Shown here piece by piece: positions 1 to 44,670 of a stretch of DNA of 44,670 nucleotides. The position numbers and the translations under genes are program-made. The stretch lies in assembly GCF_002868845.1 (NCBI RefSeq), contig NZ_PKUB01000015.1:62513-107182 (forward strand), read 5' to 3'. Position 1 is the first letter of the stretch. Each line of letters opens with the position of its first letter. The notes under the pieces were generated by a model, which saw only the letters and a list, made by a program, of their open reading frames with translations, ran no database searches and had not been told where the DNA came from. The stretch comes from Desulfuromonas sp. Lineage in GTDB: Bacteria > Desulfobacterota > Desulfuromonadia > Desulfuromonadales > BM501.

Positions 1-1112
1 CGCACCGGGTGGGCCATCGGGCCGCCGTCCTCGGGGAACTGGGCGTTGCGCAGGATGCGCACCTCCTCGATCCGCTTCACCGCCGGGCTGGTCATCGCCG
101 CGGAGAACTCCTGGTCGCGAAAGACGGTCAAACCCTCCTTGAGCGAGAGCTGGAACCAGTCGCGGCAGGTGACCCGGTTGCCCGTCCAGTTGTGGAAGTA
201 CTCGTGGCCGATGACCCCCTCGATCCCCTGGTAGTCGGCGTCGGTGGCGGTCTCCGGCTTGGCCAGGACGTACTTGGAGTTGAAGACGTTGAGTCCCTTG
301 TTCTCCATCGCCCCGAAGTTGAAGTCGTCCACCGCCACGATCATGTAGATGTCGAGGTCGTACTCCAGACCGAAGGTCTCCTCGTCCCACCGCATCGCGC
401 GCTTGAGCGAGGCCATGGCGTGGCCGCACTTGTCCCGGTTGCGCTCCTCGGTGTAGATGCGCAGGGCCACCGAGCGGCCCGAGGCGGTTTCGTAGCTGTC
501 CTCCACGCAGGCCAGGTCCCCGGCCACCAGGGCGAAGAGGTAGCCCGGCTTGGGGAAGGGGTCCTCCCAGGTGGCGAAGTGGCGGCCCCCCTCCAGGTCG
601 CCGCTCCCGACGAGATTGCCGTTGGCCAGCAGGACCGGGAACTTGACCCGGTCGGCGGCGAGCGTGGTCGAGAAGCGGGCCAGCACGTCGGGGCGGTCGG
701 GGTAGTAGGTGATCTTGCGGAAGCCCTGGGCCTCGCACTGGGTGCAGAAGTTGCCCCCCGAGACGTAAAGCCCCTCCAGGGAGGTGTTCTCCGCGGGGCG
801 GATCGCCGTGGTCACCTCCAGCGCGAAGGCCTGCGGCGGGTCGGGCAGGGGCAAGGTCAGGGTCTCCTCGTCGAGGCGATACTCGGCGGGGTCGAGCTCC
901 CGGCCGTCCAGGCGCACGTTGAGCAGGCGCAGCTCCTCGCCGTTCAGCACGAGGGGCCCGCCGGCCCCGGCCGGGTTGCGGCGCAGGGCGAGGCGCGAGC
1001 GGACCAGGGTCGTCTCCTCCGAGAGGTCGAAGTGCAGCTCGATGCTCTCGACGAGGTAGGGCGGGGGGGCGTAGTCGGCGCGGTGGATCGGCTGGGGCGT
1101 TTTCTCGGTCAT
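1..1112 (-). CDS. pepN: Aminopeptidase N (M1 family), 3' end beyond the window
   Basis: Zinc-dependent M1 aminopeptidase that removes N-terminal residues from peptides, normally cytoplasmic. About 370 codons are visible and the C-terminal part lies outside the left edge. The substrate-binding GAMEN motif is at residues 267-271 and the zinc site HEYFH at 303-307, with the third zinc ligand Glu in a KEG context near residue 326. The HEYFHNWTGN and KEGLTVFRD context is that of the E. coli PepN type. The start is the ATG at 1112-1110, preceded by a modest AGGA about 10 bases upstream. The gene is transcribed alone and leftwards from a promoter at 1226-1254. Identification is near certain. Whether the rest of the gene is intact cannot be seen. 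Confidence 0.95.
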   Translation of the reverse strand, partial: MTEKTPQPIHRADYAPPPYLVESIELHFDLSEETTLVRSRLALRRNPAGAGGPLVLNGEELRLLNVRLDGRELDPAEYRLDEETLTLPLPDPPQAFALEVTTAIRPAENTSLEGLYVSGGNFCTQCEAQGFRKITYYPDRPDVLARFSTTLAADRVKFPVLLANGNLVGSGDLEGGRHFATWEDPFPKPGYLFALVAGDLACVEDSYETASGRSVALRIYTEERNRDKCGHAMASLKRAMRWDEETFGLEYDLDIYMIVAVDDFNFGAMENKGLNVFNSKYVLAKPETATDADYQGIEGVIGHEYFHNWTGNRVTCRDWFQLSLKEGLTVFRDQEFSAAMTSPAVKRIEEVRILRNAQFPEDGGPMAHPV

Positions 1113-1225
1113 GGCTCTGAATCCTGGGGAAAGGGGGTTGCTGTTCGGCTAAGCGGGGGGGAGACCATATATGAGCGAATGCGAAGGGGCGAAGGTGCCC
1201 GCCGGGCCGCTCGCGCCCACCCGGA

Positions 1226-1266
1226 ACCATAGCGCAAACCGGGAAAATTATCAAAGGGATTGATAA
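1226..1266 (-). promoter_or_regulatory. pepN promoter with overlapping inverted repeat
   Basis: Read on the minus strand, a -35 TTGATA (1254-1249) and a -10 TATGGT (1231-1226) are separated by exactly 17 bases. The -35 sits inside a perfect inverted repeat, TTATCAA-N5-TTGATAA (1248-1266), which would suit a dimeric regulator blocking the polymerase. The orientation of the half sites is opposite to an FNR/CRP box, so I do not assign a regulator. The promoter call is fairly firm; the operator is inferred from symmetry. Confidence 0.55.
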
Positions 1267-1631
1267 TACAGGGTTTAATGAGTTCGGCTGCCCACCATTC
1301 GATGCCGTGCCAAGGGGGCTGGCGGGACGCTCTCTGTCCAAATGCACAGTCGCGGCACGTCCCAAATGCATCGCATTTTTACGGCTTCCCACGTGGAAGA
1401 CCTTGGATCCCCGGCGTATAGTAGGAACCATCAAAGGCCTGTTGTGGCAGGCGGGCCGACGAGACGGTTCTTCATCCTTCTCCTTTCCAAAACGATATAG
1501 AAAAAAACCTTCTTCAACCTTCCTTCGCGCGTCGTTTCTCCCTCCTGAGCGGCGCGCATTTTTTTTGCCCCCGCCCTTTCCCGTCCTCAGACTAAAGCAC
1601 CCCCGCAAGGGGACTTTCCGGGGATTATCCG

Positions 1632-1732
1632 TTGACTTTTGCCCCCCCGCCGTGTACAAGGTTAGAGTTCTAGAATCATATCTTCAGGATGGGACCTTCT
1701 CACCTTTTTTCTATTGACCCAAGGAGGATTGA
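1632..1732 (+). promoter_or_regulatory. Promoter and conserved leader of CTERM cassette 1
   Basis: TTGACT (1632-1637), 17 bases, TACAAG (1655-1660) is a good sigma-70-type promoter. The roughly 70-base leader that follows contains the palindrome TTCTAGAA and ends in AAGGAGG (1721-1727), five bases before the ATG. Almost the same 100 bases recur at 4333-4432 ahead of cassette 2, so promoter, leader and ribosome site were duplicated together with the genes. Confidence 0.65.
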
Positions 1733-3280
1733 ATGAACGGAAAGATCTGCGCACTTCTGGCCGCGCTACTGCTGCTCCTGACGGGGCACTCCCTGGCTGC
1801 CAATGTCGGCTACTACGACATGTCTTCACAGCAGGGGGTTAGCTCCCAGGCCGCTGTCATCACCACAGCCGGAGAGACCCCGGTACTGATAACCGACTTG
1901 TCCGCCGGGGATTTGGCCGGCATCGACGTGCTGTTCGTCCAGAACCCCAGCAATGGCAGCTATGGCTTTGAATACACCTCCCGCCTCGCGGACATCGAGG
2001 CGGCCGTCAACGCCGGGATGGTTCTGATCATCCACGACCGTTACGTCACTGCGGCTGAATCCATCCTGCCCGGCGGGGCGGGATTCACCATCCTCCGCGA
2101 TTTTACCCACAGCAGAGACATAGACGTCCTTGATGACACCACCCTCGTCACCGACGGCCCCGGCGGGATCATCAACGACACATCTCTGGACCTTGGCACC
2201 TCCTCCAGCCACGGCTACACGGAGGCGGCCAGCCTCCCCGGAGACGCGGTCCTTTTGCTGAGCACCACCGACCCGACCCACATCGTCACCTTCGCCTACC
2301 CCTTCGGGGCCGGCTGGGTCATCTACTCCACCATTCCCCTCGACTTCTATCTCAATGGGAGTGGCGGGATAAGAACCCAAATGCAGAATTACGCCGCCAA
2401 CGTGGTGGCCTATGCCGCCAACATTACCCCCTCGTTCCTCGCCGTCACCCCGGCCTCCGGCGACGAGGACACCGCCATTCCCCTCGACATTTCCCTCAAC
2501 CCCGACTTCCCGGACCTCGGCGACCTAGTCGTTCAGAGCATCGTCATCTCCGGGGTTCCCGACGGCGCATCCCTGTCCGCCGGCATCGACAACGGAGACG
2601 GCACCTGGGACCTCACCCTCGCGGAGCTCGACGGCCTGCAACTTTTCCCGCCTGCCGACTCCAACGTCGACATCACCCTGACCGTCACTGCCGAAGCTCT
2701 CAACGCCCTGGACGAATTGGTGACCGCCGTCCAGTCGCTCTTTGTCGACCTGATCGGCGTCGCCGACGACCCGACCCTTGCCACCCAGAACACCTTCCCC
2801 TTCGGCTTGCAGATTGTCGTACCGGTTGAGATCGAAGCTGAACTCACCGACACCGACAGCTCCGAAACCCTGACCGTCACCATCTCCAACGTCCCGGACG
2901 ACGCCTTCCTCTCCGCTGGCGTGAACATGGGCGGCGGCAACTGGCTGCTCACCCCCGCCGACCTCAACGGCCTGCGAATCGCCCTGCCCTTCCGGCTGCG
3001 CTACTACGTCAAATGGGATCTTGGCGTCGCCGCTACCGCCACGGAGGACGATGGTAGCGCCACGACCCTGATGGACACCATCAAAGTCATCTACCTCGAA
3101 GCTTTCATCGACGACGACACCGCAAGCGACGGCAACGACGACGGCACCGTGATCGTAGTCACCACAGACGGCGACAGCGGCGGCGGCTGCTCTCTCGGTG
3201 GCGCGGCGGGCATCGACCCGATGTTCCCCCTGCTCGCCTTCGGCGCCCTCGGCTACCTGGTGCGGCGGCGCAAAGACTAG
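1733..3280 (+). CDS. Secreted repeat protein with C-terminal sorting signal (JDVT-CTERM type), cassette 1
   Basis: 515 aa with a signal peptide (about residues 1-22). Residues 23-230 form a domain resembling a glutamine-amidotransferase/ThuA-like fold, with runs such as DVLFVQNPSN and GMVLIIHD, but I do not assign an activity. Two Ig/cadherin-like repeats follow (about 265-345 and 370-450) with the signature VPxGAxLSAG, then GxW, then a PAxLxGL segment, as in RTX-type adhesins. After an Asp-rich linker the tail starts with GGGCSLGG at 483 (Cys 486), then GIDPMFP, a short hydrophobic helix and Arg residues at the end. This Gly-Cys, helix, Arg layout is a surface sorting signal, and I match it from memory to the JDVT-CTERM class. 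The protease that probably processes it is encoded 5 bases downstream. The start is fixed by AAGGAGG. The protein is probably surface-anchored after cleavage; its ligand is unknown. Confidence 0.85.
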   Translation: MNGKICALLAALLLLLTGHSLAANVGYYDMSSQQGVSSQAAVITTAGETPVLITDLSAGDLAGIDVLFVQNPSNGSYGFEYTSRLADIEAAVNAGMVLIIHDRYVTAAESILPGGAGFTILRDFTHSRDIDVLDDTTLVTDGPGGIINDTSLDLGTSSSHGYTEAASLPGDAVLLLSTTDPTHIVTFAYPFGAGWVIYSTIPLDFYLNGSGGIRTQMQNYAANVVAYAANITPSFLAVTPASGDEDTAIPLDISLNPDFPDLGDLVVQSIVISGVPDGASLSAGIDNGDGTWDLTLAELDGLQLFPPADSNVDITLTVTAEALNALDELVTAVQSLFVDLIGVADDPTLATQNTFPFGLQIVVPVEIEAELTDTDSSETLTVTISNVPDDAFLSAGVNMGGGNWLLTPADLNGLRIALPFRLRYYVKWDLGVAATATEDDGSATTLMDTIKVIYLEAFIDDDTASDGNDDGTVIVVTTDGDSGGGCSLGGAAGIDPMFPLLAFGALGYLVRRRKD

Positions 3281-3285
3281 TTTCC

Positions 3286-3711
3286 ATGTGGCATGACAAA
3301 CAAATCGGGGCAGCCATTCTGGCTGCCCCGTTCTTTTTGGCCGGGCTCTACCTGGTCCACCCGGTCCCGCTCGATCTGTCGTGGCCCCTGCGGGAACCGG
3401 CCCGCTTCCTCCTGCCCGCCCTCGCCTACCCTGTTCTGGAGGAGGCCGCCTTCCGCGGCCTGATCCAGGGGGAACTGGTGAAACGCCCCTTCGGACGCCG
3501 CACCCTGCTCAGCCTGAGCGGGGCCAACTGGGCCGCAAGCGCCCTCTTCGTGGCGGCGCACTTCCTCTACCACTCGCCCCTCTGGGCCCTGGCCGTCCTC
3601 GGCCCCTCCCTGCTCTTCGGCCACTTCCGCGACCGTTATGACAGCATCAGGCCCGGCGCCGTCCTTCACGTCCTCTACAACACCGGGTACTTCCTGACCT
3701 TCGGGGCCTAG
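3286..3711 (+). CDS. mrtJ: CPBP-family intramembrane protease, probable CTERM sorting enzyme, copy 1
   Basis: 141 aa, small for the CPBP (Abi/CAAX-like) glutamic protease family and almost entirely membrane helices. The three family motifs are complete: EExxxR at Glu52, Glu53 and Arg57; FxxxH at Phe88-His92; HxxxN at His128-Asn132. It lies directly after a protein bearing a CTERM tail, as expected of a dedicated protease that cleaves and releases or re-anchors that tail in the inner membrane. By size and partner it fits the enzyme called MrtJ in the JDVT-CTERM system; the symbol rests on memory of that naming. The ATG has no clear ribosome site. An intrinsic terminator lies inside codons 7-18, so expression is probably well below that of the substrate. 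Family is firm; the pairing with JDVT tails is likely. Confidence 0.85.
   Translation: MWHDKQIGAAILAAPFFLAGLYLVHPVPLDLSWPLREPARFLLPALAYPVLEEAAFRGLIQGELVKRPFGRRTLLSLSGANWAASALFVAAHFLYHSPLWALAVLGPSLLFGHFRDRYDSIRPGAVLHVLYNTGYFLTFGA
3306..3338 (+). terminator. Intrinsic terminator inside the start of mrtJ copy 1
   Basis: A perfect 10-bp stem, CGGGGCAGCC (3306-3315) with GGCTGCCCCG (3321-3330), a 5-base loop and then TTCTTTTT (3331-3338). It starts 26 bases after the substrate stop codon and lies inside the protease reading frame. Most transcripts from the cassette promoter might end here, leaving a minority to encode the protease. It is repeated exactly in copy 2. Confidence 0.7.
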
Positions 3712-4432
3712 CCCCAAGACCCGGGTTCTCCTTCAGAAGCGACTCACCACGCCGTTCCTCCACGATCACCCCCGACAAGGGTGAGAGCAAGGCCACGGAC
3801 GGCAGCGGCGCCGCGACGACCCCGCGCGAATGCCCTTGCGACCCTGGCTGTCAATTCCGGAGGTGAGACCTCTCAGCGGGGGCCGATCGAATCCCCCTTC
3901 TTCAACTCAAGGATTTCGACAACATGCCTGCCACCCAAAAGCGCTCATCGGCCGGAGCGTCAGCGTTTTCGCCTTTGAGCTCCAGAAAAAACCGCCGAAG
4001 ACCTTTCCCTGCGCCGGTGACGGACAATGAAGGTAACCGCATGCCCGGTCAGCAATCTCCGCATGAAGATAGAATGGATGGTGGCCTGTGGACCCAACAG
4101 AAGATGGAAATAGTCAGGAAGGGGGCCGTTTAGATTTCAAGCAGGAGAGTGGAAAGGCGATGCAAAAAACGTTCGGTCCTAATCATGCGAAAGAAGTCTC
4201 GCCGCTCGACGCCGCGGGCCATGGCATGTTACGACAAGCTTGGAATATCGATGCGGCGTTGCGTGGCAGTGGATAATTCCAAACCAAAAGAGCCGCCAGT
4301 CATCCTCTCAGCTAGGTCCCTGACACGTTCCATTGACTTTTATCCCCCCGGCGTGTACAAAGTCAGAGTTCTAGAATCGTACCTTCAGGATGGGACCTTC
4401 TCACCTTTTTTAATTGAACCAAGGAGGATTGA
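3712..4432. other. Gene-free stretch between the two cassettes
   Basis: About 620 bases before the second cassette leader contain only short frames without ribosome sites or familiar protein features. Base composition is somewhat less GC-rich around 4020-4330. I found no terminal repeats or transposase remnants to explain the duplication. The last 100 bases are the copied promoter/leader. Confidence 0.55.
4333..4432 (+). promoter_or_regulatory. Promoter and conserved leader of CTERM cassette 2
   Basis: TTGACT (4333-4338), 17 bases, TACAAA (4356-4361), then a leader with the same TTCTAGAA palindrome and AAGGAGG (4421-4427) placed 5 bases before the ATG. It differs from the leader at 1632-1732 at only a dozen or so positions, so both cassettes are probably expressed under the same conditions. 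Confidence 0.65.
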
Positions 4433-6487
4433 ATGAACGGAAAGATTTGCGCACTACTGGCCGCGCTGGCGCTGCTTCTCGCCCTGCCTGCGACCACCCT
4501 GGCCCTGACCGGCGGGCCGGACAGCTTCGGCTACACCTTCATTGACAGCGAAGAGGCCGGCGGCCCGGCCTTCGAGTGGGAGGACATCGCCGCCACCGGC
4601 ACTCTCCTCCCCCTCGGGGACGACGAGGGTTCGCCCTTTCTCCCCCTTGGCTTCACCTTCAACTTCTACGGGATCGACTACACCGAACTCAAGGTCTCCA
4701 GCAACGGCTTTCTCGGGTTCAGCGACTTCCCCTCCTCAGGCTGCTGCTCGGCCGGCTGCTGCTCCGGCGACCCCATCCCGACCGCCGGCGGCAAAATCGA
4801 CAACCTCATCGCCGGCCTCTGGGACGACCTTGACCCGGCCAACGGTCAGACGAGCATCTACTACGAGACCCTCGGCACCACCCCCAACCGGCGCTTCGTC
4901 GTTCAAATCGACGACACCCCCCGCTGGCCCAACACCGGCTCGAACACCTTCCAATACATCCTCTTCGAGGGCAGCAACACCATCGTGGTCAACTACCTCC
5001 GCGCCGAGGTGGACAGCAACACATCCATCGGCGTCGAGAACGCCGACGGCACCGTCGGGCTCGCCTACCCCCTGGCTGCCGGAGAGGTCTACACCGACCT
5101 GGCGGTCCAGTACTGCACGAACATTGCCTGCGGCGGAGGCGGCGAACCGACCACTCTCAGCACGACCTTCGCTTCCAACAACAGCTTCCAGGGCAACATG
5201 TTCGACCTGACCAACGAGTCGGGACAGGCCATCGATCTGACCGGCGCCTTCGAAGGGAACTTCGACGGTGGTGCCACGGGCGAGGTGGAGATCTGGTACC
5301 GGGAGGGGACCTTCGTCGGCCATGAGAGCGACCCCGCAGGATGGACCCTACTTGGCCGCGACACACTGGTCTCTAATGGATTCAATGTCCCCACCCCCTT
5401 CGACGTCGGCGCCACCCTGACCATCGGCGCCGGCGAGACCGTCGGCATGCTCATGTACCTTGACGGAAGTCGCGGGGGGGTTAATTACACCAACGGTGCC
5501 AACAGCTACACCGACGGCACCCTGCGCATCACCACCGGCATCGGCAAGGGCGATACGGCTGCCGAACCGCCCGTCGGCGGAGGCACCTTCACCCCCCGCA
5601 CCTGGAACGGCACCGTCGAGTACACCACCGGGGACTGCTTCCTCCTGCTCACCAACGCCCGCGGCATGGAGGACACCCCTATCCCCCTCCACATCGCCCT
5701 GTCGCCCTGCGCCGCGACCCTGGTCACCCTCGACTCGGTCACCATCTCCAATGTTCCCGCCGGTGCCATCCTCTCGGCCGGCACCGACAACGGCGGCGGC
5801 AGCTGGACCCTCATCCCGGCCGAGCTCGCAGGGCTGTCCATCACCCCGCCGGCCAACTCCAACGTTGATTTCACCCTCGAGGTCACAGGCCACGCCACCC
5901 GCATTTCTGACAACGAGCCCTGCAACTGCAGTGGCGTCCTCGATGTCGACGTGGTCGGCGTCGCCGACCTGCCCCTGCTCAACGCCAGCAACAGCTTCAC
6001 CCTCGACTACTACACCGGCGACCTCGACCTGTCTGCCTTCCTCACCGACCTTGACGGCTCCGAGACCCTGGTCGTGACCATAACCGACGTCCCCGCCGGC
6101 TCGACCTTCTCCGCCGGCATCGACCACGGCGGCGGCATGTGGACCTTCGACCCCGCCGACCTGCCCGGGCTCAAATTCAAGCCGGCCCAAGCCCAATCGT
6201 ACAAAGTCAGTTACATGCTGACAATCACCGCCACCGTCACCGAGGACGACGGCGACACCGGTCAGATCGTTCGAACCATCAAGATTCGCGACCTCTCTTT
6301 CATCATCAATGATGACGACGGATACGTTGGCGGCAACGACGACGGCACGGTGACCGTGATCACCGTCACCAGCGACGGCGACAGCGGCGGCGGCTGCTCC
6401 CTCGGCGGCGCGGCTGGCATCGACCCGATGTTCCCCCTGCTTGCCTTCGGCGCCCTCGGCTACCTGGTGCGGCGGCGCAGAAGCTAG
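4433..6487 (+). CDS. Secreted repeat protein with C-terminal sorting signal (JDVT-CTERM type), cassette 2
   Basis: 684 aa. The signal peptide begins with the same residues as the cassette 1 protein. The N-terminal domain (about 28-230) has a beta-rich, nidogen-like look (GFTFNFYG, SSNGFLGF, GLWDDLDP) and contains a double cysteine pair, CC at 104-105 and 109-110. A second beta domain spans about 235-380. Two Ig/cadherin-like repeats (about 425-510 and 535-620) carry the same VPAGxxxSAG signature as the cassette 1 protein. An Asp-rich linker leads to GGGCSLGG (Cys 655), GIDPMFP, a helix and an Arg-rich end. The last 33 residues match the other substrate except at the extreme end. It is probably exported, processed by the protease encoded next door and displayed at the surface. 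Ligand and role are unknown. Confidence 0.85.
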   Translation: MNGKICALLAALALLLALPATTLALTGGPDSFGYTFIDSEEAGGPAFEWEDIAATGTLLPLGDDEGSPFLPLGFTFNFYGIDYTELKVSSNGFLGFSDFPSSGCCSAGCCSGDPIPTAGGKIDNLIAGLWDDLDPANGQTSIYYETLGTTPNRRFVVQIDDTPRWPNTGSNTFQYILFEGSNTIVVNYLRAEVDSNTSIGVENADGTVGLAYPLAAGEVYTDLAVQYCTNIACGGGGEPTTLSTTFASNNSFQGNMFDLTNESGQAIDLTGAFEGNFDGGATGEVEIWYREGTFVGHESDPAGWTLLGRDTLVSNGFNVPTPFDVGATLTIGAGETVGMLMYLDGSRGGVNYTNGANSYTDGTLRITTGIGKGDTAAEPPVGGGTFTPRTWNGTVEYTTGDCFLLLTNARGMEDTPIPLHIALSPCAATLVTLDSVTISNVPAGAILSAGTDNGGGSWTLIPAELAGLSITPPANSNVDFTLEVTGHATRISDNEPCNCSGVLDVDVVGVADLPLLNASNSFTLDYYTGDLDLSAFLTDLDGSETLVVTITDVPAGSTFSAGIDHGGGMWTFDPADLPGLKFKPAQAQSYKVSYMLTITATVTEDDGDTGQIVRTIKIRDLSFIINDDDGYVGGNDDGTVTVITVTSDGDSGGGCSLGGAAGIDPMFPLLAFGALGYLVRRRRS

Positions 6488-6492
6488 GCTCC

Positions 6493-6918
6493 ATGTGGCA
6501 TGACAAACAAATCGGGGCAGCCATTCTGGCTGCCCCGTTCTTTTTGGCCGGGCTCTATCTCCTCCACCCGGTCCCGCTCGACCTGTCCTGGCCCCTGCGG
6601 GAGCCGGCCCGTTTCCTCCTGCCCGCCCTCGCCTACCCGGTGCTGGAAGAGGCCGCCTTCCGCGGCCTGATCCAGGGGGAAATGGTGAAACGCCCCTTCG
6701 GAGGCCGCACCCTTCTCGGCCTGAGCGGGGCCAACTGGCTCACCAGCGCCCTCTTCGTGGCGGCACACTACCTCTACCACCCGCCCCTCTGGGCCCTGGC
6801 CGTCCTCGGCCCCTCGCTGCTCTTCGGCCACTTCCGCGACCGTTATGACAGCATCAGGCCCGGCACCATCCTTCACGTCCTCTACAACGCCGGGTACTTC
6901 CTGATCTTCGGGGCCTGA
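6493..6918 (+). CDS. mrtJ: CPBP-family intramembrane protease, probable CTERM sorting enzyme, copy 2
   Basis: 141 aa with the same length and motifs as the protease at 3286-3711 (EExxxR at 52-57, FxxxH at 88-92, HxxxN at 128-132). The two differ at about 12 positions, none of them in the motifs, so both should be active. It follows its substrate gene by 5 bases with only a weak ribosome site. The terminator-like hairpin in its first codons is retained base for base. Keeping two near-identical enzymes, each beside a different substrate, suggests either a recent duplication or a need for dose. Cleavage specificity is unlikely to differ, because the two substrate tails are practically the same. 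Confidence 0.85.
   Translation: MWHDKQIGAAILAAPFFLAGLYLLHPVPLDLSWPLREPARFLLPALAYPVLEEAAFRGLIQGEMVKRPFGGRTLLGLSGANWLTSALFVAAHYLYHPPLWALAVLGPSLLFGHFRDRYDSIRPGTILHVLYNAGYFLIFGA
6513..6545 (+). terminator. Intrinsic terminator inside the start of mrtJ copy 2
   Basis: The same 10-bp stem (6513-6522 with 6528-6537), 5-base loop and TTCTTTTT tract (6538-6545) as at 3306-3338. It lies in codons 7-18 of the protease gene, shortly after the substrate stop codon. Confidence 0.7.
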
Positions 6919-7001
6919 ACCTTCGCCCTGCGGAGGCGGCCTCAAACCAGGACCCGATCCCCCTCAAGGTCTATTCTGATCAGCATTGATCTTCCGTGGG
7001 G

Positions 7002-7033
7002 CCCTTCTCCCTGAGGGAGAGGGAAACCTTTTC
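7002..7033. terminator. Weak hairpin between convergent genes
   Basis: CCCTTCTCCC (7002-7011) and GGGAGAGGG (7015-7023) form a short stem with one bulge, followed on the plus strand by AAACCTTTTC. It lies between the second protease gene and the convergent glycosyltransferase-like gene and may end transcription from one or both sides. The T run is poor. Confidence 0.35.
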
Positions 7034-7066
7034 AGATCACCGCAATACTGACACTAATCTGCAAAT

Positions 7067-8962
7067 CTATTTCCCCATCCCCTCTTTCCGCATTGCCACC
7101 ACCCTCTCCAGCAGTTGCCGCACGGCGGCATCGTCCGGAGCAAACCGTAGCGCCAGACGCAGGTGCTCCTCCGCCTTCACGTACCGCCCCATCCCCATAT
7201 ACGCCCCGCCGAGCCCCTGATGCGCCTTGGCGTACTCGGGCTTAAGCCGGATGGCGGTCAGGTACTCGGCCGCCGCCTCTTCGAGCCGTCCCAGCCGGTG
7301 ATAGGCGATGCCGAGGTTGAGGTGGTTCCTCGCCGAGCGAGGAGCGAGGCTGATGGCGACCCGGTACTCGGCGATCCCTTCATCGGTCTTCCCCGCCTGA
7401 ACAAGGGCGGAGGCGAGGTTCCCGTGCAGCTCGTCGTACCCGGGGTCGAGTTCGAGCCCGAGGCGGTAGTGGCGGAGAGCCATGTCGAGTTTTCCCAGGC
7501 GATGGTAGGCGACGCCCAGGTTGTTGCTCAGGTAGGCGCTCCCGGGCCGCAGGCGCGAAGCGATCTTGAACTCGCCCAGGGCCCTCTCGAGGTCGCCGCG
7601 ACCGAGGAGCACCTCCCCGTATTCGCTGTGGGTCCGGGCCTTCTGAGGCGATTTGACGACCGCATCGCCCCAGAGGGTCGCCGGGTCCGCCCACACCTGG
7701 TTGCGCATGAAGGCGGCGGCGCCGAGGGCGAGGACCACCGCGGCCACCCCGATGACCCACGCCTTTTCAGGAATCCTGCGACGAAGCGCACCGGCACCGG
7801 CGGCGAGGGCGAGAGCGACCCCCGCCATGGGAAGGTAAAGGCGATGCTCGAACATGAGATCCCGAATGGGGATAACGCTCGACTCCACGGAAAGAGCGAG
7901 AAAGAAAAAGACGATGCCGAAGCCCGCCAAGCGACAGGCCGGGTTCGGGGCCCGATCGCCGGCAGGTGACTCCCCGTCCCCGGCGCGCACCCTGTAAAGC
8001 CACAGGGCAAGGCCGAGAAGGGCCGTGAGAAGAAGGAAGGGGAAGAAGACCTTCGGAGCAAAGAACGTGTCGTAGATCGCCTGATCGTGATCGATGTTCT
8101 GGCCGAGGGGGAGGAAAATCATCCCGACGTATTTGGCGACAACGGCGAACTGGGTCAGCAGGTAATCGGATCGACTGATCGCATCGGTCTCCCGGGCCAG
8201 CCTGTCCACGCTGGAGAGGAGTTCCCCCAGGGGCCTCTGCCCTCCCACAAAAGTGAGGCACGCTCCTCCTGTCAGCAGAGCAAAGGGGACCAGGGCCATG
8301 ATCCGTCGCCGGATGCCGCCCCGGAAGAAGGAGAACTCACAGAGAATCACGGCCAGGGGAAGGGTGAATGCGATCTCCTTGGTCGAGAGCGCCGCCCCGG
8401 CTGCGAGAAAAGAGAGCAGGAAGAGAAACCAGGTCCTGACCCTGCGCGAACCGTCGGCCTCCTGCCCGAGTCGGGCCCGCAGATAGAAGACCAGAGCGAG
8501 CAGGTAGAAGAGAGTCGCGAGAGAGGCGAAGCGCTGGACGACGTAGGTGACGGCCTGTGTCTGGAGAGGATGAAGGACGAAGATCAGCCCTGCGAGGCAG
8601 GCGACCGCGCCGCCCTCCACTGTTTTAGCTCCCCCGCCCATCAGGGATGTTCGGGCGATCGATCGACAGAGGGCGTAGACGAGCAGGGCGCAGAGGAGGT
8701 GGATCGCCAGGTTGACGACATGGTAACCGGAGACCTCGAGACCGCCTCCGCGGTAATTCAGGGCAAAACTCAAAAAGCCGAGAAAGCGTCTCGGGTTGGA
8801 ATCCCAGCCGGCTCCGCCGACAAAGTTTCCGAGATCCTTGATGACCGGGTTGTCGACAATGGCGTACTTGTCGTCGAAGACGAAGGGCGCGCCGAAGGTG
8901 TTGGCGTAGGCGGCGAGGCCGGCCAGGGCGATCAGCAGGATGTGCCAGGCAGTTCTCTTCAT
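7067..8962 (-). CDS. TMTC-like membrane protein with C-terminal TPRs (putative GT-C O-glycosyltransferase)
   Basis: 631 aa from the ATG at 8962. An in-frame TTG at 9001 exists but would start against the terminator hairpin. The N-terminal two thirds are about a dozen membrane helices. A periplasmic first loop carries FVFDDKYAIVDN, the acidic DD motif typical of GT-C enzymes of the PMT/TMTC family. Residues about 455-620 are five tandem TPRs of 34 residues. The layout resembles bacterial relatives of TMTC protein O-mannosyltransferases, which transfer a sugar from a lipid carrier to Ser/Thr of exported proteins. Substrate and sugar are not known. The gene lies just downstream of a lipoprotein gene with a Ser/Thr-rich linker, a candidate acceptor (inference). 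No strong promoter or ribosome site is visible, so readthrough of the terminator is possible. Confidence 0.75.
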   Translation of the reverse strand: MKRTAWHILLIALAGLAAYANTFGAPFVFDDKYAIVDNPVIKDLGNFVGGAGWDSNPRRFLGFLSFALNYRGGGLEVSGYHVVNLAIHLLCALLVYALCRSIARTSLMGGGAKTVEGGAVACLAGLIFVLHPLQTQAVTYVVQRFASLATLFYLLALVFYLRARLGQEADGSRRVRTWFLFLLSFLAAGAALSTKEIAFTLPLAVILCEFSFFRGGIRRRIMALVPFALLTGGACLTFVGGQRPLGELLSSVDRLARETDAISRSDYLLTQFAVVAKYVGMIFLPLGQNIDHDQAIYDTFFAPKVFFPFLLLTALLGLALWLYRVRAGDGESPAGDRAPNPACRLAGFGIVFFFLALSVESSVIPIRDLMFEHRLYLPMAGVALALAAGAGALRRRIPEKAWVIGVAAVVLALGAAAFMRNQVWADPATLWGDAVVKSPQKARTHSEYGEVLLGRGDLERALGEFKIASRLRPGSAYLSNNLGVAYHRLGKLDMALRHYRLGLELDPGYDELHGNLASALVQAGKTDEGIAEYRVAISLAPRSARNHLNLGIAYHRLGRLEEAAAEYLTAIRLKPEYAKAHQGLGGAYMGMGRYVKAEEHLRLALRFAPDDAAVRQLLERVVAMRKEGMGK

Positions 8963-9003
8963 GGAGCACAGGATACAGGTTTTATCGGAGCATGGCACCA
9001 AAG

Positions 9004-9034
9004 AAAAAAAAAGGGCCGCCCGAAGGCGGCCCTT
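9004..9034 (-). terminator. Strong intrinsic terminator after the large lipoprotein gene
   Basis: On the minus strand GGGCCGCC (9032-9025), a four-base loop, GGCGGCCC (9020-9013) and a run of nine T (9012-9004), a textbook terminator for the gene ending at 9065. Confidence 0.9.
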
Positions 9035-9064
9035 GCATTGCAGAATAGTTCTTCGTTCGAAACC

Positions 9065-12000
9065 TTACTCGGTCACGAACTCGGGACCAGGAGCGATCCG
9101 GGTAAGAGGATCGTTGATGTCACCGCCAGCGAATTCGCTGTAGAAGTAGGGGAACTGGGGAGTAACCCTATCCCCGAGCTCCAGCTCGCCTGCAGTGAGG
9201 TCGAACACCACGGTCAGAACCAGCCCGCTGGCGCTGAGGGTCGCGCCGTTGCCGGCCACGGTGGCAGCAAAGGCGTTGACCCCAACAGTGTCCTCGAGGA
9301 AGACGAACTGGGCATCAACCTGGGCCCCGGTCAGGGTGGTGACACCGGCGGCGAGGCCGAAGGTCACTTCCATGTCGAGGGGCTGGTTGAAGGAGTAGAC
9401 CAGCGAGAAGGTATCGTCCGTGCCAGCGACGAAGTCCGGGCTGTTGGTGGTGAGGGTGAGGGCACCGAGGATGTCAACAGCGGCGAACTCGGGAGTCGCC
9501 ACGACGCCGGTGAAGTCTTCCCAGGCGTTCCCCTCGAGGTCCTCGATCACGTCGGTGTTGAGAATGGCGTGGTTGAGGGCGCCGGCACCGCCGACGGCGT
9601 TGTAAGCCGCCTCAGCGTAGGCATAGTCCTCGGAGAAGAGGGTGGCCCGGCTGAAGTCCCCGGCGAGAGGAGCAGCGAGGTTCTCGAAGGGAATGTTGAG
9701 CGTCAGGCCGTCGACGCTCAGAGTGGTGTCGGCGAGGCTGATGACCGCGAAGTCCATGGCGTCGTCGGGGCTGGTCAGGACGACGAAGTCCGAGTCGGTA
9801 GGGGCAATCGCTTCGTTGAAGACGATGGTCAGACCGTCGTCGTCGAGGTAGGACAGGGTGACGAAAGGAGGCATGCGGTCGTCGATCACCACCCGGGCGT
9901 TGGCGCAGGTGGAAGCCACGTTGCCGGCTTCGTCAGCCACGGCGTCGGTGAAGTCGATGACGGCGTCGTCGTCGATGTTGGCGAAGGTGATGACGTTTTC
10001 GACAACCAGGGTCACCAGGTCGCGGTCCGCGTCATGGCCGAAGGTGTCGCCGTCGTCCTGCTGGAGGACGTCGTTGAGGGAAGTCGGCTCGGCGATCATG
10101 CCGACAGTGCCGTCGTAGCCGGCCACGATGGCGGCGCCGTCGGTCACGCTGATGTTCTCGGAGAAGGCCACGCCGACAACGCGGGAGAAGTCGTCCCAAG
10201 CGATGAAGGAGGTGGCGTCGTAGATGTCGGCTTCGAACTGGAACTCGTCGCCGACGACGTCGACATCGGGATCGTTGATGCCGTTGGCATCGTAGAGGCC
10301 GCGGATTTCAGCGGGCTCGGTGATGGAAGGAGCGGCAGCCTGGTCAGCGAGGAGACGGGGGGTGACCGGGAAGATGGGGGTGCCGCCCTCGGTGACGAGC
10401 AGGGTGCTCTCGCCGGAGAGCTCGGCGCCGTCGCCGTAAGCGTCGTCGCCGCTCACGCCGCCGGTGGTGACGGTGTTGCCGAAGCCGTAGCCGTTCTGGA
10501 GAACGGTGGTGGGCTCGACGATGTCAGCGATGATGATGCAAACCTCGGTCCCTTCGAAACCGAAGTCGTCCATGGGGGTGATGCAGACCTCGTCGCCGAT
10601 GGCGAAGCCGGTCAGGTCCATGGTCACGAGGTCGCCAGAAGCGGAAGCTTCGAAGTCACCGCTCTGGGTGGGGCCGTTGGTGCCAGTCTGGGACAGGGCG
10701 ATGACGGGGGTGCCGCCGATGACGCCCAGGTCCACAGAGGGAACGCCGGCGGTCAGCTCGATGAGGCCGTCATCGCTGTCGGTGTAGTAGATGCCGTAGC
10801 CGCTGGCGTTGGTGGCGGTGAAAGTCAGCTCGGTGGTGGTAACGTCGATGTCGCCGATGCCGCTGAAGGGGTCGGCGTCGTAGAGAGCCTGGAGGCGATC
10901 TTCGGCCTCGGGAGCGTTGAGCTGCTCCTCGGCGGTGGGGCAGTTGTCGCCAACCTGCGCGAGGACAGGAGCCTCGGCGTTGGTGTTGGCCTCACGGAAA
11001 GTGGCCAGGTTGACCTGGACGTACTGGTTGGCAACCACGGCAGGAGCGGCAGTGATCAGGTCGTAGTCGAGGGCGGCGTTCTCGTCCAGGAAGTTGGTGC
11101 CGTCGGTGAAGTCGGCGCGGAGGAGGTAGACGTTGAACTCGATGTCCTGGGCCAGGGCCTCGACGAGGGTCAGGGTCAGGATGTTGCCGTCAACCACGGC
11201 GGAGGCCACGTCAACGTAGGCGCCGGTGGTCAGGTCGCGCACGAGAACGGAGTTGGCGGCCACGGTGGCATCGAGGGGCTCGTTGAAGATGAGAACGATG
11301 GGCTGGTTGACGCCGTCGATACCCTTGGTGAGCAGGGCACGGTCGGCACCTTCGGCGAAAACGCCGGAAGCCGCAACCACGAAGGGATCGACCTCGTCAC
11401 CGGCATCGGTGATCTCGCAGATGCTGATGTTGCCCAGGTTGTTGACAACGTCGAAGGTCGAGACATCGGCGACGATGGTGGGGGTTTCGGAGGCGAAATC
11501 ATCGGTCTCGTAGTTGCCGACGAGCACGTCCAGAGCCGAATCGACGGGCACGCCGGAGACGGTGAAGAAGCCGTCGCTGTTGGTGAAAGCGACGTAGGGG
11601 GTGGTCTGGTAGAAGATGTCGTCGCTGCAGGGGTTGCCAGCGCACTCGGTGGCGACGAAGTCAAGGTTGACCTGCAGGTTGGCCAGGGCCTCGCCGGTGT
11701 CGCAGTCGCGCAGCCAGCCGGAAACCTCAGCGGCGAGCTCGGGCAGAACGGCGGTCACGGCCTGGGCCACGAAGCCGTCGACGAAGGTCACGACCTTGTT
11801 GTTGCCTTCGGAGACGACATCGCTGCCGGCAGCGTCGCCGGTGTAGTCGTTGCTGCCGTCGAACTGGGCGTAGGGATAGGCGGCCACGGTGGCCCCGAGG
11901 TAACCGGTGGGGGCGACCACGGTCACGAGGACGGCGGTCATGTCCTCGCTGTAGTAGTCCTGGTCGGCGCCGCGAACGTCAGCCACGGGCACGTCGGCGA

Positions 12001-12277
12001 AAGCGTACTGGCCGGCGGCGTTGGTGGTGGTGGTCAGGGTGCCGAGGATGCCGACGATCACGCCGGCGAGGGGGTTGCCGTTGCTGTCCACAACAACACC
12101 GGCCACGGAACCGACGCCCTGAGCGAGATCGAGATCCTGCCCGGTAGTGGAGGTGGAGGTGGAGGTGGTGTTGGATCCCGCGTCACCGTCGTCCCGGGAA
12201 CAACCCGAAACAAACAGCACGAGAGACAGGGCACAAACGAGAGTCAATGCCGTTGCCAGTCTAAAGTGTTTGATCAT
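9065..12277 (-). CDS. Large acidic Ig-like repeat lipoprotein
   Basis: 1070 aa. A lipoprotein signal ends in VSGC (Cys 26), followed by a Ser/Thr-rich linker (residues 34-46) and a carboxypeptidase-regulatory-like beta sandwich (GVVVDSNGNPLAGVIVG). A second such domain (about 180-260) has a DxxTGEALANLQV segment. Several Big_5/SbsA-type Ig-like modules follow, recognised by repeated phrases such as FNEPLDAT, FSENISVTDG, FNEAIAPTDSDF and FNQPLDMEVTF. The protein is very acidic and has few Lys or Cys. It is probably anchored in the outer membrane and exposed as a rod-like adhesin or surface layer component; no enzymatic domain is visible. The start is set by AAGGAG nine bases before the ATG. 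A promoter at 12665-12693 implies a leader of about 380 bases. The gene ends at a strong terminator (9004-9034). Confidence 0.8.
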   Translation of the reverse strand: MIKHFRLATALTLVCALSLVLFVSGCSRDDGDAGSNTTSTSTSTTGQDLDLAQGVGSVAGVVVDSNGNPLAGVIVGILGTLTTTTNAAGQYAFADVPVADVRGADQDYYSEDMTAVLVTVVAPTGYLGATVAAYPYAQFDGSNDYTGDAAGSDVVSEGNNKVVTFVDGFVAQAVTAVLPELAAEVSGWLRDCDTGEALANLQVNLDFVATECAGNPCSDDIFYQTTPYVAFTNSDGFFTVSGVPVDSALDVLVGNYETDDFASETPTIVADVSTFDVVNNLGNISICEITDAGDEVDPFVVAASGVFAEGADRALLTKGIDGVNQPIVLIFNEPLDATVAANSVLVRDLTTGAYVDVASAVVDGNILTLTLVEALAQDIEFNVYLLRADFTDGTNFLDENAALDYDLITAAPAVVANQYVQVNLATFREANTNAEAPVLAQVGDNCPTAEEQLNAPEAEDRLQALYDADPFSGIGDIDVTTTELTFTATNASGYGIYYTDSDDGLIELTAGVPSVDLGVIGGTPVIALSQTGTNGPTQSGDFEASASGDLVTMDLTGFAIGDEVCITPMDDFGFEGTEVCIIIADIVEPTTVLQNGYGFGNTVTTGGVSGDDAYGDGAELSGESTLLVTEGGTPIFPVTPRLLADQAAAPSITEPAEIRGLYDANGINDPDVDVVGDEFQFEADIYDATSFIAWDDFSRVVGVAFSENISVTDGAAIVAGYDGTVGMIAEPTSLNDVLQQDDGDTFGHDADRDLVTLVVENVITFANIDDDAVIDFTDAVADEAGNVASTCANARVVIDDRMPPFVTLSYLDDDGLTIVFNEAIAPTDSDFVVLTSPDDAMDFAVISLADTTLSVDGLTLNIPFENLAAPLAGDFSRATLFSEDYAYAEAAYNAVGGAGALNHAILNTDVIEDLEGNAWEDFTGVVATPEFAAVDILGALTLTTNSPDFVAGTDDTFSLVYSFNQPLDMEVTFGLAAGVTTLTGAQVDAQFVFLEDTVGVNAFAATVAGNGATLSASGLVLTVVFDLTAGELELGDRVTPQFPYFYSEFAGGDINDPLTRIAPGPEFVTE

Positions 12278-12664
12278 TCTTCGTTTCTCCTTCCTGATTC
12301 ATACGGATTTCATGCTCCTCCCAGATGTTGCCACAATGCAAACTCTTGAAGCGGACGGACCAGACCTTCAGTTCAAGTTTCGGAGGACCACAAAGCTAGA
12401 TTTTACTTCCTGCATACATACACATTGCACCTAAAACGCCTCGTCACCTTAGTCTGCCATCAACCCTCCTTTCCCTAATTTGTTTGTCTTCGAGAACACG
12501 GAAAACTTTGGCCTTTGCTAGCGTTTTTGACTTCGACCGCGAAATGCCGAACCGAACCGACATCCTCGCGGGTTTGCATTATCCGTACCCAATCACCCTG
12601 CGAGCCCACCCGGGAACCGGGACAAATAGCCGCTCGCCGGGGGGTCCGGGCGAGAATAGGAGGA

Positions 12665-12693
12665 ATACTATATAACACAGGGGGGTGTGTCAA
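12665..12693 (-). promoter_or_regulatory. Promoter of the large lipoprotein gene
   Basis: On the minus strand TTGACA (12693-12688), 17 bases, TAGTAT (12670-12665): a consensus -35 with a reasonable -10. An alternative TATAGT lies two bases nearer. Transcription would begin near 12657, about 380 bases before the ATG. Confidence 0.65.
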
Positions 12694-12900
12694 CACCAAA
12701 TGCGCCCTTTTTCGGCGCTCTGCTGTCCCATCCCCCGCCGGGGCCTCCCGGCCCTCCCAGGTTGTCGCAAAAAGACGCCATTTGACGCGCCCCTGTGCAA
12801 ATTTTCGGCAGCGCCGTCATCACGGCACGCCATCTCCCTCTTTAGAACATAACGTCCCATCGCTGGAATCGGTCGCACTATGCACATTCACACATTCTGC

Positions 12901-12932
12901 GCTTAATACTATTAAGCACCACAAATTGTCAA
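12901..12932 (-). promoter_or_regulatory. Second minus-strand promoter candidate with inverted repeat
   Basis: TTGACA (12932-12927) and TAGTAT (12911-12906) with a 15-base spacer, shorter than ideal. The -10 lies in a perfect inverted repeat GCTTAAT-N3-ATTAAGC (12901-12917). It could drive the lipoprotein gene from far upstream under repression, or a small RNA read leftwards from about 12897. Neither is shown. Confidence 0.4.
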
Positions 12933-13125
12933 CATCTTTTTCCCAACCCGCCCGAAAAGGCGGGATGCGCGCGACACTCTTTTCATTCGGGCAAAGATAG
13001 CGCACTTCCTCTCCATGTCAAGAGGGTCTGGGTGAAAAACCGCCACCGGGCGCTCCCCTCCTTTTCGGACGCCGCCCCCCGCGTCTTTAGCTCCCAGGCT
13101 CAAAAAAGTCCCCCGGCCTTTTCTC

Positions 13126-13154
13126 TTGACACCGTTTCAAACGATTGTTTTAAT
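13126..13154 (+). promoter_or_regulatory. Promoter of the tetR-RND efflux operon
   Basis: TTGACA (13126-13131), 17 bases, TTTAAT (13149-13154). The spacer carries the small palindrome AAACGATTGTTT (13139-13150) and flanking CAAACG copies, a plausible binding site for the TetR-family protein encoded just downstream (autoregulation inferred). Confidence 0.7.
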
Positions 13155-13210
13155 CAAACGCATGAACTACAGCGGCGAGAAATCCCCCCCCCTCCCGCGC
13201 GGAGGCGGCC

Positions 13211-13840
13211 GTGAGCGAGCCCGGGACCAAGGAACGCATCCTCGACGCGGCGGAGCGGCTCTTCGCCCGCGAGGGCTTCCACACCACCTCCCTGCGGGCG
13301 ATCACGTCCCGGGCCGGGGCGAACCTCGCGGCGGTCAACTACCACTTCGGCTCCAAGGAAGCCCTTCTGGAGGCGGTCTTCGAGCGCCGCCTGGTTCCTC
13401 TCAACCGGGAGCGGCGGGAACGGCTGGAGCAGGTGCTCGAGGCGGCCCGGGAACAGCGGCGCCCGCCCCTGGCCGAAACGGCCCTTCGCGCCTTTATCGA
13501 ACCGGCCCTGCGCTTTAGCGATTCGAGCCCGGGAGCCCGGGACTTCACCACCCTGGTGGGCCGCGCCCTGACCGAAACCGAAGACACGGTGCGGGACCTC
13601 TTCATCGGCCACATGGAACCGGTCTTCATCCTGCTCCTCGAGACCCTGTGCCAGGCCCTTCCCGACCGGCCTAAAAACCTGATCTTCTGGCGCCTGCGCT
13701 TCGCCCTGGGGGCTATGAGCCAGGCGATGTGCCCGGCCACCGAAAAAATCCCCGCCCCCGGGATCTACACCGCCTGCGAAACCGAGGAAATTATCGCCAT
13801 GCTGATACCCTTCGTCAGCGCCGGCATGGAGACACCATGA
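13211..13840 (+). CDS. TetR/AcrR-family transcriptional repressor
   Basis: 209 aa. The first 55 residues form the DNA-binding domain: TKERILDAAERLFAREGF, then TTSLRAITSRAGANLAAV and NYHFGSKEALL, a standard TetR helix-turn-helix ending in YHFxSKExL. The remainder is a helical ligand-binding and dimer domain, as in regulators of efflux pumps. The start is a GTG behind GGAGG with a 5-base spacer. The stop codon overlaps the ATG of the next gene (ATGA), so it is the first gene of the efflux operon. It probably represses the operon until an effector, perhaps a pump substrate, binds. The effector cannot be read from sequence. Confidence 0.92.
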   Translation: MSEPGTKERILDAAERLFAREGFHTTSLRAITSRAGANLAAVNYHFGSKEALLEAVFERRLVPLNRERRERLEQVLEAAREQRRPPLAETALRAFIEPALRFSDSSPGARDFTTLVGRALTETEDTVRDLFIGHMEPVFILLLETLCQALPDRPKNLIFWRLRFALGAMSQAMCPATEKIPAPGIYTACETEEIIAMLIPFVSAGMETP

Positions 13841-15267
13841 CCGGCCGCCGATGCACCGCCTCGATCCTCCTGGCCGCCCTCGTCATGCTGGCCGGATGCG
13901 CCGTGCACCGCCCGCAGGCCATCACCCCTCCCGCCCCCCTGCCGGCTGCCTTCGCCGGGCAGGCAGCGGAGGCGACGCCACCCCTCGGCCCATTGTGGCA
14001 GGCCTTCGGCGACCCCCGCCTCGACGCCCTGGTGGTGGAGGCCTTCGCGGGCAACCTGGACCTGGCCGGGGCGGTGGCCCGCCTGGAACAGCTGGAGGCG
14101 CTCGCCCGGCAGAGCGCCGCGGCCCGGAGCCCCGTCCTCAACATCGAGGGACGGGCCAGCCGAGACGCCCAGCCGAGTTTCGCCGGGGACTTCACCGGCA
14201 ACAGCCACTCCCTTTCGCTGGCGGCGGGCTACGAGCCGGACCTCTGGAACAAGCTCAAAAGCCGCACTGCCGCCGCCCGCCTCGAGGCCGAGGCTTCCCG
14301 CGAGGAGATCCACGCCCTCTATCTCGGCCTCTCGGCCCGGGTCGCCGACCTGTACTACCTTGCCCTGGAGCAGCGGGCCCAGCTGGAACTGACCGACCGC
14401 ACCGTGGGCTCCTTCGCCGACACCCTGGAGCGGGTGGAGCGGCGCTACCGGGAGGGCCTGGTTCCGGCCCTCGACATCTACCAGGCCCGCCAGACCCTGG
14501 CCGCCGCCCGCGCCCGCAGGCCCCTGTTCGAGGCCAGCCTGGCCTCGGCCGAATACGCCCTGGCGTCGTTGCTGGGACGGTTCCCCGGCCCGCTGCCCGC
14601 CGCCGGGCTTCCGGCGTTGCCCGAAGCCCCGGAGGCCTTTCCCGCCGGTCTTCCCTCGCAGCTGCTGGCCCGGCGCCCCGATGTGCGCGCGGCGCTGCGG
14701 CGGGTGGAGGCGGCCGACGCCGGGGTGGCGGCGGCGATCGCCGAACGCTTCCCCTCCTTCAACCTGCTCGGCAGTTACGGAACCTCCCGCACCGCCTTCA
14801 GCACCGGCATCATCAGCGGAGATTTCTGGGGCATGGCCCTCTCCCTGGCCCAGCCGCTGATCGACGGCGGCCGGCGCAAGGCCGAGGTGGAACGCAGCCG
14901 GGCGGCGTTCCGGGAGAGACTGGCCGGTTACCGGCAGAGCGTTCTGAGCGCCTTTCAGGAGGTGGAAGACGCACTGGCCCGCAACCGCGCAACCGAGCAG
15001 CGCATCAGCCGGCTTGCCGAGCGGGCGAGCGCCACGGAAGCCTCCCTGCGCCTGTCGACCGAGCGCTACCTGCAGGGGCTTTCAGACTACCTGCCGGTGC
15101 TGACCGCCCAGGCCCTGCTGCTCGACGCGGAAGGCCAGTTGCTGGCATCGCGCCGACAGCTGATCGCCGACCGCATCACCCTGGCCCGCGCCCTGGGGGG
15201 CAGCTGGATGGAGACCGAATTGGACCATAAACTCAACACCGCCCAAACAGAAGGACAACAGCGATGA
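13837..15267 (+). CDS. Outer-membrane efflux lipoprotein (OprM/NodT family)
   Basis: 476 aa from the ATG at 13837; longer in-frame starts lie inside tetR and lack a ribosome site. A lipoprotein signal with LAGC (Cys 21) is followed by two repeats of the outer-membrane efflux protein domain: long coiled helices (EQLEALARQSAA, ERVERRYREGL, and in the second half ERSRAAFRERLAGYRQS) interrupted by beta strands. It forms the trimeric TolC-like exit duct of an RND pump. The internal FPSFNLLGSYG and QPLIDGGRRKAEVE are typical of the family. It is the second gene of the operon, translationally coupled at both ends by ATGA overlaps. Confidence 0.93.
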   Translation: MTGRRCTASILLAALVMLAGCAVHRPQAITPPAPLPAAFAGQAAEATPPLGPLWQAFGDPRLDALVVEAFAGNLDLAGAVARLEQLEALARQSAAARSPVLNIEGRASRDAQPSFAGDFTGNSHSLSLAAGYEPDLWNKLKSRTAAARLEAEASREEIHALYLGLSARVADLYYLALEQRAQLELTDRTVGSFADTLERVERRYREGLVPALDIYQARQTLAAARARRPLFEASLASAEYALASLLGRFPGPLPAAGLPALPEAPEAFPAGLPSQLLARRPDVRAALRRVEAADAGVAAAIAERFPSFNLLGSYGTSRTAFSTGIISGDFWGMALSLAQPLIDGGRRKAEVERSRAAFRERLAGYRQSVLSAFQEVEDALARNRATEQRISRLAERASATEASLRLSTERYLQGLSDYLPVLTAQALLLDAEGQLLASRRQLIADRITLARALGGSWMETELDHKLNTAQTEGQQR

Positions 15268-16451
15268 GCGCCAAGAACAAGTTCGTCCGCATCGCCCTGC
15301 CCCTGATCATCCTGATTGTCGGCTTCGTCGGCATGCGCACCTTGATCAACAGCCGCCAGGCACCGCAGAAGACCACCCCCGAACACCCCGGAGTCCTGGC
15401 GGAGGTGATAGCCGTGGAGAGCCGGGAGCGCCAGATCCGGGTTTCCGCCACCGGCACCGTCCAGGCCCGCCAAGAGGCGAGCATCACCCCCCAGGTGAGC
15501 GGCCGGGTGACGGGTCTGTCGCCCGACTTCGTCGCCGGCGGCTTTTTCCGAAAAGGGGACCTGCTCTTCGACATCGAGGCGGTGGACTACCAGCTGGCGG
15601 TCGACCGGGCGCAGGCCGCCCTGGCCAAGACCGAATACGACCTGGCGACGGTGGAAAGCCAGGCCCGGGTCGCCCGGCAGGAGTGGGACCGGCTGACCCT
15701 GGAGGACAAGGGGGAGCCGCCCCCCCTGGCCCTCTACGAACCGCAGATGAAAAACGCGCAGGCGGCGGTGGACGCGGCCCGGGCGGCCCTGGAGCAGTCC
15801 CGCCTCGACCTGAAGCGGACCCGCGTCTACGCCCCCTTCAACTGCCGGGTGCGCTCGGAGCAGGCCGACCTGGGCCAGTACGTGCGCGCCGGCGAGGGCG
15901 TCGCTGTCATCGCCGGGACCGACAGCGCCGAAGTGGTCGTGCCCCTGCCCCTGGAAGAGCTGCAATGGCTGAACATCCCCGGACCGGGCTCGGGGCAGGC
16001 CGGTTCGCCGGCAAGGGTGCGGATGAACGTGGGGGGCAGCACATCCGACTGGGAGGGCCGGGTCGTCCGCTCCCTCGGCGAGGTGGACGCCCGCGGGCGC
16101 ATGGCCCGGGTGGTGGTGGCGGTAACGGACCCCTACGGCATGGAGGAGACCGCCATGCCGGGCCGCCCCGCCCTGGCGGTGGGGATGTTCGTCGACGTGA
16201 CCCTGGAGGGCGAAACCCTTCCCTCGGTGATCGCCCTGCCCCGGCGCGCCCTGCACGAGGGCTCCACGGTCTGGGTGGCGGACGATAAGAACCTGCTGCG
16301 CTTCCGCACCGTAGAAGTGCTGCGCCTGGAGCAGGACGAAGTCCTGATCGCAGGCGGCCTGGAGAACGGCGCCCGGGTCGTCCTGACGGTCCTGCCGGGC
16401 GCGGCCGACGGCATGAGGGTGCGGCCGCTGGACGCGGGTGCCGCGCAATGA
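15264..16451 (+). CDS. RND efflux periplasmic adaptor (membrane fusion protein)
   Basis: 395 aa. A single N-terminal anchor helix (residues about 8-24) is followed by the HlyD/AcrA-type layout: first lipoyl half (TGTVQARQEASITPQVSG), helical hairpin (about 110-190), second lipoyl half (TRVYAPFNCRVRSEQADLG), then beta-barrel and membrane-proximal domains (PGMFVDVTL-like stretch near 300). It links the inner-membrane pump to the outer-membrane duct. It has an ATGA overlap with genes on both sides. Substrate is not predictable. Confidence 0.93.
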   Translation: MSAKNKFVRIALPLIILIVGFVGMRTLINSRQAPQKTTPEHPGVLAEVIAVESRERQIRVSATGTVQARQEASITPQVSGRVTGLSPDFVAGGFFRKGDLLFDIEAVDYQLAVDRAQAALAKTEYDLATVESQARVARQEWDRLTLEDKGEPPPLALYEPQMKNAQAAVDAARAALEQSRLDLKRTRVYAPFNCRVRSEQADLGQYVRAGEGVAVIAGTDSAEVVVPLPLEELQWLNIPGPGSGQAGSPARVRMNVGGSTSDWEGRVVRSLGEVDARGRMARVVVAVTDPYGMEETAMPGRPALAVGMFVDVTLEGETLPSVIALPRRALHEGSTVWVADDKNLLRFRTVEVLRLEQDEVLIAGGLENGARVVLTVLPGAADGMRVRPLDAGAAQ

Positions 16452-19400
16452 AGGGTGCCGTCCGGTGGATGACCACCAACCATGTGGCCGCCAACCTGCT
16501 GATGCTGGTCCTCATCATCGGCGGGCTGCTGCAGGGCCCCTCGGTCACCCAGGAGGTCTTCCCCGAAGTCTCCCTGGACCGCATCCAGGTCTCGGTGGCC
16601 TACCCGGGGGCGGGCCCCGAGGAGGTCGAGGACGGCATCCTGCTGGTGGTCGAAGACAGCCTGACCGGGGTCGACGGCATCAAGGAGATCACCGCCACCG
16701 CCGCCGAAGGCTTCGGCACGGTCACCGCCGAGATCCTCACCGGGGAAGACCCTGACCGCGTGCTGCAGGACATCAAGAGCGAGGTGGACCGCATCACCAC
16801 CTTCCCCGAGGACGCCGAGAAGGCGGTCATCAGCAAAATGCTCAACCGCCGGGAGGTCATCTCGGTGGTGGTCTACGGCGACGCACCTGAGCGCAGCATC
16901 CGCGAGCAGGCAGAAGGCATCCGCGACGAGTTGCTGGCCCTGTCCGGGATCACCCAGGTCGACCTGGGAGGGGTGCGCCCCTACGAGATCTCCATCGAGA
17001 TCCCCGAGGACAACCTGCGCCGCTACAACCTGACCCTGGACCAGGCGGCGGCCGCGGTGCGCCGGGCCTCCCTCGACCTGCCGGGCGGCACCATCAAGAC
17101 CGCCGGTGGGCAGATCCTGCTGCGCACCAAGGAGCGCCGCTACTGGGGGCCGGAATACGCCGACATCACCGTGGTGTCCGCCGAGGACGGCACCCGGGTG
17201 CGCCTGGGCGACATCGGCCAGGTGAAAGACACCTTCCGCGACACCGACGAGTTCGCCCGCTTCGACGGCAAGCCGGCGGCGATGGTCAAGGTCTTCCGGG
17301 TGGGCGAGCAGAAGCCGATCGAGATTTCCGAGACGGTTCGGGACTACGTGGAGCAGAAGCGCCTCTCGCTCCCGACATCGCTGCAGCTGGCCACATGGAA
17401 CGACACCTCGGAGCTCTTCGCAAGCCGCATGAACCTGCTCACCAAGAACGCGGCCATCGGGCTCTCCCTGGTCCTGATCGTCCTCGGCCTGTTCCTGGAG
17501 ATCCGCCTCGCCCTGTGGGTCATGCTCGGCATCCCCATCTCCTTCTTCGGCACCCTCCTGCTCATGCCCCTGCTCGGCGTTTCGATCAACATGATCTCCC
17601 TGTTCGCCTTCATCCTCGCCCTGGGTATCCTGGTGGACGACGCCATCGTGGTCGGCGAGAACATCTACGAGCAACGCCAGCGGGGCAAGCCCTACGTGCG
17701 GGCCGCCCTCGACGGCGCCCTCGAGGTGGCCGTCCCGGTGACCTTCTCCATCCTGACGACGGTGACGGCCTTCCTCCCCCTGGTTTTCGTCACCGGGATG
17801 ATGGGCAAATTCATCAAGGTCATCCCCCTCGTCGTCATCACCCTGCTGCTGGTCTCCCTGGTCGAGTCGCTCCTCGTCCTCCCGGCGCACCTGGCCCTCG
17901 GCGGGCCGCGCGAGGCACCGGGAGGCCTGCTCGGAGTCATCGACCGCAACCGCCGGCGCTTCGGCAACGGGATGGACCGCTTCATCGCCGGGCCCTACCG
18001 CCGGCTGCTCGAACTGAACCTGCGCTTGCGCTACGCCAGCGTGGCGGTGGGCCTGGCCGCCCTGATGCTCACCCTCGGGGTGGTCCGAGGCGGCGTGGTC
18101 AAATTCACCTTCATGCCGGAGGTGGACGGGGATATCATCACCGCCTCCCTGCAGATGCCCCAGGGCACGCCGGTGGAGGAGACCGACCGCATCCAGCGCT
18201 TCATCGTCGCCAAGGCCCGGGAGGTGATCGCCGAGTACGACCGGGAGAGGCCGGCCGGCGACTCGGTGCTGCGCAGCATCTATGCCGTCTCCGGATCGAC
18301 CATCGCCGGCGGCGGGCCCGGAGGCGGGCAGAGCGATTCGGGATCCCACCTGGGGGATATCGCGCTGCTGCTCGCCAAGAGCGAAGAGCGCGGCATCCCG
18401 GCCACCGAGATCGCGGGGCGCTGGCGGAAGGCGGTGGGGGAGATTCCCGGGACCGAGTCCTTCGCCCTCTCATCCAACCTGGTTCACATGGGGGCCAACA
18501 TCGACGTCCGCCTCGCTCACGAGGACTTCGCCACCCTCGACCGCGCGTCCAACCGGATCCGGGAGGCCCTGGCGGCCTATCCGGGGGTGAGCGGCATCCA
18601 GGACACCTACGCGCGGGGCAAGCGGGAGGTCAAGCTGCGCCTGACTCCCGAGGCCCGCACCCTGGGGATAACCGAGGAGGATCTCGGCCGCCAGGTGCGC
18701 GGCGCTTTCTACGGCGCCGAGGCGCTGCGCCTGCAGCGGGGGCGCAACGAGGTCAAGGTCATGGTCCGGTATCCCGAAGAGGAGCGCGAAAGCCTCTTTG
18801 CCCTTGAGAGGATGCGCATCCGCACCCCGGCCGGCGGCGAGGTTCCCCTCGGGCGGGCCGCCTCCGTCGAGGAGGGCCAGGGCTTTTCCGAGGTCCACCG
18901 CAGCGACCGCAAGCGGGTCATCAACGTCACCGCCAGCGTCGACAGCAAGACCGCCAACGCGGGCGAGATCCTGAACGACCTGAAGGCGGGGCTGCTGCCG
19001 GAGCTGGCCGCCGACTACCCGGGGCTGAGCTTCGACCTCGAGGGGGAGGAGAAGGAGCGCCGGGATTCGATGGGGAGCATGGCCAACGGATTCAAGCTGG
19101 CGCTGGTGGCGATCTTCGCCCTGCTGGCCATCCCCTTCCGCTCCTACACTCAGCCGCTGCTGATCATGGCCGCCATTCCCTTCGGCATGATCGGGGCGGT
19201 GCTCGGCCACATCATCATGGGCTTCAACCTGAGCATTCTCTCCATGTTCGGCATCGTGGCCCTGTCCGGGGTGGTGGTCAACGACTCCCTGCTCCTCATC
19301 GACCAGGCCAACCGCAACCGCCGCGCCGGGCCAGGCTCGCACCAGGCCCTGCTCGACGCCGGGCAGCGCCGCTTCCGGCCGATCCTGCTGACCTCCCTGA

Positions 19401-19633
19401 CGACCTTCTTCGGCCTCGCGCCGATGATCCTCGAGACGAGCGTGCAGGCCCAGTTCCTGATCCCCATGGCGATCAGCCTCGGCTTCGGCATCCTCTTCGC
19501 GACCGGCATCACCCTGCTGCTCGTCCCCGCCCTCTACCTGGTGTTGGAGGACGTGCGCGGCCTGTTCGGGCTGAAAGCGGGCCATGCCGGCCACCCCGAA
19601 ACCCGGGAGGGCCGGCCCCAAGGGGTTGAATAG
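16448..19633 (+). CDS. RND-family inner-membrane efflux pump
   Basis: 1061 aa with the AcrB/MexB layout: a helix near the N-terminus (NHVAANLLMLVLIIGG), a large periplasmic loop, helices 2-6 (about 335-470), a repeat of the pattern (helix 7 near 530, second loop 560-870) and helices 8-12 to about 1030. The proton-relay Asp pair of helix 4 is seen in the ILVDDAIVVGENIYE segment. The N-terminal motif and several sequence features are those of a common, little studied HAE1-like subgroup, and a GGGPGGGQSDSG insertion lies in the second loop. It works with the adaptor and duct of the same operon as a proton-driven exporter. It is the last gene of the operon, followed by a repeat element rather than a canonical terminator. 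Confidence 0.93.
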   Translation: MKGAVRWMTTNHVAANLLMLVLIIGGLLQGPSVTQEVFPEVSLDRIQVSVAYPGAGPEEVEDGILLVVEDSLTGVDGIKEITATAAEGFGTVTAEILTGEDPDRVLQDIKSEVDRITTFPEDAEKAVISKMLNRREVISVVVYGDAPERSIREQAEGIRDELLALSGITQVDLGGVRPYEISIEIPEDNLRRYNLTLDQAAAAVRRASLDLPGGTIKTAGGQILLRTKERRYWGPEYADITVVSAEDGTRVRLGDIGQVKDTFRDTDEFARFDGKPAAMVKVFRVGEQKPIEISETVRDYVEQKRLSLPTSLQLATWNDTSELFASRMNLLTKNAAIGLSLVLIVLGLFLEIRLALWVMLGIPISFFGTLLLMPLLGVSINMISLFAFILALGILVDDAIVVGENIYEQRQRGKPYVRAALDGALEVAVPVTFSILTTVTAFLPLVFVTGMMGKFIKVIPLVVITLLLVSLVESLLVLPAHLALGGPREAPGGLLGVIDRNRRRFGNGMDRFIAGPYRRLLELNLRLRYASVAVGLAALMLTLGVVRGGVVKFTFMPEVDGDIITASLQMPQGTPVEETDRIQRFIVAKAREVIAEYDRERPAGDSVLRSIYAVSGSTIAGGGPGGGQSDSGSHLGDIALLLAKSEERGIPATEIAGRWRKAVGEIPGTESFALSSNLVHMGANIDVRLAHEDFATLDRASNRIREALAAYPGVSGIQDTYARGKREVKLRLTPEARTLGITEEDLGRQVRGAFYGAEALRLQRGRNEVKVMVRYPEEERESLFALERMRIRTPAGGEVPLGRAASVEEGQGFSEVHRSDRKRVINVTASVDSKTANAGEILNDLKAGLLPELAADYPGLSFDLEGEEKERRDSMGSMANGFKLALVAIFALLAIPFRSYTQPLLIMAAIPFGMIGAVLGHIIMGFNLSILSMFGIVALSGVVVNDSLLLIDQANRNRRAGPGSHQALLDAGQRRFRPILLTSLTTFFGLAPMILETSVQAQFLIPMAISLGFGILFATGITLLLVPALYLVLEDVRGLFGLKAGHAGHPETREGRPQGVE

Positions 19634-19736
19634 CAGAGGCGCGGAAGGGCAGAGAAGGACCCAAGGGGTAAAGAACTGAAAATCTGCCGCATTCGATCTT
19701 CTCTTTGCGCCTTGCATCCCCCCTTTTGCGCCTCTG
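19634..19736. repeat. Intergenic fold-back element with period-7 purine/pyrimidine pattern
   Basis: Begins right after the pump stop codon. Left end CAGAGGCGC (19634-19642) is complementary to GCGCCTCTG (19728-19736). The left half is purine-rich and the right half pyrimidine-rich, and TTTGCGCC recurs at a distance of 21 bases (3 x 7). It could fold into a long imperfect hairpin and act as a weak terminator. Related elements lie at 27308, 28852, 31806 and 32977. Confidence 0.55.
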
Positions 19737-19787
19737 GGTTAACATTTTTGTTTTGATTACAGGGGCGCAGCGCCCACGGAGTCACCG

Positions 19788-20549
19788 ATGTCGACGAGCG
19801 CAGAGCGCCTCTTTGGAAAGATCCGCAAACTGACCGGCAAGGCGGTCGGCGACTTCAACCTCATCGAGGAGGGGGACCGCATCGCCGTGGCGGTCTCCGG
19901 CGGGAAGGATTCCTACGCCCTGCTGCACGTCCTGGAAGGCCTGCGCCGACGCGCCCCGATCCGGTACGAACTCGTGGCGGTGAACGTCCATCCCGGCTTT
20001 CCCGGCTACCGCTCCGAGGTCATCGCCGGGCACCTGAAGGAGAGCGGCTTCGCCTTTCACATGGAGGAGACCGACTGCCGGAGCATCATCGAGGAGAAGC
20101 TGCGGCCGGGCAGCTCCTACTGCGCCTTCTGCGCCCGGCTGCGCCGCGGAGTCCTCTACACCGTGGCCGACCGGCTCGGCTGCAACAAGATCGCCCTTGG
20201 ACACCACCTCGACGATTTCATCGAGACCCTGCTGCTCAACCAGTTCTACGTCGGCACCCTGGCGGCGATGAGCCCCAAGCTGCTCGCCGACAACGGCAGG
20301 CACACGGTGATCCGCCCCATGGTCTACGTGGAGGAGGAAGTCATCGCCGAGCTGGCCCGCCGGAGCGGCTATCCCGTGGTCGGCTGCGCCTGCCCGGCCT
20401 GCGGCACCGGCGACCAGAAGCGCCAGCGCATGAAGGCCCTCATCCGGGAAATGGCCGCCGAGAACCCCCAGCTGAAGCGCAGCCTGCTCGGCGCCCTGGG
20501 CAACGTCCACCCCCGCCACCTGCTGGACAAGCGGCTCAAGACATTCTGA
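19788..20549 (+). CDS. ttcA: tRNA 2-thiocytidine synthetase TtcA
   Basis: 253 aa, the usual length. The PP-loop SGGKDS at residues 37-42 binds ATP, which activates cytidine 32 of tRNA. The Cys pair YCAFC (112, 115) and the GCACPAC segment (200, 202, 205) supply ligands of the [4Fe-4S] cluster used for sulfur transfer. The LGHHLDDFIETLLLN stretch is diagnostic of the TtcA/CTU1 group. The start ATG is preceded by CGGAG. A compact GGGCGC-AGC-GCCC hairpin lies just upstream of the ribosome site and may modulate its access. It stands as a single gene or is read with the phosphatase gene 58 bases downstream. Confidence 0.95.
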   Translation: MSTSAERLFGKIRKLTGKAVGDFNLIEEGDRIAVAVSGGKDSYALLHVLEGLRRRAPIRYELVAVNVHPGFPGYRSEVIAGHLKESGFAFHMEETDCRSIIEEKLRPGSSYCAFCARLRRGVLYTVADRLGCNKIALGHHLDDFIETLLLNQFYVGTLAAMSPKLLADNGRHTVIRPMVYVEEEVIAELARRSGYPVVGCACPACGTGDQKRQRMKALIREMAAENPQLKRSLLGALGNVHPRHLLDKRLKTF

Positions 20550-20607
20550 GACTGGCGACAGCGCAAATCTTCGTTAGACTTGGGAGGCGGCATACGAGGG
20601 GGGACTT

Positions 20608-21372
20608 ATGAACGGTTTCAACACCCAGGACGTGGGACTGGCCAGAGAGGTCCAGCAGCTGCTCTTCCCCAAGGGCTCGCCCCTGTGCACCTGGTGCTGC
20701 ATGGGGGTCAAGAACCGCATGGCCCAGGGACTGGGGGGAGACTACTTCGAATTCATCACCCTTCCCGACGGCTGCCAGGTGGTGTTCATCGGCGACGTGA
20801 CCGGCCACGGCCTGCACGCCTCGCTCGTCATGGCCCTGCTGTACGGCTTCATCCACGAGGCCACCTCCCGCAAGTGCGACCCCCTCCACACGGTGACAGA
20901 GGTCAACCGCTTCCTGCAGACCTTCGCCAAGCGCTCCGACAAGTACGACCACTACTTCACCACCACCCTCTTCTGCAGCATCATCGACCCCCGAACCCTG
21001 TCGATGCACTACGTCAACGCAGGCCACGTCGCGCCGATGGTGCGCCGCGGCAAGAGCATCACCTACCTCGCCCCCACCGCCCAGCCTCTCGGCTTTTTCG
21101 ACGAGCCGGAACTGGGGGTCAAGTCCTTCAACTTCGAGAAGGGGGACCGCCTGATTCTCTACACCGACGGCATCACCGAAACCTTCGACGACCAGGGGCA
21201 CATCTTCGGCCACGGCCGTCTGGAAAAAGTGCTCCTCGCCCACGAAGGGGACCACGAGAAATTCCTGGAGGACCTTTTCGAGGAGATCCAGACCTTCAGC
21301 GCCATCGACCCGCCGGAGGACGACTGCACCGCCATCGTGATCGACCTGCACGGCCCCTTCACAAACGCCTAG
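20608..21372 (+). CDS. PP2C-type serine phosphatase (SpoIIE/RsbU domain)
   Basis: 254 aa made of one SpoIIE/PPM phosphatase domain without an attached receiver, GAF or PAS sensor. Metal-binding Asp residues are seen in LGGDYFEF (about 44-51), IGDVTGHG (about 62-69), LYTDGITE (about 177-184) and the terminal DDCTAIVIDL. Such enzymes dephosphorylate anti-anti-sigma (STAS) proteins in partner-switching control or act in general stress signalling; no STAS or anti-sigma gene is nearby. The N-terminal CTWCC segment, three cysteines just ahead of the first metal site, is unusual for the wider family and could be redox-sensitive. The start is supported by GAGGGGGG. Confidence 0.88.
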   Translation: MNGFNTQDVGLAREVQQLLFPKGSPLCTWCCMGVKNRMAQGLGGDYFEFITLPDGCQVVFIGDVTGHGLHASLVMALLYGFIHEATSRKCDPLHTVTEVNRFLQTFAKRSDKYDHYFTTTLFCSIIDPRTLSMHYVNAGHVAPMVRRGKSITYLAPTAQPLGFFDEPELGVKSFNFEKGDRLILYTDGITETFDDQGHIFGHGRLEKVLLAHEGDHEKFLEDLFEEIQTFSAIDPPEDDCTAIVIDLHGPFTNA

Positions 21373-21570
21373 AGGCCCGCCCGGCCGAGCTCCTTCCGAA
21401 AACGATCCCCATCCCGAGCGTCTCGCGGGGGGGGAGGTGAACCTTTGGATGTCGGGAGATTTCCGGGAGGGGTCCGCCCTGCCGGGAACTGTTTCCCGTT
21501 GCAGCGGCAGGAGCGCATTGAAGGTTTCGGCAGAGAGGACGGCGCGGAAAAGGAATGCCGGAGGGGAAAG

Positions 21571-24500
21571 CTACGTCTTCTCTCCGGGAGAGGACGGGGG
21601 GAGGAAGCGGTCGAAGACCGCCCTGATCTGCTCGGTGACCCGACGGTAGTCCGCGAGGAAGGCCTGGTCGGGCCGAACCGGCGCCTCGGGGTAATCGAGC
21701 CTGCGGGCCAGCTTGACCAGGTAGCGGCGCTCGCCGGAAAGTTCGCTGATCGATTGATCGTGGACCAGGCGCAGCTTGTTCTCGAGACGGCGCAGGAACT
21801 TGTAGCCCCCCTCCAGGACCTGGAGATCGGCCTCGTCGAGAATCCCCACGACCCGCAGGGCCTTGAGGGCCTGCAGGGTGTTGGTCCCCCGCACCGCCGA
21901 GCGGCGGCCGCCATGGAGCAGCTGAAGGTACTGGGCCAGGAACTCCACGTCCACGATCCCCCCGCGGCCGGTCTTGATGTTGAACCGGTCCCGATCCTCG
22001 CGGGCGATCTCCGTCTCCATGCGCTGGCGCAGGCGGCGGATTTCCTCGGCGAGGCCCTCGGGCAGGGGGCTCTCGTAGACGATGCTGCAATTGAGCTCGG
22101 CGATGCTCCGGGCGAAGGCAGCCGGGCCCGCCACCACCCGGGCCTTGACCAGGGCCTGCCGCTCCCAGAGCTGGGCCGAGGAGCGGTGGTAGCTTTCGTA
22201 GGCCGGAAGGCTGGTCACGAGAGGGCCCTGGTTGCCCGAGGGGCGCAGGCGGGTGTCGATCTGATAGACGGTGCCCTCCCGGGTCATGAGGGTGAGGACG
22301 GAAATGATGCGCTGGGCCAGCCGGGAGAAGTACTCCTGGTTGGACTGGGGCCGGAAGCGCTCCGGGTCGGCCCCTGCCACGGGGCGGGTTTCCCCTTCCC
22401 CTTCGTGGACGAAGATGATGTCCAGATCCGAGTGGTAGTTGAGCTCCCGGCCGCCAAGCTTGCCCAGGGCGACGATGGCGAAGGCGGCCTCGTGCCCCTC
22501 CTCGCCGTCTCCGCAAAAGGGCAGTCCGAAGCGGGGGACGAGCTCCGCCCGGGCGATCTGCCAGGCCGCATGCAGGCAGACGTCGGCAAGGTTGGAGAGC
22601 TGGCGGGCCCCCGCCCCCTGGGCCATGTGACCGAGGATGTCTCCCATGGCGATGCGCAGGAACTCCTCGTTGCGATATCGGCGCAGGGCCTCGAGGCTCT
22701 CCTCGTAATCGCCGGCCATCTCCAGCATCTCCTGCAGGGTCTGCTCCATCTCCCGGCGCTCCTTGTGGTGGAGGGCGTAGGCGCGCGAGACGAGGGCGTC
22801 GAGGATCTCCGGGTGCTGGATAAAGATCCGGGAGAGGAACTGGCTGGTGCCGAAGAGGGAGACGAGAACCTTGATGATCTCCCGGTTCTCGCCGAGCAGG
22901 GCGAAGAAGGAGGCCCGGGCCCGCACCGCGCCGAGGAAGCGCTCCAGGTTGGCCAGGGCCATGTCGGGCTCGGGGGAGTCGAGCACCTCCTGGATCAGCA
23001 GGGGGGCGATGCGCTCCAGGTGGCGCCGCCCCCGCCGGGTCAGGTGGGTCTGGGGGTCACGCAGAAGCTGGAGGCTCTCGTAGGCCCCATCGGGGTTCCC
23101 GAACCCCTTCTCCTCCAGCAGATCCTTGACCTGGTCGGGATCGGCGGCGGGGTCGAAGAGGTAGGCGACCTCGGGGCGCACCTGCTCGCGGGTCTGCTCC
23201 TCGTCGGTAAAGAAGAGGTCGCGGAATACCTCCTGGACGCCGCCGCGATGAGCCTCGAGGGCCTCCTGGAAGGACGCCGCATCGGCAAAGCCGCAGCGCC
23301 GGGCCAGCGTCTTCATCTCCTCGGGCCGGGCGGGCAGGTTGTGGGTCTGCCGCTCCTGCTCCATCTGGATGCGATGCTCGGTGTTGCGCAGAAAGATGTA
23401 GGCCTCGCGCAGGGTGCGGTGCTTATCCTCCCCGATCAACCCCTCGCCCAGCAGCAGGTCGAGGGCGCGCAGGGAATTGCGCTCGCGCAGGAGGGGGTTC
23501 TTGCCGGCGAAAATGATCTGCAGGGCCTGGATGAAAAACTCGACCTCCCGGATCCCGCCGCGGCCGAGCTTGAGGTTGCGCTCGCCCTCCCGCTCCCGGG
23601 TCAGGCTGCGGTCGATCTTTCCCTTCATCACCTTCATGTCCTCGAGCATGCCGTAGTCGAGGTACCTGCGGTAGACAAAGGGTTCGAGATTTTTCAGCAG
23701 CCTCTCCCCGACCTCGATCGAGCCGGCCACCGGACGGGCCTTGATCAATGCCGCCCGCTCCCAGCTCTGGCCCCAGCTCTCGTAGTAGATCTCGGCGCTG
23801 CGCAGGGAGTTGGCCATCTCCCCGCGCTCCCCCTCGGGGCGCAGCCGCAGGTCGACCCGGAAGACGAAGCCGTCCTCGGTGACCTGGCCGACCGCCTTGG
23901 AGACCAGCTCGGAGAGCTTGCAGAAGTACTGGTGGAGCGCGATGCTGTTCCTGCGCCCCCCCCGGGCATCGGACAGCCCCGCGGTCTGGCCCCGCTCGGA
24001 GGAGTAGAAATAGATGAGATCGATGTCGGAGGAGAAGTTGAGTTCGCGGCCGCCGAGCTTGCCCATGCCGAGCACGGTGAACTCGGCCTCTTCGAGCTCC
24101 GCCCCGTCGGCGTCCTCGATCATCGGAGCGCCGTACTCGGCGCGCAGCATAGCCCCGCAGACCTCACAGGCGCGGTGCAGGCAGGCCCCGGCGAGAGCGG
24201 AAAGCTCGGCGGTGACCTCCTCCATCGGTGCCAGGCCGCACAGGTCCCGGCTGCCGATACGCAGAACCTCCCGGCGCTTGAAGCGCCGCAGGACAACCTG
24301 AAGCTCCTCGAAGGAGGCTGACTCTGCGGCGGCTTCGCGCAGCTCGGCGGCCATCTGCGCCTCGTCCTTCGGCAGGTAGAGCTGGCCCCCGTCAAAGAGG
24401 GCCCGGAATGCGTCGGGATCGCGGCAGAGCAGGCCGGTCAAGAAGGGAGAGGCGCCCAGAACGGACAGAAGGGGGCCGCGGTTCCGGGGGCTTTCCAGAA

Positions 24501-24765
24501 CGGCGGCGAGGGGCGGAGTCGGCAGCGCGTCGCAGAGCCGCTCCAGATTGTTGAGGGCCATGTCAGGGTCGGCGGCCGCCAGGGCATCCAGGGCCGTACC
24601 GGCCAGGACCCCGCAGTCCGGCAGCTTGCCGTGGAGCAGCAGGAGGTTGGTGGCCGTTTTGTTCGGCTCGGCGAAGCCGAGCTCTTCGGCGAGAGCGGCC
24701 AGGGCGGCCTCGTCGCCCGCGACGCAGGCATCGGCAATCCTCCGGGCGGGGGCTGCCGCGCCCAT
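21571..24765 (-). CDS. glnE: Glutamine synthetase adenylyltransferase/adenylyl-removing enzyme
   Basis: 1064 aa, slightly longer than usual. Two halves each carry a nucleotidyltransferase domain followed by a regulatory helical domain. The first has GMGKLGGRELNFSSDIDL (about 233-250) and the second ALGKLGGRELNYHSDLDI (about 770-787), both with the GxxxGRELxxxSDxDL metal/ATP signature. One half removes AMP from glutamine synthetase and the other adds it, under control of PII. The start ATG at 24765 directly abuts the mtnA stop codon, so the two are co-transcribed and probably coupled. No GlnB or GlnA gene is in the window. The C-terminal Pro/Ser tail ends at 21571, and I see no clear terminator downstream. 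Confidence 0.96.
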   Translation of the reverse strand: MGAAAPARRIADACVAGDEAALAALAEELGFAEPNKTATNLLLLHGKLPDCGVLAGTALDALAAADPDMALNNLERLCDALPTPPLAAVLESPRNRGPLLSVLGASPFLTGLLCRDPDAFRALFDGGQLYLPKDEAQMAAELREAAAESASFEELQVVLRRFKRREVLRIGSRDLCGLAPMEEVTAELSALAGACLHRACEVCGAMLRAEYGAPMIEDADGAELEEAEFTVLGMGKLGGRELNFSSDIDLIYFYSSERGQTAGLSDARGGRRNSIALHQYFCKLSELVSKAVGQVTEDGFVFRVDLRLRPEGERGEMANSLRSAEIYYESWGQSWERAALIKARPVAGSIEVGERLLKNLEPFVYRRYLDYGMLEDMKVMKGKIDRSLTREREGERNLKLGRGGIREVEFFIQALQIIFAGKNPLLRERNSLRALDLLLGEGLIGEDKHRTLREAYIFLRNTEHRIQMEQERQTHNLPARPEEMKTLARRCGFADAASFQEALEAHRGGVQEVFRDLFFTDEEQTREQVRPEVAYLFDPAADPDQVKDLLEEKGFGNPDGAYESLQLLRDPQTHLTRRGRRHLERIAPLLIQEVLDSPEPDMALANLERFLGAVRARASFFALLGENREIIKVLVSLFGTSQFLSRIFIQHPEILDALVSRAYALHHKERREMEQTLQEMLEMAGDYEESLEALRRYRNEEFLRIAMGDILGHMAQGAGARQLSNLADVCLHAAWQIARAELVPRFGLPFCGDGEEGHEAAFAIVALGKLGGRELNYHSDLDIIFVHEGEGETRPVAGADPERFRPQSNQEYFSRLAQRIISVLTLMTREGTVYQIDTRLRPSGNQGPLVTSLPAYESYHRSSAQLWERQALVKARVVAGPAAFARSIAELNCSIVYESPLPEGLAEEIRRLRQRMETEIAREDRDRFNIKTGRGGIVDVEFLAQYLQLLHGGRRSAVRGTNTLQALKALRVVGILDEADLQVLEGGYKFLRRLENKLRLVHDQSISELSGERRYLVKLARRLDYPEAPVRPDQAFLADYRRVTEQIRAVFDRFLPPSSPGEKT

Positions 24766-25839
<1,074 letters not shown>

Positions 25840-25841
25840 GG

Positions 25842-27290
25842 TTACCCCTTGAGCTTCTTCATCAGCAGTTCGTTGACGGTCCCCGGATTGGCCTTGCCCC
25901 GGCTCTCCTTCATCACCTGACCGACGAAGAAGCCGATCAGCTTTTCCTTGCCGCCCCGGAACTGCTCGACCTGGGACGGGTTGGCGGCGATCACCGCATC
26001 GACGATCGTCTCGATGGCGCCGGTGTCGGTGACCTGCTTGAGCCCCTTTTCCTCGATGATCGCGTCGGCCTCTTCGCCGCTCTTCCACATCTCCTCGAAG
26101 ACCGTCTTGGCGATCTTGCCGGAGATGGTGTTGTCGTCAATGCGGGCGAGCAGGCCGGCGAGCAGGGGCGCGCTCACCGGAGCGGAGGAGATGGCGATCG
26201 CCTCTTCGTTGAGCCGCCGCTTGACCTCGCCCATCACCCAGTTGGCGCAGGCCTTGGGGTTGGCGTGGCGCTCCACGACGGCGTCGAAGTAATCGGCCAC
26301 CGCCCGGTCGGCGCAGAGCACCTCGGCGTCGTAGCGGGGAAGTCCGTACTCCCGGACAAAGCGCTCGAGCTTGGCTTCGGGCAGCTCGGGCAACTCGCCC
26401 CGCACCCTCTCGATCCACTCCTCGGAGACCACGAGGGGCACCAGGTCGGGATCGGGGAAATAGCGATAGTCGTGAGCCTCCTCCTTGCCGCGCATGGAGC
26501 GGGTGGTGCCGTTGCTGCTGTCGAAGAGGCGGGTCTCCTGGATCACCCGGCCCCCCTCGTCGAGGATCTCGGCCTGGCGCTCGACCTCGTACTCGATTGC
26601 CTGCTTGATGAAACGGAAGGAGTTGATGTTCTTCAGTTCGGCCCGGGTGCCGAGCTCCTTCTGATTCCAGGGGCGGATCGAGACGTTGGCGTCGCAGCGG
26701 AAGGAGCCCTGCTCCATGCTGCCGTCGCAGACCCCGAGGTAGACGACGATCTGGTGCAGCTTCTTGAGGTAGGCGATGGCCTCGTCGGCCGAGCGCATGT
26801 CCGGCTCGGAGACGATCTCCAGCAGGGGGGTGCAGGCCCGGTTGAGGTCGGCGAAAGAGTGCCCCGCCGTATCCGGGGAGTCGCCGTGGACCAGCTTGCC
26901 GGCGTCCTCCTCCATGTGGATGCGGGTGATGCCGACGGTCTTGGCCCCGCCCTTCTCCGTCTCGATATCCAGGCGGCCGTGCTCGCAGATCGGAAGCTCG
27001 AACTGGGAGATCTGGTAGCCCTTGGGCAGGTCGGGGTAGAAGTAGTTCTTGCGGGCGAAGATGGAGCGGGGGGCGATGGCGCAGCCCGTGGCCAGGCCGG
27101 TGCGGATGGCGTATTCGACGACCTTCTCATTGAGCACCGGCAGGGCGCCGGGCAGGCCGAGGCAGACCGGGCAGGTCTGGCTGTTCGGTTCGCCGCCGAA
27201 GGCCGTGGAGCAGCCGCAGAAGATCTTGGTGGCGGTGGTGAGCTGGACGTGGACCTCCAGGCCGATGACGACTTCGTATTTGGAATTCAT
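25842..27290 (-). CDS. gatB: Aspartyl/glutamyl-tRNA amidotransferase subunit B
   Basis: 482 aa, standard length. GatB kinase-like domain: GLEVHVQL at the start, zinc cysteines CGC (about 26-28) and CPVC (about 40-43), then conserved runs such as [10 protein letters not shown] and [18 protein letters not shown]. The C-terminal helical/YqeY domain occupies about 330-482. It phosphorylates Glu or Asp charged on tRNA-Gln or tRNA-Asn so that ammonia from GatA can amidate it. Start ATG with CGAGG upstream. A period-7 fold-back element separates it from gatA. A full gatCAB set indicates indirect Gln-tRNA and/or Asn-tRNA synthesis. Confidence 0.97.
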
Positions 27291-27307
27291 GGAAAAACCT
27301 CGTTGGT

Positions 27308-27365
27308 AGCCAGAAGCCGGTATCCAGAAGCCGGAGTCAAAAAGACTCTCCTGGCTCCCGGCTTC
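27308..27365. repeat. Intercistronic period-7 fold-back element between gatA and gatB
   Basis: Heptads such as AGCCAGA and AGCCGGT repeat in phase from 27308, then after GTCAAAAAGAC the sequence turns to complementary heptads (CCTGGCT, CCCGGCT). The centre GAGTC-AAAAA-GACTC is a perfect stem, and the outer GAAGCCGG and CCGGCTTC also pair. It lies within the 75-base gap between the two genes. Confidence 0.65.
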
Positions 27366-28823
27366 CTAGATGTCCGCCTTTTTCTCGTGCCACACGGTCG
27401 CCTGCTCGAAGGCGTGCCCGGCGCGCAGGATGTCCGCCTCTCCGAAAGGCTTGCCGACCAGCTGCAAACCGACCGGAAGCCCGCCGGCGGAGAGGCCGCA
27501 GGGCAGGCTCATGCCGCAGGTGCCCGCCAGATTGACGGGAATGGTGAAGATGTCCGAGAGGTACATCTGCAGGGGGTCACCGGTCTTCTCGCCGATGTTG
27601 AAGGCGGGGGTGGGCGCCACCGGGGTGAGCAGCACGTCGACCTTGGCGAAGGCATCGAGGAAGTCCTGACGGACCAGGGTGCGCACCTTCTGGGCCTTGA
27701 GGTAGTAGGCGTCGTAGTAGCCGGAGGAGAGGGCGTAGGTGCCGAGCATGATGCGCCGCTTGACCTCGTCGCCGAAGCCGGCGGCCCGGCTGCGGTTGTA
27801 CATGTCGATGAGTCCGCCGCCCTCGTCGACCCGCTCCCCGTAGCGCACCCCGTCGTAGCGGGCGAGGTTGCTCGAGGCCTCGGCGGTGGCGATGAGGTAG
27901 TAGCAGGCCACGGCGTAGTCGGTATGGGGCAGGCTGACCTCGACGAACTCCGCCCCCAGGCTCCGGTAAACGGCGATGGCCCCCTCCACGGCGGCCTTGA
28001 CGTCGGGGTCGAGGCCCTCGATGAAGTATTCTTTCGGCTGGCCGATCCGAAGTCCCTTGACCCCCTCCCGGAGAGATTCCAGGTAGTCGGGGACCGGGGT
28101 GTCGACGGAGGTGGAGTCGGCGGGATCGTGACCGGCCACCGCCTGAAGCATGGCGGCGCAGTCCTCCACGTCGCGGGCCACCGGCCCGACCTGGTCGAGG
28201 GAAGAGGCATAGGCGATGACCCCGTAGCGGGAGACCCGGCCGTAGGTCGGCTTGAGACCGACCACCCCGCAGTGGGAGGCGGGCTGGCGGATGGAGCCGC
28301 CGGTATCGGTACCGAGGGCCGCCGCCGCCATTCGGGCGGCCACGCAGGCCGCGCTGCCGCCAGAGGAGCCGCCGGGGACGGTCTCCGGGTTCCAGGGGTT
28401 GCGGGTCGGGCCATAGGCGCTGTTCTCGTTGGAGGAGCCCATGGCGAACTCGTCCATGTTGAGCTTGCCGAGCAGGACGGCGCCGCTCTGCTTGAGCCGG
28501 GCCCAGGCGGTGGCGTCGTAGGGGGCGACGTAGTTGTCGAGGATTTTGGACGCGCAGGTCGTGCGGACCCCCTCGGTGTTGAAAATGTCCTTGAGGGCCA
28601 CGGGGATGCCGGTCAGGGGGCCGGCCTCGCCGGCGGCGATGCGCCGGTCGGCTTCGGCGGCGGCGGCCAGCGCCTGATCCTCGCACACGGTGACGTAGGC
28701 GTTCACCCGGGCGTCGGCCTCGGCGATCCGGGCCAGAAACGCCCGGGTCAGCTCGGCGGAGGAGACCTTCTTGTCGGCGAGCATCCGCTGCAGCTCGCGA
28801 AGGGTCAGTTCGGTCAATTCCAT
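27366..28823 (-). CDS. gatA: Aspartyl/glutamyl-tRNA amidotransferase subunit A
   Basis: 485 aa from the ATG at 28823 (GGAG upstream); the longer frame begins in the repeat element and is not credible. Amidase-signature enzyme with Lys78 (ALKDIF), Ser153 in GGSSGGSAA and nucleophile Ser177 in [10 protein letters not shown], the complete Ser-cisSer-Lys triad. It hydrolyses glutamine and passes ammonia through a tunnel to GatB. The tail WHEKKADI is normal for GatA. It lies between gatC and gatB, with repeat elements in both gaps. Confidence 0.97.
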
Positions 28824-28851
28824 GGTTTCTCCAGAGCAAGTGCGTAAGGAA

Positions 28852-28919
28852 AAAGGATAAAGGTCAAAAGATAAAAGGGGGGGAACCTTCACCCTTGGAC
28901 CTTGCACCTCGATCCTGTT
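28852..28919. repeat. Intercistronic period-7 fold-back element between gatC and gatA
   Basis: Four purine heptads in strict phase from 28852 (for example AAAGGAT then AAAGGTC), a G-rich turn, then heptads starting CCTT or CCTC (from 28886). The second half is roughly the reverse complement of the first, so the RNA could form an imperfect hairpin. Confidence 0.65.
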
Positions 28920-29207
28920 TTATTCAATGACCTTGGGAACCCGGAAACCGGCCGGGTCAGGCTCGGGGGCGTTGCGCAGGGCCTTCTCCAGGCCGATGGA
29001 GGGTCGCACCGCATCCTCGCGAAAGGCGTTCTCCATCGGCACGGCATGGGCGGTGGGCAGGATGCCCTCGGTGTCGAGCTCGTTGAGCTTCTCCACGTAG
29101 CCGAGGATGGCGTCCATCTGGCCGGTCAGGGCCCCTATCTCCTCGGGCTTCAGGGCGAGCCTGGCCAGGCGCGCGACATGCTCCACCTGTTCGCGGGTGA
29201 TCTTCAT
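28920..29207 (-). CDS. gatC: Aspartyl/glutamyl-tRNA amidotransferase subunit C
   Basis: 95 aa, standard. It begins with MKITREQVEHVARLARLAL and contains LTGQMDAILGYVEKLNELDT, the conserved GatC helices that wrap around GatA. It stabilises the GatAB complex and has no catalytic residue. It is the first gene of the leftward operon gatC-gatA-gatB-mtnA-glnE. Start ATG at 29207, preceded by ATGGAGG. A promoter candidate lies about 55-80 bases upstream. Confidence 0.96.
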   Translation of the reverse strand: MKITREQVEHVARLARLALKPEEIGALTGQMDAILGYVEKLNELDTEGILPTAHAVPMENAFREDAVRPSIGLEKALRNAPEPDPAGFRVPKVIE

Positions 29208-29258
29208 CGGGAAAAACCTCCATCCGGTGATGCCTTTACCGTCGATTCTGAAAAGGGC

Positions 29259-29288
29259 AAATTAGCACGGAGACGGCCGGGATATCAA
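29259..29288 (-). promoter_or_regulatory. Promoter candidate of the gatCAB operon
   Basis: On the minus strand TTGATA (29288-29283), 18 bases, TAATTT (29264-29259). The -35 is good and the -10 moderate. The position about 55 bases before gatC is suitable. Confidence 0.4.
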
Positions 29289-29404
29289 GCCATAAGACGA
29301 GACACGGGGAGCGCAGGCGAAAGGTTGCGAATTCCTGCAGGCATGTAAGAATATTAAAAACATCGCCCGCTGCGGAGCACCCATCCTCACCCAAGGAGAC
29401 AACC

Positions 29405-30055
29405 ATGAAAAGACTCTTGACCTGCGTCGCCCTGGCATCTCTCATCGTTGCGGGTTGCGCCCAGGCGCCGACCAAGGCCCAGCAGGGCGCCGCCATCGGG
29501 GCCGGCACCGGCGCCGCGGTCGGGGCCGGGCTCGGCCAGCTCATCGGCGGCGACACCGAGGCGACCCTGATCGGCGCGGGCGTGGGGGCCGGCCTCGGCG
29601 GTATCGCCGGAGGCTCGATCGGCAGGTACATGGACCAGCAGGAAGCCTCCATGCGCCAGGCCGTCGCCGGGATGGAGGGCGCCAACATCCAGCGCAACGC
29701 CAACCTGCTGGCCGTGACCTTCAAGTCCGACGTGCTGTTCGACGTCGGCTCCTCGTCCCTGAAGCCGGGCTCCTACGACGAGATGCACCGTGTCGCCCAG
29801 GTGCTCAACCAGTACCCCCAGACCACCATTTTGGTCGCCGGGCACACCGACAGCAGCGGCTCGGAGCAGTTCAACCAGCAGCTCTCCGAGCGCCGCGCCA
29901 TGACCGTGAAGAACACCCTCGTCGGCCAGGGGGTCAACCCTGCGCGCATGACCACCATCGGTTTTGGCGAAAGCAAGCCGATCGCCGACAACGGCAGCGA
30001 GTACGGCCGCCAGCTCAACCGGCGGGTAGCGATCACCATCACCCCCCAGCAGTAA
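29405..30055 (+). CDS. OmpA-family lipoprotein with glycine zipper
   Basis: 216 aa. Lipoprotein signal with VAGC (Cys 18). Residues about 28-80 are a glycine-zipper region (GAAIGAGTGAAVGAGLGQ and a second similar run) that probably inserts in or lies along a membrane. Residues about 100-216 are the OmpA C-terminal peptidoglycan-binding domain, with the HTDSSGSEQFNQQLSERRA signature (Asp and Arg bind meso-diaminopimelate) and the NRRV end. It likely tethers the outer membrane to the cell wall, like YiaD-type proteins. Start ATG with AAGGAG upstream. It is a single gene ending at a very strong terminator. Confidence 0.93.
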   Translation: MKRLLTCVALASLIVAGCAQAPTKAQQGAAIGAGTGAAVGAGLGQLIGGDTEATLIGAGVGAGLGGIAGGSIGRYMDQQEASMRQAVAGMEGANIQRNANLLAVTFKSDVLFDVGSSSLKPGSYDEMHRVAQVLNQYPQTTILVAGHTDSSGSEQFNQQLSERRAMTVKNTLVGQGVNPARMTTIGFGESKPIADNGSEYGRQLNRRVAITITPQQ

Positions 30056-30076
30056 TCTTCCACCGGCATCGACAAG

Positions 30077-30124
30077 AACCAGAGAGGCCCTCCCCGGCAA
30101 ACGCCGGGGAGGGCCTCTCTGGTT
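30077..30124 (+). terminator. Terminator of the OmpA-like gene
   Basis: A perfect 22-bp inverted repeat (30077-30098 with 30103-30124) around the 4-base loop AAAC, ending in GGTTTC. Such a long stem should stop transcription on the plus strand, and it also separates this gene from the convergent tatA. Confidence 0.85.
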
Positions 30125-30162
30125 TCACGGGGGGAGTCTGCCCGGGTGAATGAATGCGGGCG

Positions 30163-30189
30163 AAAAAAAAGCCCGCGCGATGCGCGAGC
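30163..30189 (-). terminator. Terminator of tatA
   Basis: On the minus strand GCTCGCGC, loop ATC, GCGCGGGC (one G-U pair; 30189-30171) followed by eight T (30170-30163). Confidence 0.88.
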
Positions 30190-30212
30190 TCGGAAAAAGG
30201 AAGGAGGCAGGC

Positions 30213-30401
30213 CTACTCCTCCTTCTTGTCCTCCAGATGCTTGTCGTCCTCTTGCTCCCCTTCGGCCTCCTTCACTCCCTGCTTGAAATTGCGCAGCCCC
30301 TTGCCGAGGGCGCCGCCGACCTGGGGAAGCTTGCCGGCTCCGAAGATGATGAGGACCAAAACGAGGATGATAATCAGTTCCTGAGTGCCAAGACCGAACA
30401 T
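30213..30401 (-). CDS. tatA: Sec-independent translocase subunit TatA/TatE
   Basis: 62 aa. It has one N-terminal membrane helix after [14 protein letters not shown], the FGAGKLP hinge and the amphipathic helix [18 protein letters not shown], then a charged tail. It forms the size-variable pore through which folded twin-arginine precursors cross the inner membrane. TatB and TatC are not in the window, so it is an orphan tatA, as is common in this group. Start ATG with AGGAG upstream; promoter and terminator are both strong and private. TatA and TatE cannot be separated by sequence alone. Confidence 0.95.
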
Positions 30402-30434
30402 GGGCGATGTCTCCTGTGTGCGAATTTATTCTAT

Positions 30435-30463
30435 TTTATACTCTTTTTTGGAAAAAACCTCAA
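30435..30463 (-). promoter_or_regulatory. tatA promoter
   Basis: On the minus strand TTGAGG (30463-30458), exactly 17 bases, TATAAA (30440-30435). The spacer holds TTTTTTCCAAAAAA, a near-palindromic A/T-rich run. It is placed about 35 bases before the tatA start. Confidence 0.7.
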
Positions 30464-30513
30464 CCTGAAGCCGAGCCGGCGGCAAAACAGCCCGCAGCAG
30501 ATCCAGCCGGACC

Positions 30514-31734
30514 CTATCGGGCCTCCGCCCTGCTCCCCCGAGGCAGCCGCAGCGACAGGGCACCGGCGATCAGCACGAAGAACACCGACACCCAGAGACA
30601 GCCGACCAAGCCGGCCGCCTGGAACACCAGGCCCGACAGGAGGGTGCCGACCAGGCGCCCGGCGGCGTTGGCCATATAGTAGAAGCCGACGTCGAGGGAT
30701 ACCGTTTCGCTGTCGGTGTAGACCAGAACCAGGTAGGAATGGACCGCGGAGTTGACGGCGAAGACCAAACCGAACAGCGCCAGCCCGGCGACCACCGTCA
30801 GCCGCGGCGAGAGCCCCGCCCCGACGCCGAGGGCGATCAGCGCGGTGAGGCCCGCCAGGGCAAAGGCCCCGAGGCTCGCCGTGCCGCCCCGGGGCGTGCC
30901 TCCGGCCAGGCCGCGACGAAGCAGGACCGGGGCCAGGGACTGCACCCCTCCGTAGCCGATCACCCACAGGGCCAGGAATCCGCCGACCTGGGGATGGCTC
31001 CAGCCGAGACCGGCCGAGAGATAGACCGGCAGGCCGACCGCGAACCACACGTCCCGGGAACCGAACAGAAAGAGGCGGGCCGCCGAGAGAAGGTTGATGT
31101 CGCGGCTCTTGGAGAGGATGCGGGAGAACTTGACCTTGCCCCCCGTCCTGCCCATCCCCTTCGGAAAAGAGAGGACCGAAAGGACCAGCACCAGGGCCAG
31201 GACCGCCGCCATGGCCAGCAGCGCCGCCCGAAAGCCGAACCAGACCAGCAGCACCCCGCCGAGGAAGAAACCGGCCCCCTTGAGGGCGTTCTTGGAGCCG
31301 GTCAGGACCGCCACCCACTTGAAGAGGGCGCCCTGGGCCTCCCCGGGGACCAGGAGCTTGATGGCGCTCTTGGAGCTCATCTTGGTCAGGTCCTTGGCGA
31401 TCCCGGAAAGGGCCTGGGCCCCCATCACCCAGGCCACGGAAGCGAGAACCGACCAGCCGGGATCGAGCTGGGCGAGCAGGCAGAGGGCGGCGACCTGCAG
31501 GGCGAGCCCGGCAAAGAGAGTGATCTTCAGCCCCATGCGGGAGCCGACCCACCCCCCGACCAGGTTGGTGACCACGCCGAAGAACTAGTAGAGCAGGAAG
31601 AGGAGGGCGATCTGGGCCGGCGCGTAGCCGAGTTCGTGAAAATGGAGCAGCACCAGCATGCGCAGGGCGCCGTCGGTGAGGGTGAAGCCCCAGTAGGCCC
31701 CGGTAACGAGGGCGTAGTTGCGCAGGTCGGTCAT
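30514..31734 (-). pseudogene. arsJ: ArsJ organoarsenical efflux MFS transporter, interrupted by an amber codon
   Basis: The frame from the ATG at 31734 begins TDLRNYALVTGAYWGFTLTDG and runs in one phase to 30514, about 406 codons with twelve-helix MFS character. Codon 50 is TAG (31587-31585), between LLFLLY and FFGVVTNLVGGW. In ArsJ proteins as I remember them this position is Glu (LLYEFFG), so a single G-to-T change of GAG would explain it. Nothing else is damaged. ArsJ exports 1-arseno-3-phosphoglycerate made by its partner GAPDH, whose gene lies immediately upstream. Options are a recent nonsense mutation, a sequencing error, or readthrough. An internal GTG at 31575 could start a truncated protein, but that would lack the first helix. 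Identity is strong; functional state is open. Confidence 0.82.
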
Positions 31735-31805
31735 GGCGGGCTGGGTCCTGAAACCTTTACTTTTCGAAATGGGGGAAAGAGTGGCCCCGGGCAAGGCCCT
31801 CTTCA

Positions 31806-31903
31806 ACGCAGAGATGCCAAGACGCAGAGGGGGAACCAGCCCCCGACCTCAAGCTTACAGCCTACACCTTACAGCTGCCGCTGCGCCCTTGCGCGTCTCT
31901 GCG
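31806..31903. repeat. Intercistronic fold-back element between GAPDH and arsJ genes
   Basis: Ends CGCAGAGA (31807-31814) and TCTCTGCG (31896-31903) are perfect complements. ACGCAGAG is doubled at 31806 and 31822. The middle has in-phase heptads from 31852 (AGCTTAC, AGCCTAC and two more variants). Same style as the elements in the gat operon. Confidence 0.6.
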
Positions 31904-31917
31904 GCCACCCAGGCCAT

Positions 31918-32925
31918 TCAAAGAGCCAGCGCGACTTTCCGGCACAGCTCCATCATCCGGTGAACGTAGCCCATCTCGTTGTCGTACCAGACCAGCACCT
32001 TGAGCTGGGTGCCGTCCACGACCATGGTGGAGAGGGCATCGACGATCGCCGAGCGCGGGTCGCTCTTGAAGTCGACCGAAACCAGGGGCCGCTCCTCGAT
32101 GCCGAGGATCCCCTCGAGAGAGGTGCCGGCCGCCTCGCGGAACAGGCCGTTGACCTCCTCGGCGGTGACCGGCCGCGTCATCTCGAAAACCGCGTCGGTG
32201 AGCGAGGCGTTGAGCAGGGGGACGCGCACCGCGTGGCCGTTGAGCTTTCCCTTGAGTTCGGGGTAGATGAGGGCGATGGCGGTGGCCGAGCCGGTGGTCG
32301 TGGGGATCAGGGAGAGGCTCGCGGCCCGGGCCCGGCGCAGGTCCTTGTGCGGCGCATCGACGAGGATCTGGGTGTTGGTCATGTCGTGGATGGTGGTGAA
32401 CGCCCCGCGGGCGATGCCGATCTTCTCCTGCAGCACCTTGACCACCGGGGCCAGGCAGTTGGTGGTGCAGGAGGCGGCGGTGAGCAGGTGGTGCCTGGCG
32501 GGGTCGTAGAGGCCGTCGTTGACCCCCACCACGACGTTCAGGGCGCCTTCTTTCACGGGAGCGGCGACGATGACCTTTCTCACCCCCCGGTCGAAATAGG
32601 GCTGCAGCAGCTCCGGGGTGCGGAACCTGCCCGAGGCCTCGATGACGATGTCGACCCCGGCCTCGGCCCAGGGGACCTCCCCGGGCGTAGGGTGCCCGGA
32701 GAAGCCGACCTCCACGCCGTCGATGACGATGCTCTTCTCCGCCGCTGCCACCTGCCGCGCCCAGCGGCCGTGCACCGAGTCGAACTCGACCAGGTGGGCG
32801 GCGGCCTCCGGGCCGCCCTTGACCTCGTTGACGTGAACGATGTCAAGCTCCGGCCAGTCCCAGGCGGCCCTCAGGGCGAGGCGCCCCATGCGGCCGAAAC
32901 CGTTGATGCCTACGCGTATGCCCAT
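31918..32925 (-). CDS. ArsJ-associated glyceraldehyde-3-phosphate dehydrogenase
   Basis: 335 aa from the ATG at 32925. NAD-binding [17 protein letters not shown] at the N-terminus, catalytic Cys153 in ASCTTNC and His179 in [10 protein letters not shown], with the normal GAPDH C-terminus ([16 protein letters not shown]). The phrases [11 protein letters not shown] and [12 protein letters not shown] are those of the GAPDH subfamily encoded beside arsJ. In that pathway the enzyme uses arsenate in place of phosphate, and the product 1-arseno-3-phosphoglycerate is exported by ArsJ, giving arsenate resistance. A role in central glycolysis is less likely given the context. It lies between ccdA and arsJ; GGGGAG precedes the start. 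Confidence 0.9.
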
Positions 32926-32976
32926 CCTCGTCACTCCCCTTTTTCTCCGCTTGGCCCTCCCCGCCGGAAGGCCGGT

Positions 32977-33011
32977 CTCGCTCCTCGCTCCTGGTTCCAG
33001 ACTCCTATTGC
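32977..33011. repeat. Short period-7 element between ccdA and GAPDH genes
   Basis: Five in-phase heptads from 32977, the first two identical (CTCGCTC, CTCGCTC), followed by CTGGTTC-like variants. A complementary half is not obvious, so this may be a partial copy of the fold-back family. Confidence 0.5.
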
Positions 33012-33044
33012 CACCCTTTCCTGCGGCGGGGAACATGTCCGTCC

Positions 33045-33713
33045 CTACCATCGCTGGTAGAAGAGGTAGACTCCCCCGAGGGCGATGGCCGCGCCGCTCA
33101 GTCGCCTGCTCCAGACAGAGAAGCCGCTCAACCCCCGGTTCTTGGCAAAAGCCTCCACCAGGCCGGCGCTGGCCCCGGCCACCAGAAGGAGGACGCTGTG
33201 GCCGAGGGCGTAGGCGAACAGGAGCAGGGTCCCGTAGAGCACGTCGCCGCCGCCGGCGACAAAAGCCAGCAACACCACCAGAACCGGCGTGGCGCAGGGA
33301 GAGGAGGCCAGGCCGAAGAGCAATCCCATGATCAGGGCGCCCAGCAGCCCCTTTCGCGAGGTTTTCAGACCCTCAGGGAAAGGAAGTCGCACCGTGAAAA
33401 GCCCCATCAGGCTCAAACCCATGAGGACCGCCAGGCCGGCGACCGCCAGGGGCCAGAACCGGCCGATGTCGCCGAAGAGGGTGCCGAGGTAAGCGGCCGC
33501 CGCCCCGAAAGCGGTGAAGGTGGCAGACAGGCCGAGAACGAAGGCCGCCGAATAGCTCCAGGCCTTCCTGCGGTCCCCGTCCGCGTACCCGCCGACGAAC
33601 CCGACCACCAGGGGGACGATGGCCAGCACGCAGGGGGACGCCGAGGACAGGATGCCGCCGGCAAGGGCGGCTCCGATGGCGAGCAGAGGATGGTCCGCAA
33701 GGAGAGTTTCCAC
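33045..33713 (-). CDS. CcdA-type transmembrane thiol-disulfide transporter
   Basis: 222 aa with six predicted helices. The two redox cysteines sit in [12 protein letters not shown] (Cys28) and [11 protein letters not shown] (Cys140), the two-half CcdA/DsbD layout. It carries reducing equivalents from cytoplasmic thioredoxin to periplasmic thiol proteins. The periplasmic thioredoxin encoded just upstream (34116-34511) is an obvious partner. GTG start at 33713 with weak GGGA upstream; an ATG alternative is not present nearby. CcdA is best known from cytochrome c maturation, but the arsenic-type neighbourhood suggests a dedicated role here (inference). Confidence 0.88.
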
Positions 33714-33820
33714 GTTGTTTCCCGATGAATCTCTGAGCGCATCAAAAAAAACGCGCCGGTTATACGGTATACTGCCGGTAAATGAAAATCCGCTTCATCC
33801 TACCAAAAGGAGGTTCGACC

Positions 33821-34030
33821 ATGAAAGCCTTTGTGATGCTGCTGGGAGCCCTTTTTGTGCTGAGCGCCTGCGCCGCCACCCCGCCCTCGAAACGGGCCAA
33901 GGTGGAGGCCTATTGCAAAACCCACGCGAAGAAGGTCACCCTCAGCGGCTCCCCGGACGTGGAGAGCGTGTTTCGCGACTGCGCAGAGCTCGAGGGAATC
34001 CACGAGATTGAAGTCAGGGAGGCCGAATAG
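33821..34030 (+). CDS. Small lipoprotein of unknown function
   Basis: 69 aa from the ATG at 33821, chosen because AAAGGAGG lies 7 bases upstream; an earlier in-frame ATG at 33782 has no ribosome site. Lipobox LSAC (Cys 17), then a short soluble part with two further cysteines (AYCKTH and RDCAEL) that could pair. It is transcribed opposite to the surrounding arsenic cluster, from a possible -10 TATACT at 33768-33773 with no clear -35. I do not recognise the family. The two cysteines and the CcdA/thioredoxin neighbours hint at a redox substrate, but this is speculation. Confidence 0.7.
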   Translation: MKAFVMLLGALFVLSACAATPPSKRAKVEAYCKTHAKKVTLSGSPDVESVFRDCAELEGIHEIEVREAE

Positions 34031-34115
34031 CCCCCCGATCGCAAGCCGGGGCAATTGCCCCGGCTTGCCGCCCCAGCAACGAAACGACGAGGATGCCGAT
34101 CGGCCGGCGCAATCC

Positions 34116-34511
34116 CTAGCGCGGCAGAAGCCCTTTCAGGTTTCCGTCGATACCCTCCCGGTCCATGAACCCCACGTGCCGAGACACCTCCCTGCCGGCG
34201 GGATCGAAGAAAATCTGCGTCGGTATCAAGCGAATCCCGTAGGGCCTGGCGACGTCCCCCTCCTCGTGAACGTCCACGAAAATGATCGCGGCCCTTCCGG
34301 CATAGTCCTTTTCCGCCTGCTCCAGGATGGGTTTCATCTTCTTGCAGGGAACGCAGGTTCCCGCGCCGAAATCGACCATGGCAGGCCGCCCCGAAGCGCG
34401 AGCAGCCTTGATGGTTTCCGCGGAACCCTCACCCCGCGGCGCCTGCTCCGCCGAGGCTCCCATCGCCAACAGAAGCCCGACCAGCAGCGCCGGAAATACC
34501 TTGAACGCCAT
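34116..34511 (-). CDS. Periplasmic thioredoxin-like protein
   Basis: 131 aa. Signal peptide (residues 1-21, ending ASA), then a thioredoxin fold with active site CVPC (Cys53, Cys56) in DFGAGTCVPCKKMKPIL and a cis-Pro in RLIPTQIFF. The Val-Pro pair differs from the usual Gly-Pro of thioredoxin. It is likely kept reduced by the CcdA protein encoded downstream and reduces an unknown periplasmic partner. Start ATG with GGGGGGAGAG upstream; 11 bases separate it from the small thiol protein gene upstream. Confidence 0.88.
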   Translation of the reverse strand: MAFKVFPALLVGLLLAMGASAEQAPRGEGSAETIKAARASGRPAMVDFGAGTCVPCKKMKPILEQAEKDYAGRAAIIFVDVHEEGDVARPYGIRLIPTQIFFDPAGREVSRHVGFMDREGIDGNLKGLLPR

Positions 34512-34522
34512 ATCTCTCCCCC

Positions 34523-34753
34523 CTATTCCAGAAACGTCTTGATCTCTTCGGCCGAAGCGACCCGGCCGCTGAATTTGATCTGCCCGTCGATCGCCAGCCC
34601 CGGGGTCTTCAGGATACCGTAAGCGAGGATTTTCTGCATCTCCTCCACCTTGACGACCTCCGCCGCCACCCCGGTCTCGCTGACCGCCTTGCGGGCGTTC
34701 TCGAACAGAGTCTTGCAGTTTTTGCAGCCGGGACCGAGCACTTCGATTTTCAT
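34523..34753 (-). CDS. Small thioredoxin-like thiol protein (TM0996/MTH895 type)
   Basis: 76 aa from the ATG at 34753 with GGAGGAG upstream (the longer frame starts before this site). A glutaredoxin-sized fold with CKNC at Cys10-Cys13 (GPGCKNCKTL) and a cis-Pro in LKTPGLAIDG. Genes of this type (redox-active disulfide protein 2) often follow ArsP-type permease genes, as here. It has no signal peptide and so is cytoplasmic. It probably delivers electrons to, or hands a thiol-bound substrate to, the permease. The exact reaction is unknown. Confidence 0.87.
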   Translation of the reverse strand: MKIEVLGPGCKNCKTLFENARKAVSETGVAAEVVKVEEMQKILAYGILKTPGLAIDGQIKFSGRVASAEEIKTFLE

Positions 34754-34776
34754 GGGATCTCCTCCGCGAGAAAGGG

Positions 34777-35733
34777 TCACAGGACCAGGTTGAAGAGGTA
34801 TCCGACGCCGATGATGGCCACCGTCATGATGCCCACGAAGACCGCCAGCAGGCGCGGCTTGAGGACCTTGCGCAGGATCACCATCTCGGGAAGGGACAGG
34901 GCCGTCACCGCCATCATGAAGGCCAGGACCGTCCCGAGGCTCATCCCCTTGGCCATCAGGGCGTGGACGATGGGGATCACCCCGGCGGCGTTGCTGTAGA
35001 GGGGGACCCCGAGGACCACGGCCAGGGGAACGGCAAAGGGATTATCCGGGCCGGCGTAGGCGAGCAGGAAATCCTCCGGCACGTAGCCGTGGATGAAGCC
35101 GCCGACCCCGATGCCGACCACCACGTACAGCCAGATCTTGGCGAAGATCTCCCCGGTATACTGCCGGGCGTAGGCAAACCGTTCCCGCCAGGGAGGTGCA
35201 GCGACCTCCGCGCTTCCGACCTGCATCTGGTAGACGTACTCCTCGACGTGGGACTCCAGCTTGAGCCGCCCGATGACGATGCCGGCCACGACCGCCACGG
35301 TCAGGCCGGTTCCCAGGTAGAGTGCGGCGATCTTCCAGCCGAACAGGCCGTAGAGCAGGATCAGGGCCACCTCGTTGACCATCGGGGAGCTGATCAGAAA
35401 GGAGAAGGTCACGCCGAGGGGAACCCCCGACTCCACGAAACCGATGAAAAGGGGGACGGCGGAACAGGAGCAGAAGGGGGTCACCACCCCGAGCAGGGCC
35501 GCCGCGCCGTTGCCGACGTACTCCCGCCGGTGGGAAAGGATGCGCTTGGTCTTCTCGGGAGGGAAAAAGGAGCGTACCAGGGCCACCGCGAAGACGATGA
35601 CCGCCAGCAGGAAGAAGATCTTCAGGGTGTCGTAGACGAAAAAGTGCAGCGCCCCCCCCAGGCGGGTCTCCGTGGAGAGGTCGAGCAGTCGCACCACCAA
35701 AAACTCGGCAATCCATTCAAAGGGAAAGAACAT
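34777..35733 (-). CDS. ArsP-family permease (PF03773-like)
   Basis: 318 aa from the ATG at 35733; a TTG nine bases upstream has a better spaced AGGGAG and could be the real start. About eight membrane helices, with the TPFCSCS motif (Cys88, Cys90 in ATG numbering) characteristic of the ArsP/DUF318 permeases, and a second conserved segment GVPLYSNAAGVIPI. Characterised ArsP exports trivalent organoarsenicals such as methylarsenite and binds them through cysteines. The gene follows arsR and precedes the small CKNC protein, a frequent arrangement. Other members handle other soft ligands, so the substrate is probable rather than certain. Confidence 0.85.
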   Translation of the reverse strand: MFFPFEWIAEFLVVRLLDLSTETRLGGALHFFVYDTLKIFFLLAVIVFAVALVRSFFPPEKTKRILSHRREYVGNGAAALLGVVTPFCSCSAVPLFIGFVESGVPLGVTFSFLISSPMVNEVALILLYGLFGWKIAALYLGTGLTVAVVAGIVIGRLKLESHVEEYVYQMQVGSAEVAAPPWRERFAYARQYTGEIFAKIWLYVVVGIGVGGFIHGYVPEDFLLAYAGPDNPFAVPLAVVLGVPLYSNAAGVIPIVHALMAKGMSLGTVLAFMMAVTALSLPEMVILRKVLKPRLLAVFVGIMTVAIIGVGYLFNLVL

Positions 35734-35786
35734 GGTGCGCAAATGACTCCCTGTCTATCGCGTTCCGTTTGCCGGGCCTGGCGGTT

Positions 35787-36104
35787 TCAGAGGGACCTGA
35801 GCGCCCGGCGGCCGGCCTCCAGTTCCTTGCGCAGGACGGCCTCCGCCAGGTCGAGTATCTCCAAAACCTCAGGGTGCCTGACTGAATAGAAAATCTTCGG
35901 ACCTTCCTTGCGGCGATCCAGCAGGCCGCCTTTCTGCATCAGGTTGAGATGCCGGGAGACGTTGCTCTGCTCCTGGTCGATGGCCGGAAAGATCTCGCAG
36001 ACGCAGCGCTCTCCGCCCCGAAGCAACTCCAGGATGCGCAACCGCGTCTCCTGCCCGACGGCCTTGAGAATTTCGGCCCGAAGAAATGCCGTGTCGTCGT
36101 CCAT
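35787..36104 (-). CDS. arsR: ArsR-family metalloregulator
   Basis: 105 aa. Winged helix with the recognition segment DQEQSNVSRHLNLMQKGGLL. ERCVCE at residues 32-37 (Cys34, Cys36) is the CVC metal site of arsenic/antimony-sensing ArsR proteins. The wing RKEGPKIFYSV is standard. It should repress the leftward operon until As(III) or a related thiol-reactive ion binds. Start ATG after GGGGGGGAG. An inverted repeat lies directly upstream, over the -10 region. It is the first gene of the cluster that reaches arsJ. Confidence 0.92.
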   Translation of the reverse strand: MDDDTAFLRAEILKAVGQETRLRILELLRGGERCVCEIFPAIDQEQSNVSRHLNLMQKGGLLDRRKEGPKIFYSVRHPEVLEILDLAEAVLRKELEAGRRALRSL

Positions 36105-36115
36105 GCTCCCCCCCC

Positions 36116-36160
36116 GTATGATTACTCAATCATACAATCATACACTGGGCCGAGGGTCAA
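36116..36160 (-). promoter_or_regulatory. arsR operon promoter and ArsR operator
   Basis: On the minus strand TTGACC (36160-36155), 17 bases, TTGTAT (36137-36132). Downstream and overlapping the -10 is a perfect inverted repeat GTATGATT-N4-AATCATAC (36116-36135), with a further direct half site AATCATAC at 36136-36143. Position and symmetry fit an autoregulating ArsR. Confidence 0.7.
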
Positions 36161-36161
36161 G

Positions 36162-36203
36162 AAAAACCTTTTGCGTCAATGATCGCTCGGGCTCTTTGAC
36201 GCA
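36162..36203 (-). terminator. Inverted repeat after the nrfD-like gene
   Basis: TGCGTCAA (36172-36179) and TTGACGCA (36196-36203) pair perfectly around 16 bases. On the minus strand the stem is followed by AAGGTTTTTC. It lies just after the nrfD-like stop and just before the arsR promoter, so it may be a weak terminator or a regulator site. Confidence 0.4.
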
Positions 36204-36210
36204 GGCGGGG

Positions 36211-37362
36211 TCAGTCGGCGTCCTGGGGACGCATCTTTTCCAGAAAGGACCAGAGAAAGAGAAAAAGAGACAAGGCCCCAAGCACCGCGGAGACCTTGGG
36301 GAGACAGGGAAGGTAGCTGGTCAGGCCGAGCCCCTCGGTCGGCGCCCCCTCCGGCAAGGAGGCGAGCTGGGCCACGATGACCCGGTCGTAATGCATGAAG
36401 AACTGGCCGACAATGGCCAAAAGTCCCGCAAGGCCCACCCGAACGGGACTGCACCTGGACCGGGAGAGGAGAAGAAAGACGGGCAGGAGCATGCCGATGC
36501 CCAGCTCAAACAGCCAGAAATTGACGGACAGGGGACCAGCCATGAGGCTGGCGGTGGCCCGGGCGGTCGCCGGAGACGCCAGAAAAGAGCCGGCCGCCAT
36601 GCTCACCAGCACATAGGCCATGAGAAGGAGAATCATCAGGACCTGGAAGCGCCTCATCCCCTCGAGAGACTTCTCGACCGGAGTGGACATCTCGCCCCCG
36701 CGAAGCCACTGACCGAGAAGAATGACCTGGGGGTAGAGAGCGCCGCCGAGGACCAGCGCCGAGAGGGTGGAATGGACCAGGAAAAACGATCCATGCCAGA
36801 AATCGACGGCCCCGAACAGCCCGAGGCCTGTATCCATGCGATAAATGGCGGCCATGGCCGTCGCCCAGGCACCCAGGGCGAGCAAGAGGGACAAGAGCCT
36901 GGCCCGCTGCAGCAGAGCCAGGTACTCGCCGCCGAGCCAGATCAGGTAGAGGCCGTAAAAGCAGACGGAGACCTCTATAGCCGCCACGAATTCGCGGCGA
37001 GCCAGGCTGTCAAAGGTGAGGCGCATGGGATGGGTCAGCTCGATGGAGACCGTTCCCACGCCCATGAAGAGGGCCAGCGCCGCCACCTGAACCCCCCTCG
37101 GCATATAGGCCTCACGACCGGGCAGCCCGGCAAGGTTGCCGATCGCGCCGACCAGGCACAGCCCTACGCTGAGCAGGACAAAGAGTTCGTAGGTGGAAAT
37201 CAGAATCCCCCAGGAGGGCTTCCATGGGGCGTTGAACTCGTGGGAGTGGCCGTTAATCAGGATATAGCTGAAGGCAAAGAGGCCGACCAGCATGCCGACT
37301 CCCAGAAGGGCGAACCACAGCAGCTCGGCAGGCTTTCGGTCTGGAGGATTCGCAATTCTCAT
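36211..37362 (-). CDS. NrfD/PsrC-like quinol-interacting membrane protein
   Basis: 383 aa from the ATG at 37362 (a GTG three codons earlier is possible; neither has a strong ribosome site). About ten membrane helices with NrfD/PsrC-family character: an acidic and histidine-bearing first loop (INGHSHEFNAPW), VSIELTHPMRL, and HGSFFLVHSTLSALVLGG. Such subunits exchange electrons and protons between the quinone pool and a periplasmic partner. The usual partners (ferredoxin-like NrfC/PsrB or a molybdoenzyme) are absent next to it. Upstream are a cytochrome and an outer-membrane barrel, but a strong terminator separates them. It may act as an orphan quinol-oxidising module (inference). Confidence 0.82.
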   Translation of the reverse strand: MRIANPPDRKPAELLWFALLGVGMLVGLFAFSYILINGHSHEFNAPWKPSWGILISTYELFVLLSVGLCLVGAIGNLAGLPGREAYMPRGVQVAALALFMGVGTVSIELTHPMRLTFDSLARREFVAAIEVSVCFYGLYLIWLGGEYLALLQRARLLSLLLALGAWATAMAAIYRMDTGLGLFGAVDFWHGSFFLVHSTLSALVLGGALYPQVILLGQWLRGGEMSTPVEKSLEGMRRFQVLMILLLMAYVLVSMAAGSFLASPATARATASLMAGPLSVNFWLFELGIGMLLPVFLLLSRSRCSPVRVGLAGLLAIVGQFFMHYDRVIVAQLASLPEGAPTEGLGLTSYLPCLPKVSAVLGALSLFLFLWSFLEKMRPQDAD

Positions 37363-37460
37363 GAACGACACTCAACATCGATGAAATTACGGCGACAAGA
37401 GGGGGGCGCCGGGCTCGGGGCGAAACAGGACCCGCCGAAAAGATGCAAAGATCGAACCAT

Positions 37461-37496
37461 AAAAAAAGGGGGAGGGGAGCGTGGCTCCCCTCCCCC
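37461..37496 (-). terminator. Terminator after the DUF3373 barrel gene
   Basis: A perfect 13-bp stem (37496-37484 with 37480-37468 on the minus strand), three-base loop and seven T (37467-37461). It ends the cytochrome-barrel transcript. Confidence 0.9.
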
Positions 37497-37519
37497 CTCG
37501 CGCAAGTTCGAAACGAAGA

Positions 37520-39136
37520 CTAGAACTTGATGGTCAAAGACGTGTTGATGTCGTAGGCGGTGTCGACAGCCGGAAGCAGAGAGAATTCCTTGCCGGCAAT
37601 CACGTCATCGATGTCTTTGGGCTCGCCCACGGGGGCGCCGCTGCCGGTGTACTCGTAATCGTAGTACAGGCCGCCGAGTTTGATGAACATGCGGGGATTG
37701 ACCTCGAAGATGTAGTAGGCCTCGCCGACATGGCCGCGGGTGGCGAGCTTGCTGCCGATCACGTCGTCCTGGGACTGGGTGAAGGGAATCCAGTACTGGC
37801 TGCCGTAGTTGTACTCCAGGCCGAGTTTGCCCATGGGGGCGGGCACCTGGATACCGGCGTAGACGGACCAGCCGTCTTCCTCGTCGACGCTCACCGTCCT
37901 GCCCGTGGGGGCGAAGTTGGGGATCCCGTCCTGATCGGGGTCTCCGAAGTTGAAAAACTCCTGATAGTTCAGGAGCCCCCCGAAGGGGCCGGCTGCGCCG
38001 CTGGGATCGGTGCGGGTCCATCCCAGGGAGGTGAACCAGTTGACGCCGTTCATCTCCTCGCGGGCAAAACCGATGGCGCCGAGGTAGATATCGCCGATGT
38101 TTTCCCGGGCCTGCATGCGGGTCACGAAGTTGAAGCCGGGAAAGGCCTGGGGCACGGTGGAAAAGGCGGGGTCGAGTCCGGGAAATCCGAGGAACTGGTC
38201 GGGGATGGCGACCAGCCCTTTGAACCCGTCGGTCACGTCCAGGGCCGCGAAGGCGGTCAACTGCAGAAAGTTGGTGCCGTCGTTCCAGGCGTCAATGTTG
38301 AAGCCGCCGAGATGGGTGTCGTCAAGCTCCACCTGGTTGAAAAGCTCGCCGTTGCCCCACTCGGACTCGTAGCCCTGGCCGTAGCAGAAGCGCACGGTCT
38401 GGCCCTCGATACCGGTGTGCTCGCCGAGCTTGTAGCCGACGGTGATGCCGTCGAAGTTGAAGTTCACCAGGTGGCCGGTGGGGGTGCCGCCGCGCAGCTC
38501 GTTCTCGCGGTACTGGGTGTGGGGGCCGTAGGTGGAGGGACGGCGGCCGATGGAGAGGTAGAAGTTGCTGCCGCCGATGTCCTTCCAGTCGAAATAGGCC
38601 CGCTCGACGCGCAGCCAGTCGCCGGTGGTGTTGCCGGAGTTGGTGCCGTCCTGGGTGAAGCCGTTGAAGGAGTCGAAAACCTTGACACCGGAGGAGTCGC
38701 CCCAGTTCTTGTACATGGAGAGGCGGCCGGAGAAGTTGACGTTGTTGTAAACCTTGGCCTTCATGTTGAGGCGCAGGCGGGTAGTGTAGAGGATGTCGTT
38801 GTCGAGATCACCCGTTTCGCGCTTGATGGTCCCGTCAGGATTGAAGTTGACGGGCTCCAGGCCGAACGCTGGGTTGTCATCGAGCAGAAAGGGGAACTGG
38901 CCGACGGTGATGTCCTGGTAGTGAAGAGAGTCAGCCTTGACCCGCATATCGCCGGAGAAGCTGATGCGGTCGGTGGCCGTGTGCTTCTCGGCCGTATCGA
39001 GCCGGGAGGAGATGTCCTCGAGTTCCTCGGTCAGCTCCTCGATCTGCTTCTGCAGCTCAGCGGAAGTGACCTCAGCCATCGCGACGGTGGGGGCCGCGAA
39101 CAGGGCCGCCAGCAGTACGATCAACATTGTGCGCAT
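37520..39136 (-). CDS. DUF3373-type outer-membrane beta-barrel protein
   Basis: 538 aa. Signal peptide (residues 1-21, AMA), then a coiled coil (about 24-52: AELQKQIEELTEELEDISSR) as in trimeric porins. The rest alternates polar and aromatic residues as in a beta barrel and ends in IKF, the usual outer-membrane assembly signal. LYYDYEYTGSGAPVGEPKDI near the C-terminus is the phrase I associate with DUF3373 proteins of Geobacter relatives. A single Cys (RFCYGQGYE) argues against heme binding by the barrel itself. It is encoded with an upstream monoheme cytochrome 28 bases away, so a role in porin-cytochrome electron or solute transfer across the outer membrane is possible but unproven. Start with AGGAGG. 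Confidence 0.85.
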   Translation of the reverse strand: MRTMLIVLLAALFAAPTVAMAEVTSAELQKQIEELTEELEDISSRLDTAEKHTATDRISFSGDMRVKADSLHYQDITVGQFPFLLDDNPAFGLEPVNFNPDGTIKRETGDLDNDILYTTRLRLNMKAKVYNNVNFSGRLSMYKNWGDSSGVKVFDSFNGFTQDGTNSGNTTGDWLRVERAYFDWKDIGGSNFYLSIGRRPSTYGPHTQYRENELRGGTPTGHLVNFNFDGITVGYKLGEHTGIEGQTVRFCYGQGYESEWGNGELFNQVELDDTHLGGFNIDAWNDGTNFLQLTAFAALDVTDGFKGLVAIPDQFLGFPGLDPAFSTVPQAFPGFNFVTRMQARENIGDIYLGAIGFAREEMNGVNWFTSLGWTRTDPSGAAGPFGGLLNYQEFFNFGDPDQDGIPNFAPTGRTVSVDEEDGWSVYAGIQVPAPMGKLGLEYNYGSQYWIPFTQSQDDVIGSKLATRGHVGEAYYIFEVNPRMFIKLGGLYYDYEYTGSGAPVGEPKDIDDVIAGKEFSLLPAVDTAYDINTSLTIKF

Positions 39137-39164
39137 AAAATTGCCTCCTATAAGGGATTAGAAA

Positions 39165-39488
39165 TTAACCGCAGGTCTGGGGCTGATCGGAGTCAGCGGC
39201 ATGGTCATAAAGAAACTGGTGAATATCGAGCAGGTCCTTCTCGGGTTTGCCCTCGAAAACCTCGGGCTTGGCCCTGTGCCCTTTCTTGAAGAAGCGGTCC
39301 CACTGGGACATGGTCTTGCTCAGCGGAGTCATCTTGCCCCCTTCCCCCCCCTCGGAATGGCAGACCTTGCAGTTCTTCTTGTACAGGTACTTGCCTTTTT
39401 TGGGGTTCCCTCCCTCGACCGCGAATGCGGACGTGGCCGCAAAGGCCACAACGGCCAGGAGAGCAATAACTTTGGCGATACGTTTCAT
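39165..39488 (-). CDS. Periplasmic monoheme c-type cytochrome
   Basis: 107 aa from the ATG at 39488 (GGAGG upstream). Signal peptide (1-23, SAFA). One heme site CKVCH at residues 40-44; the candidate distal Met lies in KMTPLSKTMSQW. The C-terminus QPQTCG ends with an extra Cys that is not part of a heme motif. It is the first gene of a two-gene unit with the DUF3373 barrel. Such small cytochromes shuttle electrons in the periplasm. The promoter is unclear: an A/T-rich TAAATT lies about 80 bases upstream without a good -35. Confidence 0.9.
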   Translation of the reverse strand: MKRIAKVIALLAVVAFAATSAFAVEGGNPKKGKYLYKKNCKVCHSEGGEGGKMTPLSKTMSQWDRFFKKGHRAKPEVFEGKPEKDLLDIHQFLYDHAADSDQPQTCG

Positions 39489-40231
39489 CTTTCTACCTCC
39501 GTAAATGGGTGTTGGCTGTGGCGGCCTTGCCGCCCGCAATGATAGTGAATCGTCGTTTCAGCTGCGGAAATTTAGCACAAAAAAACAATCGCAAAAACAT
39601 ATTCTTCATATATTCAGCTTTCACAATTCATGCCATCCCGCAAAATTCGCCCCTCATCACCCGCAAAAGGCACGCGGCGAACCGTCCCGAAGGGTTTCGC
39701 CCAGACTCCGACGTGGGTGAACAAAACCCACGTTTCGGGCATATAACCCAACCGAAAGGGTGAAATGACTCAGGACCGTATTAACAGAAAGACGCTGCAC
39801 GCGGGAAGCCCTCCCCGGAACACAAATTAAAAACTTCCCGCGCCACCTCAGGTTCCAGGGCCGACAGCCCCTTCCCCCCACGCCCTTCGGAAGCCATAAA
39901 ACCCTTTAATATTCAGTCTGTAAAGATACACTCGTACTTCTGCAAGTCAAGCAAAAACAACCTTTTCCCGCGCCCCCGGCCTCCCTCCCGCCGTCACTTC
40001 GTTCCAGAAGCCCCCCCGAAGGCCACAAACAGCCGCGTGCCACCGCCCGGCAGGGTGGGGCGCCGCAGAAGGGCAGACCTTCCTGCCATCCCAGAAAAAG
40101 GAAGCCGCTTCCCCCCGCGCCGGGGCGGCAAAGCGACCGGCTTTTGCCTTGACATCCCCCAGGGGTATTGCTAACGTTCAATCTTTGGTGGAGCCAACCT
40201 CATCCAAACCGCCAAAAACGCGGATTTACGC
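39489..40231. other. Gene-free stretch between divergent cytochrome and serA genes, with a structured segment
   Basis: No protein gene is supported. An A/T-rich part (39540-39650) may hold the leftward cytochrome promoter. At 39711-39733 ACGTGGGT and ACCCACGT form an 8-bp stem. At 39734-39756 TTCGG and CCGAA form a second stem whose loop contains AACCC, complementary to GGGT nearby, so a compact fold or pseudoknot is possible. The serA promoter is at the right end. Confidence 0.5.
40149..40177 (+). promoter_or_regulatory. serA promoter
   Basis: TTGACA (40149-40154), 17 bases, TAACGT (40172-40177): a consensus -35 with a weak -10, placed about 55 bases before the ATG. The spacer includes CCCC-AG-GGGG-like symmetry. 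Confidence 0.5.
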
Positions 40232-41815
40232 ATGAAAATACTTGTTGCGGACAAATTTTCTCCCGAGGGGCTGCGGGTCTTCGAGGACGCCGAGGGCATC
40301 GACCTGGACTACCAGCCCGGTCTTGCCCCCGCCCAGTTCCTCGAAGCCATCCCCGAAGTGGACGCCCTGATCGTCAGGGGGGGCACCCAGGTCACCGAGG
40401 AGGTCCTGCGCGCGGCCAAAAAACTGCGCGTCGTGGGCCGTGCCGGCATCGGGGTGGAAAATATCGACCTGGCGGCCGCCAACCGCAAGGGGGTGGTGAT
40501 CATGAACACCCCCTTCGGCAGCACCACCACCACCGCGGAACATACCATCGCCATGATGCTCTCCCTGGCCCGGCAGATCCCCGAGGCCAGTCGGTCGATC
40601 AAGGCAGGGCATTGGGAGAAGGACCGTTTCCTGGGGGGGGAGATCGCCGGGAAGACCCTCGGGGTCATCGGAGCCGGAAAGATCGGCCGCCTTGTCGTGG
40701 AGCGGGCCCGGGGGCACCAGATGCGGGTCATCGTCTACGACCCCTACCTGACCGAGGAGACGACCCGGCAGATGGGCGCCGAGCAGGTCGACTTCGACGA
40801 ACTGCTGTCCCGCTCGGACTTCATCACCCTGCACATCCCGCTGACTTCGGAAACCGCCGGCCTCCTGGCCGAGGACACCCTGCAGAAGGTCAAGCCGGGC
40901 TGCCGCATCGTCAACTGCGCAGTCGGCGGATTGATCGACGAGCCCGCCCTGGCCTCCGCCATCGAGGAGGGGCGGGTGGCCGGAGCCGCCCTCGACGTCT
41001 TCGCCAAGGAACCGCCGGACAGGGACAACCCGCTGCTGGCCATGGAGCAGGTGATCTGCACCCCCCACCTGAGGGCCGCCACGGTGGACGCCCAGGTGAA
41101 CGTGACGGTTCAGGTCGCCCACCAGATCGTCGATTTCCTGCAGAAGGGGATCGTGGTCAACGCTCTCAACGTGCCGTCCATCAGCGAGGACCTGCTGGCG
41201 GAGATCCGCCCTTACCTGGAACTTGCCGAACGGCTCGGCTCCTTCCAGGCCCAGTATCACGCCCAGGGACTGCACACGGTCACCATCGAATACGCCGGCA
41301 GCGTCACCGAACACCCGACCGGCCACTTGACCATCGCCCTGCTCAAGGGCCTGCTGACGCCGATGCTCGGCGCCATGGTCAACTACGCCAACGCCCCCTA
41401 CCTCGCCAGAGAGAGGGGCATCCGGGTTGTGGAGACCAAGAGCAGCACCACGGAGGGATTCGCCAACTCGATCCGGCTCATCGTTTCCGGAATCGACGGG
41501 GACCACTCGGTCAGCGGAACCCTCTTCGGGGAGAACGACTACCGCATCGTGTGCGTCGACGACTACCAGGTCGAAACCGTTCCTCACGGCCACATCCTGG
41601 TCCTGCACAACCATGACCGGCCCGGGGTCATCGGCCTGGTCGGCCAGGTGCTCGCCGAAGCCCGCATCAACATCGCCATGATGAACCTGTCACGGCACAA
41701 GATCGACGGCAAGTCAATTTCCCTCCTCGGTGTCGACAGCAAAATACCCGAGGAGGTACTGGCCAGGCTGCGGGACAACGAGAACATCCTCTCCGCGGTG
41801 CAGATGCACCTCTAA
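40232..41815 (+). CDS. serA: D-3-phosphoglycerate dehydrogenase, with active-site substitutions
   Basis: 527 aa, the long type with catalytic, intervening (ASB) and C-terminal ACT domains (ACT from about 452, HILVLHNHDRPGVIG). It oxidises 3-phosphoglycerate as the first step of serine synthesis. The nucleotide-binding GVIGAGKIGR (144-153), Asp255 in ALDVF, Glu260 in AKEPP and His279 in TPHL are present. Odd: the family motif NxARGG reads NCAVGG, so Val231 replaces the Arg that contacts the substrate carboxylate. The motif after the catalytic His, normally HLGAST, reads HLRAAT (Arg281). The frame is intact. Start ATG at 40232 has no strong ribosome site. It begins a plus-strand run serA-hisZ-purA. 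Family assignment is certain; full activity is not. Confidence 0.92.
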   Translation: MKILVADKFSPEGLRVFEDAEGIDLDYQPGLAPAQFLEAIPEVDALIVRGGTQVTEEVLRAAKKLRVVGRAGIGVENIDLAAANRKGVVIMNTPFGSTTTTAEHTIAMMLSLARQIPEASRSIKAGHWEKDRFLGGEIAGKTLGVIGAGKIGRLVVERARGHQMRVIVYDPYLTEETTRQMGAEQVDFDELLSRSDFITLHIPLTSETAGLLAEDTLQKVKPGCRIVNCAVGGLIDEPALASAIEEGRVAGAALDVFAKEPPDRDNPLLAMEQVICTPHLRAATVDAQVNVTVQVAHQIVDFLQKGIVVNALNVPSISEDLLAEIRPYLELAERLGSFQAQYHAQGLHTVTIEYAGSVTEHPTGHLTIALLKGLLTPMLGAMVNYANAPYLARERGIRVVETKSSTTEGFANSIRLIVSGIDGDHSVSGTLFGENDYRIVCVDDYQVETVPHGHILVLHNHDRPGVIGLVGQVLAEARINIAMMNLSRHKIDGKSISLLGVDSKIPEEVLARLRDNENILSAVQMHL

Positions 41816-41879
41816 AGGGCGCGGCGAGCCCCCTTCACGCTCCCGGGACGCCCCAACTTATCGAGAATTAGAAACCGCC

Positions 41880-44481
<2,602 letters not shown>

Positions 44482-44501
44482 AAAAAGAGAAAAAAAGGGG
44501 G

Positions 44502-44530
44502 TTGACTTGCCCCCGGGAATCCAGTATAAA
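44502..44530 (+). promoter_or_regulatory. tRNA-Lys promoter
   Basis: TTGACT (44502-44507), 17 bases, TATAAA (44525-44530), close to consensus. Transcription would start about 10 bases before the mature tRNA. Confidence 0.8.
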
Positions 44531-44547
44531 GTCTTCTTTCGCTACAC

Positions 44548-44623
44548 GGGCCGGTAGCTCAGTTGGTAGAGCATCTGACTTTTAATCAGATGGTCGTGGG
44601 TTCGATCCCCCCCCGGCTCACCA
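44548..44623 (+). tRNA. tRNA-Lys (anticodon TTT)
   Basis: 76 bases including an encoded CCA. The acceptor stem GGGCCGG/CCGGCTC has one G-U pair. D arm with AGTTGGTAGA, anticodon stem TCTGA/TCAGA with loop CTTTTAA, T loop TTCGATC. The T stem GTGGG/CCCCC has one U-C mismatch at its second pair, which is unusual but tolerable. Reads AAA and AAG codons. Confidence 0.95.
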
Positions 44624-44670
44624 TTTCAACACTGTACGCGCAGGGTCATTTCCTGCTGGGTACTTGAAGT

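Follow-up and report, generated by a model that had tools for sequence, protein, structure and literature searches.

One of the described systems close to the locus analysed here is the two-gene MrtJ/JDVT-CTERM system, which is the same protease-substrate pair (PMC11980579). In its accessible text, that report describes the gene neighbourhood and no RNA element, and it gives the occurrence of the system as sporadic in beta- and gammaproteobacteria, whereas the records examined here also include Sulfurovum and zetaproteobacteria. A literature search that covered few subscription journals listed no report of a terminator inside mrtJ, and the term JDVT-CTERM occurred in one of the papers covered.

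Three systems described in other genes resemble parts of this arrangement. In the SBP/ABC-translocator operons of Clostridia, an intrinsic terminator after the highly needed first gene lowers the expression of the later genes; according to the accessible text, the stem-loops lie in long intergenic regions, and a gene pair with a 24-bp gap is transcribed through (PMC9045158). At the locus described here, in contrast, the neighbouring genes abut, and the stem is part of the coding sequence. In programmed operon decay of E. coli, protective RNA structures lie in the downstream open reading frame (ORF) and their wobble positions are conserved; as far as the accessible sections go, these structures act by decay, have no U-tract and sit at a mean distance of 107 nt inside the ORF (PMC5927463). 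The copies studied here differ in having a U-tract, in lying 20 nt into the ORF, and in that, by record titles, at least two phyla besides the window's own group share stems at one homologous position. An attenuation-like mechanism, with a terminator before the pilus genes, reportedly controls the pilus operon of Streptococcus gallolyticus, where the proteins are other ones (PMC3894217).

Materials and Methods

The window, a stretch of 44,670 nt from Desulfuromonas sp., was analysed together with mrtJ orthologs from other genomes. Start codons are predictions throughout. The d'Aubenton-Carafa d formula, the stacking energies and the anti-Shine-Dalgarno sequence are used as given background.

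MrtJ above the family cut-off was found in the window's order in its own genome only and in none other of 136. It was found in 5 of 244 genomes of the window's class and in 3 of a sample of 395 from its phylum (both counts include the window's genome), in 18 of 78 genomes of a Sulfurovum genus group, in 21 of 78 from the class of a Mariprofundus genome, in 53 of a sample of 369 from the class that holds a Pseudomonadales genome, and in 16 of a sample of 399 from the order that holds a Rhodoferax genome. MrtJ orthologs above the cut-off were also found in a named genome collection, where a scan with the single window protein gave no relative and a second scan, with a three-sequence alignment, gave 41 related loci; one of the two patterns of this second scan, the N-terminal M[WF][HR]D.., may favour some N-termini. 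A separate search of 10 genomes added nothing useful.

From 167 candidate loci (L034-L048 and L062-L213), 132 were kept, which with the two window genes gave 134 non-redundant mrtJ genes. Loci below the family cut-off (L041-L048), loci that were partial, broken or without motif (L099-L102, L177, L195) and 21 duplicates were dropped; L038 and L039 (72 bits) and L212 (74.5 bits) were kept at or just below the cut-off. A gene was called coupled (n = 48) when a JDVT-CTERM ORF ended from -95 to +60 nt from the mrtJ start, and unlinked (n = 77) when no JDVT-CTERM ORF was found upstream; nine genes were classed as other. To decide on coupling, we used a small HMM made for this work from 44 C-termini. 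L069 was assigned to the coupled group by hand because its substrate ORF, which unlike those of its relatives has no stop before mrtJ, extends in a different frame into the region where mrtJ starts. For the register and profile tests, 76 of the 77 unlinked genes were available, one being gapped at the anchor column. W1 and W2 denote window mrtJ copies 1 and 2.

Results

The duplicated substrate-mrtJ unit

Two substrate-mrtJ units were identified in the window (Table 1). Both MrtJ copies scored above the curated NF033192 cut-off and thus belong to the MrtJ family, and both substrates scored above the NF033191 cut-off and have the C-terminal Cys motif, hydrophobic stretch and basic end of JDVT-CTERM proteins. 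No MrtJ or JDVT-CTERM match beyond these two pairs was found in the whole genome at E <= 0.001. The substrate stop codon, which for substrate 1 was read directly as TAG at 3278-3280, is separated from the mrtJ start by 5 nt in both units.

The entire unit is tandemly duplicated (1628-3711 and 4329-6918), the two units being alike in the leader repeat, the substrate start, the C-terminal tag and mrtJ, and divergent in the middle parts of the substrates. The leader repeats are putative promoter regions. The mrtJ copies differ at 28 of 426 nt, the first difference falling at gene nt 66, beyond the terminator. A strong Shine-Dalgarno sequence, AAGGAGG, lies 5' of substrate 1, and the computed anti-Shine-Dalgarno duplex is -10.0 kcal/mol for both substrate genes as against -1.7 for mrtJ1 and -2.4 for mrtJ2, which bears out an earlier remark that mrtJ has no clear ribosome site.

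Table 1. Features of the two substrate-mrtJ units (positions in the window; U-tracts, hairpins and A-rich stretch read directly)
Feature	Position	Strand	Remarks
Leader repeat 5' of pair 1 (putative promoter region)	1628..1710	+	90% identity over 83 nt to 4329-4411
Substrate 1, JDVT-CTERM protein, 515 aa	1733..3280	+	NF033191, 43.1 bits (cut-off 27), residues 482-514
mrtJ copy 1, CPBP-family intramembrane protease, 141 aa	3286..3711	+	NF033192, 99.4 bits (cut-off 75)
A-rich stretch CAAACAAAT before stem	3297..3305	+	inverted-repeat arms 20 nt, 85%
Hairpin 1, 10-bp stem and 5-nt loop	3306..3330	+	d = 39.2; all four third-position pairs Watson-Crick
U-tract TTCTTTTT	3331..3338	+	mrtJ codons 16-18, TTC TTT TTG
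Leader repeat 5' of pair 2 (putative promoter region)	4329..4411	+	90% identity over 83 nt to 1628-1710
Substrate 2, JDVT-CTERM protein, 684 aa	4433..6487	+	NF033191, 42.7 bits (cut-off 27)
mrtJ copy 2, 141 aa	6493..6918	+	NF033192, 101 bits (cut-off 75)
Hairpin 2, identical to hairpin 1	6513..6537	+	d = 39.2
Second U-tract TTCTTTTT	6538..6545	+	in mrtJ copy 2

A hairpin and U-tract in the first mrtJ codons

A preliminary description of this DNA, made from the letters alone, had claimed that a terminator-like hairpin, with a perfect 10-bp GC-rich stem, a 5-base loop and a T tail, lies within codons 7 to 18 of mrtJ. Direct reading of 3306-3338 confirmed each part of this claim, and the NF033192 match confirmed the identity of the gene; the identical second copy at 6513-6545, in the duplicated pair, had been overlooked. 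The hairpin reads CGGGGCAGCC-ATTCT-GGCTGCCCCG and its stem is made of nine G-C pairs and one A-T pair, while the predicted fold has 11 pairs, a 3-nt loop and an energy of -22.8 kcal/mol. It spans mrtJ from the third base of codon 7 to codon 15, beginning 20 nt past the A of the mrtJ ATG and at the 26th base after the substrate stop codon (25 nt between). Two sequence features of an intrinsic terminator are present, namely a stable G+C-rich stem of 10 to 11 bp with a short loop and, directly after it, a U-tract with 7 T in 8.

The score of the two copies was set against ten versions of the entire window in which dinucleotides had been shuffled in blocks of 1 kb, with both strands scored. Sites with d >= 39 appeared in none of the ten, and sites with d > 0 numbered 14 in the real window and 0 to 4 per shuffle. 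A plain count of terminator-like sites over positions 1-20000 gave no excess (16 versus 13.6 in shuffles, sd 4.0). What is unusual at the mrtJ site is the strength of the stem. The minus strand of the site also scores, more weakly (d 16.3), because of the A-rich stretch before the stem.

Elsewhere in the window, a 20-bp perfect inverted repeat with a 4-nt loop at 30079-30122 scores d 39.2 on the minus strand and 32.8 on the plus strand, and the top terminator-like sites are 9013-9032 and 37468-37496 (minus strand), with d of 77.8 and 77.6.

We consider it probable, at roughly 0.7, that the hairpin and U-tract form a selected, leaky intrinsic terminator, which is the 3' terminator of the substrate gene and keeps the protease below its substrate. 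The terminator would sit in the first mrtJ codons because the substrate and mrtJ genes abut. Most transcripts from a promoter before the substrate gene would end at the U-tract and yield abundant, hairpin-capped substrate mRNA, whereas a read-through minority would carry mrtJ, whose ribosome site is weak; little protease would therefore be made per substrate. From the sequence features we infer that transcription terminates here in the cell, and with it the extent of readthrough and the substrate/protease ratio.

Distribution among mrtJ orthologs

At the homologous site, 16 of 48 coupled genes had d > 0, where synonymous shuffling of these genes predicts 2.89; among the unlinked genes there were 5 of 77, with 0.75 predicted. 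The two groups differ at p = 0.00015 by Fisher's test with relatedness ignored. The 16 coupled genes make up seven clusters at 60% identity, which are the window, Sulfurovum, L064 (Pseudomonadales), L085 (a zetaproteobacterium), L096 (Rhodoferax), L125 and L143. When clusters are counted, d > 0 is weakly associated with coupling (at 60%, p = 0.04 by any member and 0.13 by majority; at 55%, 0.02 and 0.33). From record titles, we take the groups with the stem, besides the window's own, to be Campylobacterota and Pseudomonadota.

Across these 16 genes, a distance of 98-122 nt (108-113 nt in 14 of them) separates the end of the hairpin from the EExxFR codons, and the hairpin starts 20-60 nt 3' of the substrate stop in the 15 coupled d > 0 genes in which this distance was measurable. 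The other 32 coupled genes had d <= 0, including the same-phylum ortholog L040 and all five coupled genes of the window's class (L034-L036, L038, L039). The survey of other species that the preliminary description had proposed thus found stems with changed codons at the same place in many coupled genes, not in all; the refuting test that it had named, a lack of stems in orthologous genes, came out in its favour.

Folding energies in 12-codon windows, compared with synonymous shuffles, gave a peak of mean structure excess at this site, in coupled genes. Mean folding z there was -1.53/-1.59 (se 0.15) in coupled genes and -0.34/-0.24 (se 0.11-0.12) in unlinked genes, and in the remaining 23 windows along mrtJ it stayed between -0.39 and +0.33 in both groups. 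The difference held among clusters built at 55% identity from the C-terminal part, with the site excluded (18 coupled clusters, mean z -1.53, versus 34 unlinked, -0.16; p = 5e-5), and at 60% (23 versus 50, p = 0.0001); at 50% it was weaker (7 versus 10, p = 0.035). The minimum free energy lay below that of synonymous shuffles at p <= 0.1 in 29 of 48 coupled genes and 9 of 76 unlinked ones. An independent-pair test had only three pairs on supported branches, the tree (118 columns, 124 rows) being poorly resolved. Shine-Dalgarno strength showed no clear difference between coupled and unlinked mrtJ genes (p = 0.06) or between d > 0 and other coupled genes (p = 0.48). In the 12-codon stretch at codon +51 of the folding profile, 7 of 76 unlinked genes were at p <= 0.02, with a mean z of -0.15.

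Terminator or protective hairpin

Some genes have the stem and little or no U-tract. Coupled genes L034-L036 of the window's class have stems at the same codons of the first transmembrane helix (TM1), strong ones in L035 and L036 (14 pairs in L036), with no U-tract, and L105 and L109 combine a stem excess with a weak U-tract. In Sulfurovum, T accounts for 5.16 of the 8 bases that follow the stem, a T-richness that does not exceed synonymous expectation (98 versus 99.2). The slight T excess over all 48 coupled genes (215 versus 207.1, p = 0.035) stands beside a clearer one in the seven non-Sulfurovum coupled genes with a palindromic peptide (37 T in the eight bases after the stem versus 30.6, p about 0.001). 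The stem is thus the more widely selected feature, with a putative full terminator in some lineages, the window among them.

These observations bear on another reading, that the hairpin protects the 3' end of the substrate mRNA or serves its processing, as in programmed operon decay, and is no terminator, the T tail following from Phe, Val and Leu codons. The stem excess where the U-tract is weak (L105, L109) or missing (L034-L036) speaks for it, as does the accessible account of E. coli, where 17 of 26 such structures lie inside the downstream ORF with enhanced conservation of wobble positions (PMC5927463). The window copies have the hairpin in the downstream ORF and the wobble conservation of that system; the absence of a U-tract is found in some mrtJ orthologs, not in the window copies, which have TTCTTTTT and d = 39.2, unlike the E. 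coli examples in the accessible text. The T excess in the seven non-Sulfurovum genes also argues against it, and we judge it rather unlikely. The protective reading and that of a leaky terminator are not mutually exclusive across all lineages, and in the orthologs with a conserved stem and a weak U-tract the hairpin may mainly protect the 3' end of the substrate mRNA.

Terminators were also sought after mrtJ and behind other substrate genes. A site with d > 0 within 180 nt after mrtJ was present in only 3 of 48 coupled genes and behind neither window copy. Of 36 substrate genes fetched as having no mrtJ behind them, three lacked a stop codon in reach. Among the other 33, which include L240, in fact identical with the coupled locus L091, d exceeded 0 within 100 nt of the stop in four and within 250 nt in five. 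That every substrate gene carries an intrinsic terminator is thus unsupported, most of those without mrtJ having no detectable one. L199, from the search around Rhodoferax, has a long gap of 231 nt up to the chosen mrtJ start; its strong terminator (d = 48.1) is found after the substrate gene and 5' of the conserved protease codons, not inside them.

Spacing of the stem from stop and start codons

Measurements on E. coli terminators provide a yardstick for this spacing. In the accessible part of one report, tR2 is fully efficient beyond about 30 bp from a stop codon and has an efficiency of 0.12 to 0.8, depending on sequence, at 17-18 bp; 30 bp after an AUG it loses only about 10% of its efficiency when the ORF is translated, and a terminator within the first 100 bp of an ORF retains most of it (PMC4824070). 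By the tR2 yardstick, the window stem, 25 nt from the stop, would fall somewhat short of full efficiency, a spacing that fits a working but leaky terminator of the substrate gene.

The AUG-distance data from the same source argue against a large ribosome-driven feedback, such as the preliminary description had suggested. In a translation-sensing attenuator, ribosomes reinitiating at mrtJ would open the stem, raise readthrough and so feed back on mrtJ transcription. The stem does lie in translated codons, and a stop and start 5 nt apart permit coupling. Set against this are the loss of only about 10% in the translated E. coli case (PMC4824070, accessible text), the weak Shine-Dalgarno sequences of the window mrtJ genes, and the geometry of the site, by which a ribosome on the substrate stop or the mrtJ start would not cover the stem. 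We regard an attenuator as improbable here. Under the leaky-terminator reading, weak mrtJ initiation would, by extension from the E. coli report, also limit non-stop translation on terminated messages.

Pairing of third codon positions

The peptide encoded by the stem, GAAxxAAP (GAAILAAP in the window), is self-complementary at codon positions 1 and 2 (GGN GCN GCN ... NGC NGC NCC, complementary across frames) and leaves the third positions largely free. The protein dictates six of the ten stem pairs; the other four join third codon positions (columns 3/27, 6/24, 9/21 and 12/18 of alignment A4). In the window genes all four of these are Watson-Crick, for which the chance under their own codon use is 0.009 (W1) and 0.006 (W2); the probability expected for the GCA/GCT third-position match is 0.16 (W1) and 0.10 (W2).

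For the orthologs, 26 coupled genes with the palindromic peptide, 19 of them from Sulfurovum, were chosen by codon positions 1 and 2 only. Their third-position pairs were Watson-Crick in 64 of 104 cases, against 27.6 expected and a highest value of 42 in 1000 synonymous shuffles. Stricter nulls gave 35.1 (only early codons shuffled) and 34.7 (following base kept). The excess was present in the seven genes outside Sulfurovum (23 of 28 pairs versus 8.6) and with one gene per 60% cluster (28.2 versus 11.3 over 10 clusters). When the 3' arm was slid by 1-2 codons, the counts came much nearer to expectation (17, 30, 36 and 28 pairs versus 20.1, 28.1, 27.5 and 23.0). In alignment A4, which holds these 26 genes in 25 distinct rows and in which the choice of rows biases positions 1 and 2 and not the third positions, 9 of 10 pairs change on both sides, a value reached in none of 500 shuffles.

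Little excess was seen in the other 22 coupled genes (30 of 88 pairs versus 26.9) and none in the unlinked genes as a whole (95 of 304 versus 91.9). The five unlinked genes with the palindromic peptide had 12 of 20 pairs versus 6.1, an excess despite the lack of coupling. Six of these 12 come from L127 and L133, found in the class search around Mariprofundus, which are unlinked and have no substrate ORF upstream, yet have full-length stems with d > 0; their neighbour may have been lost, or the hairpin may serve their own transcript.

These counts leave a very small chance that the stem is a by-product, arising without selection from the self-complementary TM1 peptide GAAILAAP. The peptide does fix six of the ten pairs, and synonymous shuffles of the window genes still reach d > 0 in 16% (W1) and 11% (W2) of cases, but third-position pairing is far over expectation in coupled genes and not in unlinked genes overall, the structure excess is confined to the hairpin position, and the four pairs of the window genes would rarely arise by chance.

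The palindromic peptide is itself unevenly distributed: 26 of 48 coupled genes encode it, as do 5 of the 76 unlinked ones. It is conceivable, and we put it forward tentatively, that the RNA element has shaped the protein, selection for the hairpin having pushed TM1 towards GAAxxAAP where mrtJ lies behind a substrate gene. Against this stand the origin of 19 of the 26 genes in one Sulfurovum group and a modest association at cluster level (p 0.02-0.04).

The start of mrtJ

The first 20 residues of MrtJ can be aligned with the N-terminal ends of seven orthologs found in the window's class and phylum, several of which have the AAP motif there; the most similar, L040 (37% identity), shares the D, A, P, F, A and G positions. 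Position 3286 is taken as the predicted start because of this alignment and because a start at TTG 3337 would remove TM1, and the alignment likewise upholds the earlier suggestion that the stem encodes the start of TM1. A true start at TTG 3337, which would make the terminator merely intergenic, could appeal to the lack of a clear Shine-Dalgarno sequence at ATG 3286 and to an NF033192 match that begins only at residue 46, but is hardly credible given the matching N-terminal residues and the cut that it would make in TM1.

Discussion

The hairpin and U-tract occupy mrtJ codons, the element is conserved at the same codons in part of the orthologs, its third positions covary, and it is linked to adjacency with the substrate gene. 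That the hairpin is preserved while silent codons change suggests an arrangement for much substrate and little enzyme. Terminators that set ratios within operons are already known, as are protective hairpins in the downstream ORF, both as described in the accessible text of the respective reports (PMC9045158, PMC5927463). What appears to be new is an element of terminator type that is encoded together with a membrane helix, occurs at the same homologous position in bacteria far apart from one another, can be followed by silent-site pairing and is tied to the upstream gene.

The locus offers a testable case of a control element that is contained entirely in a coding region and reveals itself only by the pairing of silent codon positions, which in turn depends on the upstream gene. 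It also carries a warning that the terminators of abutting genes may be overlooked inside the next ORF, and the contrast between coupled and unlinked orthologs could serve for other abutting substrate-enzyme pairs. If the element has indeed shaped the peptide, one 25-nt stretch would act as a membrane helix in the protein and as the expression valve for a sorting enzyme in the RNA, and at least two phyla would have kept or re-evolved it. For the family, the finding suggests how two-gene sorting systems may hold an intramembrane protease scarce relative to its substrate.
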